From: a virus
Reading direction: 5' to 3' (one strand)
Length of the DNA stretch: 48,487 nucleotides
IMG/VR virus record: IMGVR_UViG_3300020205_000140
Coordinates: 1 to 48,487 of that record
Shown: positions 1 to 48,487 of the stretch, one piece after another
Numbering within the stretch: position 1 is the first letter of the stretch
Layout of the letters: each line of letters opens with the position of its first letter
The notes under the pieces: generated by a model
The model's database searches: none
What the model was told of the DNA's origin: nothing
What the model saw: only the letters and a program-made list of their open reading frames with translations
Made by a program: the position numbers and the translations under genes

Positions 1-1
1 A

Positions 2-157
2 GACAACGTACCTGTTAAGGCAGACAAGAGTGGTGCCGCATTGGTAAGTGGATTCAGTCCATCAATCATGACTAGCTTGCTAGCCGCTGATTTGGATCAA
101 TTCACTCCAGAAGGCATCATGCTTAAGACTGTAATGAGTGATCGTTACAGTCTGTAA
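2..157 (+). CDS. C-terminal end of an upstream gene (partial)
   Basis: An open frame runs in from the left edge and stops at TAA 155-157. It encodes 51 residues ending in DRYSL. A segment reading SGFSPSIM, followed by LLAADLDQFTPEGIMLKTV, looks like the helical end of a globular enzyme or of a von Willebrand/TROVE-type protein, but I cannot assign it firmly. It is followed directly by a strong terminator, so it is the last gene of its transcription unit. No start codon or ribosome site is visible because the gene is cut by the window edge. Confidence 0.75.
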   Translation, partial: DNVPVKADKSGAALVSGFSPSIMTSLLAADLDQFTPEGIMLKTVMSDRYSL

Positions 158-170
158 AACATAAGTTTTC

Positions 171-197
171 AATAGGACCTTCGGGTCCTATTTTTTT
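171..197 (+). terminator. Rho-independent terminator with UUCG tetraloop
   Basis: The arms AATAGGACC (171-179) and GGTCCTATT (184-192) pair perfectly around a TTCG loop (180-183) and run into a T tract (191-197). C(UUCG)G is an exceptionally stable tetraloop. It ends the upstream gene just before a late-type promoter. Confidence 0.93.
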
Positions 198-201
198 ATA
201 T

Positions 202-212
202 TAAATATAGTA
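202..212 (+). promoter_or_regulatory. Late-type promoter motif TAAATA, 5 nt before the start codon
   Basis: TAAATA at 202-207 is followed by TAGTA and then the ATG at 213. The T4 late -10 element is TATAAATA, with transcription starting about 5-7 nt after it. If this is used, the transcript would begin at or next to the start codon. No Shine-Dalgarno sequence is present. Short AT-rich motifs occur by chance, so this rests on the matching layout at 5454 and 33188 (minus strand). Confidence 0.45.
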
Positions 213-899
213 ATGAAAATATTAAACATAGATGTAAATGGCACACCTGTCGAACTAACTGCAAATACTGTAACTATTGCAGGAACAGATATTGACATTA
301 TCGATGGCCCAATTGGCATAACAATGTCAGGCGGTGCCGACAGTTCATTGTTGTGTTATATACTAATGAAATATACCACTGGTCCTATTCATATCATTAA
401 TTTTAGTGCCAAGTATCATCAATGGGCATCGCCTGGAAATGTAGCAGATGTTGTTGGATTCTGTATTGATAACACTGGCTTCGATAGTAGTAGTGTTTTT
501 ATGAATACTTATTTTATGCCCCAGAAAACTATTTCTGTAATGGCTGACCGAATTAAAAGTTATACACAACAACAGATAGTTCCTATAGTGTATGGAGCAA
601 CAACCTCAACTCCGACTGAAGAAGATTTAAAACTTTTCAAAGTTCAAACTACTGATTATATATCAGCGTCTAGAGATCCCAATACTAGTAAAGAACTACA
701 TAGCCCAATCGGATATTATAGACCATTTTTTAATATAGACAAAAAACAAATTAAAAACATGTATGATGAGTTAGGACTAACTGAAACCCTATTTCCAATA
801 ACCCGATCCTGCGACAATCCCAAAGTAAAAACAGGACATTGTAACGGAAAGTGTTGGTGGTGTGAAGAACGAAAATGGGCATTTGGAACATACGAGTGA
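213..899 (+). CDS. queC: QueC-like PP-loop ATPase (7-cyano-7-deazaguanine synthase family)
   Basis: The 228-residue protein has the PP-loop signature SGGADSS at residues 39-45, which binds ATP in the adenine nucleotide alpha-hydrolase superfamily. A C-terminal cysteine cluster (C200, C210, C214, C217) resembles the zinc site of QueC. QueC converts 7-carboxy-7-deazaguanine to preQ0 using ATP and ammonia. The length matches QueC (about 230 residues), but the PP-loop lies some 30 residues further in than usual, so there is an N-terminal extension, and the cysteine spacing (x9, x3, x2) is slightly wider than in bacterial QueC. A QueD-like gene occurs at 31047, which supports a deazaguanine role. 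A different PP-loop enzyme, such as another amidating or thiolating member, cannot be excluded. It lies alone between a terminator and the next promoter. Confidence 0.75.
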   Translation: MKILNIDVNGTPVELTANTVTIAGTDIDIIDGPIGITMSGGADSSLLCYILMKYTTGPIHIINFSAKYHQWASPGNVADVVGFCIDNTGFDSSSVFMNTYFMPQKTISVMADRIKSYTQQQIVPIVYGATTSTPTEEDLKLFKVQTTDYISASRDPNTSKELHSPIGYYRPFFNIDKKQIKNMYDELGLTETLFPITRSCDNPKVKTGHCNGKCWWCEERKWAFGTYE

Positions 900-923
900 C
901 TGTTGTAAATATACAACATCAAT

Positions 924-950
924 AAACCCTGCGATTGACAGGGTTTTCTT
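924..950 (+). terminator. Terminator hairpin overlapping the next promoter
   Basis: AAACCCTG (924-931) pairs with CAGGGTTT (939-946) around a 7-nt loop and is followed by TTTTCTTTT. It should end the queC-like transcript. Its 3' arm contains most of the -35 box TTGACA (935-940) of the next gene. A smaller hairpin, GTTGTA/TACAAC (about 902-917), lies just upstream. Confidence 0.8.
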
Positions 951-963
951 TTGAGCTTATAAT
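935..963 (+). promoter_or_regulatory. Consensus sigma70-type promoter, leaderless layout
   Basis: TTGACA (935-940), exactly 17 nt, then TATAAT (958-963): a perfect match to the bacterial housekeeping consensus. The ATG at 970 follows the -10 box after only 6 nt (964-969), so the expected start of transcription is the A of the start codon. Confidence 0.9.
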
Positions 964-969
964 AGTGTT

Positions 970-1197
970 ATGTATAAAATAATAGGAAAAGAAGAAACAT
1001 TCAAAGTTCTTACACTTGCTGAAGCAATGAACATTGCCAAGCATATGAACGAGTTTGTAAGAATTGTTGGAACAGATTTTGAAATTGTAGGCATGTTTGG
1101 AGTGGACACAGTTAAAGACGGTCTATGCCCAGATGGCATTGCCTACGATTGGAACAAAGCGAGCCGAATAGGTCGCGTTAAAAAGGAGAGAACATAA
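970..1197 (+). CDS. Hypothetical protein, 75 aa, predicted leaderless
   Basis: I do not recognise this 75-residue protein. It begins MYKIIGKEETFKVLT and ends in a basic tail (RIGRVKKERT). The middle has alternating hydrophobic stretches (FVRIVGTDFEIVGMFGVDTV) suggesting a small alpha/beta fold with no obvious catalytic motif. The start is set by the promoter: the ATG lies 6 nt after a consensus -10 box, leaving no room for a ribosome binding site. The stop TAA overlaps the ATG of the phosphatase gene by one base, and AAAGGAG within this gene serves as the ribosome site for that gene, so the two are translationally linked. Confidence 0.85.
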   Translation: MYKIIGKEETFKVLTLAEAMNIAKHMNEFVRIVGTDFEIVGMFGVDTVKDGLCPDGIAYDWNKASRIGRVKKERT

Positions 1198-1712
1198 TGC
1201 CATGGATTGAAAATATTCCGTTGGAAAATGTAGCAAAAGGACAACACCATGACTGTGGCGTTAACAGTATGCTGATCCAAATCTCAGATCACGACATGGC
1301 ATTTCCTATGCCAAAACACGCATTCAAAGAAGTACATCAGTTTACATTTTTGGACATTGAAGAAGATGGAATGACCAATACCGGTGATGGCAAGACTATC
1401 GATTTGAGCGAGTTTGCTATTACAGACCAACAGGCCGAAGAACTTGTGGCTCTTTTACAACATGCATTTGAGAATCGGATGAATGTTGTGGTTCATTGCC
1501 ATGCAGGGGTTTGTCGTAGTGGAGCAGTGGCAGAGGTTGGCGTTATGATGGGGTTTGCAGATTGCGAAAGATTCCGTATTCCAAATCTATTGGTCAAGCA
1601 TAAAATGATGAAACGTTTGGGTTGGACGTATGATGCAGATGAAAAGTCCTACGATGTACACGGAAGTGTTAACGAGTGGGGATTCATAACTCCAAATAAT
1701 CCGGTTGACTAA
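1197..1712 (+). CDS. Protein tyrosine / dual-specificity phosphatase-like protein
   Basis: The 171-residue protein has the cysteine-phosphatase P-loop VHCHAGVCRSG, with C101 and R107 forming the CX5R active site. The following helix (GAVAEVGVMMG) is typical of the family. A helical region before it (QQAEELVALLQHAFENRMNVVVH) matches the core that leads into the P-loop. Acidic residues around 60-80 (EEDG, GDG) could supply the general-acid Asp, but I cannot pick one. The length fits compact dual-specificity phosphatases. It could remove phosphate from proteins, or from nucleotide or RNA 5' ends, as some members do. It is co-transcribed with the 970 gene from the 935 promoter. No terminator follows; the next promoter's -35 box overlaps its last codons. 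Confidence 0.85.
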   Translation: MPWIENIPLENVAKGQHHDCGVNSMLIQISDHDMAFPMPKHAFKEVHQFTFLDIEEDGMTNTGDGKTIDLSEFAITDQQAEELVALLQHAFENRMNVVVHCHAGVCRSGAVAEVGVMMGFADCERFRIPNLLVKHKMMKRLGWTYDADEKSYDVHGSVNEWGFITPNNPVD

Positions 1713-1733
1713 CTAGCAGAATGATGTTATAAT
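1705..1733 (+). promoter_or_regulatory. Sigma70-type promoter
   Basis: TTGACT (1705-1710), a 17-nt spacer, then TATAAT (1728-1733). The expected start is near 1740, giving a leader of about 20 nt with the ribosome site AAGGAG before the ATG at 1760. The -35 box overlaps the end of the phosphatase gene. Confidence 0.85.
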
Positions 1734-1759
1734 TACATTACAGTAACAAGGAGCGGTCA

Positions 1760-2161
1760 ATGGACATTCGAGTAGAAGCACGTAGCCCAAAGAAGAAAAA
1801 GTTTATAGAAGCTATTCTTCCTTCGATAGTTACACAGCTAGGTTTGAATAACAGCAGAAAATCTGTTTTTATTAAACTTGAGCAGGACTGCGAAGGTATG
1901 GGTTATACTGTTCCAATTGATGTTCTTGACAGTTACGTAGTGATCATTAAACCTTCATTGAGTATTAAAGATATTGGGCTTACACTTGCACACGAGATGG
2001 TTCATGTGCGACAGTTTGCCAAAGGTATTCTTAAGGTAAAGAATGGAGTAAACTATTGGAAGGGCAAACGGTTTACCAAGCGAACTAAGTATTTGGATCA
2101 GCCTTGGGAGCAAGATGCCTTTGCAAGACAAGAAATCATTTTTAGAAAATCAATCGAGTAA
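1760..2161 (+). CDS. HExxH metallopeptidase-like protein
   Basis: The 133-residue protein has a zincin motif, LAHEMVHVRQF, in which H78, E79 and H82 would bind zinc and activate water. A glutamate in PWEQDAFARQ (E117), 35 residues downstream, is well placed as the third zinc ligand, which makes it a gluzincin-type fold. The N-terminus is basic (SPKKKKF). There is no signal peptide or membrane segment, so it should be cytoplasmic. The family resembles small phage metallopeptidases of unknown substrate; I cannot say whether it cleaves proteins. AAGGAG lies 8 nt before the ATG, and a consensus promoter precedes it. The small 57-aa gene follows 10 nt after its stop. Confidence 0.7.
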   Translation: MDIRVEARSPKKKKFIEAILPSIVTQLGLNNSRKSVFIKLEQDCEGMGYTVPIDVLDSYVVIIKPSLSIKDIGLTLAHEMVHVRQFAKGILKVKNGVNYWKGKRFTKRTKYLDQPWEQDAFARQEIIFRKSIE

Positions 2162-2171
2162 AGGATACTAA

Positions 2172-2345
2172 ATGGCAGGCAAAGCAAAATCAGTTTATCT
2201 AACGATAACTAAAAAAGGTTCAATGAAAACAGAGTTTCATAGAATGTTTTTTGATGCTAAAGGCTTTAACGAGTATGTTAAGTCAGAAGAATTTAAAGCC
2301 AAATGGCCTGCTAGCGAGTATAATATTATAAAAGAAGTTTATTAA
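2172..2345 (+). CDS. Small hypothetical protein, 57 aa
   Basis: The open frame ATG 2172 to TAA 2343-2345 encodes 57 residues, beginning MAGKAKSVYLTITKKG. The product is basic and mixed in character, with a beta-rich first half and a probable helix (FNEYVKSEEFKAKW). A ribosome site (AAAGGAT) lies about 6 nt upstream. It sits between the metallopeptidase-like gene and the phosphoesterase gene with no promoter of its own, so it is probably part of their operon. I recognise no family. Its full coverage of the gap and its ribosome site support it being real. Confidence 0.75.
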   Translation: MAGKAKSVYLTITKKGSMKTEFHRMFFDAKGFNEYVKSEEFKAKWPASEYNIIKEVY

Positions 2346-2360
2346 AGAAAGGAGGCAGAT

Positions 2361-2966
2361 ATGCCAAGTGTATTCTTAGTAAGCGACACGCACTTTGGAC
2401 ACACAGGTGTTTGCCGCTTTACCCGTAACGACGGTGTTACAAAGTTAAGACCGTGGGACGATGCAGATGAGATGGATGAAGCTATGGTCAAGGCTTGGAA
2501 CGAACGTGTCAAGCCCACTGACAAGGTCTATCACTTAGGTGACGTTGTTATTAACCGCAAGAGTTTAAAGATCTTAAGTCGCTTAAACGGTGACAAGGTT
2601 TTAATCCGCGGTAACCACGACATCTTCCGTGATGACGAGTACAGGATGTACTTTAGAGAGTTACGTGCATATCATGTTATGAACGGGATGATCTTAAGCC
2701 ACATTCCGTTACATTCAGATTCAATGGGCAGATTTGGTACTAACATTCACGGACACACTCATGCAAACCGTGTGAAGAAGGCCCGTGGTGTTGATGCTAA
2801 AACAGGAGAGATCTTATACAGTGATAAGAACGATGTCCGCTACCACTGCGTGTGTGTAGAACAGACCCCGGACTTTGCTCCTATCTTGTTTGAAGATGTT
2901 ATTCGTAACATTGAAGCTGAAGGTGGTAGTGTTGGTTTTAAAAATGGGAACGGGCCTACAATGTAG
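2361..2966 (+). CDS. Calcineurin-like metallophosphoesterase
   Basis: The 201-residue protein has all the metal-binding blocks of the family in order: SDTHFGH (D9, H11), LGDVV (D61), RGNHD (N85, H86), a lone H114 (SHIPLH), and HGHTH (H130, H132). These ligate two metal ions that hydrolyse phosphomono- or diesters. The short form without extra domains is common in phages and may act on nucleotides, cyclic nucleotides or nucleic-acid ends; the substrate cannot be read from sequence. A strong ribosome site (AAAGGAGG) precedes ATG 2361. The stop codon lies inside the terminator hairpin that ends this unit. A second, different phosphoesterase is at 12824. Confidence 0.9.
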   Translation: MPSVFLVSDTHFGHTGVCRFTRNDGVTKLRPWDDADEMDEAMVKAWNERVKPTDKVYHLGDVVINRKSLKILSRLNGDKVLIRGNHDIFRDDEYRMYFRELRAYHVMNGMILSHIPLHSDSMGRFGTNIHGHTHANRVKKARGVDAKTGEILYSDKNDVRYHCVCVEQTPDFAPILFEDVIRNIEAEGGSVGFKNGNGPTM

Positions 2967-2977
2967 GCTCGTTTTTT
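2949..2977 (+). terminator. Terminator overlapping the stop codon of the phosphoesterase gene
   Basis: The arms AACGGGCCTAC and GTAGGCTCGTT (with a G-T pair) surround a short AAT loop, and a T run follows (2972-2977). The TAG stop codon (2964-2966) is part of the 3' arm. Confidence 0.85.
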
Positions 2978-2988
2978 AAGGATTTAAA

Positions 2989-3180
2989 ATGATTAGATTA
3001 AACGTATTTGAGTTGGATAAGATTAAAAAGATTTGTGAGGAAGTTGGCACAGAATACTTTGAGCTTGAACAGACTAATGATTCTGGTATTGGTAGTATTC
3101 TTACACTAACTTACGACACAGAGATTGCAGGTCACTCTGCAAAGATTTCTATCGAAGTATCTGGCGTGGAGAGTTGGTAA
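2989..3180 (+). CDS. Hypothetical protein, 63 aa
   Basis: The 63-residue acidic protein begins MIRLNVFELDKIKKIC. It has an N-terminal amphipathic helix followed by beta-rich sequence (SILTLTYDTEI, AKISIEVSGVESW). I know no function. AAGGAT lies 8 nt before the ATG and directly after the terminator at 2949, so it may be transcribed by read-through or from a weak promoter I cannot see. The final A of its TAA (3178-3180) is the first base of the next start codon (ATG 3180), so the two genes are coupled. Confidence 0.8.
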   Translation: MIRLNVFELDKIKKICEEVGTEYFELEQTNDSGIGSILTLTYDTEIAGHSAKISIEVSGVESW

Positions 3181-3332
3181 TGAACGAAGAATTAAAGGCA
3201 ATTGCAGTTAACGCTGGCGCACCGGAAGAAGTGTTAAATACTCTTTGGTTTAACATATTTTGTCAGAAGTTTGCCCATTTATTAATTGAAGAATTAGAGA
3301 TTTCGGAGTTGAAGAATGAAAATCAAGTTTGA
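3180..3332 (+). CDS. Small hypothetical protein, 50 aa
   Basis: The open frame ATG 3180 to TGA 3330-3332 encodes 50 residues, beginning MNEELKAIAVNAGAPEEV. It is largely helical and acidic, with a hydrophobic middle (LWFNIFCQKFAHLLI) that looks like an amphipathic helix rather than a membrane span. It starts with a one-base overlap with the upstream gene and ends inside the next gene (ATG 3316), so a chain of overlapping starts and stops runs from 2989 to 3950. No family is recognised. The chain of overlaps is the main reason to believe it is expressed. Confidence 0.7.
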   Translation: MNEELKAIAVNAGAPEEVLNTLWFNIFCQKFAHLLIEELEISELKNENQV

Positions 3333-3483
3333 CAAAGATACCATGCCCGACGAACTGTACAATGCGCTCTTACAACACTTTGTCAACGAAGCAGTTGGGC
3401 TAGGTGTAGAAGTAAACAAGTTCACTGAGTTTACCGATTGGGTAGTCGAGTGCAAGGTCAATGCAAGAGAGGCAGTACACTAA
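3316..3483 (+). CDS. Small hypothetical protein, 55 aa
   Basis: The open frame ATG 3316 to TAA 3481-3483 encodes 55 residues, beginning MKIKFDKDTMPDELYNALL and ending NAREAVH. It looks like a compact alpha/beta protein and I recognise no motif. Its ribosome site, GGAG, is inside the upstream small gene, which it overlaps by 17 nt. The last A of its stop codon is the first A of the kinase gene's ATG at 3483. Its product could be a partner of that kinase, but only the arrangement suggests this. Confidence 0.75.
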   Translation: MKIKFDKDTMPDELYNALLQHFVNEAVGLGVEVNKFTEFTDWVVECKVNAREAVH

Positions 3484-3950
3484 TGCCAAAGTGTTATCAA
3501 CTTATTGGTGTTCCTGCCTCAGGCAAGAGTACTTGGACTAAAAGCCAAGAATGGATCTTAGGCATGGAGTATGTTAGTACTGATCACCATGTTGAAGTGT
3601 ATGCTGAACAACAAGGTAAGACTTACTCAGAAGTGTTTAAGGATTACATGCCTACAGCAGTTGAACTAATGGCCGCTGAAGTTGTAGAAGCACGTACAGC
3701 AGGTCGTGATATCATCTGGGATCAAACTAGCACTACCGTTAAAAGTCGTGCTCGTAAGTTCAATATGCTTCCGGATTATTGGCATATTGCTGTGGTATTC
3801 CGTACACCCAAGATAGAAATTTTGAAAGAACGACTGGCTAGCAGGGACGCAAGCGGAAAGATCGTTCCTTGGGAAGTTGTGCAGAGTATGATCGACGGTT
3901 GGGAAGAGCCAACTAATGAGGAAGGCTTTAAAGAGATTTGGTACGTTTAA
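3483..3950 (+). CDS. P-loop kinase, polynucleotide-kinase-like
   Basis: The 155-residue protein starts with a Walker A motif, GVPASGKST (residues 9-17), typical of the AAA_33 / T4 polynucleotide kinase N-terminal kinase group. Further features are an aspartate in STDHHVE, an acidic DQTST after a beta strand (IIWDQTST), and a lid-like region rich in Arg and Lys (VKSRARKF, ERLASRD). It lacks the C-terminal HAD phosphatase domain of T4 PseT, so only the kinase half is present. It may phosphorylate 5' ends of nucleic acids or a small molecule. I chose ATG 3483 over an in-frame start at 3438 because it overlaps the upstream TAA by one base, and because the extra upstream residues are the preceding gene read in another frame. 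A terminator follows. Confidence 0.85.
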   Translation: MPKCYQLIGVPASGKSTWTKSQEWILGMEYVSTDHHVEVYAEQQGKTYSEVFKDYMPTAVELMAAEVVEARTAGRDIIWDQTSTTVKSRARKFNMLPDYWHIAVVFRTPKIEILKERLASRDASGKIVPWEVVQSMIDGWEEPTNEEGFKEIWYV

Positions 3951-3975
3951 TAGAGCCGTCGGGCTCTATTTTTTT
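3949..3975 (+). terminator. Rho-independent terminator
   Basis: TAGAGCC (3951-3957) and GGCTCTA (3962-3968) pair around a GTCG loop, flanked by AA and TT and followed by a T tract to about 3975. It ends the 2989-3950 gene chain, immediately before a consensus promoter. Confidence 0.9.
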
Positions 3976-3989
3976 GGCAAAACTTTCTG

Positions 3990-4018
3990 TTGACATTTAA
4001 CATATAAGATCATATAAT
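3990..4018 (+). promoter_or_regulatory. Perfect sigma70 consensus promoter, leaderless layout
   Basis: TTGACA (3990-3995), 17 nt, TATAAT (4013-4018). The ATG of the next gene begins at 4025, 6 nt after the -10 box, so the message should start at or beside the start codon. There is no ribosome site between. Confidence 0.93.
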
Positions 4019-4024
4019 AGACAC

Positions 4025-4393
4025 ATGACATTCATTGAATACGCTCTTATAATACTAGTATTACTTCAAGTTAAACATTGGTATATAGACTTTGTTAACC
4101 AAAGTGCAGAAGAAGTTAAGCACAAAGGCATCTACTTAGATTGGATTGGCATTAAGCACAGTCTCAAACAAGGAGTAGGAACGTTCTTAGTTTTCTTTTT
4201 GTTTACTATGCCTGATATTGCTTTACTAGTTGGAATATTAGATTTCCTATTACACTATCATATTGATTGGTTAAAAATGAACTACGGCAATCGTGATATT
4301 ACTACTCCGCAGTTTTGGAGTCATCTAGGCCTAGATCAAATGGCACATCAAATTTCTTATATTTCTTTCATTTACATTTTACTGGTATTTTAA
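4025..4393 (+). CDS. DUF3307-like membrane protein, predicted leaderless
   Basis: The 122-residue protein has an N-terminal hydrophobic helix (YALIILVLLQV), a central long hydrophobic region (GVGTFLVFFLFTMPDIALLVGILDFLLHYH) and a C-terminal hydrophobic segment (ISYISFIYILLVF). The motif HYHIDWLKMNYG, followed by FWSHLGLDQMAHQISY, matches the His/Asp pattern of the DUF3307 inner-membrane family, whose function is unknown. It should sit in the host inner membrane. It has a perfect promoter 6 nt upstream and no leader. The DexA-like gene begins at the very next base after its stop, so both are probably made from this message. Confidence 0.75.
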   Translation: MTFIEYALIILVLLQVKHWYIDFVNQSAEEVKHKGIYLDWIGIKHSLKQGVGTFLVFFLFTMPDIALLVGILDFLLHYHIDWLKMNYGNRDITTPQFWSHLGLDQMAHQISYISFIYILLVF

Positions 4394-4927
4394 ATGGCAC
4401 AACACTTAATGGTCGACTTGGAAACACTCGACACAAAAACTTCTGCAACTATTCTAACATTAGGAGCAGTTCGTTTTGATCCGTGGACCAATGCTCCGAT
4501 GAAGGAACTTTATCTACGTGTAGATCTTGACAGTCAAGACAAGCTAGGTTGTACTGTAAGCGATGACACACTTAACTGGTGGAGTAAGCAAAATACAGAT
4601 GTCAAAGAAGAAGCATTCGATCCACGTGATCGTATTCCAATCCACGAAGTTATGAATCAGTTTCATGCACTAGCTTGGGGCTGTAGTCATTTTTGGAGCC
4701 ATGGTGCCACATTTGACTTGATGATTTTACAAAACATTTATGAAAAGTTAGGTCGTGCATATCCTTGGAACTTCTGGGAGATGCGTGATACCCGTACATT
4801 ATTTGAGTTAGCGGACCCGGAGATGCCACAGGACTCAAAACACAATGCGTTAGAAGATGCAAAACGACAGGCAATCGGAGTGAAAAATGTCTATAGAAAA
4901 ATTGGATTTACCGGATACAAACGCTAA
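4394..4927 (+). CDS. DexA-like DEDDh 3'-5' exonuclease
   Basis: The 177-residue protein shows the exonuclease blocks Exo I (VDLETL, D8 and E10), a DTLNWWSKQ segment characteristic of the T4 DexA / Rv2179c-like branch, Exo II (GATFDLMIL) and Exo III (KHNALEDAKRQA) with the catalytic His and Asp. Two metal ions held by these acidic residues remove 3' nucleotides from DNA or RNA. T4 DexA is a dispensable DNA exonuclease; the substrate here is unproven. The length is a little below T4 DexA (about 227 aa). The gene starts immediately after the membrane-protein stop with no clear ribosome site, which suggests translational coupling. Its 3' end overlaps the next gene by 41 nt. Confidence 0.88.
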   Translation: MAQHLMVDLETLDTKTSATILTLGAVRFDPWTNAPMKELYLRVDLDSQDKLGCTVSDDTLNWWSKQNTDVKEEAFDPRDRIPIHEVMNQFHALAWGCSHFWSHGATFDLMILQNIYEKLGRAYPWNFWEMRDTRTLFELADPEMPQDSKHNALEDAKRQAIGVKNVYRKIGFTGYKR

Positions 4928-5456
4928 GGTCAGTTCTAGCCCCGAGCGGCATACTTTCCAAAAAGAAGGAGCCATCGAACGGGCTAAGGAGAAAGGCGAA
5001 GAGCCTAACCAGTCTTACATTGACATGTGGGAACAGATTAAGATCGATGAAGCTAATAAGATACATGATCCCAAATGGCAGAAAGACAATCTTGAATACG
5101 ACCTTCGTAGCACTGATTGGATATTAGCTAAAGCTCGTGCAAGTGACAGCTATGCTCAAAATATCTATGCCTCAATGTGTAATATACGTTGGCAACGTAT
5201 AGGTATGTGGCCCGCTCTAAAAGACGAGTACTGGTCGTGCAGTTGGCGGAGTGCTGGAGGTGTTGTTGCAGACATGTTAGGCACAGGTGACTACATCGAT
5301 TGGTACTGTAGTGGTATTGGCAATGAAGACTCTGGCTACGGATTAGACCATCGCCAAGCTAATGGCTATGTTCCCGAAGGTACTGTCACTGAAGAAATAC
5401 GCAAAGACTTCCAAACATTAGGATGGGTTCCTAGCGAATGGCCTGAAGACGATTAA
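4887..5456 (+). CDS. Hypothetical protein, 189 aa
   Basis: The 189-residue acidic protein begins MSIEKLDLPDTNAKVSSS. Its first third is charged and likely helical. The second half is rich in Trp, Tyr and Gly (YWSCSWRSAGGVVADMLG, YIDWYCSG), suggesting a compact globular domain. No catalytic motif is recognised. The start at ATG 4887 lies inside the exonuclease gene (41-nt overlap) and is preceded by GGAG about 8 nt upstream. The last codons contain a TAAATA late motif (5454-5459) for the gene that follows. Confidence 0.8.
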   Translation: MSIEKLDLPDTNAKVSSSPERHTFQKEGAIERAKEKGEEPNQSYIDMWEQIKIDEANKIHDPKWQKDNLEYDLRSTDWILAKARASDSYAQNIYASMCNIRWQRIGMWPALKDEYWSCSWRSAGGVVADMLGTGDYIDWYCSGIGNEDSGYGLDHRQANGYVPEGTVTEEIRKDFQTLGWVPSEWPEDD

Positions 5457-5464
5457 ATACACAT
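5454..5464 (+). promoter_or_regulatory. Late-type motif TAAATA, 5 nt before the start codon
   Basis: TAAATA (5454-5459) overlaps the upstream TAA stop and is followed by CACAT and then ATG 5465. This is the same spacing as at 202-213. No ribosome binding site is present between the upstream stop and this start. Confidence 0.45.
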
Positions 5465-5632
5465 ATGAAAACAACTTATCTAGTAGAAGAATTATTTGAA
5501 GACATTGAAGGCGATCCCGATAATGTCATATTCAAAATCCCACCTGAAATATGTGAAGCACAAGGTTGGAAAGAAGGCGACACAATGCACATCGAAGCAA
5601 GCGATGGGCAACTAATTATCAAAAAAGTATGA
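5465..5632 (+). CDS. AbrB/MazE-like swapped-hairpin protein
   Basis: The open frame ATG 5465 to TGA 5630-5632 encodes 55 residues. The segment FKIPPEICEAQGWKEGDT, followed by MHIEASDGQLIIKKV, matches the SpoVT/AbrB/MazE half-domain: strand, IPxEIC..xGWKxGD, then two strands ending in IIKK. Such proteins dimerise and usually bind DNA as regulators or antitoxins. No toxin gene lies next to it; the neighbour is IF-1, overlapping by ATGA, so the two are co-expressed. The acidic N-terminus (EELFEDIEGDPDN) is unusual for a DNA-binding protein of this fold and could mean a protein-binding role. No Shine-Dalgarno sequence; a TAAATA motif ends 5 nt before the ATG. Confidence 0.8.
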   Translation: MKTTYLVEELFEDIEGDPDNVIFKIPPEICEAQGWKEGDTMHIEASDGQLIIKKV

Positions 5633-5844
5633 GCAAAGAAGATCTAATCGAGCTGGAAGGGCTGATTTCCGAAGTACTTCCCGCTAATATGTTTCGCGTT
5701 ACTTTAGAAAATCAGCATGTCATTACATGCTATACAAATGGCAGACTTCGCCAAAATAAAATCAAAATGATCCTTGGTGATCGAGTTAGAGTAGAAATGT
5801 CACCTTATGATATGTCAAAAGGACGTATCACCTATCGTCTCTAA
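5629..5844 (+). CDS. infA: Translation initiation factor IF-1
   Basis: The 71-residue product is almost full-length IF-1 (72 aa in E. coli). Recognisable blocks are MSKEDLIELEGLISEVLP, MFRVTLEN, and GDRVRVEMSPYDMSKGRI, the last being the hallmark end of the S1-like OB fold. IF-1 binds the 30S A site with IF-2 and IF-3 during start-site selection. I chose ATG 5629 because IF-1 begins MSKED there; the longer in-frame start at 5566 only adds the upstream gene read out of frame. ATG overlaps the AbrB-like stop (ATGA). The usual GHV(T/I)..ISGKMRKN basic loop is changed to HVITCYTNGRLRQNK but stays basic. It was probably acquired from a bacterial host. It is followed by a structured leader and the methyltransferase gene. 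Confidence 0.95.
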   Translation: MSKEDLIELEGLISEVLPANMFRVTLENQHVITCYTNGRLRQNKIKMILGDRVRVEMSPYDMSKGRITYRL

Positions 5845-5846
5845 AC

Positions 5847-5854
5847 TAAATATT
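5847..5854 (+). promoter_or_regulatory. Late-type promoter motif upstream of the methyltransferase gene
   Basis: CTAAATAT-like sequence (TAAATA at 5847-5852) lies just after the IF-1 stop. Transcription would begin near 5858, at the foot of an imperfect stem-loop (5856-5894). A full ribosome site (AAGGAG) precedes ATG 5927. Confidence 0.5.
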
Positions 5855-5855
5855 A

Positions 5856-5894
5856 GTGCGAACACTTGCTAGGATATGAACTAGCATGACGCAC
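5856..5894 (+). other. Imperfect stem-loop in the 5' leader of the methyltransferase gene
   Basis: The outer arms GTGCG (5856-5860) and CGCAC (5890-5894) and the inner arms TGCTAG (5867-5872) and CTAGCA (5881-5886) are complementary, with internal loops between. There is no T tract after it, so it is not a terminator. It is more likely a 5' stabilising or regulatory hairpin. Confidence 0.5.
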
Positions 5895-5926
5895 TTGCAA
5901 CCCATTAATAAAGGAGATGAAATATT

Positions 5927-6973
5927 ATGGCGCAATTACATACAGCAACCCTCACCGCTGAGGAATTTGAAACATTATTTGGATTCCCAGAGTCTAGTGG
6001 ATTATTTCAAAATTCACAATTCCGATTAGTACTTAATAAATTTGGCAGATGCTATTGGCTATTAAGCATAGACAATCTGCAAGGTCCTCGATTTAGTGGA
6101 GTCAATGTCTACTATCAAGGTAACAACAGTAGACTAATTAGAACCATTTACCCAAATGCAAAACGTATTATCGACGTTGGGGCAAACGTAGGTAACAATA
6201 CCATTGCCTATGCAGAGTGGGCAGAGAATGTAGAATCATTTGAGCCTACGCCAACTACACTGACTATGCTCAAAGCCAATATTGCTATTGCCAAGCAGAG
6301 CAATCTACACGGTATCTATTGGCAAGGTGATCAGAATCAAGGACAAATATCTCGAGATCCCGCACCCGCCGTAGGTTGGTACTATTGGAAAGGTATTCCA
6401 CAAAGCATGAACATCAAAGCCAATATCAATCTACACGAAGTAGCAGTTACTAATAGAAACATTGGTACTATTGGTATTCAGGATCATCCAGACCACGGCG
6501 GCCACAACTTTGCAGTCTACAATACAACACAGGTTAAAAAAGCACAGTACGTGGTCAATGTTCCAGCTAGGACTATTGACAGTTTTAACTTTGAAGATGT
6601 TGATGCTATTAAGATCGACGTAGAAGGCAGTGAATTATTTGTAATTGAAGGTGCCAAAGATACTATTGACAAGTATCGCCCTAGCGTACAGGTAGAGATT
6701 GTTCCAAAACAATGCGCTCAATACGGATATCAACCACAGGACTTATACGACTTCTTTGCCCAAAGAGATTATGTATGCGTTAGTGCAGTTCGAAAGCCTG
6801 CTAATCCTGAACAACGTGGATTGTTTTTTGGAAAAGATATTGGAATGACACATCAACAAATTCCAAAATATATGGACAGATTGTTTGTGCCGCGTGAAGT
6901 ACACGAAGCAACAGACTACGGTGCTATGGAACAAGCAGATAACAAGTTTGAATCTTTATTCGATTTTGGTTAA
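5927..6973 (+). CDS. FkbM-family methyltransferase
   Basis: The 348-residue protein has an S-adenosylmethionine-binding core: motif I IIDVGANVGNNT (about 81-92), an acidic end of strand 2 in ESFEPTP (about 103-109), and the FkbM signature DAIKIDVEGSELFVIEGA (about 226-243). FkbM enzymes O-methylate sugars, polyketides or lipid-linked glycans. In a phage it could modify host surface glycans or virion sugars; this is inference. The N-terminal 75 residues and the 90-residue C-terminus have no recognised domain. ATG 5927 has AAGGAGATGAAATATT upstream. It stands as its own unit between a late-type motif and the consensus promoter at 6982. Confidence 0.85.
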   Translation: MAQLHTATLTAEEFETLFGFPESSGLFQNSQFRLVLNKFGRCYWLLSIDNLQGPRFSGVNVYYQGNNSRLIRTIYPNAKRIIDVGANVGNNTIAYAEWAENVESFEPTPTTLTMLKANIAIAKQSNLHGIYWQGDQNQGQISRDPAPAVGWYYWKGIPQSMNIKANINLHEVAVTNRNIGTIGIQDHPDHGGHNFAVYNTTQVKKAQYVVNVPARTIDSFNFEDVDAIKIDVEGSELFVIEGAKDTIDKYRPSVQVEIVPKQCAQYGYQPQDLYDFFAQRDYVCVSAVRKPANPEQRGLFFGKDIGMTHQQIPKYMDRLFVPREVHEATDYGAMEQADNKFESLFDFG

Positions 6974-6981
6974 ATTAATGG

Positions 6982-7010
6982 TTGACTAGATATAGAAGTT
7001 TTGTTATACT
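6982..7010 (+). promoter_or_regulatory. Sigma70-type promoter with a leader of about 50 nt
   Basis: TTGACT (6982-6987), 17 nt, TATACT (7005-7010). The start is expected near 7017. The leader holds a possible TGTGC/GCACA stem and a ribosome site (AAGAAAGG) before ATG 7065. Confidence 0.8.
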
Positions 7011-7064
7011 ATGTACTGTGCTAAATGTTAAGGCACAAATTTTTAACTAAAGAAAGGTATTTTT

Positions 7065-8573
7065 ATGTTGCAAAACTTCTATGATCCCGTACAGGGACGG
7101 CTTGTGTTACCCGACGGATTTACTGATCCGTCTAAGGGCAATTATGCCCCGGAATACAATAACATCTATCCAGACTGTCAAGATGATATCGATGAAGCAT
7201 TCGGATTGAATCTCCCCAAAACTCCAAAAGAAATGTATCAGCTTTCTAAAGCTGAACGATCTCAAGTAATTGAGAAATTGAAAAAATTTAGTCGCTACCC
7301 AGATGCAATTATGCCAGGCGAAGGCATTAAAGACTTTGCTGACGAATTCTCAAAAGTGTTAGCAGAGTTTAAAAAAACACGATGCTGGATCTTTAAAGAT
7401 GCGAAAGGCCAAGAATACGGAGTCAGACCTCCTAAAGGTAATTTTGGAGTAATAGGTGTAATGGCGATGCCGTGGCATTTGATGCGAATCGATTACGATG
7501 CTCAACGTTGGACTGATATCCCACACGTTGCAAAACTGTTAATGAAACATGACGGGCAAATGGCACAAGGCATCAGTGCTCGAATCACTATCGATGGTAG
7601 GAAGATTGATGTAAACGAAGGTCGGCATGGTGCTATGGAAATTGCGTTAACTGGTGCTCCGTATTGCTGGGGGCGAGCTATTGTTAGCGATAACCGAGGC
7701 AGGAACTTTGACATTTTTGAACTGTTAAACATTATTCCTAAGGCAACTGAGCTTTATGACGAATTCCGAATTAAAGCAGGGCGAGCCAAAATGTATAAAG
7801 AAGCACAAATGGATATCAAACAAGATGTAGGCGGACGTATTGAGGATCAACACGCATACGACCTAAGCGAACTCAATCATAATCACGATGTCCGATTTGT
7901 TCCTTCTTCTAAGAAAAAAGGCGGCAAGAAAACATTGCTTAAGAAAGGCGATGCTTTCCGGGTTGATAAGTTTTACGACTTCTTCCAAGACGGGCGTTAT
8001 TCTATTAAAGACACTACCGGTATCGTAGTTGATACTTACTTGGCAGATGCCTATACTATCTTGCGCGATTCCTTCTATGAAGGGTATATGCCTCATGAAC
8101 CAGCATGGGCTATTTGTGAATTGTTTAAGCAGACTGCTAAGGAAGAATCTAGTGGTACATTGACTGCTAATAAACGTAGCAAAATGCGTAAAGTAATTAC
8201 TACTGTATTGAACGAGCGGTATCATATTAGTAAGTACGATGACGGTCACAAACAGTCAGAAGCTTTCTATAAAGAATTCGGTAAGGTACGCAATAGAGTT
8301 GACTATGACGAAACATTTGCAGGTTATATTTCAGGAAACAATTTTGTTGAATACTTCCTTACTACTGCTCTATATAGCATGATTCAAGAAAGTGACTTGA
8401 TTAAGTCCACTGACAAATCAATATTTGTTATTCCAAAAGCATACTGGAATACCGACGGTACTGAGATTCGAGACAATTCAGGCGCTCTGTTCAGCTACAC
8501 TAACTTCCTTTCAGATCCAAAAGATGGAGACATCGAAGGGTTTGATGATGTAGAAGACGATGACACTGTCTAA
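7065..8573 (+). CDS. Hypothetical protein, 502 aa
   Basis: The 502-residue protein begins MLQNFYDPVQGRLVLPDGF. I do not recognise a family. It contains a lysine-rich linker (SSKKKGGKKTLLKKGDAF, about 282-299), a helical C-terminal half, and an acidic end (EGFDDVEDDDTV), features common in nucleic-acid or complex-scaffolding proteins. The cluster RHGAMEIALTGAPYCWGRAIV near residue 190 looks like a structured core. It has its own strong promoter and ribosome site, so it is probably abundant early. The last 14 nt overlap the HNH-like gene, so the two proteins are likely made together. Confidence 0.85.
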   Translation: MLQNFYDPVQGRLVLPDGFTDPSKGNYAPEYNNIYPDCQDDIDEAFGLNLPKTPKEMYQLSKAERSQVIEKLKKFSRYPDAIMPGEGIKDFADEFSKVLAEFKKTRCWIFKDAKGQEYGVRPPKGNFGVIGVMAMPWHLMRIDYDAQRWTDIPHVAKLLMKHDGQMAQGISARITIDGRKIDVNEGRHGAMEIALTGAPYCWGRAIVSDNRGRNFDIFELLNIIPKATELYDEFRIKAGRAKMYKEAQMDIKQDVGGRIEDQHAYDLSELNHNHDVRFVPSSKKKGGKKTLLKKGDAFRVDKFYDFFQDGRYSIKDTTGIVVDTYLADAYTILRDSFYEGYMPHEPAWAICELFKQTAKEESSGTLTANKRSKMRKVITTVLNERYHISKYDDGHKQSEAFYKEFGKVRNRVDYDETFAGYISGNNFVEYFLTTALYSMIQESDLIKSTDKSIFVIPKAYWNTDGTEIRDNSGALFSYTNFLSDPKDGDIEGFDDVEDDDTV

Positions 8574-9174
8574 ACTCAATCAGGAGACACAATCTCTTTA
8601 TGAACTTTTAGACGAAGAATCGAAGACGGTCTTTGACCGTCTTCATTCTGCTAATTTAAAAAAATCTAAGAAAAAGAGTTGGAGTCGAGAAGAACAAAGT
8701 GCATACGGCACTATAGAGATTTTTGAAAGTCTTGCTAATCCTAAATTAGATACTTTTAAAGATGTTCGACTGCCATGGGCCTATAATCGTGCTAGTAGTT
8801 ACGGAGTGGACTATAAAGAACTGTATGCTATATGTCCTTGGATTTGTCCTTATTTTTTAAAGCCGTTAGATTATCGTCAAGGGTTTAATGATTTTGTAAT
8901 TAATATCTTTGAAAAAGATGCTTCTAAGGTTGCTAAAAAACAGTGGTACAAACCTAGTGTACAACATATTGTTCCTAGTGCAATGGGTGGGCCTGTAAAC
9001 GATATTAGAAACTTGATGATCATCCCATTACGTCCTAATATCTTATACAGAGATATGACACCCGAAGAACGATTTGAAATGATTAGGGTTATGACTTCTG
9101 ATCATTTCAAAGCTAGAGTTGATATTGCAGAAAAATTGTTTTATAAACCAAAAATTTGGTCTGTTATTAGTTAA
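8560..9174 (+). CDS. HNH-like protein
   Basis: The 204-residue protein has, at about 132-160, the segment SVQHIVPSAMGGPVNDIRNLMI followed by PLRPN. This resembles the core of HNH nucleases: HIVP, GG, then D..NL and a final N. The zinc-binding cysteines of many HNH proteins are absent and only one His of the pair is seen before IVP, so the enzyme may be degenerate or divergent. The N-terminal 120 residues are helical, with a lysine patch (LKKSKKKSW). It begins inside the upstream 502-aa gene (14-nt overlap). It could be a nicking or structure-specific nuclease in DNA processing, which I rate as plausible but unproven. Confidence 0.6.
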   Translation: MTLSKLNQETQSLYELLDEESKTVFDRLHSANLKKSKKKSWSREEQSAYGTIEIFESLANPKLDTFKDVRLPWAYNRASSYGVDYKELYAICPWICPYFLKPLDYRQGFNDFVINIFEKDASKVAKKQWYKPSVQHIVPSAMGGPVNDIRNLMIIPLRPNILYRDMTPEERFEMIRVMTSDHFKARVDIAEKLFYKPKIWSVIS

Positions 9175-9184
9175 AGGAATAACC

Positions 9185-9415
9185 ATGAAAGTAGTTAGCA
9201 TTTCAGATAAGAGCAAAGAGAAGAAGAAAGCAGATCTTCTTGAGATTCTTGACCATCTACGTGATGAAGTAGTTGAAGGAAAGATAACTGAGTTTGTGGC
9301 CGCTAGTATAGACGAAGAAGGTGATGTACAGATACATGCGGCCTGTGCAGATTTTCCGGGTGCGGTTGGGCTATTTGAAATCGGTAAACACATTCTAATC
9401 AGTCAGGACGCATAA
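9185..9415 (+). CDS. Hypothetical protein, 76 aa
   Basis: The 76-residue protein begins MKVVSISDKSKEKKKADLLEIL. It has a helical first half rich in Lys and Glu, then EFVAASIDEEGDVQIHAAC and a hydrophobic end (GLFEIGKHILISQD). I have a sense of this being a small conserved phage protein but cannot name it. I chose ATG 9185, with AAAGGAATAACC upstream, over an in-frame start at 9119 that lies deep inside the HNH-like gene. Its TAA overlaps the next ATG (9415) by one base. Confidence 0.75.
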   Translation: MKVVSISDKSKEKKKADLLEILDHLRDEVVEGKITEFVAASIDEEGDVQIHAACADFPGAVGLFEIGKHILISQDA

Positions 9416-10113
9416 TGGCCAGCTTGAAAGACATGCCGTTTACAGTAGTTGAGGCGTTGACCTTTGCCTGTTGTATCTATAGGGAGAAAGGCTATACTAG
9501 CACCAGCAGTTATACAGGTGGTGATCAGCAAAGTTATACAAACAAAGACATGCTGACCTTTGAACTCATGCCACAACTTGCTGGCAGTACCTATCTGTTA
9601 AAGTTTACCCCTACAGTAGAAGACATTGATCAAGCGTTGGCCATTATCAAACACTTTCGAAAACTTAGTTTTGGCGTTATTGGAGATACACTTAACGACT
9701 ATATGGGCAGAGTCTTTGGTGTTACGCAAAACGAAAATATCACCATGAAAGACTTTGGAGTGCTGGCCAGTGTTCCTCAGGTATATGATCGAGAAGTAAA
9801 CGACAAACTGGTCAAGTCCGCAATCAAAGATACAGTAAAAGCCTACTTGGGCCAAGAAGGTGACACTATTGTACTCAACATTCGTTATATACAAAGCAAG
9901 CCTGTTCCTCAAATTGGCTGTTTCAGCCATACTGCCATAACTGATGGCAACTATTTGGTAAGTTTTTTGAGCAAAGAACTGCTGGGCATTGCTGGGTCTA
10001 GCCAGCAAATACGAGCCAAAGTAAAGAAACATTCAGTAAACTTTACTACCAAAACGCCCGAAACACAGTTAAATTATGTCAAAGTACTTGACAGAGAGTT
10101 CGTTTGGCTGTAA
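9415..10113 (+). CDS. Hypothetical protein, 232 aa
   Basis: The 232-residue protein begins MASLKDMPFTVVEALTFACC. It alternates helices and strands with no motif that I can match. Its lysines cluster near the C-terminus (RAKVKKHSVNFTTKT). It sits directly upstream of the DNA ligase gene. The ligase promoter's -35 box is inside its last codons, and its TAA is part of the -10 box (TAAAAT). It starts by one-base overlap with the 76-aa gene, so the 9185-10113 pair form a unit with the genes before it. A replication-related role is possible from position only. Confidence 0.8.
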   Translation: MASLKDMPFTVVEALTFACCIYREKGYTSTSSYTGGDQQSYTNKDMLTFELMPQLAGSTYLLKFTPTVEDIDQALAIIKHFRKLSFGVIGDTLNDYMGRVFGVTQNENITMKDFGVLASVPQVYDREVNDKLVKSAIKDTVKAYLGQEGDTIVLNIRYIQSKPVPQIGCFSHTAITDGNYLVSFLSKELLGIAGSSQQIRAKVKKHSVNFTTKTPETQLNYVKVLDREFVWL

Positions 10114-10116
10114 AAT
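10088..10116 (+). promoter_or_regulatory. Sigma70-type promoter for the DNA ligase operon
   Basis: TTGACA (10088-10093), 17 nt, TAAAAT (10111-10116). Start expected near 10123. AGAAGGA precedes ATG 10141. The promoter lies across the end of the upstream gene. Confidence 0.75.
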
Positions 10117-10140
10117 ATAACTTTAAACAGAAGGAATATC

Positions 10141-11463
10141 ATGAGCGATCCTTGCTACCGCGTTATTAGTACCTTAGAAGACCACCCTAGTCGTTTGAAT
10201 AAAGAGGCCATTGTTTTGGCACAAGCTGAAATGGCTAATGATGAGTTTTTTCAAGGTTGTCGATTGGCATTAGATCCAATGATCACTTTTGGTGTTAAAC
10301 AAGTTCCGGAGAAAAAAGATGAAGACGGCCCTGGGTTTAGTTGGGATAGTTTTATTGTGCTTGCTGGCAACCTACGCGATCGTAACCTCACCGGCCACGA
10401 TGCTCGCGATGCCATTGCTGAAGCTATAAAGCAATCAACTAAAAATGAATGGAATGGATGGTATCGACGTATTCTTATTAAAGATCTGCGTTGTGGTACT
10501 AGTGAAAAAACAATCAACAAAGTAGTGGAAAAGAAATATGCTAGTTACGCTATTCCTATATTCGGTTGTCAGCTTGCTCACGATAGTGCTAATCATGAGT
10601 CAAAGGTATCGGGCAAAAAACTTATCGAAGTTAAACTCGACGGAGTTAGAGTTATTACTATTGTACGTTGTGATGGTCGGGTGGATATGTTCAGTCGCAA
10701 TGGTAAAGAACTTGTTAATTTTCCACACGTTATAGAACAGATTAGTGCAGTTGTTAAAAAGGCGCCACCTAAATATGATCTAGTGTTAGATGGTGAAATT
10801 ATGAGTAGCAGTTTCCAGGACTTGATGACACAGGTACATCGTAAAAGCGATGTTAAAGCCAATGATGCAATTTTGAATCTGTTTGACATGTGTCCATTAA
10901 CTGCCTTTGAACAAGGAACTTGGGACAAAAGTCAGACACTTCGTAGTCAAATGGTGCAGGCATGGGTGGAGAAGAATCACTCGGACTTGCCTAATGTCAC
11001 TTGCCTTGCTAACGAACTAGTTGATTTAGACACAGACGAAGGTCAGTTACGTTATAAAGAAATTAATGCACAAGCAGTCACAGGTGGATATGAAGGCATT
11101 ATGATCAAAGATCCAGAAGCTGGATACGAATGTAAGCGTAGTGTGGCATGGCTTAAACTTAAACCATTTATTGAAGTCTCTTTGGAGGTTAAAGATGTTG
11201 AAGAAGGTACAGGAAAAAATGTTGGACGTCTCGGCGCTCTTGTTTGCGAAGGTGTTGACGATGGTAAATCTATTTCAGTCAATGTGGGAAGTGGTTTTAC
11301 TGATGATCATCGCATTGAGTTTTGGGCTAGCAGGACTTTACTCCCTGGCAACATTGTAGAAGTCCGTGCAGATGCAGTAACACAGAATCAGGACGGTACA
11401 TATAGTTTGCGTTTTCCACGTTTCAAAGGATTCCGTGGTTTTGAACTAGGAGAAAAGATATGA
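10141..11463 (+). CDS. ATP-dependent DNA ligase (T4 gp30-like)
   Basis: The 440-residue protein has the nucleotidyl-transferase motif I EVKLDGVR, with K165 as the lysine that takes AMP. Other motifs are RNGKEL (III), YDLVLDGEI (IIIa/acidic), YEGIMIKDP (IV) and AWLKLKP (V). The C-terminus is an OB fold (LEVKDVEEGTGKNVGRLGALV, then VNVGSGFTDDHR). It seals nicks with ATP and is needed to join Okazaki fragments and in repair. The length is near T4 ligase (487 aa). The first ~140 residues form the alpha-helical DNA-binding region. Its last bases overlap the next start (ATGA type at 11460), placing the following small genes in its operon. Confidence 0.95.
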   Translation: MSDPCYRVISTLEDHPSRLNKEAIVLAQAEMANDEFFQGCRLALDPMITFGVKQVPEKKDEDGPGFSWDSFIVLAGNLRDRNLTGHDARDAIAEAIKQSTKNEWNGWYRRILIKDLRCGTSEKTINKVVEKKYASYAIPIFGCQLAHDSANHESKVSGKKLIEVKLDGVRVITIVRCDGRVDMFSRNGKELVNFPHVIEQISAVVKKAPPKYDLVLDGEIMSSSFQDLMTQVHRKSDVKANDAILNLFDMCPLTAFEQGTWDKSQTLRSQMVQAWVEKNHSDLPNVTCLANELVDLDTDEGQLRYKEINAQAVTGGYEGIMIKDPEAGYECKRSVAWLKLKPFIEVSLEVKDVEEGTGKNVGRLGALVCEGVDDGKSISVNVGSGFTDDHRIEFWASRTLLPGNIVEVRADAVTQNQDGTYSLRFPRFKGFRGFELGEKI

Positions 11464-11660
11464 CAGAAATCAGTAGAGTCTCTGCTCAAAATGCAGAGAT
11501 TCAAAAACAGATAGAGATTAAAAAGCTAGACAAGCGGCACGAAGAACTTCGAATAGAAGAACAGCGTGTCAAACTTAATCTCAAGGCTAATGAAGAAGCA
11601 AGAATTGATATGAATCGCCGGATGAATCGTCCAGGCCAAAACGTAGATAAGATGGCATGA
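11460..11660 (+). CDS. Small coiled-coil protein, 66 aa
   Basis: The 66-residue protein is almost wholly charged and helical (QKQIEIKKLDKRHEELRIEEQR), with regularly spaced hydrophobic residues that indicate a coiled coil, and a basic Arg-rich end (MNRRMNRPGQN). No family is recognised. It may dimerise or act as an adaptor. It overlaps the ligase gene by 4 nt and the following gene by 4 nt, which supports translation. The ligase end AGGAGAAAAG provides its ribosome site. Confidence 0.8.
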   Translation: MTEISRVSAQNAEIQKQIEIKKLDKRHEELRIEEQRVKLNLKANEEARIDMNRRMNRPGQNVDKMA

Positions 11661-11881
11661 ATATAACCGCTCACCAAAGTAATATTAGGACTATACGACA
11701 GGGCGATCCTAAGTTTACGCTCAAAGACAAGTTTGTTATCTGTCCACGAGCCGGTTTTGAAATTAGTCAGCGATGCCCGGAAAATTATCGCAGTTTAATT
11801 CATGAATGTATTCAGCACGGTTGGCTTAAACCTGTAGCACACGTATATGGAAAAGAATTAACAATGGATGCCTTAAGATGA
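11657..11881 (+). CDS. Hypothetical protein, 74 aa
   Basis: The 74-residue protein begins MNITAHQSNIRTIRQGDP. It contains VICPRAGFEISQRCPENY and ends in a possible helix-turn region. Two cysteines 15 residues apart do not form a clear zinc knuckle. It starts in a 4-nt ATGA overlap with the coiled-coil gene and ends in a 4-nt overlap with the zinc-ribbon gene. I recognise no family. It is part of the ligase operon. Confidence 0.75.
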   Translation: MNITAHQSNIRTIRQGDPKFTLKDKFVICPRAGFEISQRCPENYRSLIHECIQHGWLKPVAHVYGKELTMDALR

Positions 11882-12468
11882 AACAAGAATTAGATAAACT
11901 GTTGTGTGAGAAGTATCCCAAGATGATGGTCAACCGCAACAAGAACATGCAAGAAACTTGTATGTGTTGGGGATTTGAATGTGGTGACGGTTGGTTCAAT
12001 ATCCTGGATCAGCTTATGGGCAATATTCAACATCACATTGATTGGAAAGAGAAACAGCGCAAGTGGGCTACAGAATATAACGAAATGGCCGCACAGGCCA
12101 AAGCTGGAAACTTCGACTTGTTTGAAGCCAGCATGAAGGCACTGCCCAATGATGAGTATAAAGAAAAACGATTGGCAGAAATTGTTGCCGGTGACTTTAG
12201 ACAAGTACCTGAGTCTATTCCACAAGTAACGTTAGATCAAGTTAAAGAGAAGTTTGGCACACTACGTTTTTACTACTCAGGCGGCGATGACTACATTAGT
12301 GGCATGGTGTCACTGGCAGAAAGCATGACTGGAGTCACTTGCGAAAGCTGTGGCAATATTGGTGAAAGCCGAGGTGGTGGGTGGATCCATACCTACTGCG
12401 AACCATGTGAAGAAAAGCGTGAAGCAGAACGAGCAGAGTACGCAAAGCAGAATGGCTTTGAAGAATGA
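11878..12468 (+). CDS. Zinc-ribbon phage protein, 196 aa
   Basis: The 196-residue protein ends in a zinc-binding block: CESCGNIG, then a GGGW stretch and YCEPCEEK, giving four cysteines in CxxC pairs. Before it lies the segment QVKEKFGTLRFYYSGGDDY, followed by SGMVSLAESM, which I know as a recurring phage and bacterial unit of unknown role. The N-terminal half is helical with an early Cys cluster (ETCMCWGFECGDGW) that might hold a second metal. It may bind nucleic acid or protein partners. It overlaps both neighbours in the ligase operon (ATGA upstream, 17 nt downstream). Confidence 0.8.
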   Translation: MKQELDKLLCEKYPKMMVNRNKNMQETCMCWGFECGDGWFNILDQLMGNIQHHIDWKEKQRKWATEYNEMAAQAKAGNFDLFEASMKALPNDEYKEKRLAEIVAGDFRQVPESIPQVTLDQVKEKFGTLRFYYSGGDDYISGMVSLAESMTGVTCESCGNIGESRGGGWIHTYCEPCEEKREAERAEYAKQNGFEE

Positions 12469-12805
12469 TGCACAGGGACATTTAGGTTCCATCCCAGTAA
12501 ATCCCACGTTTGAGGTTATGGTAATAGATGGCTTCGCACATCGAATCCACAAGACAGTAGTACACAAGTTTACAATGGGCGATGTTGAAGACCCAGACTT
12601 GTATGCCGCTCAGCCATTGTTAGATTGGCAACATAGTGAAATGGGTGAATGGGTTATGACTAGAGCAGTGGATACCCCCGAATGGCACAGACATGCTGAT
12701 GTAATGAGCTATGGATATCAATATGCAGTCGTTGCCAAACTCAAAGAAAAAGATTACACCTATTGGATCCTTAAATGGGGTAATGATGTTGACAAAAAAC
12801 GTTAA
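12452..12805 (+). CDS. Hypothetical protein, 117 aa
   Basis: The 117-residue protein starts MALKNDAQGHLGSIPVNPTFEVMV. A longer in-frame start at 12350 would add residues that are only the zinc-ribbon gene read in another frame, so I prefer ATG 12452, which overlaps that gene by 17 nt. Its sequence alternates strands and short helices with many His and Trp residues (LLDWQHSEMGEWVMTRAVDTPEWHRH). No catalytic motif is recognised. It is the last gene of the ligase operon, and the next promoter begins inside its final codons. Confidence 0.75.
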   Translation: MALKNDAQGHLGSIPVNPTFEVMVIDGFAHRIHKTVVHKFTMGDVEDPDLYAAQPLLDWQHSEMGEWVMTRAVDTPEWHRHADVMSYGYQYAVVAKLKEKDYTYWILKWGNDVDKKR

Positions 12806-12817
12806 ATGTAGTATAAT
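12789..12817 (+). promoter_or_regulatory. Perfect sigma70 consensus promoter, leaderless layout
   Basis: TTGACA (12789-12794), 17 nt, TATAAT (12812-12817). ATG 12824 follows after 6 nt (ACTAAT), the third case of this exact geometry in the window. No ribosome site. Confidence 0.93.
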
Positions 12818-12823
12818 ACTAAT

Positions 12824-13684
12824 ATGAAAATCAAACTTGTATCAGACTTGCATTTGGAGTTTAGTGATATTAACATTACTAATGACGACAAGTGCGATGT
12901 CCTTATCTTAGGCGGCGACATTATGATCGCACAGGATCTACACGATCATCCTGAGCCAAACAATACTAGGGATCAAGCCGCCATCGCCGCAGGTACCGGG
13001 TTGGGTCGTAGACAACAGGCCGCACAGAGATTCCGTGACTTCTTGAAGCGTTGCAGTTTTCAGTTTCCGCACGTTATCTATATTGCCGGTAACCATGAAT
13101 TTTATAATGGAAAGTTCTACGCAGGTATCGATTACCTACGTGAAGAGTGCTCCAAGTATCCCAATGTCTACTTTTTAGAGCAAGACATGAAGATTATCGA
13201 CGATGTAGTATTTGTGGGTGGAACACTTTGGACTAATATGAACAAGCGTGATCCGCTTACAATGCACGCCATTGAAGGTATGATGAACGACTTTCGCATC
13301 ATTAAAAACGACAAACGAAACTATGCCTCTATGAGTGCATTAGATGTTGCGATCCGCCACGATAGAACTCTTGCTTACATTAAACTGATTGTCCAAGAAC
13401 ACAAGGACAAGACGTGCGTTGTAGTTGGTCATCATAGCCCAAGTTTTCAAAGTTGTCATCCGAGCTATGCTCATGAAACACTGATGAACGGCGGTTACCA
13501 CAGTGACCTAAGTGAGTTTATTATGGATCACCCGCAGATCAAACTGTGGACACATGGACATACTCATCACCCTTTTGATTATGTTATAGGTGAAACACGT
13601 ATTGTATGTAATCCCCGCGGTTATGAAAACGATGGTTACAGCGAGCAAACTGGCTGGAACCCTAATATTGTATTGGAGTTATAA
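12824..13684 (+). CDS. Metallophosphoesterase, predicted leaderless
   Basis: The 286-residue protein has the calcineurin-like blocks SDLHLEF (D8, H10), LGGDIM (D32), AGNHEFY (N90, H91), VVGHHSP (H203) and THGHTHHP (H244, H246). This is a full metal centre for phosphoester hydrolysis. It is larger than the 2361 enzyme and has a 50-residue helical insert between blocks 2 and 3 (DPQ-rich, RRQQAAQRF). The substrate is unknown. The start codon is fixed by the promoter: only 6 nt separate TATAAT from the ATG, so the message should be leaderless. Its TAA overlaps the next ATG by one base, so 13684 onward is downstream in the same operon. Confidence 0.9.
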   Translation: MKIKLVSDLHLEFSDINITNDDKCDVLILGGDIMIAQDLHDHPEPNNTRDQAAIAAGTGLGRRQQAAQRFRDFLKRCSFQFPHVIYIAGNHEFYNGKFYAGIDYLREECSKYPNVYFLEQDMKIIDDVVFVGGTLWTNMNKRDPLTMHAIEGMMNDFRIIKNDKRNYASMSALDVAIRHDRTLAYIKLIVQEHKDKTCVVVGHHSPSFQSCHPSYAHETLMNGGYHSDLSEFIMDHPQIKLWTHGHTHHPFDYVIGETRIVCNPRGYENDGYSEQTGWNPNIVLEL

Positions 13685-14124
13685 TGAAAATCGGACTTAG
13701 TTATAGCCGTTGCGTTAGAGATATCGTTGACGGTAAGGTAGACATTGAGGATGTTCTAGTGTTAATCACTCGTACGGATTTTGATCCGCATGATGACAAA
13801 CAGTGGGAAGGTATTTGGATTGGCTACGGAGGTGGTACTGATAATGGTTACACCACAGGATTCTTTAGTCAAAGCAATCCTGAATGGGCAGGCTATCATG
13901 ATGAGGATCAATTCCGTAGCGTCAGCATTGAACTTTGGGAAAGAGGCCTACTGCACCAGCCACGCAAGTTTGGCGCTCATCCTAGTCGTCGTCCTGAGAT
14001 TTGGTTAGAAGCAGTCTTGCCTAGCAGTGAACTAGAACGTAATCCAGCGGCTAAAAATGCATGGGACAAGTTCCAGATGATTGCAGGGTTGACTAATGTT
14101 GCGTTGGATGACAAGTACAAATGA
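13684..14124 (+). CDS. Hypothetical protein, 146 aa
   Basis: The 146-residue protein begins MKIGLSYSRCVRDIVDGKVD, which I associate with a small conserved phage protein of unknown role. It is Gly, Trp and Tyr rich (WEGIWIGYGGGTDNGYTT) and likely compact and beta-rich, with an Arg-containing central part (HQPRKFGAHPSRRPEIW). No enzyme motif is recognised. It overlaps the phosphoesterase gene by one base and the next gene by 4 nt (ATGA), so it lies inside the 12824 operon. Confidence 0.8.
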   Translation: MKIGLSYSRCVRDIVDGKVDIEDVLVLITRTDFDPHDDKQWEGIWIGYGGGTDNGYTTGFFSQSNPEWAGYHDEDQFRSVSIELWERGLLHQPRKFGAHPSRRPEIWLEAVLPSSELERNPAAKNAWDKFQMIAGLTNVALDDKYK

Positions 14125-14489
14125 TTAAAGGCTTAATGGGTAACCAAGGAGTTATCGTAAGTGGAGGCGATACAGCTTTACCTTACGTTAACCCAAATCC
14201 TAACAATCCAATGACTGGAATGTTACGTATTAACAACACAAACATCGAAGTGTTTAATGGTAGCAGTTGGCAAATGATATCTAGCAGTTATGCCACTGTG
14301 AGTTTAGATCCAGAAACACAAGATCTATTACAGTGGGTACGTACTCAAAGAACACTAGAGTTAAACAGACAAACACTAATGAAGAATAATCCTGCACTTG
14401 AAAAGGCCTACGAAGCTATGAAACGAGCAGAAGATAACTTTGATATACTTGCAACTATTGCTGGAAAGTACGAGCATGTCGAACGTTAG
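14121..14489 (+). CDS. Hypothetical protein, 122 aa
   Basis: The 122-residue protein begins MIKGLMGNQGVIVSGGDTALP. The Pro/Asn segment YVNPNPNNPMTGMLRINN and EVFNGSSWQM resemble a short beta repeat seen in phage virion or fibre-associated proteins. The last 60 residues form a long helix (RTLELNRQTLMKNNPALEKAYEAM). A structural or chaperone role is possible but unproven. It overlaps the genes on both sides by 4 and 14 nt. Confidence 0.75.
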   Translation: MIKGLMGNQGVIVSGGDTALPYVNPNPNNPMTGMLRINNTNIEVFNGSSWQMISSSYATVSLDPETQDLLQWVRTQRTLELNRQTLMKNNPALEKAYEAMKRAEDNFDILATIAGKYEHVER

Positions 14490-14712
14490 AACTAGATACG
14501 ATGATCACTGTAGCGTTAAAAACGTTGCAAGTGGTAAATCAGTAGAAGCTGAAATACTAGCCTTTAACGAAGGGCGTAATCTAACAGTGGTCTTGAATAA
14601 GAGCGTAAAAGTTCTTATGAATTGGAACGGTCGAACTTACGAAGGTCGTATGGCCGGTATGGATTTTGTCAGTAATGGACCTAAGGGTCAACAATATTCG
14701 GAGGGAAGATGA
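14476..14712 (+). CDS. Hypothetical protein, 78 aa
   Basis: The 78-residue basic protein begins MSNVRTRYDDHCSVKNV. It has strands typical of an SH3- or OB-like barrel (VEAEILAFNEGRNLTVVLNKSVKVLMNW) and ends with Gly-rich charged residues. I chose ATG 14476 over an in-frame start at 14440, which would only add residues from the neighbouring gene in another frame. It overlaps the previous gene by 14 nt and the next ATG (14709) by 4 nt. No family name can be assigned. Confidence 0.7.
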   Translation: MSNVRTRYDDHCSVKNVASGKSVEAEILAFNEGRNLTVVLNKSVKVLMNWNGRTYEGRMAGMDFVSNGPKGQQYSEGR

Positions 14713-15416
14713 GCGCAGTATTAGAAGTAACTGATTGGTTGAAAGACTTTGAGTTAACCGCTACGTATGATGAAAAGCCAGAAACATACAAGTTTGATCT
14801 ATTAGAAGCGGCCGTTGTTTTATATGATCATGCTCCTGCATTTTTAAGCATTGAAGAACCGAGAGTATTAGACGCTATCGATCAATCAGTTAAAGATCGT
14901 GCAGAAGCTATTCGCAAGTTTTATACAAAACAATGGTTTTGGACCTCGCTGTCTAGTAATAGAAGCATGAGCTCTTTCCGTCAACGTGCTCACTATCTGT
15001 TAGAAAGTCAAACTCGAGAGGTCTTAAAGAAAGATATAGGTATATACGTAAAACTGCCATGGTTTTACGAGGAAGATATGATCTATAACGATTTTAAAAA
15101 GACACTTAATACAACCAAAGATATTCCTACCATCAATCATGTTAAGGGTAAAGTACATGTTACAGTATCATTCTTAAAGACAACAAACGGATGGCAAGGC
15201 AAGCGTCGGTCAACTCGTTATTGGTTTAAAGATGATGCTGACTATTTGTATTGTGTCGACTTAGAAATGACCAATCCCTTAATGAGCATGTTTGACGAAG
15301 CAATCAAAGAACGCGGCACTTGCTCATTTGAAACACTCATTCAAACTGATCGTATCGATCAGTTGTATTTTTACAAACTTAATCAATATAAACTCTTAAA
15401 GGAAAACAATGCCTAA
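14709..15416 (+). CDS. Hypothetical protein, 235 aa
   Basis: The 235-residue protein begins [21 protein letters not shown]. It is mostly helical with many aromatic residues ([20 protein letters not shown]). A basic strand region in the second half ([32 protein letters not shown]) could bind nucleic acid. I recognise no family. GGAGGGAAG just before ATG 14709 is its ribosome site, within the end of the upstream gene. It overlaps the clpP gene by 8 nt, so the two are co-translated. Confidence 0.8.
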
Positions 15417-16002
15417 TCTAGTACCAATGGTGGTTGAATCCACTAACAAAGGTGAACGTGCTTATGACATTTACTCGCGCCTATTAAAGGATCGTGTAAT
15501 CATGTTAGACAGTGCAGTTGATGACCATTCAGCTAGCATTATTGTTGCACAGTTGTTATTCCTTGAATCGGAAAGTAACGAAAAAGACATTTACTTTTAT
15601 ATCAACAGTCCAGGCGGAGTTATTACCTCTGGTATGGCCATCTATGATACTATGCAGTTTATCAAACCCGATGTCTGTACTATTGTTATGGGTCAGGCTT
15701 GTAGCATGGGAAGTTTCCTAGCTCAAGCGGGTGCGAAAAACAAGCGTTGGATGCTGCCATACGCCCGACACATGATACATCAACCTAGTGGTGGTGCTCG
15801 TGGCATGCAAAGCGACATTGAGATCCAATACAAAGAAATCACCAAGATGAAAACTATCTTAACTGATCTGTATGTCAAACACAATACCGCAGGCAAGACC
15901 TATCAAGACTTTGAACGTGATATGGATCGTGATACGTTTATGTCAGCTGAGGAAGCATTAGCCTACGGATTAGTTGACAAAATTATTGACAAACGTCCAT
16001 GA
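15409..16002 (+). CDS. clpP: ATP-dependent Clp protease proteolytic subunit
   Basis: The 197-residue protein is a complete ClpP. The catalytic triad is S99 ([10 protein letters not shown]), H124 ([11 protein letters not shown]) and D173 ([13 protein letters not shown]). The oxyanion strand INSPGG (65-70), the [11 protein letters not shown] helix and the C-terminal AYGLVDKII are all present. ClpP forms a double heptamer that degrades proteins fed to it by ClpX or ClpA. The phage subunit may join or replace host ClpP, or act as a prohead-type protease; which is unknown. No AAA+ unfoldase gene is in this window. AAAGGAAAAC lies before ATG 15409. It overlaps the upstream gene by 8 nt and the oxygenase gene by 4 nt. 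Confidence 0.95.
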
Positions 16003-16565
16003 CCCTACTCTATCAAAACGGTTGGGAGACAGTTGAGACCTTTGACTTCAGCAGTCTAATCACTGCTGAAGATCAAAATCAAGCATTGCTTGATATTGAC
16101 CAGGTCATTGCTAATGGCGACTACTTTAAAAATAGTCCTCCATATCAAACTAACATCAATATCTTTAATCATCCAGGTGAACATTGGTTAAAGTTTAGAA
16201 TGAGCTTTACATTTAGTTGCTTTATGTATTTGAAGAAAGAAGTAAAAATTGATCAAATACAGTCTTGGAGTTTTAGGACTTCTACTGACACTGTAGAAAA
16301 CAGAGATGATCTCTGGCATACTCACCAATACGATAATGAAAGAGCCCTCTCAGGCATTTGGTATCTGCACATTCCAGATGATGTACAAGACAGAAGTCAA
16401 TGCGGTACTGAGTTTGCTGTCAACGGTATGGAGCATCAGGAACGGTGGGTTGCAGAACCTCAAAACTTTAGTTGGTTAATCTATCCAGGAAAAATCTGGC
16501 ATAGGCCAATGCCCCCACAATCGAGCAAGAATAGATTTATCATTGCCGCCGACATGATATTTTAA
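15999..16565 (+). CDS. 2OG-Fe(II) oxygenase-like protein
   Basis: The 188-residue protein fits the double-stranded beta-helix oxygenases. WHTHQY (H107, H109) starts the core, [11 protein letters not shown] is the following strand, and YPGKIWHRP (H168) with NRFIIAADM (R178) gives the distal His and the 2-oxoglutarate-binding Arg. The expected iron site is H107 or H109 with an acidic partner and H168; the usual HxD is HxH here, so an acidic third ligand is not obvious. Such enzymes hydroxylate protein, nucleic acid or small molecules and are frequent in aquatic T4-like phages. The target is unknown. It overlaps clpP by 4 nt (ATGA). Confidence 0.75.
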
Positions 16566-16572
16566 GGAACAT

Positions 16573-16878
16573 ATGACAAATATTACAGAATTAGCAGATT
16601 TTAACGATACCTGGTATGCAACAGCCAATGAAGAAGAACGTAAACTGTTCCGTGAATGGTTGTTAGGTGTACTCAATATGCATGAAAATGTCGAAGTTAC
16701 CTTTAAAAAAGTAGACGGAACCATTCGTGAAATGAAGTGTACACTCAAAGAAGGTATTTGTCCAGAAGTAAAGGATCCAAAAACCTCAGATACTTTATGC
16801 ACAGTTTGGGCAACAGATGTTACGGCATGGCGTAGTTTTAAGTTCGAAAACATTACCAAAATCAACTTTAGCCTCTAA
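16573..16878 (+). CDS. WYL_2 / Sm-like SH3-barrel protein (former DUF2693)
   Basis: The 101-residue protein contains VEVTFKKVDGTIREMKCTL and the end segment LCTVWATDVTAWRSFKFENITKI, a pattern I know from the small phage family once called DUF2693, which folds as an Sm-like SH3 barrel. The N-terminal 40 residues are an acidic helix. Members are common in T4-like phages and are thought to bind nucleic acid, but no function is established. TTAAGGAACAT before ATG 16573 is the ribosome site. It is the last gene of the 12824 operon, before the next consensus promoter. Confidence 0.75.
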   Translation: MTNITELADFNDTWYATANEEERKLFREWLLGVLNMHENVEVTFKKVDGTIREMKCTLKEGICPEVKDPKTSDTLCTVWATDVTAWRSFKFENITKINFSL

Positions 16879-16895
16879 GGTTAGCCCAAAAGAGC

Positions 16896-16924
16896 TTGAC
16901 AAAGTGGCCGTTTGACTATATAAT
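16896..16924 (+). promoter_or_regulatory. Perfect sigma70 consensus promoter
   Basis: TTGACA (16896-16901), 17 nt, TATAAT (16919-16924). Start expected near 16931, giving a leader of about 26 nt with TAGGAGC before ATG 16957. In contrast to 935, 3990 and 12789, this gene has a normal leader. Confidence 0.93.
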
Positions 16925-16956
16925 ATGTTTATTGTTTAGTTAACTTAGGAGCAAAA

Positions 16957-18162
16957 ATGGCAACAAAGACAGCAACAAAAACCCGTGTAACCAAAAAGCA
17001 AGTTACCGCCCACCGTACTCGTGCAGTTAAAGATCATAGTCCTGTTTGGGAAGGTTGCGAAACTTGGGATGACAACACATTCCACCGCCACTTCAAACGC
17101 TCAATGGATTACTATCGCCTTGAAAGCGAAATCAAAACCTATAAGCCTACTGTTATCAAGTGGATGGAAACTGTAGGGTGTACCAAAGCTGACATTGCGG
17201 CATTTAAGAAAGTCAAAGACAATCGTGTTAGCACCACAATGGGTGCTGTTGCGGCCTGTTTGAATCGCGGAATGACTCCGCAACGTGCTGGTTTTAATAA
17301 CGGTCGTGACACTGCGGCATGGATGAGAGCAGAGATTGTCAAGGTTCTTGCTGAAGGTAAAAACGATATTGATCCAGAAACACTAGCCGCTGAAAAAGAA
17401 GCTAACAAGAAAGAAGTTTATACTCCAAGTATTCAAGAACGCCTGCGTGAAGTTGCACTAGGCATGACTGAAGAACTAGAAACCGCATACGAGTCTTTTC
17501 AAAATGATCCAGAGGCGTTTGATCCAAAAGCATTTAAGGTGCTTAATGTTCTAAAAGGTTGCCAGGCCAAGGCCGCCCACGCTCGTATCATTCGCGACTT
17601 TTATGCTCGTGATTTGGCAGAACTTGAAGAGCTGGCTAGCGGCAAAGGCGATGAACAGTTACGTGAAGCCTACAGTCATCGTAGCCGTAAGCAAATTAAG
17701 GCATTCATTGCATTCTTAACTGAGATACAAAATGCCTGTACCATGCTCATGCAAGAAGCCAAAGTTAATCGTGCGCCACGTGCTAAGAAAGCTGTTCCAG
17801 CAGAGAAGATTGTAGGCAAGCTCAAATACATGAAGACTAACGAGCCGTTAAAACTGGTAAGTATTAGTCCTGCAGATATTTTGGGTGCAAAAGAACTGTG
17901 GGTTTACAATACTAAGAACCGCAAGATTGGTCGTTATGTGGCTAAAGAGTACGGCGACCTTGGTGTAAAAGGTACTAGTATTATTAACTTTGATGAGAAT
18001 CTCAGCATACAAAAGACTGTACGTAAGCCCGAAGAAAAACTCAAAGAGTTTAAGGCCGCTGGTAAGGTTGCATTGCGTAAGTTTTTAGACGACATCAATG
18101 CTACAGATACCAAAATGAACGGTCGCATCAACGAGGAAACAGTACTGCTTAAGGTACAATAA
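16957..18162 (+). CDS. Hypothetical basic protein, 401 aa
   Basis: The 401-residue protein has a basic Thr/Lys/Arg-rich N-terminus (MATKTATKTRVTKKQVTAHR), suggestive of nucleic-acid binding, then long helical stretches. A second basic linker (VNRAPRAKKAVPAEKIVGKLKY) lies near residue 275. Its last third has beta-rich segments (DILGAKELWVYNTKNRKIGRYVAKEYG). I cannot place it in a family. It is transcribed alone from a perfect promoter with a good ribosome site, so it should be abundant. It is the last gene before the virion block. Confidence 0.85.
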   Translation: MATKTATKTRVTKKQVTAHRTRAVKDHSPVWEGCETWDDNTFHRHFKRSMDYYRLESEIKTYKPTVIKWMETVGCTKADIAAFKKVKDNRVSTTMGAVAACLNRGMTPQRAGFNNGRDTAAWMRAEIVKVLAEGKNDIDPETLAAEKEANKKEVYTPSIQERLREVALGMTEELETAYESFQNDPEAFDPKAFKVLNVLKGCQAKAAHARIIRDFYARDLAELEELASGKGDEQLREAYSHRSRKQIKAFIAFLTEIQNACTMLMQEAKVNRAPRAKKAVPAEKIVGKLKYMKTNEPLKLVSISPADILGAKELWVYNTKNRKIGRYVAKEYGDLGVKGTSIINFDENLSIQKTVRKPEEKLKEFKAAGKVALRKFLDDINATDTKMNGRINEETVLLKVQ

Positions 18163-18201
18163 AGGCTGTTTATTCATTCGTAAAACAACTTTACAGGCAT
18201 A

Positions 18202-18209
18202 GATAAATA
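18202..18209 (+). promoter_or_regulatory. Late promoter of the 3705-aa virion gene
   Basis: GATAAATA (18202-18209), close to T4 late TATAAATA. The downstream bases CTCTAAAG are shared with the late promoter at 29363. Transcription would start near 18215. A GTGGAG ribosome site precedes ATG 18230. Confidence 0.8.
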
Positions 18210-18227
18210 CTCTAAAGTGGAGTATTT
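18205..18227 (+). repeat. Inverted repeat across the late promoter and ribosome site
   Basis: AAATACTC (18205-18212) and GAGTATTT (18220-18227) are perfect complements around TAAAGTG. In a read-through transcript this would hide the ribosome site. In a transcript started by the promoter itself the left arm would be missing. Confidence 0.6.
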
Positions 18228-18229
18228 CT

Positions 18230-21200
18230 ATGTCTGTGATTAGTGCTGACGCATTTAGAAGAATTGTTTTAGTTGATAACCTTGGTACGACCCAACCAGT
18301 CTTACGAGCAGATGACCGTAATGATGTATTAACAATCCGTGCAGGCACCGGCATTTCAATTCAGAAAGACGAAGGAGATGTAAATGCAGGATTTACAATC
18401 TATAATACAGGTGAGCCAGGTCCTGTAAGTATTGACGACATATTGGAAATGCCAACTATTGGCGAGCGTCCGCAACCCGCGGGTGTCAGTTGGAAGCCAA
18501 TGGAGATCAGTAAGTTAACTGTTCAAGATTACTTACCCGACAATCTAACAAAAACAACAAAAATGTTCTACACCGGGCACGGTGTACAAGCCCCTACCAA
18601 TGGTAATCTCTCTTTAATTGTTGCGGGAACGGGTACAGTTATTGTAGACGGCACTTCAGCATTACGTTTGCCAATTGGCGACAGTGCTAGTCGTCCAGGA
18701 ACTACAATTGGTACAGTACAAGCAGGACAAATACGTTTCAATTCTGAAATACCAAGATTTGAAGGATATGATGGTCGAGGTTGGAACACCTTAGGCGGTG
18801 TGAGTAGTATTGACGGTGGTACCACCATTGCTCCAGATCCCCTATTACCTATACTAAACTTTAATGCTAACGGCTACCTAGTAGCCACAATGAGTAGTTT
18901 AAACACAAAAATCTTTAGTCCGGGGCTAGTTATTCCAACTGGAACTACTGCTGAGCGTCCGCCGGCAATTGTTGGACAGATTCGTTTCAATACACAAAAC
19001 ACTCAGTTTGAAGGATACAATGGTAGTGGTTGGTCAAGTCTAGGTGGTGTTCGAGACATTGATGGTAACACCTACATTGTTCCGGAACTAGGTCCTGGTA
19101 CTAATGAAAATACATTATACTTTGTAACTAATGCTAACCTAGCTCTTACCCTAGACGGTAGTAGACTATCTTTACAAAATGGTCGTTCTCTAATGTTTAG
19201 AGAAGGCATTGCCAGCGGCAATCAAACTGCAACTATTGCGCCACCTACGAATATTACATCGAGCTACACTCTTAAGTTACCAACTAGTCTTGGGTCGGCG
19301 GGTAGTGTATTAGGTATTGACGGTGCAGGACAATTAGAATTTGTCAACGCTGATTCGAGTGCAGGTAGTAAGATTAACGTATCTGAATTATTTGGGGATG
19401 ATAACAATGATGGATTTAGTCGCCCTGTTAGAACATTAAAACGTGCTTTACAAATAGCATCAGGTTATGTTTATAGCCCAACATTTATATATGCAGAAGA
19501 AGTATGTCGTAGAGATGCTGGACTTATTATTGACAGTTTAGGTTGGGACTTGGTAACGGGTTCAAACTGGAGATCATTAAAGAGCGGACTTACATATTTT
19601 AACGCTACAGCTTCGCCTGTTATAACAAGTCAACGTCCTCAAACAATACAGGCAGTATCCTTCTTAAAACGAAAAGTATTAGACCTAGTAACAGCCGAAC
19701 CGACAGTCACTAGTACTCTTACTAGTTTATCAAATGAAATTATTGATATATTAACTAATGGTACTAGTGCGGCAAATGCTGTATCAATGCCTACACCTGC
19801 AGGTACATCTAGTGGTATTGAAAACGGTAAGAACTTACTGTTAGCCAACACTGATTTCTTAGTAGCAGAAACTATTGCATGGATTAACTATCAAGCGGCA
19901 AACAATATTTCACCATTTGACAAAAGTATTAGCTATGACGAATCTAAATGCCGTAGAGATACAGGATTAATTTTAGATGCTGTAGGTTTTGATCTAGCAC
20001 TGGGAACAAACTATAATGCTGTAACTACCGGACTAGCATATCAGCGATATTCATATGCGCTACTACCAGCACAAAAAGCAGTAACTCTTACTGCTATTCA
20101 ATATGCAAAATCTAGTGTACTGGCACTTTCAGGAGTTAGTGCCGATGCTACTGCTACTACTAGGGCGGGTGCGGCATTTGATGAAGTTATTGACATTATA
20201 ACCAATGGGGTAGTTCAAACGGCCACAGCCGCAAATGCATTAGTATTCCCAACTCCGACTGGAGCAAGCCCAAATAAAACTAATGCAAAAGATCAACTAA
20301 TAGCCAATAAAGATTTCTTAAAAGCAGAAGTTATTGCGTGGTTAAATTTAAATTACCCGTCTGTTGTGTTTGACTCTGTACTATGCAGTCGAGATACGGG
20401 CTATATTATTGATGCTCTATGCTATGATGTATTGTATGGAGGCGATAGTGCAAGCATCCTAGTTGCTCAAACATATTTCACAGGCAGTGGCGCACAAGTA
20501 TTGCCGGTGTTCCAGAGAGCCGCAACAGTTGCCGCATTTAATAGACTATCGGAAATTGCACAACAGGTTATTTTAAAAGATGCAGTATTGCCTACTGCTG
20601 GTAATGCTGTTAGTCAAGATATTATTAATTCTGCAGGCACTACAACTGAATCAAATATTGTCCTTACATTAATTTCGTATATTACCAGTTGTATTGCCGG
20701 CAATACAACTGCTGGGTTACCATCTATAACTTACCCATCAGTTACTTGGTCAGATGCTGGATTGCAGACTGCAAAGAGTGCTATTGTTTCTGCTAGATCA
20801 ACTATTATTGATAATACTATCATTTATATTAATAGTAGTAATCCGTTTACATACGACAGTGCCAAGTGTGCTAGAGATACTGCATTCATTGTTAACTCAG
20901 TAGCATACGATTTAATCTACGGTGGTAATAGTCAGAGTCGAGATGCTGGATTAAAATATTATAGCAACGTCACTGGCGAGACTCTTATAGGGTCACAGAA
21001 TGCTCAAACGGCTGCGGCTATTGAAAGACTTAGAGCAGTATCTATTCAAGTTGCACAAAATGTCACAATTGTTAAAACATCAGGCAATGCACAAAACCAA
21101 GTATCAGGTTCTGCAGGTAATGGCACTGCGGCTACAATTATTTCAACAAGACTATCAGAAATTATAGCCGTTGTTGGCAGTGGTGCAAGTTATGCTCCTG

Positions 21201-24200
21201 CATTACAAGACCCAACAGTTGCAATAGACCCCGCGCTGGCCACAATTAAGACATTATTGAATACTTCTAAAAACCGTATCGCTGACAACGTAGTTGCATT
21301 TACCAGCAAGTATAAACCAAACGGCAAAAAGATTGTTGTGGCAGTTGCGGCAGGTAACTATGTTGAAAACAATCCTGTTATTATTCCGGACAATACAAGT
21401 GTGTTAGGAGCAAGCCTTCGTGCGTGTGATATTCGACCACTAAATGCTAACCAAGACATGTTCCGTTTACGTAACGGTGCATACTTTGGCGAGTTTACTT
21501 TCCGAGATGCTGTTGATGCCACTGGCGTACCAACATTCACGTTTGACTATGCTACTTCGTTTGATGATGCTAATGACATTTATACTAGTCGTCTTGGTTA
21601 TACTAATATGCCTATTAGTAAACCTATTATTACTGTATCGCCATACATTCAGAACGTTTCCATACTTTCTTTCTTAGGTGGTAACGGAGCAAAGGTCGAC
21701 GGTAACCTAGTTGAAACTCCTAACATTCCATTGATTAGAGAAACTGCTGAGTTCCCATTAAGTGGTCCTGCTCCAGAGCAAGGTAAGTCATTTGTTGCTA
21801 ACGCATTTACCACATTGAGCTTTGGTGGTACTGGCTGGCGTATTATTAACGATGCTTACGCACAGATCGTTAGTTGCTTCCAGATTTTCATGTTGAACGG
21901 TTCATATGCACAGTCAGGCGGATACTTATCTGTTACTAACTCTGCTACCAACTTTGGTATCTATGCGCTTCGTGCATCTGGTTATAGTCCAAATGCGTTT
22001 GCATTTGACAAAGGCTATATTGCATCAACTGGTACTAGCAATAGTAAACAAACACTTACTACACTGGGATTTGGTCGACAACCTACACAGGATTATGTTT
22101 TAAGATTTAGAAGCCCAGACTATAAAGTTGCTTATGACCTGTTGTTAGCCAGTAAACTTGCAATACAGAACGCAACCATTTCTTGGATTAACTCAAACTT
22201 TCCAAGTCTAACGTATAACAATGCCACCTGTTTTAGAGATGTTGGCTTGATTATCGATGCTGTAGCATACGATACATTCACAGGTGGTAACAGTAAGAGT
22301 GTTGAAGCAACTACTAGTTACTATAAAGGATCAACGTCTAGTCAAATAGTTATTACTGGACAGTTAACTGAGACTATTGCGGCTATTAACTATGCCAAGG
22401 GACTTGCACAAACTGCGGTTTCTAATAGTGGATTAGGCGCATATGTTGGTACTAAGTTTGATATCATTACTAACGGTCTTGCAGATCCTGCAGGGGTTCC
22501 AATATCGGTTGGCTATGGCAACATCGGCGATATTACTAACGATTTTAAACCTACTTCTCTCACTGTGTCATTTGATGCGGCAATTAGTATAGACCCTGCA
22601 CTCGATACCATTACTATTAATGCACACGGATTTACAAACGGTCAAGCAATTGTTTATCATGCAAATGACTATCCAGAGATTCCTGGATTAAACAACGAAC
22701 AAACTTACTATGTCAGTTATGTTGACCTCGATACTATTCGATTAACGTTTGACGAGGGCGGAACTGTTACTGTTGACATTAGAGCCACAGGAACTGGTAC
22801 ACAGTTTTTCTTCAAGAATCTTCAAGAGTTCTTTGTTGATGAAATACTTGAAAGTCATAACACCTATCAAGAACTAACTCTACAAGCTGGATCATATAAC
22901 TTTGTTCCAGGCAGTGAGATTACCGGTGTAACTGGTACGTCTAGTAACAATGCATTTGTTTATAGTTACGACCCAGTTGTTTATAAATTAGTTGTTAGTC
23001 TAAACAAAGTTACTGTTGGTGCAAGTATTATTCGAAATGCTTTCGCAGCCAACAGTACAATTAATTCAGATAACGGTGCACCACCTACAACAGCTATTGT
23101 AGTAAGTGATGTAATTGCAATTAATAATTTATACTCAGCTAGATTTAGCATACAAGGTACAACTGGAAACGGTCTACTAACTAACTTAGGTAATCTTCCA
23201 AATAAACAAATTTGGCTACATCGTCCGAGTATTGTTAACAGTTCTGGACACACATGGGAATATGCTGGTTCAGGTATTGACTATAATGCCCTACCACAGA
23301 ACGGTGGTCAAAGTATTTTCAAATACGAACAATACAGTGATTTACCGGGTCGTGTTTACTCTTCAGGTACTAACGAACTAGGCGACTTCAAAGTTGGTGA
23401 CTTCATTAAGGCTGAAAACAAAACTGGTAACGTTAGCTTTACCAATAAGGTATCAGTTGCACAGTTAGATGCACTACGTCTAGCAGTTGGTAATATTGTC
23501 ATTGACTTTATTAGTGATGACGTAGACTTAGGTGATAATGAAGCAGGTGGTGCAAGTAACAGTCGTTTAACAACACAGTTGGCTATCCGCACATTCTTAT
23601 CTAATAGACTAGGCGGATTCATTGACAAAGCCGTAAGTACTAACGCTGTTCCGGGTGCGGTTATCCAGCTAAACAGTTCAGGACAGATTAATCCAGACTT
23701 ATTGCCTGCGGTACGTGCGTTTAACTCTGCTAAGAGCAAGGGTTTCTATAGTAGACTAGCACTAGTTGAAGAAGTACCTGCATCTGATTTCTTAAACGGT
23801 GACATTGTAACTGAAGAATATGCCACAGTACAATTAACCCTAAGTGCGGCAATTACAGCGACTGTTGGTTCACTAGTTGTTCAAGCAACTACAGGTGCTA
23901 GTGGTTATCTAATTGGAGATGTGCTTGCTGAGACAGTTATTACTGTTGCCAGTGTAGGAGCATCTTTTAGTTCAGCATTTAATACTGTAGATAATCTAAC
24001 AGTGGCCGGTGATGCTACACCTTCTACAAGTAACGGAGTTGTAAAACCAAACTTGGTAGGCACTGTGGCCAGCAATGTGCCTGCAAACTTTGTATTGTCA
24101 AATGCCAACGAGGGTCAATATTTAAATCTACGTGCGGACCAAAGTTATAGTTTTACCAACGGAACTGTTGTTACCAGTGCAAACGATAATGTACAAGGCA

Positions 24201-27200
24201 CAGTTACATCCACAAGATTTGGAGTATTAGATACTGTAGATAACGGAGGCATTACTCCGGGTACATTATATACACCATTAACAGGTTCAGTCACATACTC
24301 CTATGTTGCACTAACTAATTTTTCAGGAAGTGGTCTTGGCAGCGGCGGTATTGCAGATATCACTGTAACCAATGGTGCTGTTACTAGCGTTGACTTGCGT
24401 AGAGGTGGTACTGGTTATGTTGTTGGAGATGTTCTGTCAGCAGCCAGCGGTACTATCGGCGGAACTGGTAGTGGATTTAGAATTCCAGTCACCGGTATCG
24501 AACAACGTGTATACCTTAGCTTGTTAGGTGGAGAAAGATTTACTGCTACTCTAGCAAGTCCAAACTTTGTTGCTGATAATAATGCTCCGGTAAAAGCTAT
24601 TACTGCAAGCGGGACAGCAACTAAAACATTTAGTGCCAACTCAATTGGCGGAAATGTAGACTACGTTAACAGTCGTATTACCGTCACTGGCCACACATAC
24701 TCAGATGGTGATCCAATAAAATATGTCAGCAGTCCAAACACTGCAATTGACCCGTTAGTCAATGCCGAAGTCTATTACGTAAATGTATATGATGCCAATA
24801 CAATTGAACTGTACGAAGACTATGCCCTAATACAAAAAGTTGTGTTTACAAGTTCAAGTACTGGTAATCATACTCTAACAATCTTTAATGCTAACATAAT
24901 TGATAATTCATTCTACTATGCGGCACATGGATTGACCACAGGTGATCCATTAAGACTAACAGGATCAGGATTACCATTAGTTGGTGGAGTTGCTATTGTT
25001 ACTGGTACATTCTATTTTGCCGGTTCAATAACTGCTAATTCGTTTACTATTCATGCATCGAGAAGTGAAGCATTGGCAAGTATTAATGGACTGGTAACTA
25101 ACAAAATTGTGTTTACTACTACAGGTAGCGGCACACTGACATTTACCAAACAAAACGTACAGGTATTTGGAACTGTTAATACCAGTTCAACAAACAAAGA
25201 CAACTGGAGCTCATTAAGTGCTACCACTATTGATGCGTCAAGTATTACTGGCGGTGTTATTAGTACAAGTCGTTTAGCTGGTACTGGTAGTGCTAACGAT
25301 GTCACATTCCTACGTGGTGATAGTTCATGGCGTACAGCCGTTCAAAGCATTAGAGAAGTCAGCACACCTTTGACATTTACTGGTTCTTATAATACCGTCG
25401 GTAGTAATAATTATTACTATGGCGATGTGCAATTAGATATTGAAAAAGTTGACAGCAATAGCGGAGACGACAACTATACTAACTTAGGTGTATCTAAATT
25501 CCGTAAGACACAATTTGCTGTAGGAACTAGCGTTGCGGCGGGCGAGGTTTACATTAAAGACGGTATAGTTGATGCAGGCACGTTAGATAGTTTAGACAGT
25601 GCATACTTCTTGAATCCTGCTAACTTGACCAGCAACGTGCCAGTTACTCGAGGCGGAACTAACGTTAGTTCGTATGCAGTGGGTGATTTATTGTATGCTA
25701 GTGCTACTAGTATTTTAAGCAAAGTTCCTATTGGTCTTGCAAATACTATATTAACCAGCGACGGTACTAAACCTGTTTGGAGATCTAGTCTAACAGTCGA
25801 TGGTGCATTAACTATTGGCAGTACTTCCGATACCGCGCTTATTGTTACTACAGGCGGCGCGAGTATCGGTGGCAGTGTATCTGTTGGTAAAAATATTAAC
25901 TTAACAGGTGATTTGAATGTCACAGGTAATGTAAACATCAAAGGATCAATATTAACTATTAATTCAACTACAGTTAACGTTGACGATAAGAATATTGAAT
26001 TAGGTAGTGTATCTACATTATCAGATCTATCAGGTACAATTAGTGGAAATATAGTAGCAGGACTAATAGACACTACCGGATTAGCCAGCGGAATGAGATT
26101 GGTTAAAACTACTGGTGCGGGTGCTTTCGGTGGTACTACAGTTATTAATACTGTTGTTAACCCAACAACAATTACTGTAACTCCAACTACTGCAAACACA
26201 GATGGTGTTATTACATTTGATGTATTAACTGCAACCAACTCCACAGCAGACGGCGGGGGTATTACCTTAAAAGGTACAACTGACAAAACATTCAATTGGG
26301 TTAACTCAACTAGTGCATGGACCTCAAGCGAGCACATGAATCTGTTCGCTACTAAAGAATATCGTATCGGTGGTGTGGCTGTACTAACTTCAACTAAAGT
26401 TTTAAACAGAACCCCAGGCGGAACAACTGCTGGTGACTATGTTACTATCGATGATACACAAACATTAACTAACAAGACACTAACTACGCCGGATATTAAC
26501 GGTGGTACATTAAGTGGATTAACTGAGTTAGCTGTTAGAGATACTAGTGCGGCGTTTGATGTTACCCTAACAGCTACTAGCTCAACAGTATTAGATGCTG
26601 GTAGAACATTAACACTCGACGTAGTCAATGCTAATAGAACTGTTAAGCTAGGCGGTAATATTAGTCTTGGTGGTACGTTAACTACCGCGGCTGCATTCTC
26701 AACAAGCGGTGCTTTTGCTACTACATTAACTAGTACGGCAGCAACTAATGTAACACTACCAACAACTGGTACACTTGCCACATTAGCCGGTGAAGAAACA
26801 TTTACAAATAAAACACTAACAAGTCCAGTTATTGGAACTATTGTCAATACAGGTACATTGACACTGCCAACAACCACAGATACTATTGTTGGTCGTACTA
26901 CTACTGATACATTATCTAACAAGACATTGACTTTACCTAAGATCAATGACACAAGTTTAGACCACACATATAATTTTGCAGTTAGCGAGTTAACAGCTAA
27001 TAGAACTATAACATTACCGTTATTAACAGGTAACGATACATTTGCATTCGTCGGGCAGACACAGACGTTTACCAATAAAACATTTACCGATGCTAGTACC
27101 TACTTCCAGGACGAAGCTGATAATACTAAAAAGTTACAATTCCAACTAAGCAGTATTACCAGCGGAGTTACTCGCACACTAACTATTCCAGACCAAAGCG

Positions 27201-29347
27201 GAACTATTGGTATTGTTGGTGATAGCTTCTATGTAGGTACTACACAGATTGCCAACAATAGAGCAAGTGCCGCACAGTCACTAACTGGCATTGACGGTAT
27301 CACTAGTGGAAGCGGTCTAACACTACAAGCACCAAATCAAGCAACTGCAAACACAGCAGGTAATGATGTTGCTTTAAAATCAGGTGCAGGGGCTGGATCA
27401 GGACGAGGTGGTGATTTAGCAATTACCGCAGGAGCATCAGTTGCTACTAATTCTGCTAGAGCAGGTAATATTACTATCACTGCTGGTAATAGTGCATCAA
27501 CTACTGCGGCTGGTAATGGCGGTGCTATAACATTAACTGCTGGTGACGTAACTGGAGCGAATGGAGGGAAGGGTGCGTTTATAAGCCTTGCAGGCGGAAC
27601 AGCGACCCTCGGTGAAGGTGGCCAAGCAAGATTTGGGTCCGGCGATTCAGTCGGAACCAACATTGACGGAGCAAGGACGTTTATATTTGGTGGCAATGGT
27701 ACTGGTACTGGTGTCGGTGGGCCGATTGATTTTTATACATCGCCACCTAAAACTACCGGTACTGCAACTCAAAATGCAACTTCAAGACTTGAGATAATCA
27801 ATACTGGTCGAGTTAATATCAAAGCAAACATTGCGTCAACAAGTACAACAACAGGTACACTAGTAGTAACCGGTGGTGTTGGCATTAGCGGCGCTGTATA
27901 TGCAGGTAGTTTATATGATAACACAAACAGAGTAGTAACAGTTGGTGATACTGGGTCTGTTACTAATACCATGTTAGCTGGAAGCATTACCAATGCTAAA
28001 CTAGTTAACAGTGCTATTACAGTCGGTACAACTGCTATTAGCTTAGGCAGTACAAGTCTAACATTAGCAGGATTGACTAGTGTAACAGCAACTAACTTCT
28101 ACGGTGCGGCTACATCATTAGCCACTGGTAGAACTATAGCAATAACTGGAGACATAAGTTACACCAGCCCATCATTTGATGGAACAGGTAATGTAACTGC
28201 GGCGGCAACATTGCCAACAGTTAATACCAACGTAGGAACATGGAATAATGTTACAGTTAATGCCAAAGGCCTAGTAACAGGTGGCAGTAACACAGCCTAC
28301 TTAACAAGTTACACAGATACCGTTACAACTATTGGTGCTAACAGCGGAGCAGGAGTAAGTGGTGCTGTTAACCTTGTAAATGGCACTAACGTAACTATTA
28401 GTCGTACTGGCCAGGATGTTACAATTAGTTCAACTGATACTAACACATGGAATGCCAATAGCTTAAACGTAGCAGGATATGTTGCCGCACCAGGTGCGGT
28501 GGCGAACAAAGTATGGAAGACAGACGGTTCAGGAAATCCAGCATGGAGAGATGATGCCGATACTGATACTAATACTGTTACAGCTTTAAGTGCTCGCAAT
28601 ACTGATGAAACGTTCTTAACTGGTAACGTATCATTTGTTGGTAGTGGGTCAGCTACTGTTACCAGAGTTGGCAATGCGTTTACTGTCTATGCTGATGTTA
28701 ATACTGATACAAACACATGGAATGCCAACAGCGTAAACGTAGCAGGATATGTTGCCGCACCTGGTGCTGTAGCAAACAAAGTTTGGAAAACTGATGCCAG
28801 CGGTAATCCAGCATGGAGAGACGATGCCGACACTGACACTAACACAGTTACTTCAGTTGGTGCTAGTGGATATACTGCTGTTACGGGAACAGTTACATTG
28901 GCTGGCGGAGGAGATACTAGCGTTACACAAAGCGGAAGTACTATTACTATTAGTTCTGCTACTACTGCTGTGTACGCGGCTGACTTGGCTGAGAAATATC
29001 AAGCAGATGCAGAATATGAGCCCGGTACAGTTTTAATGTTTGGTGGTGACTTTGAAGTTACAGTAGCCAACGATGATACTATTCGTGTAGCAGGTATTGT
29101 ATCTACAAACCCTGCGTACTTGATGAACAAGGGTCTAGACGGTGTTAATACTGTGGCAATTGCTCTACAAGGTCGTGTGCCATGTAAGGTCGAGGGCAAG
29201 ATCCGTAAGGGTGATATGTTAGTTGCCGCAGGCGGCGGGTATGCTCGTGCTACAGATAATCCAAAATTTGGTGCAATTATTGGTAAAGCTCTAGAAGATT
29301 TTGACGGTGAAGAGGGCGTTATTGAAGTAGTTGTGGGAAGAATGTAA
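18230..29347 (+). CDS. Giant virion / tail-fibre protein, 3705 aa
   Basis: The N-terminus carries two copies of a GQIRFN...FEGY.G.GW..LGGV unit (about 160-200 and 240-275). Five copies of a CxRDxGxIIDAVxYD module follow, with cysteines at about 426, 574, 719, 880 and 1334. A beta-helix-like region starts near 1029 (GKKIVVAVAAGNYVENNP). A middle part resembles other phage virion proteins (SNRLGGFIDKAV). TLTNKTLT-type repeats lie near 2745-2950. A 90-residue tandem repeat (from about 3405) and a C-terminal domain from about D3585 (DLAEKYQADAEYEPGTVL) close it. The C-terminal domain has a counterpart at the end of the 4715-aa protein. I infer a role in the distal tail or adsorption apparatus. 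The C-terminal domain may be a folding or cleavage domain, as in other fibres. No transmembrane segment or signal is evident. Confidence 0.88.
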   Translation: MSVISADAFRRIVLVDNLGTTQPVLRADDRNDVLTIRAGTGISIQKDEGDVNAGFTIYNTGEPGPVSIDDILEMPTIGERPQPAGVSWKPMEISKLTVQDYLPDNLTKTTKMFYTGHGVQAPTNGNLSLIVAGTGTVIVDGTSALRLPIGDSASRPGTTIGTVQAGQIRFNSEIPRFEGYDGRGWNTLGGVSSIDGGTTIAPDPLLPILNFNANGYLVATMSSLNTKIFSPGLVIPTGTTAERPPAIVGQIRFNTQNTQFEGYNGSGWSSLGGVRDIDGNTYIVPELGPGTNENTLYFVTNANLALTLDGSRLSLQNGRSLMFREGIASGNQTATIAPPTNITSSYTLKLPTSLGSAGSVLGIDGAGQLEFVNADSSAGSKINVSELFGDDNNDGFSRPVRTLKRALQIASGYVYSPTFIYAEEVCRRDAGLIIDSLGWDLVTGSNWRSLKSGLTYFNATASPVITSQRPQTIQAVSFLKRKVLDLVTAEPTVTSTLTSLSNEIIDILTNGTSAANAVSMPTPAGTSSGIENGKNLLLANTDFLVAETIAWINYQAANNISPFDKSISYDESKCRRDTGLILDAVGFDLALGTNYNAVTTGLAYQRYSYALLPAQKAVTLTAIQYAKSSVLALSGVSADATATTRAGAAFDEVIDIITNGVVQTATAANALVFPTPTGASPNKTNAKDQLIANKDFLKAEVIAWLNLNYPSVVFDSVLCSRDTGYIIDALCYDVLYGGDSASILVAQTYFTGSGAQVLPVFQRAATVAAFNRLSEIAQQVILKDAVLPTAGNAVSQDIINSAGTTTESNIVLTLISYITSCIAGNTTAGLPSITYPSVTWSDAGLQTAKSAIVSARSTIIDNTIIYINSSNPFTYDSAKCARDTAFIVNSVAYDLIYGGNSQSRDAGLKYYSNVTGETLIGSQNAQTAAAIERLRAVSIQVAQNVTIVKTSGNAQNQVSGSAGNGTAATIISTRLSEIIAVVGSGASYAPALQDPTVAIDPALATIKTLLNTSKNRIADNVVAFTSKYKPNGKKIVVAVAAGNYVENNPVIIPDNTSVLGASLRACDIRPLNANQDMFRLRNGAYFGEFTFRDAVDATGVPTFTFDYATSFDDANDIYTSRLGYTNMPISKPIITVSPYIQNVSILSFLGGNGAKVDGNLVETPNIPLIRETAEFPLSGPAPEQGKSFVANAFTTLSFGGTGWRIINDAYAQIVSCFQIFMLNGSYAQSGGYLSVTNSATNFGIYALRASGYSPNAFAFDKGYIASTGTSNSKQTLTTLGFGRQPTQDYVLRFRSPDYKVAYDLLLASKLAIQNATISWINSNFPSLTYNNATCFRDVGLIIDAVAYDTFTGGNSKSVEATTSYYKGSTSSQIVITGQLTETIAAINYAKGLAQTAVSNSGLGAYVGTKFDIITNGLADPAGVPISVGYGNIGDITNDFKPTSLTVSFDAAISIDPALDTITINAHGFTNGQAIVYHANDYPEIPGLNNEQTYYVSYVDLDTIRLTFDEGGTVTVDIRATGTGTQFFFKNLQEFFVDEILESHNTYQELTLQAGSYNFVPGSEITGVTGTSSNNAFVYSYDPVVYKLVVSLNKVTVGASIIRNAFAANSTINSDNGAPPTTAIVVSDVIAINNLYSARFSIQGTTGNGLLTNLGNLPNKQIWLHRPSIVNSSGHTWEYAGSGIDYNALPQNGGQSIFKYEQYSDLPGRVYSSGTNELGDFKVGDFIKAENKTGNVSFTNKVSVAQLDALRLAVGNIVIDFISDDVDLGDNEAGGASNSRLTTQLAIRTFLSNRLGGFIDKAVSTNAVPGAVIQLNSSGQINPDLLPAVRAFNSAKSKGFYSRLALVEEVPASDFLNGDIVTEEYATVQLTLSAAITATVGSLVVQATTGASGYLIGDVLAETVITVASVGASFSSAFNTVDNLTVAGDATPSTSNGVVKPNLVGTVASNVPANFVLSNANEGQYLNLRADQSYSFTNGTVVTSANDNVQGTVTSTRFGVLDTVDNGGITPGTLYTPLTGSVTYSYVALTNFSGSGLGSGGIADITVTNGAVTSVDLRRGGTGYVVGDVLSAASGTIGGTGSGFRIPVTGIEQRVYLSLLGGERFTATLASPNFVADNNAPVKAITASGTATKTFSANSIGGNVDYVNSRITVTGHTYSDGDPIKYVSSPNTAIDPLVNAEVYYVNVYDANTIELYEDYALIQKVVFTSSSTGNHTLTIFNANIIDNSFYYAAHGLTTGDPLRLTGSGLPLVGGVAIVTGTFYFAGSITANSFTIHASRSEALASINGLVTNKIVFTTTGSGTLTFTKQNVQVFGTVNTSSTNKDNWSSLSATTIDASSITGGVISTSRLAGTGSANDVTFLRGDSSWRTAVQSIREVSTPLTFTGSYNTVGSNNYYYGDVQLDIEKVDSNSGDDNYTNLGVSKFRKTQFAVGTSVAAGEVYIKDGIVDAGTLDSLDSAYFLNPANLTSNVPVTRGGTNVSSYAVGDLLYASATSILSKVPIGLANTILTSDGTKPVWRSSLTVDGALTIGSTSDTALIVTTGGASIGGSVSVGKNINLTGDLNVTGNVNIKGSILTINSTTVNVDDKNIELGSVSTLSDLSGTISGNIVAGLIDTTGLASGMRLVKTTGAGAFGGTTVINTVVNPTTITVTPTTANTDGVITFDVLTATNSTADGGGITLKGTTDKTFNWVNSTSAWTSSEHMNLFATKEYRIGGVAVLTSTKVLNRTPGGTTAGDYVTIDDTQTLTNKTLTTPDINGGTLSGLTELAVRDTSAAFDVTLTATSSTVLDAGRTLTLDVVNANRTVKLGGNISLGGTLTTAAAFSTSGAFATTLTSTAATNVTLPTTGTLATLAGEETFTNKTLTSPVIGTIVNTGTLTLPTTTDTIVGRTTTDTLSNKTLTLPKINDTSLDHTYNFAVSELTANRTITLPLLTGNDTFAFVGQTQTFTNKTFTDASTYFQDEADNTKKLQFQLSSITSGVTRTLTIPDQSGTIGIVGDSFYVGTTQIANNRASAAQSLTGIDGITSGSGLTLQAPNQATANTAGNDVALKSGAGAGSGRGGDLAITAGASVATNSARAGNITITAGNSASTTAAGNGGAITLTAGDVTGANGGKGAFISLAGGTATLGEGGQARFGSGDSVGTNIDGARTFIFGGNGTGTGVGGPIDFYTSPPKTTGTATQNATSRLEIINTGRVNIKANIASTSTTTGTLVVTGGVGISGAVYAGSLYDNTNRVVTVGDTGSVTNTMLAGSITNAKLVNSAITVGTTAISLGSTSLTLAGLTSVTATNFYGAATSLATGRTIAITGDISYTSPSFDGTGNVTAAATLPTVNTNVGTWNNVTVNAKGLVTGGSNTAYLTSYTDTVTTIGANSGAGVSGAVNLVNGTNVTISRTGQDVTISSTDTNTWNANSLNVAGYVAAPGAVANKVWKTDGSGNPAWRDDADTDTNTVTALSARNTDETFLTGNVSFVGSGSATVTRVGNAFTVYADVNTDTNTWNANSVNVAGYVAAPGAVANKVWKTDASGNPAWRDDADTDTNTVTSVGASGYTAVTGTVTLAGGGDTSVTQSGSTITISSATTAVYAADLAEKYQADAEYEPGTVLMFGGDFEVTVANDDTIRVAGIVSTNPAYLMNKGLDGVNTVAIALQGRVPCKVEGKIRKGDMLVAAGGGYARATDNPKFGAIIGKALEDFDGEEGVIEVVVGRM
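28442..28847 (+). repeat. Direct repeat, period 270 nt, in the 3705-aa gene
   Basis: The blocks beginning at 28442 and 28712 are near-identical over about 135 nt. Both encode WNANS.NVAGYVAAPGAV followed by ANKVWKTD.SGNPAWRDDADTD, with a few silent changes. The period is 90 codons. It marks a recent duplication of a fibre unit or repair by recombination between fibre genes. Confidence 0.85.
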
Positions 29348-29362
29348 CGGTACCTGTTAAAC

Positions 29363-29370
29363 GATAAATA
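29363..29370 (+). promoter_or_regulatory. Late promoter of the 507-aa virion gene
   Basis: GATAAATA (29363-29370) followed by TTCTAAAG; the 16-nt block differs at one base from that at 18202-18217. Start near 29376. AAAGAGAA precedes ATG 29389. Confidence 0.8.
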
Positions 29371-29388
29371 TTCTAAAGAGAACTGATT

Positions 29389-30912
29389 ATGAGCCAATTG
29401 CTTTCCATTGTTGATGATAAAATTGTTATTGAGAAACTGAGTCTAAAATATCTAGACGGCAACACCACGCACGTCGGAACATTAGATATCAAGGGCGGCC
29501 TAAAAGTTGTTCAAAGCGTATCATTTGACACTGATCTTAGAGTACGTGGTACTTTAGATGTTGATACTATTAATGTTAAAAATTTAAATAGGGGAGATGC
29601 AAGTCAATTAGATGCATTTACCTTTTCAGCAGAAGCAGAGTCAGGATTAGACGGCCGCGGTGTAGTTTGGGGTGTCGGTGATACTTCATATCAGTTGGTA
29701 TTTAAAGCACAACCCCGCAGAATTTACTCAAGTGAATCTTTTGATATTAGTAAAAATTCTAAGTATCAAATTGACGGCGTTGATGTATTGCTAAAAGATA
29801 GTTTAGGCAATTCAATTAAACATTCAAAGCTAACTGAAGTTGGTACACTTATTGGACTAGAAGTAGATGGTAATACTAATTTAGGCAATACAGTAATTGT
29901 AAACAGCTATTTAAATCGTGTTGGCATTAACACTGAAATTCCAAATGCGGCATTTAGTGTTATGGAAGGTGGCGTTGAAATTGTTATAGGCACACAAGAC
30001 AACCGTGCTGTAATAGGGACCTGGGGCAATCAAACACTAGACATTATTACTGATAATACTTCTAGAATTAACATTCAAGGTAATGCAGTAACATTCGGCA
30101 GTGAAGCTAGCAAAAATGCACAGGTCAAGATTAACGGTACACTAACAGTAGACAGTATTGTCAGCGATGTGCGAGTTGAAAGAACTGCACCTATTGAGTT
30201 TTTAGAAGATAATAATAGCGGAGTGTATGGTAAAGGATTGATTTGGAGAGCTAAGGACGCTAGTGCTAGACAGTTTTTCTTAATGCCAAACCCAGAAAGA
30301 TTCTACAGCACAGAGTCGATTGACCTTGCCAGTGGAAAATATTTTAGTATTGCTAAGAATTTTGTTATTAGCGAAACAGCATTAGGTAACAGTGTTAAAA
30401 ATAGTAATTTAGAAACACTAGGCACACTATCAAATCTAACAGTCGGTGGCGATGTTAATTTAAATGACGCACTAAAAGTTGTTAACTCAGAAGCTATTGC
30501 TAATAGATCATTTACTATAGCGTCTGGAGATGTTACTCTTAAGTTAACTGCTGATAGCATTAATGCTAGCGACAGTATTAGAGTATTTGTAAAAGACACA
30601 CAAGAATTAGCTATTACTGATACTGGTATTACCATTGGTAATAAAAATAATACTGCAAGAACTATCAACGCATATGGTAAACTAGCAGTAAACATTACGC
30701 ATCCAGATCCGGAAGCCGCATTTAGTGTTGAAGGTCCAGTGGTAATGAATGGCAAGAAGTTTGTAACCACAGATGCAATGCCCGCAAGCGGAGAATGGAA
30801 CGTGGGTGATGTTGCTTGGAACTCTACACCACAGACATCTAGTTATATTGGTTGGGTATGTGTTACCAGCGGTAATCCAGGCATATGGAAACCATTTGGA
30901 CAAATTGCCTAA
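29389..30912 (+). CDS. Virion / tail-fibre protein, 507 aa
   Basis: The protein is beta-rich, with an internal duplication of about 90 residues. The first copy (about 85-175) has ESGLDGRGVVWGVGD, RRIYSSESFDI and LGNSIKHSKLTEVGTLIGL; the second (about 270-365) has NNSGVYGKGLIWRAKD, ERFYSTESIDL and LGNSVKNSNLETLGTLSNL. The N-terminus has DIKGGLKVVQSVSFDTDL-type strands, and the C-terminus (SSYIGWVCVTSGNPGIWKPFG) resembles a phage fibre tip. It lies just after the 3705-aa gene with its own late promoter, and probably assembles with it. No catalytic motif. A sigma70-type promoter for the QueD gene follows. Confidence 0.85.
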   Translation: MSQLLSIVDDKIVIEKLSLKYLDGNTTHVGTLDIKGGLKVVQSVSFDTDLRVRGTLDVDTINVKNLNRGDASQLDAFTFSAEAESGLDGRGVVWGVGDTSYQLVFKAQPRRIYSSESFDISKNSKYQIDGVDVLLKDSLGNSIKHSKLTEVGTLIGLEVDGNTNLGNTVIVNSYLNRVGINTEIPNAAFSVMEGGVEIVIGTQDNRAVIGTWGNQTLDIITDNTSRINIQGNAVTFGSEASKNAQVKINGTLTVDSIVSDVRVERTAPIEFLEDNNSGVYGKGLIWRAKDASARQFFLMPNPERFYSTESIDLASGKYFSIAKNFVISETALGNSVKNSNLETLGTLSNLTVGGDVNLNDALKVVNSEAIANRSFTIASGDVTLKLTADSINASDSIRVFVKDTQELAITDTGITIGNKNNTARTINAYGKLAVNITHPDPEAAFSVEGPVVMNGKKFVTTDAMPASGEWNVGDVAWNSTPQTSSYIGWVCVTSGNPGIWKPFGQIA

Positions 30913-30921
30913 CCATAATCA

Positions 30922-30949
30922 TTGACTTTATCTAGTAAGAATGTATAAT
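30922..30949 (+). promoter_or_regulatory. Sigma70-type promoter of the QueD-like gene
   Basis: TTGACT (30922-30927), 16 nt, TATAAT (30944-30949). The expected start near 30956 gives a leader of about 90 nt, long for this genome, with an AGCGG/CCGCT stem (30968-30972 / 30992-30996). AAGGAG lies before ATG 31047. I could not match the leader to a known preQ1 riboswitch. Confidence 0.7.
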
Positions 30950-31046
30950 TACTAGACACACAGGCACAGCGGACTTTTAACGTCATTCATCCCGCTTTAT
31001 AAACTCTGCATGTCGTCAAACTTGCTCATACATAAGGAGACTAGAG

Positions 31047-31532
31047 ATGGCAAATAAAAAATTCTTTTCAACAAAAACCTATAATCAAATAGGTCCAGTA
31101 TCATATCGTCAATGGAGGGCGGATAGCCACTGTAACTTAATTCACGGTTACGCATTATCATTTCACTTTGAATTTGAAGCTGACACGTTAGATGCTCGTA
31201 ATTGGGTAACTGATTTTGGTGGGTTACGCCCACTTAAAGACAAACTAGAAGAATGGTTTGATCATACACTATTAGTTGCACAAGACGATCCTCATCGCGA
31301 AACATTACTTAACTTAGGTAAACTTGGTCTAGCCAAAATTACAGAAGTTGAACGTACAGGCTGTGAAGGTATTGCAGACTTCTTATACGAATACATTAAC
31401 ACTATTTTTCTTCCAGACTGCGGTACAGCAGAAGCAGAACGTGTTTGGTGCTGTCGCGTAGAAGTTCGTGAAACTGGAAACAATATGGCTGGACGTAGTG
31501 GACATAGAGAAGATAACGAGTTCTTAGATTAA
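31047..31532 (+). CDS. queD: QueD-like 6-carboxytetrahydropterin synthase / PTPS family enzyme
   Basis: The 161-residue protein aligns with QueD. The catalytic Cys C29 lies in SHCNLIHG, D56 in VTDFGGL, D72-H73 in WFDHTLL, and E142 in VEVRETGN. QueD makes 6-carboxytetrahydropterin from dihydroneopterin triphosphate, the step before QueE and QueC in preQ0 synthesis. The family's zinc His pair HGH is HGY here (H33, Y35), and the first His ligand is also not in its usual place, although H28 could serve. I recall similar HGYA variants in other aquatic phages, so this may define a subfamily. With the QueC-like gene at 213 it points to deazaguanine synthesis. The alternative is the related pterin synthase activity. 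A promoter-terminator overlap follows. Confidence 0.82.
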   Translation: MANKKFFSTKTYNQIGPVSYRQWRADSHCNLIHGYALSFHFEFEADTLDARNWVTDFGGLRPLKDKLEEWFDHTLLVAQDDPHRETLLNLGKLGLAKITEVERTGCEGIADFLYEYINTIFLPDCGTAEAERVWCCRVEVRETGNNMAGRSGHREDNEFLD

Positions 31533-31543
31533 ACCAAAGTAAC

Positions 31544-31572
31544 TTGACTTAAATAGACATATATGCTATAAT
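31544..31572 (+). promoter_or_regulatory. Sigma70-type promoter of the UV endonuclease gene
   Basis: TTGACT (31544-31549), 17 nt, TATAAT (31567-31572). The start is expected near 31579, where an ATG (31578) opens a 10-codon frame overlapping the uvsE start. The promoter lies inside a terminator-like hairpin (31551-31587). Confidence 0.85.
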
Positions 31573-31592
31573 GCTGTATGTCTATTTTTTTG
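31551..31592 (+). terminator. Terminator-like hairpin enclosing the -10 box
   Basis: AAATAGACATA (31551-31561) and TATGTCTATTT (31577-31587) are perfect complements (11 bp) with a 15-nt loop, followed by a T run to 31591. It should end queD transcripts. The -10 box (31567-31572) is in the loop. Confidence 0.7.
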
Positions 31593-31610
31593 ATTGGTAG
31601 CTATGACTAA
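31578..31610 (+). CDS. Candidate leader peptide, 10 codons (MSIFLIGSYD)
   Basis: ATG 31578 lies 5 nt after the -10 box, so it should be at the 5' end of the transcript and have no leader. The frame ends at TAA 31608-31610, 5 nt past the uvsE ATG (31603), so its translation would deliver ribosomes onto the uvsE start. No homology can be expected for so short a peptide. Its support is geometry only. Confidence 0.35.
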   Translation: MSIFLIGSYD

Positions 31611-32631
31611 GCGTATTGGATTTGCCTGTAAATGGATTGATGGTCCTAGCCAGATCAATGGTATTAAACAAACGGATACTGCCAAACAGTATAATACTAG
31701 TACCACAACAGTAGCATGGCTTAAGAGGCAGGACCGTGCAGTAGCAGAACAAAAGCTATGGGACCTAATGGTAGGTAACATCGAAGCTGTACAAAAGCTC
31801 GTTGATCGAGTAGGAGAACTTAATGAAAATCTTAGGATGGTGCGTCTTAGCAGTGATATTCTCCCTGTTTATACCGAACCTACTTTTAGTTACTTTTGGC
31901 GCAGGCCTGACGTTATCGCTTATCTTTATCGGAACTTTATCCTTGTTGGGGATAGTGCTCGTGCAAGCAATACCCGTCTTTCTTTTCATCCTGGCCAGTT
32001 TACTGTTCTTGCTAGTATTAACGAGGGCATTGTCCAACGATCAATAGAGGAGTTTGAATATCATGCCGATATGGTCAGATACATGGGCTACGGTAAGGCC
32101 TTCCAGGATTTTAAAATCAACGTACACATCTCGGGTAAACAAGGCCCCCAAGGCATTATCTCTGCCCTCCAACGCCTTACCCCCGAAGCAAGAAACTGTA
32201 TTACTATTGAAAATGACGAAAACTGCTGGGGAATCGACTCAAGTCTCGAGCTTGAAAAGCATTGTGCCCTTGTACTTGATATACACCATCACTGGATCCG
32301 TACGGGAGACTATATCCAACCCTCCGACGATAGAGTTAAACGTGTAATTGATTCGTGGCGCGGTGTGCGTCCTACATGCCATTATAGTGTCAGTCGTGAA
32401 GATGTCTTAGTGGATCACGATCCCTTTATAATGCCAGATCATGCTCTGTTACTGGAACAAGGATACAAAAAACAAAGGATGCGAGCTCATTCAAACTTCT
32501 ACTGGAACGATCCAGTAAATGAGTGGGCATTGGGTTTCGTAGAACACTTTGACATCATGTGTGAATCTAAAGCGAAAAACCTAGCAAGTGCTAGGCTATT
32601 CGAACAGGCTAAAGAACTAGGTCTTATTTAG
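31603..32631 (+). CDS. uvsE: UV-damage endonuclease (UvsE/UVDE family)
   Basis: The 342-residue TIM-barrel enzyme shows RIGFACKWIDG at the start, then LSFHPGQF, NVHISGKQG, TIENDENCWG, LDIHHHWI and RAHSNFYW, which supply the His, Glu and Asp metal ligands of UVDE. It nicks DNA 5' to UV photoproducts and some other lesions, giving light-independent repair. I prefer ATG 31603 (MTKRIGFAC) over a TTG at 31594. No good ribosome site is present, so translation may depend on the overlapping 10-codon leader. T4 uses an unrelated enzyme (DenV) for the same need. Its 3' end overlaps the minus-strand histone-like gene by 8 nt. Middle codons use CTT/CTC for Leu more than neighbouring genes, which prefer TTA/CTA, suggesting separate origin of part of the gene. 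Confidence 0.93.
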   Translation: MTKRIGFACKWIDGPSQINGIKQTDTAKQYNTSTTTVAWLKRQDRAVAEQKLWDLMVGNIEAVQKLVDRVGELNENLRMVRLSSDILPVYTEPTFSYFWRRPDVIAYLYRNFILVGDSARASNTRLSFHPGQFTVLASINEGIVQRSIEEFEYHADMVRYMGYGKAFQDFKINVHISGKQGPQGIISALQRLTPEARNCITIENDENCWGIDSSLELEKHCALVLDIHHHWIRTGDYIQPSDDRVKRVIDSWRGVRPTCHYSVSREDVLVDHDPFIMPDHALLLEQGYKKQRMRAHSNFYWNDPVNEWALGFVEHFDIMCESKAKNLASARLFEQAKELGLI

Positions 32632-32863
32632 GTGCTTTTGGGGCACGTGGCTTCTTAACAGCAGGAGCCTTTTTAGCAGCCGGTGCTTTCTTAGCGGCCG
32701 GCTTTTTCTTGGCTGGCGCTGGAGCAACTTCTGCAACAGGTGCTACTTCAACTACTGGTGCTACTTCAACTACTGGTGCTTCCACTTTATACTCAGCTAT
32801 TGGGGCTGGTGTCTCTACAACTGCTGGTTTGCCTGTAAAGAACTCTTTGATTGCTTTGAACAT
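32624..32863 (-). CDS. Histone-like Lys/Ala/Pro-rich protein, 79 aa
   Basis: The product has a short head (MFKAIKEFFTGKPAVVE), an acidic middle with EVAPVVEVAPVAEVAP repeats, and a basic tail of AKK/PAAKKAPAAKK repeats like histone H1 C-termini. Such tails bind DNA without sequence choice. A DNA-compacting or packaged protein is plausible, though a linker for a virion protein is also possible. It has the best signals in the window on the minus strand: a perfect AAGGAGG ribosome site (32872-32878) 8 nt before the start and a full TATAAATA late motif (32886-32893), so it should be abundant late. It converges on uvsE with an 8-nt overlap of the ends. Confidence 0.85.
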   Translation of the reverse strand: MFKAIKEFFTGKPAVVETPAPIAEYKVEAPVVEVAPVVEVAPVAEVAPAPAKKKPAAKKAPAAKKAPAVKKPRAPKAPK

Positions 32864-32885
32864 TTGAATGTCCTCCTTGTTAGTT

Positions 32886-32893
32886 TATTTATA
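32886..32893 (-). promoter_or_regulatory. Perfect T4-type late promoter TATAAATA
   Basis: On the minus strand 32893 to 32886 read TATAAATA, an exact T4 late consensus. It overlaps the stop codon of the zinc-ribbon gene (32889-32891) and lies about 22 nt before the histone-like ATG, leaving a leader with the AAGGAGG site. Confidence 0.85.
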
Positions 32894-33176
32894 ATCTGCT
32901 AATATCATCTAGACTGCTAACGGGCGTATCCCATATATGTTTACGCTCTACGCCTCGCTTTTGAGCAAAGCGTTTGCTATCGCAGTTTTTACACACATGA
33001 AAATAGTTGTTGCTAAGTCTAGCAGGATTCATCGATCCTTTTGGTCTAGTAAAAATTTCTTTGCAGTTATCACAACGTAATACTACTATAGATTTTTTAC
33101 GTTCATACTCGTGTTTATGCCCTAGTTTGCTAGTTCTTTCGTGCGTGGTTTTTTCTATATCTATTTTGATGAACAT
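32889..33176 (-). CDS. Zinc-ribbon protein, 95 aa
   Basis: The 95-residue basic protein has two CxxC pairs: RCDNCKEIFTRPKG and VCKNCDSKRF. This is a typical four-cysteine zinc ribbon with a spacer of about 29 residues, an arrangement common in small phage proteins of HNH-like or transcription-associated type. The N-terminus (ERTSKLGHKHEYERKKS) is basic, suiting nucleic-acid binding. No nuclease His is placed as in HNH enzymes that I can identify. The start codon (33174-33176) has no Shine-Dalgarno; a TAAATA motif (33188 to 33183) ends 6 nt before it. It reads into the histone-like gene on the same strand. Confidence 0.8.
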   Translation of the reverse strand: MFIKIDIEKTTHERTSKLGHKHEYERKKSIVVLRCDNCKEIFTRPKGSMNPARLSNNYFHVCKNCDSKRFAQKRGVERKHIWDTPVSSLDDISRL

Positions 33177-33188
33177 ATAGTGTATTTA
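33177..33188 (-). promoter_or_regulatory. Late-type motif TAAATA, 6 nt before a minus-strand start codon
   Basis: The minus strand reads TAAATA (33188 to 33183), then CACTAT, then ATG (33176 to 33174). This repeats the TAAATA-N5-ATG layout seen at 202 and 5454 and would give a leaderless message. Confidence 0.45.
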
Positions 33189-33210
33189 CATTAAGGTTAT
33201 AAAACGGAAA

Positions 33211-33218
33211 GATAAATA
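33211..33218 (+). promoter_or_regulatory. Late promoter of the 4715-aa virion gene
   Basis: GATAAATA (33211-33218) followed by TCATATAC. Start expected near 33224. TTGGAG (33236-33241) is the ribosome site before ATG 33248. Confidence 0.75.
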
Positions 33219-33247
33219 TCATATACAAAGACTTATTGGAGCATTCA

Positions 33248-36200
33248 ATGGCACGTAAAATAGTAGACATCGGCGTAGAAGGTAATGACGGTACTGGTGA
33301 CAGTATTCGCGAAGGTTTTAGAAAAACCAACGAAAATTTTAAAGAAATCTATGCTGTATTTGGACAAGAAGGTACCTTATCATTTTTAAGTTTAGGTGAC
33401 GTAGAGGCTGGACAACGTGAAAATTATTCTGCCATAGCAAATCAGTTACCGATCGTCAACAGTCAAGGTAACGGGATAAAGTTCAAACCTTTAGTGGGTG
33501 CGTCTGGTTTAACTATTACGTACCCAGAAGATCCTGCTGATCCTAACTATAACAAGATTGTTCTAACACAACAACGTGCTGTAACAGAACTAGGTTCCGC
33601 TGATGCGGCTGGTAAATTTGGCAACGCTGTTGACGCACAAGGATATGTCTTTGGAAATATTGCTGATCCCACACAAGCCAATGTATTAAATTGGAATACT
33701 CAATTTGAACGTAGTGGACAGACTGTTATTGGAGCTGAAAAGTTTCCAGTTCCATTAGGATTTGCAGACAATCGATATATTAATAAAGGCACAGTACCCG
33801 GTGAACTTGCTGATGCAATGGTAGGTTATCTTGCTGTTCCGGCAGGGGCCTCGGGCGATCAAGTGGCGCAGGCTGGTGAAACTGTTCTAAAAGCTGGAGC
33901 CACAATGAGCGGTAAGCTGTTCCTAAGCGATCATCCAGGTGATCTAGCAGGTGCAGGTAACCCAATTGGTCTTGATGACAAGCAGGCGGCTACCAAATAC
34001 TACGTAGATACAACAGCGTATTCAAGTAAAGTTAATTTGTATGTTAGTACTAGCGGTGATGACTCACAACGTAAGACTCCCGTAGGTAAAGAAGGACGAG
34101 CATTTGCATACGCATATGCTAGTCTAGTTGCGGCTTGTTTAAAGGCTGAACAACTTATTGACGAGAGTCCGTGGGAAACTGGTCCGTATCGTCAATTGAT
34201 TGCATACGGCGGTGCAAAATATTATTCAGAAATAACTCCAGGTGGTATTATCATCGGTGGTGGTTTAAACGGTACCACACGTATTAAGTTTACTAACGAT
34301 AACGGTAGCCCAGTTGATCAAGGTATTGCAAATAATAGAGATATTATTCCAGGTAAGCTAATAGTTGGACGAAATAGTGGAGCAAGAGGATTTATTGTAA
34401 AATATGGAACTATTGATGATACTGACTATGTTGACCTACGAGATGTAACTGGATCATTTACCGTCGGTGAAAACTTATTCTTTGATCAAGCTGTTAAACG
34501 TTTAGAAATTACTATTTTTATTGAGTCTGGTAATTACTTTGAAGATTATCCAATACGTCTTCCACGTAACTGCTCAATTGTAGGTGATGAGTTCCGTCGT
34601 ACAGTTATTCGTCCTGCCGATCGTGTTAGTCGAAGTCCGTGGGCAGGTACTTGGTTTTATCGAGATTTAACATTTGATAACTTAACTATTGCAGAAACAA
34701 ATTGGGGTTATCATTATCTATCAGACCCAACTAACAAGGCATCGACTCCAAAGAACAACAAAGATTTAGATGTGTTCTTATGTAATGATGCTACTATTGT
34801 TCGTCAAATATCGGCTCAAGGGCACGGCGGATTTATGATGGTACTTGACCCTAACGGTCAAATTTTAACCAAATCACCGTATTGTCAACAGTCAGGTTGT
34901 TTCTCTGGTTCGCTAAACAAACAGGCCTTCCGTGGTGGTCAATACGTCGACGGACAGGCAGGAAGTATGCCTGTAACTTCAGTTAGTACTAACTTAGATA
35001 AAACAGAAATTACAGTCACTGATGCATTCCGTGTACCACAAACTCCTACAGCGTTCTTTGTTAAAGGTAAACGCTATAAGATTGATACATTTACTGATAA
35101 TGGATTAGGATATCGCGGTGCAAGAGAACTACTATTATTAAACAAAGAATTTATTGTTGCAGAAACTATTGCATATATCGACGATGTCATTACTCCAACA
35201 TTTACATATGACGCTGTTAGATTCAGTCAAGCTGTGGGTTATATTATTAATGCCGTTGCATGGGATATAGTATTTGACAGTAATGTACAGTCTATTTTAA
35301 TATCTCAAGAATATTTTGTAAGAACCAATTATACATCTTTCCCTTCAGAGAAAGTGCAAACATTAGTTGCACTTGAATTTGTAAAAGAATCACTAGTATC
35401 ATTGTTATCTACTAACGCTACTGCGGCAGCTCGTGCTGGAGCAAAGATGGATGTGATATTACAAATTCTTACCAATGGTATTGAAGATCGTAATATATTA
35501 GATGCGACCTCATGGAGCTATAGCGGCACTACCATTACTGTAACTAAATCTAGCGGTCACGGGTTGAATGCAGGATGGTCAGTTAAGATTGTAGACGCTA
35601 CTGCTACAACTAATGCACCCAATGGTACATTTAATGTGGCATCTATTGTTAATGCCAATACCTTTACATATACAGTTGCCAATGCACCAACTGGAACTGC
35701 TGGCGGAACTCTTAGATTTACTAGTTCACCAGTTCCGATCAGATCAATTCCGAATCCGCCAGTTGATCCTCAAGCATTACCAGCCACTACCCTAGGCATT
35801 CAAAATAGTCTTGCACTGTTAATTGCCAACCGAGAGTTAATTAAAGCTGAATACATTGCTTACATTCAAACTTATTACTCTGATTTCCTATTTGGAAGTA
35901 TTGGCGTCACTGGTTACCTTAGAGATGCTGACCGAATTGTCAACGCAGTAATATATGATTCTATCTACGGTGGTACTAGTCAGACTGTGTTAGTATCTAA
36001 AAACTTCTTTGACCTTGAAGGTAAATCAACAATATCTACCGAAGTTACACAAATATATACTGCACTGGAATGGATTAGAGATGTTGCTAAACAAGTAGTT
36101 ACTAATACCCTAATTACTGGATTATTACAGGTATCTGTTCCGCAGGTTAGAGGAACTGCAGGTACCTCGACAATTGCTACAACTATAGAAGATAATTTTA

Positions 36201-39200
36201 ATTCAGTTGTTACTGCTGTTAGATTTGGTATCGATACACTTCCTACTATATCGTATCCAAGAATCGATAATGTTTCTACAAGTTTACAATCAGCAAAAAG
36301 TTTGTTAGATATAAATTCAGGAAATATTCGTTCAAATACTATTTCGTTTATTAATAACAAATACTTGTATGATGTGGCGGCGGCACAACGAGACATTAGA
36401 TTCTTAGTAGATGATCTAGCACACGACATTGTCTATACTGGTGATCTAAAAATGGTAGAGCACGGATTAGGATACTTTGTCGGAGATGCAAAACTTGTTA
36501 GCGATCCAGAGCGTCCAAGAACATTAGCTATTCTTGATTACATACAAGATTTAGCACTAGCTATTGTTGACAACGTGTCTATTCCAAACCCACAATTAAT
36601 CAAAGTTGGCAGTTTAGTTATTGGTCAAACTTACAAAATTAATAATCCCGGATCAACTATTTGGACAGCATTAGGTTCAGCAGATAATTTACATAATACT
36701 GTGTTTACTGCAACTGCTACAGGAACAGTAAATGCTACACAATTTGTTGTTGGTCGTACATATACTATTGTATCAAGAGGAACTCTACCTAATTTAACTA
36801 ACTATATCAGCATTGGATCTTCAAGCAATGCTGTAGGCACTTCATTCGTTGCTACTGCTGTGGGAACCGGTACAGGAACCGCCACACAAGGAACAGGAGA
36901 TGCTAGACTTAATAACGGCAACGACTTCTATAGAAGACAATTTGGTATAAGTCAAACAATTCAATTAATATCAAGCGGAGCAGGGCCTGCTACTATTGTA
37001 CCAAGTTTAACATGGGTTAATACCAACTTAGTAAACGCTTTCCAAAAATTACAAGATGACAAATCAATAATTCAAGCGGCAGTCATTACGTGGATTAATG
37101 ACAACATAGCATCAAACGTTAATAACCCAAACAGCATATGGTATGGCTTTACTTATAACAGCGGAACTTGCAGTCGAGATATAGGATATGTTATCGATGC
37201 TGTTGGCTACGATATGATGTTTAACAGCAACTTCCGCAGTATCAAAGCAGGCATGGCTTATTATAGAGGAGTAGTTAGTGCGGCCCTAGTAAGAAGTAGT
37301 CAGCTACCACAGACTATTGCGTCTTTTGATTATTTAAAAAATTATCTATTATCAACAATTACCTCTGCTACATATGGTACTCCTGCCAATACTAGAATTG
37401 GTGATAAGATGGATGTCTTTGCATCAGTTCTTACAAATGGAATAGGTTCATTACCTGCATTTACATTACCGGACCCAACAGGATTTAGTATTGACTACAG
37501 CAATGCTAGAAGATTAATTAGCGACAATAAGCCATTCATTATTGATGAAATTACTTCATGGATTGCCGCACAGGTAATTGGAAGCATTACACCGTTCACT
37601 ACTCAGTTCCAGTACGATTCAGTAAAGTGTGCTCGAGATGTTGGATATATTGTAGACGCTATTCTTTATGATTTAACTTATGGAGGTAACTTAGAAACTA
37701 TAGTTGCCGCTAGGGCCTATTTTGTAGGCGTTGAGACTACGTTAGGAGCAGGCCAAAAATTGCCAACACTTGCCGCATATGCTCGATTAAAAGAAGTTAT
37801 CGGCAAAGTAGCACAGGCTGTTACAGTACTAGATAAAAATACTGCAATTTTTCAAACTACCGCAGTAAGTGGCGGTGGTGCAGGTACATCTGTAGCATTT
37901 GCTCAGGCAAGAGTAGAAGATATTATTAAACAAATTAATATCACAGCAGTTGACAGTAAGCCTCAATTAGAATCCCTAATTAGTACTACTAGAGAAATGG
38001 TTGCTAATACTAAACCTGCGGGATATATATCTGCTAAAAACTTACTGGTAGCCAATCGTGCATTTATTCAAGCTGAAGTATTTCATTACTTAAAGAATAC
38101 CTATACATTCACTATTACTCAAACAACAAATAATCAACTAGTAACCGCTAGCACTGCTAAGATGAGAGTTGGCATGCCGGTTAAATTTAGTGGCATTGAT
38201 CCGTTTGAACAAACAATTTTATCAGCATCAACACCGTTATTAGTAGACGGTAAGTACGTAGTTACTTTTGAATTTGTAAGACAACCAGTCAGACCAGATT
38301 CAACAAAAGAATACGAAATTCAAGGAAATGCCAACGGCCTATACAATTTAATTGTACCAGTTGCTGTTGTACCTGATCAATCAACTACTGATACTACAAC
38401 TACCAGTATCACTGTAGTATATCCGTTTAATCCCGGAGTGTTTGATTTTGCTAATCAAACAACTATTCGTGTTTCAGGTGGCACGTTTGGCGGAGTAAAT
38501 CGAGATGCCAAGTATTATGTTAAGCAAGTTGTTAGCGGAACTAACTTTACAATCTCAGAAACCATTAGTGGTGGAACACCGGGGTCGGTATTTGCATTAG
38601 ACAGTGATACCGGAACAATGTATTGTGCGTTTGCATTTGATGAAGCTACCTGCAGAAGAGATACTGGATTCTTAGTTAGCAATATTTCAACAGACATATT
38701 ATACGGTGGTCGATATAATACAATTAAATCTGGTAAGAGATACTTGGTTGCAAGTTCTGTATTAGTTGTAACAGAACAAAGTGTTGAGTGTCGAGCTGGT
38801 ATTACTTATATTGATACTCTAGCACAACGTATTATTAACAATCAAGCACCGTTAGTAAATTATCAAACTTTAAATAATGTTAATCCTAACGATGTTGTTA
38901 CCCAAGTTACTGACACCAACGCCACTGGTGGTTTAGCGGCAGGTACTACTATTACCGGGTTAGTTCAACTAGTAAATGATATTATTTTAAACGGAAAACT
39001 ATGGGCTGAAGATACTGATAACATTCCAGATGCTGTTGTGTATCCAAAGTATGTTTTACAATTAAATCAAGACACCCCGTATAGTACAGAAGTATCTGGA
39101 CCACTACCGGATGAACTAGTTATGCAGGCAGCTGGTAATGGCAGTATGTTGTCAAATGACTGGACACAGTTAAACGACTTGGCCTACGGTCTAGTTGCTA

Positions 39201-42200
39201 CAAACAACGGATTAATTGAAACTGTTTCCGTGTTTACCTATTACTGTTGGACTGCGTACTACGCATGTAATGGTGGACAAATTCGTTCAGTAGCAGGATC
39301 TAATGCAAACGGAGAGTATGCTCTTGTTGCTGAAGGTAGCGATCCTTTTGAAGTCCCGGACTCAGCTAATCTAGCAGACGACATGCCACAGGTTGCAAGA
39401 ATTTACAAGTCTGGGCCGTTCGCGGCTGAGATGGCAAAAACAAAAACAACTATTTACATTGACACATTCAAATACTTGCCATATAACGTAAGTGAAATTG
39501 AAATCAATCACGGATATACTGTTGTTGACGGTGCTATCACTGACATCGGTATTACTAGATATGAAGTTGCAGGCATTGTTGATGCATCAGGAACATATTT
39601 CTCAACTAACCAACCAGTTGGCAGTGCCGCAACATTTAATAGTGGAACTGGAAAATATAGAGTAGAATTTAGTTTCCCTGCAAAAACTTATATTCCAGAT
39701 ACTGGAAGATATTATACTATTACCGGTAATTCAAATTCTGCATATAATAATAATCTTACAGGTTGGTTATGTGTAGCGTCTACAACCAATACTATTACAT
39801 TAGAATTTACTAGTGTTAATCCTGGAACATTTGGCACTATCACAGCAACTACTCTTAAACTAAAGAGCGGAACTATTCTTAGATTAAATCTAAACACTAG
39901 TGGCACTAACGATACTAGTTCTACAGGGCTACAAGACGCATTAACAGATAACCAACTAGTTACGATCAGACCAAATCAAAACTTTAAATTCTATAATGTC
40001 GATAACATTAGTCCAACACGACCAAGTACTGCATTAACGTTTAGAGGCGATCCATTAGATAATGCTAACGCACCAGTGTATCGTGTACTAGCATTTAATA
40101 CTAAAGATCCATTAAGCAATCCGATGACATTGACTTTCAATACTCTTGAAAGAGCATCTAGTTCCGGTAATGTAATTACTGTTGGGTCAACCCTGCCAAT
40201 ACGTGCGGGAATGACAATTTCAATACTAAGTGGGACTGGCAGTGTGTCTCAATCAACTACTGTAATTGCAGTTACTAGTGATACTACATTTACTGTTAGT
40301 CCTACACCGGCAGTAGCATTATCAAATGCAACTATACAAGCTGTATCGCCAACACAAAATGATATTATCTTAACATTTGACTCTGGTTATAATTATATTG
40401 GTCTAGTTATTGATCCTGATCATAATACATTAACAGAAGCTCAAGCAGGCATAGATGGCGGAAGTACTACTAGAACATTAGGTTCTAGACAAGGCGACCA
40501 ATACTTATCCATTAGAAAAATTAATAGCGCAAACGAATTACAACGTATACTAACTGGGCAAATGTGTTTTGCCTGGAACGGTCGTGTTCATAGAATTTCT
40601 AACTATATTGTTAGAACTATCAGTAGCACCGAAAATTACGGCATTATACAACTTAAAGAAGTCACTCTTGATGGTAGTAGATCATATCAAGACATTAGTG
40701 GATACGGTAGCACTGGTATTGCCGCTCCGACAAGACCGGGCGAAGGTTACAACGTTTCTGCTGCCTTATATAATATTGATGATCAGTTAATAACATATTC
40801 AATTAGCGGATTAGAAACTGCTCCTAATGCGGCTAGATTTACTGGTGCTATTTCTACTACTACATTAACTGTTAGTAACATTACAGCTGGTAGCATGTTA
40901 GTTGGATCTACCATTACAGGTATTACTGGAACTAGTGTAACTACCGATACTAGAATAACTGCACAACTAACTTGTTCGGCAGCGTCTATATATAGTTCAA
41001 CAGCATCAGGAACTAGTGGGTCATTTACTATAACATTGTCTGCAGGATCTGCTAATATCCTAGCCGGACAATTTGTTTCAGGTAATGCGGCAACCATTGC
41101 TGGATTACCAACTAATACATATGTGACTAATGTTAGTAGTACTACTATCACATTGAGTAATGCATTAACTAGCAATATCTCTACAACTGTTTATTTCTTT
41201 ACAGCAGGATTAGCAGGCACATATAGCGTTAACAATTCTCAATCAGTTACTAGTCAACTGATGGGTGTTCACTATACTGTATACGGTAATAGTAATACTA
41301 GCTATAATATTGCTGGCCCAATATTAACTTCAACTTATCAGTCATTAACTATTGCGGCGGCTAAGGCAACTGTTGTCGGAAGTGTATCAGGATTATTTTT
41401 AACTGTTAATTATCTAAGTGGTAATTCAATACAGCTTGGTCAAAATATCAGCGGTACTGGATTAAGTGCTGGAACATTTGTTGTATCACAAAGTTCAGGC
41501 ACACCAGGCGGTGTTGGTGTATATCTATTAAACACTGTTGCTAGTATTCTAACTCCAACATTTACTGCGGCTATCAATAATGGCGGCGGCGGTAGTGGTA
41601 CTATATTGGATGTTAGCGCAGTGGCTAGTGGTACAATTTTAGTCGGTGCTGACATTCAAAAGACTAGTGGCTCTGGAGTAACTACGGGAACTACTATTAC
41701 AGGTCAGCTAACTGGCGTAACTGCATTTACAACTACTGCTACCGGTACAGTTGGCACTAATATTTTAGCTGTGGCATCTGTTGGTACTCCACCTGCAGGC
41801 ATTATTGTGGGACAACTAGTCACTGGTACTGGTGTGCCTGCCGACACGTATGTTAAAGAAATTAACATAACCGGAATACAATTAACAAGAGTATTAACGG
41901 CAGCGGCAACTGGTGGTAGCTATATATTTGCCACTGCTGGTGGCGTTGGTACATACTCAGTAGATGTAGGCCAATTAGTTACATCAGGTGAGATGAAAGC
42001 ATCGTTTGTAGCAATTCCAGGAATATTTGGGCCAACGAGTGCCACACGTATTTTCCCAACGGAGAAACTATATAATCCTTCTCTAGTACAAGATAATACA
42101 ATTACTATCCGTACTGGTTTGAGCGCAGACGAACCTACAGACATTATTATTAATATTAGTACTTGCCGAGTTACTGGGCATGACTTTAGTGACATTGGCA

Positions 42201-45200
42201 CTGGAGGTTATAACCAAAGTAACTATCCAAACAAAGTTTACGGTGCTGGTAAAGCAAAGAATCAAAAGAAAGAAGTTGCAGAACGCGGAACCGGTCGTGT
42301 GTTCTGGGTCGCTACTGACCAGGACGGTTTCTTCCGTGTGGGACGATTCTTTACAGTTGACCAAGGTACTGGTACAGTTACATTTGCGGCTTCACTAGCC
42401 CTAAGTAACTTAGATGGTTTAGGATTTAAACGTGGTCGTGCTATCTCTGAGTTCTCAGACGATGACACATTCCAAGATTTGTCAGATACTAAAGTACCAA
42501 CAGAAAATGCCATTGACGGTTATATAAATCGTCGACTAGGTATTGATCGTAATAACATTGTTATCAGTGAAGGAACATTAGGTGCAGGTTTCTTAGATCG
42601 TAATGGTATTCTAGAAATGAATGCTAACCTAAGACTTGGTGGTCGCTATGTTGAGAATTTAGGTGAGATCACATCAACTACACCATTTAATTACGCTGTT
42701 ACAAAACGATATGTTGACAATCAACAATTGTCAGATACATTTGTTGATGTTGATGGCCGTCTTAATAACGATCTATTAATATACAATAGTGATAGGGCAA
42801 CACCAGAATGGGTAAATGCCAGAAGCTCAAGTTCTAATAGTCAAATATATGTTGAGCTAATTGCTGATAAAGAACTTGACATTCGTGTTAAACGTGAAAC
42901 TATTACTAATAGTCAAATTAAAGAAGATGCTAATATATCACAGAATAAACTTGATATTAATGTTGCTAACGAGCAACGCAATCAAGGTGTGTTACTATCT
43001 AGCGTACAGTTGTCTAGTGGATATACAGTATCCACAGCAGATGCCCCTACAGGTAAGTCACCGCATTGGTTAGTTAAACTATCCGTGAGTGGGACTCCAG
43101 AACTATTGTCAAGCAATACTTGGTACACAGTTTCTGGAAATAGTAACTTAAACTACAACGGTAAGTTCTTCTGCGTAAGCTCTAGCCTAAGAGTCGGTGG
43201 CGCAAATGCCTACGTGATATTAGAGTATCCGGAAAATCCAGGAGTGTTTGGTGGGACTACTACTACTGTAACCCCGTGGGAAACAACAATCACTAGTCAA
43301 CTGGCTCACGGATTAGTTGCTGGGGACAATGTCTTAATAACTAATTCTGTTGTTGCGGCAGTTAATGTGAGTGCTAACGGTACTATCAATAGCCGTCAAC
43401 TGACGCTAGCAGTACAAAATAGCGGAGTTGGCACAGGGCAATTAGTAACCGGTACTGGTGTTCCGGCTGATACTTATGTAGCGTCTGTTGATGGCGCTAA
43501 TGTAACACTAACTGAAAGATTAACTACAACAGGTTCAGGCTCATATTCGTTTGCTAGTAACATTAATGGTAACTGGTTAGTAAAATCTGTCCCTACTACT
43601 AGTTCGTTTGTAATATCGCTCGATACAAGAATATCAGGCGCATTTACATTAACTACTGCACGAGCAACTAAGTTAGGATTATCGACATTTAACAACAGTC
43701 AATTTGCAGTTACTAACGGCTTTGTTTCTTTAGAAACAAGTTTAACTGACTCAGTAACAGCCGCTATCAATGCTAACAGTAACATTGTAACTATTTCAAG
43801 TAGTGACATGACTAAGATTAACATTGGTTCTGTAATTACTATTAGATCAGGTGCCGGTACAGTAACTGTACCAACAACTGCATTAGCTAACCCAACTGGT
43901 ATTGATAACGGTGTTCAACCGCAACCAATGACCGTGACTGCCATTACCAGTGCTACGACATTTACTGTGTCAGTGGCATTTAACGGTACAGGCTCAGCGG
44001 CAAGTGCTATCTTAAATGTTATCTCAGGTGTACCACTATCGAGTATTCAACAAATTGAAACAGATCGTATCATTGGTAATTTAAGCGGTACTAGAACTAG
44101 TCCTAATACAGTAACTACAGGACAGGTTGTCAAAGCTGGTGACGGTATTAAGAACATACAATTTAATGATGCACTATTAGCTGATGTATCTGTACGCGGT
44201 ATTATGAGTGTAATGACTATTGACACTGATAATCCACATAAGAATACTTACGGTGTATGGAACGTAACTAAAACTGGTGCAGGTAATAGTGTTGTACGCA
44301 CAACTAATGAAGGTGCAATAGAAGCCACACAATACATTTTAGACGGACAACGAGCAATTGATAGTTCAGTTGGAGCCAATATTGATCTATATACTCCAGG
44401 GCAAGCCAAGTTCTTAACAGCATCAGGTAATAGTGGTGTTGCGGCACAGCCAAATATTTCAATTGGTACATTTACAACTTCAGTTAATACAACTGCAACA
44501 AGAAATGATAGTGGGGCTATTACTGTTACATCAATTGCTAACATGTATATAGGGCAAGAAGTAACATTAAGCGGATCAACTGTGTTAGGATTTACTGCTG
44601 GAACATACTACATTGTTTCTATCAATTCGGGTACTAATCGTATTACAGTAAGTACCAGCGACACCCTGTCTCCAGTATTTGTGGGAATTACTGCGCTAGG
44701 CACAATGACTATCACTGGTACTGCTATTAATCCGGGTGTACTAAATGGTCAGGTATATGTGCCAAAATTAAAAGCATATGGTACTGTGACTTTTAATCCC
44801 GTTAATGCTAATATTAGTTTACAACCTCGTTCAACAAACGGATCAGACGGCACTATTACTGTGTATCCCGCTGTTAACGGTAGCATCAATAATATGGCAA
44901 TTGGTGCGATATCCGAGTCAACTGGTAAATTTACTACTGTTGAAATTACCAGTGTAACCGATGCAGTAAATTCTACAACCGGACCGTTAAAAGTTGCAGG
45001 TGGTGCAGCCATTGCTAAGAAACTATTTGTTGGGGGTAACTTTGAAGTAACTGGCGACACGTTAGTAACTGGTAATTTAACAGTTAAAGGTGTAACTACA
45101 ACTGTTAATTCAAATACAGTTAATATTGCTGACAAGAATATTGTTTTAGCAGGTGTAACTACATCACCAAAAATTAGCGGTGATATTGATGCTAGCGGTA

Positions 45201-47395
45201 TTGTAACAAATATGCTTGCTGAGAATGCATTGGCAATTACAGGATTAATTCCAGGAATGGTTGTTACTCAAGACGTAGCAACTGGACCAACTAACAATGC
45301 ATCAATCAGTGGGGGTGTTGCAACTATTGCTGAAGTAATCAGTGCAACTAGTATACGAATTACACTATCAGCAGGATCTATCAGTGCAGGTAAGATAATA
45401 TTTACTGCGGCAGGCGGCAATGACACAACTGGTGACGGTGGTGGTATTACAGTCAAAGCGGCAGCTAATAAGACCTTAATATGGGTTGCCGCAACCAACC
45501 GTTGGACTACTAACGTTGGTTTTGAAACAACCACAGGAATTGAGAATACTCCAATTGGTATAAACAGCAGAGCTAGTGCTAAGTTCTTAGACGTTGATCT
45601 AAATGGCAACTTAACTATAGGTGATGCTGATGCTGATACTATAACTGTTAATTCGCAGTTTGTAACTGGTACCAAACTAAAAACAGCCAAAGCTCTTACT
45701 AATACATTAAGCATGTCGGCATATGATGTTGACGGAACTGCTTATGTAGATTTAGTTAAACTAACTGCGGCTAACTTACCTAAGTTAGAAATTACATCAG
45801 TTGATGTTGGTACTATTACTAATATGAGTATTGGTTCAAGTAACCACTCTACTGGTAAATTTACAACATTGGACACTACTGATACAGCTACATTTGGTGC
45901 CGAAGTAACGATGACTGCCGCCAATAAGAATGTAACATTTAGTCCAAGCGGCACTGGAACTGTTAAATTAGAGCCAGCTGCCGCAATGAGTTTAAAATCA
46001 ACAGCATCATCTGTTACCATTACTTCATTCGATACAGGTAATATGGATGGCGTTGCTATCGGTGTTACCAATGCCAAGGATGGCACATTTGTTAACTTAA
46101 ATGCTAGTAATCTAATAAGATTTACCGACGCTACTGACGCGGCGGCATTGACCTTTGCTGGCACGCCGAGTGCGGTTAACAACTGGTCTACAGTAACTGG
46201 TGCTGTAAAAGTCACTGGTGGTATGCTAGTGCAGAAATCTCTGCGTGTCGGTGGTACTATATATGCTCCAGCATTTGACGGATCATTTACTGGTAATGCT
46301 AGTAGCGCAACACAAGTTAAAACACAAACTGCCGCTGATGCCGCTGGACCGTATTACATAACACTTGTTGACTCTAACAATACTGATGCTACTAATGAAA
46401 CAGTTTATACTGACGGGTCACTAAGCTACAATGCCAGCACAAATACACTAACAGTTGACAATGTTAGTGGTACTGCTAGTAAAGCTACAAACTTAACAGG
46501 TGGAGTACTAGGATCAATTCATTATCAGTCGGCGGCTGCTACATCTGCAATCCTAGCGCCAAACATAACTACAACAGCCAAATATCTAAAGTCTGTAGGT
46601 GATGGTGCGGCTGGTACTGCACCTACTTGGACACAAGTGGCTGCGGGAGATATTAATGGGCTTGGTGATGCGATTGATGCTAAGATTGGTACTGGTACAA
46701 CTATTCTAGCCAATGCGACAAGTGCTGACAAATTGAAGACTGCTCGTACTATTACATTTAGTGGTGGCTCCACCGGCAGTGTATCATTTGATGGTAGTGC
46801 CGATGTTACGGTTTCACTAACTGCCAGTGCAAGTGGTGCATCAACAGTAGCAATCATAGATGAAGGTAGCGCAAGTACTGCCAGATACTTGACATTTACT
46901 GCTCAGGGTACAGCCGGCCAGGCCTCTATGGGTATTGACGGTGATTTGACCTACAAACCAAGTACAAGTACATTAACTGCTAGTGTCTTTGCAGGTAATG
47001 CTACTACTGCTAATTACGGTGACTTGGCTGAAAAATATCTAGCAGATGCAGAATATGAAGAAGGTACTGTTCTAATATTTGGCGGCGAACAAGAAGTGAC
47101 TCAAAGCACAGTCTTTAATGATCGTAGAGTTGCGGGTGTTATATCTCTAAAAGCGGCACATACCATGAATAACCTGTTAGCTGGTGACCATGTGGCAGTT
47201 GTTGCTCTACAAGGGCGTGTGCCAGTTAAAGTTATTGGGCGTGTACAAAAAGGCGACCTACTAGTATCTAGTGGTAAGCCAGGATACGCAATTGTTAATA
47301 ACGATCCAAAAGTTGGTACAGTCATTGGTAAATCATTAGCAGTAAAAACAACAGACGGCGAAGGCGTTGTCGAAGCTGTTGTAGGTAAACATTAA
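33248..47395 (+). CDS. Giant virion / tail-fibre protein, 4715 aa
   Basis: This is the largest gene in the window. The N-terminus (VDIGVEGNDGTGDSIREGFRKTNENF) is a virion unit shared with the 264-aa protein at 47407. A beta-helix-like segment lies near 420-510 (IFIESGNYFEDYPIRLPRN). Six copies of the CxRDxGxxIDAVxYD module follow, three clear with cysteines at about 1308, 1461 and 1802, and three divergent near 655, 885 and 1045. Later parts hold three GQLVTGTGVPADTYV-type copies, a DGFFRVGRFFTVDQGTG block and ADKNI/GDGGGIT units, and the end (DLAEKYLADAEYEEGTVL, about D4592) matches the 3705-aa C-terminus. I prefer ATG 33248 to a TTG at 33236, since the TTG forms its ribosome site. It is presumed to be a baseplate or long-fibre component. 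No enzyme motif is clear. Confidence 0.88.
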   Translation: MARKIVDIGVEGNDGTGDSIREGFRKTNENFKEIYAVFGQEGTLSFLSLGDVEAGQRENYSAIANQLPIVNSQGNGIKFKPLVGASGLTITYPEDPADPNYNKIVLTQQRAVTELGSADAAGKFGNAVDAQGYVFGNIADPTQANVLNWNTQFERSGQTVIGAEKFPVPLGFADNRYINKGTVPGELADAMVGYLAVPAGASGDQVAQAGETVLKAGATMSGKLFLSDHPGDLAGAGNPIGLDDKQAATKYYVDTTAYSSKVNLYVSTSGDDSQRKTPVGKEGRAFAYAYASLVAACLKAEQLIDESPWETGPYRQLIAYGGAKYYSEITPGGIIIGGGLNGTTRIKFTNDNGSPVDQGIANNRDIIPGKLIVGRNSGARGFIVKYGTIDDTDYVDLRDVTGSFTVGENLFFDQAVKRLEITIFIESGNYFEDYPIRLPRNCSIVGDEFRRTVIRPADRVSRSPWAGTWFYRDLTFDNLTIAETNWGYHYLSDPTNKASTPKNNKDLDVFLCNDATIVRQISAQGHGGFMMVLDPNGQILTKSPYCQQSGCFSGSLNKQAFRGGQYVDGQAGSMPVTSVSTNLDKTEITVTDAFRVPQTPTAFFVKGKRYKIDTFTDNGLGYRGARELLLLNKEFIVAETIAYIDDVITPTFTYDAVRFSQAVGYIINAVAWDIVFDSNVQSILISQEYFVRTNYTSFPSEKVQTLVALEFVKESLVSLLSTNATAAARAGAKMDVILQILTNGIEDRNILDATSWSYSGTTITVTKSSGHGLNAGWSVKIVDATATTNAPNGTFNVASIVNANTFTYTVANAPTGTAGGTLRFTSSPVPIRSIPNPPVDPQALPATTLGIQNSLALLIANRELIKAEYIAYIQTYYSDFLFGSIGVTGYLRDADRIVNAVIYDSIYGGTSQTVLVSKNFFDLEGKSTISTEVTQIYTALEWIRDVAKQVVTNTLITGLLQVSVPQVRGTAGTSTIATTIEDNFNSVVTAVRFGIDTLPTISYPRIDNVSTSLQSAKSLLDINSGNIRSNTISFINNKYLYDVAAAQRDIRFLVDDLAHDIVYTGDLKMVEHGLGYFVGDAKLVSDPERPRTLAILDYIQDLALAIVDNVSIPNPQLIKVGSLVIGQTYKINNPGSTIWTALGSADNLHNTVFTATATGTVNATQFVVGRTYTIVSRGTLPNLTNYISIGSSSNAVGTSFVATAVGTGTGTATQGTGDARLNNGNDFYRRQFGISQTIQLISSGAGPATIVPSLTWVNTNLVNAFQKLQDDKSIIQAAVITWINDNIASNVNNPNSIWYGFTYNSGTCSRDIGYVIDAVGYDMMFNSNFRSIKAGMAYYRGVVSAALVRSSQLPQTIASFDYLKNYLLSTITSATYGTPANTRIGDKMDVFASVLTNGIGSLPAFTLPDPTGFSIDYSNARRLISDNKPFIIDEITSWIAAQVIGSITPFTTQFQYDSVKCARDVGYIVDAILYDLTYGGNLETIVAARAYFVGVETTLGAGQKLPTLAAYARLKEVIGKVAQAVTVLDKNTAIFQTTAVSGGGAGTSVAFAQARVEDIIKQINITAVDSKPQLESLISTTREMVANTKPAGYISAKNLLVANRAFIQAEVFHYLKNTYTFTITQTTNNQLVTASTAKMRVGMPVKFSGIDPFEQTILSASTPLLVDGKYVVTFEFVRQPVRPDSTKEYEIQGNANGLYNLIVPVAVVPDQSTTDTTTTSITVVYPFNPGVFDFANQTTIRVSGGTFGGVNRDAKYYVKQVVSGTNFTISETISGGTPGSVFALDSDTGTMYCAFAFDEATCRRDTGFLVSNISTDILYGGRYNTIKSGKRYLVASSVLVVTEQSVECRAGITYIDTLAQRIINNQAPLVNYQTLNNVNPNDVVTQVTDTNATGGLAAGTTITGLVQLVNDIILNGKLWAEDTDNIPDAVVYPKYVLQLNQDTPYSTEVSGPLPDELVMQAAGNGSMLSNDWTQLNDLAYGLVATNNGLIETVSVFTYYCWTAYYACNGGQIRSVAGSNANGEYALVAEGSDPFEVPDSANLADDMPQVARIYKSGPFAAEMAKTKTTIYIDTFKYLPYNVSEIEINHGYTVVDGAITDIGITRYEVAGIVDASGTYFSTNQPVGSAATFNSGTGKYRVEFSFPAKTYIPDTGRYYTITGNSNSAYNNNLTGWLCVASTTNTITLEFTSVNPGTFGTITATTLKLKSGTILRLNLNTSGTNDTSSTGLQDALTDNQLVTIRPNQNFKFYNVDNISPTRPSTALTFRGDPLDNANAPVYRVLAFNTKDPLSNPMTLTFNTLERASSSGNVITVGSTLPIRAGMTISILSGTGSVSQSTTVIAVTSDTTFTVSPTPAVALSNATIQAVSPTQNDIILTFDSGYNYIGLVIDPDHNTLTEAQAGIDGGSTTRTLGSRQGDQYLSIRKINSANELQRILTGQMCFAWNGRVHRISNYIVRTISSTENYGIIQLKEVTLDGSRSYQDISGYGSTGIAAPTRPGEGYNVSAALYNIDDQLITYSISGLETAPNAARFTGAISTTTLTVSNITAGSMLVGSTITGITGTSVTTDTRITAQLTCSAASIYSSTASGTSGSFTITLSAGSANILAGQFVSGNAATIAGLPTNTYVTNVSSTTITLSNALTSNISTTVYFFTAGLAGTYSVNNSQSVTSQLMGVHYTVYGNSNTSYNIAGPILTSTYQSLTIAAAKATVVGSVSGLFLTVNYLSGNSIQLGQNISGTGLSAGTFVVSQSSGTPGGVGVYLLNTVASILTPTFTAAINNGGGGSGTILDVSAVASGTILVGADIQKTSGSGVTTGTTITGQLTGVTAFTTTATGTVGTNILAVASVGTPPAGIIVGQLVTGTGVPADTYVKEINITGIQLTRVLTAAATGGSYIFATAGGVGTYSVDVGQLVTSGEMKASFVAIPGIFGPTSATRIFPTEKLYNPSLVQDNTITIRTGLSADEPTDIIINISTCRVTGHDFSDIGTGGYNQSNYPNKVYGAGKAKNQKKEVAERGTGRVFWVATDQDGFFRVGRFFTVDQGTGTVTFAASLALSNLDGLGFKRGRAISEFSDDDTFQDLSDTKVPTENAIDGYINRRLGIDRNNIVISEGTLGAGFLDRNGILEMNANLRLGGRYVENLGEITSTTPFNYAVTKRYVDNQQLSDTFVDVDGRLNNDLLIYNSDRATPEWVNARSSSSNSQIYVELIADKELDIRVKRETITNSQIKEDANISQNKLDINVANEQRNQGVLLSSVQLSSGYTVSTADAPTGKSPHWLVKLSVSGTPELLSSNTWYTVSGNSNLNYNGKFFCVSSSLRVGGANAYVILEYPENPGVFGGTTTTVTPWETTITSQLAHGLVAGDNVLITNSVVAAVNVSANGTINSRQLTLAVQNSGVGTGQLVTGTGVPADTYVASVDGANVTLTERLTTTGSGSYSFASNINGNWLVKSVPTTSSFVISLDTRISGAFTLTTARATKLGLSTFNNSQFAVTNGFVSLETSLTDSVTAAINANSNIVTISSSDMTKINIGSVITIRSGAGTVTVPTTALANPTGIDNGVQPQPMTVTAITSATTFTVSVAFNGTGSAASAILNVISGVPLSSIQQIETDRIIGNLSGTRTSPNTVTTGQVVKAGDGIKNIQFNDALLADVSVRGIMSVMTIDTDNPHKNTYGVWNVTKTGAGNSVVRTTNEGAIEATQYILDGQRAIDSSVGANIDLYTPGQAKFLTASGNSGVAAQPNISIGTFTTSVNTTATRNDSGAITVTSIANMYIGQEVTLSGSTVLGFTAGTYYIVSINSGTNRITVSTSDTLSPVFVGITALGTMTITGTAINPGVLNGQVYVPKLKAYGTVTFNPVNANISLQPRSTNGSDGTITVYPAVNGSINNMAIGAISESTGKFTTVEITSVTDAVNSTTGPLKVAGGAAIAKKLFVGGNFEVTGDTLVTGNLTVKGVTTTVNSNTVNIADKNIVLAGVTTSPKISGDIDASGIVTNMLAENALAITGLIPGMVVTQDVATGPTNNASISGGVATIAEVISATSIRITLSAGSISAGKIIFTAAGGNDTTGDGGGITVKAAANKTLIWVAATNRWTTNVGFETTTGIENTPIGINSRASAKFLDVDLNGNLTIGDADADTITVNSQFVTGTKLKTAKALTNTLSMSAYDVDGTAYVDLVKLTAANLPKLEITSVDVGTITNMSIGSSNHSTGKFTTLDTTDTATFGAEVTMTAANKNVTFSPSGTGTVKLEPAAAMSLKSTASSVTITSFDTGNMDGVAIGVTNAKDGTFVNLNASNLIRFTDATDAAALTFAGTPSAVNNWSTVTGAVKVTGGMLVQKSLRVGGTIYAPAFDGSFTGNASSATQVKTQTAADAAGPYYITLVDSNNTDATNETVYTDGSLSYNASTNTLTVDNVSGTASKATNLTGGVLGSIHYQSAAATSAILAPNITTTAKYLKSVGDGAAGTAPTWTQVAAGDINGLGDAIDAKIGTGTTILANATSADKLKTARTITFSGGSTGSVSFDGSADVTVSLTASASGASTVAIIDEGSASTARYLTFTAQGTAGQASMGIDGDLTYKPSTSTLTASVFAGNATTANYGDLAEKYLADAEYEEGTVLIFGGEQEVTQSTVFNDRRVAGVISLKAAHTMNNLLAGDHVAVVALQGRVPVKVIGRVQKGDLLVSSGKPGYAIVNNDPKVGTVIGKSLAVKTTDGEGVVEAVVGKH
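41005..43575 (+). repeat. Dispersed protein module in the 4715-aa gene (three copies)
   Basis: Three segments (about 41005-41270, 41725-42000 and 43374-43575) each encode a unit of the form VG..GQ.V.G.G.PADTYV, then a VTLT/ITLS strand, LT...SYSFA and an end. The second and third share GQLVTGTGVPADTYV. They are diverged copies, not recent ones. Confidence 0.7.
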
Positions 47396-47406
47396 AGGAA
47401 ACAACT

Positions 47407-48201
47407 ATGCCAGTTCCATTTGAAATTCAAGATAATCTTGTTAGTGTCGGGCAAGTTGCCAACGACGGTACAGGTGATAATCTTAGAGAAGCATTTTTAA
47501 AAATTAACGGAAACTTTTTATATCTAGGTAATAGATTAGGAACAGACCCTAGTGGCGCCAATGTGGGAACCACTGGAGAATCAGTTTTTAAAGAAGTTGT
47601 AGATTTTCAATATCGATTTAGAAAAATTGATGCTGACGGTAATCTGCGTGTAAGACTGGTAGGCGATGTTATTACCCTAGACTTTAGACCTAATAGCGCA
47701 GTCAACTTTCTTGGGCAAAATATTACCAATGCTGGTTCAGTAACTGCTACAAGTTTTACAGGACCATTAACTGGTAATGTTACAGGAACAGTAACTGGCA
47801 ATGCTGGATCTGTTACTAACGGTGTTTACACTACAGGCGATCAAACAATAAGCGGAGTTAAGACATTTAATTCCACAATAACTGGTAGTGTTACTGGCAA
47901 TGCAGGTACCGTTACTAACGGCGTTTATACCAATGGCAATCAGACTATTGACGGCTTTAAAACATTTACACAACCTATAACAGGGCTACTATCCGGTAAC
48001 GTAACCGGGCTAATTAGAAGTCCAAACGAAACTGCTTATGTGGATGTAAGTAACCTAGAAAGACGAATAAATACATTTGACTATGGAGTTATCAATCCAG
48101 TGTTTGTGGATCCTATAAGCTATTACTTGTATGCAGTAGGAACAGATATGGGCACATTCAATAACCCTAGCGAATTTGGCATAGACGCTGGAACATTATA
48201 A
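47407..48201 (+). CDS. Fibre protein, 264 aa
   Basis: The N-terminus SVGQVANDGTGDNLREAFLKI, followed by NGNFLYLGNRLG, matches the start of the 4715-aa protein, suggesting a shared docking unit. A 33-residue repeat (VTGNAGSVTNGVYTTGDQT, then VTGNAGTVTNGVYTNGNQT) forms the shaft. The C-terminus (INTFDYGVINPVFVDPISYYLYAVGTD) is aromatic and may be a tip or attachment end. It starts 12 nt after the giant gene with AAAGGA upstream, so it is co-transcribed. It is plausibly a second fibre or a partner for the 4715-aa protein. Confidence 0.85.
   Translation: MPVPFEIQDNLVSVGQVANDGTGDNLREAFLKINGNFLYLGNRLGTDPSGANVGTTGESVFKEVVDFQYRFRKIDADGNLRVRLVGDVITLDFRPNSAVNFLGQNITNAGSVTATSFTGPLTGNVTGTVTGNAGSVTNGVYTTGDQTISGVKTFNSTITGSVTGNAGTVTNGVYTNGNQTIDGFKTFTQPITGLLSGNVTGLIRSPNETAYVDVSNLERRINTFDYGVINPVFVDPISYYLYAVGTDMGTFNNPSEFGIDAGTL
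47791..47969 (+). repeat. Two direct repeats, period 99 nt, in the 264-aa gene
   Basis: Segments beginning GTAACTGGCAATGC at 47791 and GTTACTGGCAATGC at 47890 are similar over about 78 nt and encode the 33-residue shaft repeat. Confidence 0.85.
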
Positions 48202-48212
48202 CGGAGAATACA

Positions 48213-48487
48213 ATGGCATTACAAATTAGACGCGGACTAACAACAGATAGAACAGGCAAGACATTTGCCGAAGGTGAGTTAGTTTACGATACGCAAGAAA
48301 AAGCAATATACATCGGCGATGGAACTACCCTTGGTGGTAGACCTGCATCATCTTATACTGACGAGAGAGCTGTTGATGCAGTTGGCTTGGCCCTTGTTGC
48401 CGGCACTGGAAATGTTGTTTTTACCTATGGTAATACAGAAGATACTGCAAATAAGATTAATGCCAATGTTACATTAGATGGTATTGG
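48213..48487 (+). CDS. Start of a further fibre gene (partial)
   Basis: ATG 48213 has ACGGAGAATACA upstream and the frame stays open to the window edge (91 codons). The first 45 residues (LQIRRGLTTDR, then FAEGELVYDTQEKAIYIGDGTT) match the N-terminal unit of phage tropism-determinant and other fibre proteins, with the IRRG and GDGTT signatures. The rest is not in the window. It continues the fibre operon that begins at 33248. Confidence 0.8.
   Translation, partial: MALQIRRGLTTDRTGKTFAEGELVYDTQEKAIYIGDGTTLGGRPASSYTDERAVDAVGLALVAGTGNVVFTYGNTEDTANKINANVTLDGI

Follow-up and report, generated by a model that had tools for sequence, protein, structure and literature searches.

A promoter within a terminator-like hairpin and a candidate 5′-terminal AUG leader upstream of a viral UV-damage endonuclease gene

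The element at positions 31544-31610 of a 48,487-base virus record (IMG/VR IMGVR_UViG_3300020205_000140; the whole stretch analysed here, hereafter the window) lies between queD and uvsE and is best explained, with a probability that we put at roughly 0.6, as a cassette in which an RNA hairpin gates a 5′-terminal AUG leader whose translation leads to reinitiation at uvsE. Comparison of sequences documents the promoter, the covarying hairpin, the position of the leader AUG, its conservation before uvsE and the depletion of Shine-Dalgarno sequences; the exact transcript start, peptide translation, reinitiation, termination efficiency and timing are what we infer.

Results

The queD-uvsE locus

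queD and uvsE (Table 1) are flanked by very long open frames (18230-29347 and 29389-30912 before, 33236-47395 after) that look structural. The start codon assigned to uvsE is backed by homologues, and queD, upstream of the element, has its own Shine-Dalgarno sequence (AAGGAG). A homologue search in genome contigs returned mainly chromosomal Pseudomonas matches, and gp23 of the relative G001 is closest to large T4-like phages, e.g. Phosso and PA5oct. The promoter of queD (30922-30956, + strand) also has its -10 box (30944-30949) within a palindrome, TCTAGTAA/TTACTAGA, which carries neither T-run nor ATG and is kept with compensating changes in G001 (at 46037) and L146.

Table 1 Features of the queD-uvsE interval (positions in the window)
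Feature	Position	Strand	Evidence or remark
queD (6-pyruvoyl-tetrahydropterin synthase)	31047..31532	+	PHROG 2389 E 1.9e-40; Pfam PTPS 6.3e-15
-35 box TTGACT	31544..31549	+	TTGAC retained in most cassette relatives
Left hairpin arm AAATAGACATA	31551..31561	+	inverted repeat; covariation
Extended -10 TGC TATAAT	31564..31572	+	hexamer forms the apical loop in RNA
Right arm TATGTCTATTT into T-run	31577..31591	+	terminator-like end for upstream transcripts
Leader ORF MSIFLIGSYD + TAA	31578..31610	+	opens 5 nt past -10; start codon inside right arm
Leader stop / uvsE start overlap ATGACTAA	31603..31610	+	sequence; overlapping stop in 32/37 leaders
uvsE / UvdE UV-damage endonuclease, 342 aa	31603..32631	+	Pfam UvdE 1.4e-34; PHROG 8420 2.5e-76

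Promoter and hairpin

A 17-nt spacer separates the -35 box from the hexamer TATAAT (31567-31572), which is preceded by TGC and thus forms an extended -10, and the promoter matches 11 of 12 consensus positions. Its spacing, TTGACT-17-TGCTATAAT, is of the sigma-70 type and departs from the late-promoter sequence TATAAATA. Although promoter-like sites overall were no commoner than in shuffles across a 19-kb scan (60 vs 55.3), only three sites reached 11/12, among which the window promoter alone has TG. Surrounding the hexamer is a perfect 11-bp inverted repeat (31551-31561/31577-31587) that runs into seven T (31585-31591; five to eight in most cassette relatives), exactly as in the original prediction of a -10 box in the loop of an 11-bp stem with a T-run, every letter of which was found in place. 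A folding energy of -16.7 kcal/mol (z = -3.85; as good in 0/200 shuffles) was obtained for the RNA, whose apical loop is exactly UAUAAU because extra inner pairs form. A stable stem followed by a U-run is the composition of an intrinsic terminator, here with G-C at just two of the 11 stem pairs; a generic terminator scan, which requires three, therefore missed it.

Within an alignment of 28 cassettes, 91.2% of cells are paired and both partners have changed in 5 of the 11 pairs (16 such cells; 0/500 shuffles), a covariation signal that is abolished by sliding the partner arm. The columns of the leader AUG, located in the right arm, are invariant, even though G-U pairs arise by change at two of the three opposing positions. 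This comparative evidence supports promoter and terminator-like hairpin as one conserved, covarying unit.

Folding predicts that the leader AUG of the window is unpaired with a probability of 0.00 in read-through RNA versus 0.93 in promoter-started RNA. The AUG is likewise predicted to be paired in the read-through RNA of all long-stem cassettes and mostly open when RNA is promoter-started, burial and exposure being similar in nearly all relatives. The AUG of uvsE itself is predicted to be about equally accessible, partly open, in both RNAs and hardly changes, which places the predicted gate at the leader AUG. The proposal that RNA arriving from upstream hides the region is supported by the folding model for the leader start.

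Upstream regions of uvsE in relatives

A search for uvsE gave 80 loci in viral contigs, to which two DNA patterns added more; the 70 matches of one of these patterns include unrelated chance matches lacking promoter or hairpin, and these were excluded. Upon anchoring each uvsE by tblastn, 154 distinct upstream regions were compared, 108 of which contain a promoter. In architecture A, which is directly leaderless, a TTGAC.../TATAMT-type promoter, as a rule without a long hairpin, places its -10 box 6 nt (50 regions) or 5 nt (6 regions) from the uvsE ATG (56 regions). Architecture B, the leader type seen in the window, comprises 37 regions with an ATG 5 or 6 nt past the -10, the uvsE ATG 27-31 nt past it and usually a hairpin around it. 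Regions of architecture C have no 5′ ATG, a promoter that is farther off or absent, and a Shine-Dalgarno sequence.

Scored as a match of at least 3 nt to AAGGAGGT, a Shine-Dalgarno sequence is present in 14/58 directly leaderless regions (here including one promoter each at 7 and 9 nt) and 8/37 leader-ATG regions, compared to 12/13 regions with a promoter and no 5′ ATG and 45/46 regions without a promoter. The depletion persists after clustering at 85, 70 and 60% identity (p = 6e-13, 2e-8 and 2e-6, respectively). Among far promoters clustered at 60%, 7 have an ATG at offset 5 or 6, compared to ~0.4 expected from the other offsets. No other observation speaks as strongly for a genuine function of the leader AUG as the Shine-Dalgarno depletion together with this offset excess. 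In line with the premise that uvsE has no good ribosome site, a Shine-Dalgarno sequence is missing before uvsE in the window and depleted in both 5′-AUG classes.

Every uvsE-family hairpin cassette with a T-run has a 5′ ATG, and four further leaders of unrelated sequence (L055, L056, L068 and L248) share the layout without such a long hairpin. A chance origin of the ATG as a product of the palindrome is ruled out as a sufficient account for uvsE because leaders without a long stem carry the ATG and because Shine-Dalgarno sequences are anticorrelated with it; we keep this reading as a rival because of the dnaJ cassettes described below. Hairpin, 5′ ATG and Shine-Dalgarno sequence occur together in L072, and L281 has hairpin and Shine-Dalgarno sequence without ATG. 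The isolated phages NCTB, Erwinia Y3 and Dickeya AD1 all carry uvsE and do not have the cassette.

The leader and its overlap with uvsE

The A of the leader ATG is the sixth base after the -10 box, and the commonest +1 position is the seventh; with the A one base short of it, the predicted transcript start at 31578 is plausible only. Initiation at G 31580 (the eighth base) would remove the AUG. With its ten sense codons the leader reaches 5 nt into uvsE, and the stop TAA (31608-31610) brings the overlap to 8 nt. The 10-codon frame originally proposed was correct to the base; L146, with 88% uvsE identity, has the identical leader peptide.

Across relatives, the leader stop overlaps uvsE in 32/37 leaders, in two different frames, and falls within 9 nt in 36/37. 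Shuffled leaders give an overlap in ~66%, so the observed share is weakly above chance and compatible with coupling; we therefore discarded the overlap of stop and start as a demonstration of coupling. Nor is a strict overlap kept throughout, since several leaders stop short: in L012 (a close relative on a 167-kb contig), a one-T deletion leaves six T instead of seven and the leader, MSIF, ends 9 nt before uvsE, while the leaders of L120, L154 and L161 (the last with eight T and the peptide MSIFFDW) end 1-5 nt before it. Conservation in related phages had been proposed as a check for both the ATG and the overlap: the ATG stands 5 or 6 nt past the -10 in 37 distinct regions, and the overlap is frequent without being strict. 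A conserved function of the peptide was rejected as unsupported, given sequences as different as MSIFLIGSYD, MSIFIDCIL, MPFLITHYD and MFYTYLLFPC; what the leader peptides have in common is largely dictated by stem and T-run. In L095 (9082, + strand), a uvsE-type cassette precedes a different small ORF, with uvsE ~215 nt downstream, and its leader, MSIFIERNR, overlaps the next ORF at an ATGA.

Leaderless layout at other genes

Among 172 strong promoters from seven phages (1.0 Mb), ATG peaks 6 nt (24) and 5 nt (8) past the -10 over a background of ~3. A pattern with both boxes gave 18 matches in eight contigs and 0 in the reversed control, and the distance from -10 to ATG is 5 or 6 nt in 59/81 dnaJ promoters. 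Judged by sequence and comparison, the leaderless layout is general among genes of these phages. In the window, TTGACA-17-TATAAT-N6-ATG occurs on the + strand at 958-972, 4013-4027 and 12812-12826, where ORFs begin at 970, 4025 and 12824 (a 75-aa ORF, membrane protein phrog_2470 and a metallophosphoesterase, respectively); the other strand of the window has no exact TATAAT-N6-ATG site. In the tRNA region of L085 (G001; 37 tRNAs), perfect promoters at 3394, 3495 and 10051 have an ATG 6 nt past the -10 that opens tiny ORFs of 11, 2 and 4 codons, the third of which (ATGTTAAG..TTAACA) recurs in G012 at 28141.

Hairpin cassettes also precede dnaJ in related phages, most of them with neither leader AUG nor Shine-Dalgarno sequence. 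L406, L430, L444, L498 and L416 have AUA where AUG could stand and no Shine-Dalgarno sequence, the dnaJ cassettes mostly reading CTATACC compared to CTATGCC in the similar uvsE cassette L169. The AUG is thus not needed by every such cassette, and a hairpin promoter with a short leader devoid of a Shine-Dalgarno sequence can apparently work without it. Only G001 and G011 have an ATG in the dnaJ hairpin cassette, where the leader MPFFTNKIKYGLL (L088 at 18938 and L293 at 14289, respectively) has its stop 14 nt inside dnaJ.

A nested frame within uvsE

The +1 frame of uvsE contains, at 31823-32047 (+ strand), a 74-aa hydrophobic ORF (MKILGWCVLAVIFSLFIPNLLLVTFGAG...) with AGGAG before its ATG. No stop interrupts this frame across uvsE nt 222-429 in 135/168 homologues, compared to 8.7 (3-16) after synonymous shuffling; hardly any stop falls in nt 240-420 and many fall on either side (0.05-0.08 stops per 20 codons inside vs 1.35-2.14 just outside), and third bases are shifted to T in the region. 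The nested ORF has no PHROG match. These sequence patterns argue strongly that uvsE harbours a conserved overlapping gene, which likely encodes a small membrane protein.

Discussion

In the reading that we prefer, the element would act as a self-insulating expression cassette for uvsE, built from a host-type (sigma-70-like) promoter that is enclosed by an AT-rich hairpin and its T-run. RNA arriving from the preceding genes (queD and the long structural ones) would form the hairpin, leading to much termination and a buried leader AUG. RNA born at the promoter would lack the left arm and stay open, with its 5′-end at or within 1-2 bases of the leader AUG; this 5′-terminal AUG would recruit a ribosome by leaderless initiation, and the ribosome, having read the 10-codon ORF, would end on the uvsE start codon and reinitiate, substituting for the missing Shine-Dalgarno sequence.

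Alternatively, ribosomes might bind the short, open, U-rich and unstructured 5′ UTR directly (e.g. via S1) and start at the uvsE AUG without a Shine-Dalgarno sequence, the leader AUG being a mere by-product of the right-arm sequence TATGTC. The dnaJ cassettes with AUA for AUG, the partly open uvsE AUG in both RNAs and the near-chance stop overlap all speak for this account, which we nonetheless hold to be rather unlikely: the 5′ ATG is present in all T-run uvsE cassettes and in the four leaders of unrelated sequence, nearly all uvsE promoters without it have a Shine-Dalgarno sequence, and like stems show ATG before uvsE (L169) and ATA before dnaJ (L430).

Less probable still, the 5′-AUG might bind 70S ribosomes and protect or prime the RNA, raising uvsE initiation without peptide or reinitiation. 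Such recruitment would tolerate the observed variation in leader frame and length (L012, L161 and L154), and in E. coli ptrB a start-stop leader restores 40% (PMC4965119), but the ending of 32/37 leaders on the uvsE start in two frames, if weakly above chance, counts against it. Very improbable, to our mind, is a palindrome around the -10 that serves as a DNA operator for a dimeric regulator, with no RNA element at all. The adjacent queD and uvsE promoters do both have -10 palindromes, with compensating changes in G001, but the frequent G-U pairs in uvsE stems suit RNA pairing rather than a symmetric DNA site, and the right arm is followed by a T-run.

If gated leader translation with reinitiation is correct, the AUG would be exposed only on RNA born at the uvsE promoter, uvsE would remain silent in read-through of the structural operon, and a phage gene placed among structural genes would be seen to be expressed solely from its own promoter. 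The wider data suggest leaderless starts for many genes in this T4-like group, which is abundant and uncultured, and a rule of -10, 6 nt and ATG would predict both transcript and protein starts, which would be useful for annotation. Our broader proposal, that a 5′-terminal AUG is a clade-wide alternative to the Shine-Dalgarno sequence with the uvsE hairpin as an origin-sensing gate, is tentative, and we would give it slightly less than even odds.

In anatomy, the nearest known relatives appear to be the PeSL promoter/stem-loop cassettes of T4-type phages, reportedly described by Arbiol (2010) and Comeau (2014). We know of no report of a 5′-AUG leader ORF in a PeSL right arm. The uvsE cassette has the PeSL combination of an intergenic stem-loop terminator and an early-type promoter that overlaps it. 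PeSL cassettes reportedly come in several copies per genome and mediate gene shuffling; cassettes similar to that of the window precede both uvsE and dnaJ in one genome (G001) and other genes in L072, L281 and L095. The PeSL cassettes of T4-type phages are named in PMC4503421, and the likeness is that of a compact early promoter/terminator-like stem-loop between genes of the T4 superfamily.

In mechanism, the nearest known case appears to be the T4 e/I-TevI hairpin with a promoter in its 5′ part, one of several genes controlled by a hairpin and a nearby promoter (T4 gene e, soc, 49, I-TevI, segB and Aeh1 mobE; PMC3014915; PMC2988022). As proposed for uvsE, the read-through hairpin of this type hides a translation start, and promoter-born RNA without the 5′ arm is translated. 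Unlike in T4 e, what the uvsE cassette would hide is the start codon of a leader ORF, which should lie at the 5′-end of the RNA; a start buried in read-through and free otherwise is predicted for this AUG and not for uvsE's own. The T4 type furthermore couples a late promoter to a Shine-Dalgarno sequence, whereas the uvsE cassette has a sigma-70-type promoter and a T-run.

In translation, E. coli ptrB is probably the nearest precedent, with downstream expression of <8% when the 5′-terminal AUG is changed (PMC4965119). E. coli 5′-uORFs resemble the uvsE leader in that ribosomes are drawn to an AUG at the 5′-end, which can govern expression of the following gene (PMC4965119), but they retain the Shine-Dalgarno sequence of the main gene, which uvsE lacks. 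The full combination was not found in literature searches covering part of the literature. Leaderless mRNAs and ATGA-overlap termination-reinitiation (PMC9031893, PMC6728339) provide both steps that we invoke for uvsE, where they would be joined by a leader of ~4-10 codons inside a promoter-terminator hairpin. If this is true, three known devices (a promoter in a terminator hairpin, a leaderless 5′-AUG and termination-reinitiation) would be united within ~70 bases.
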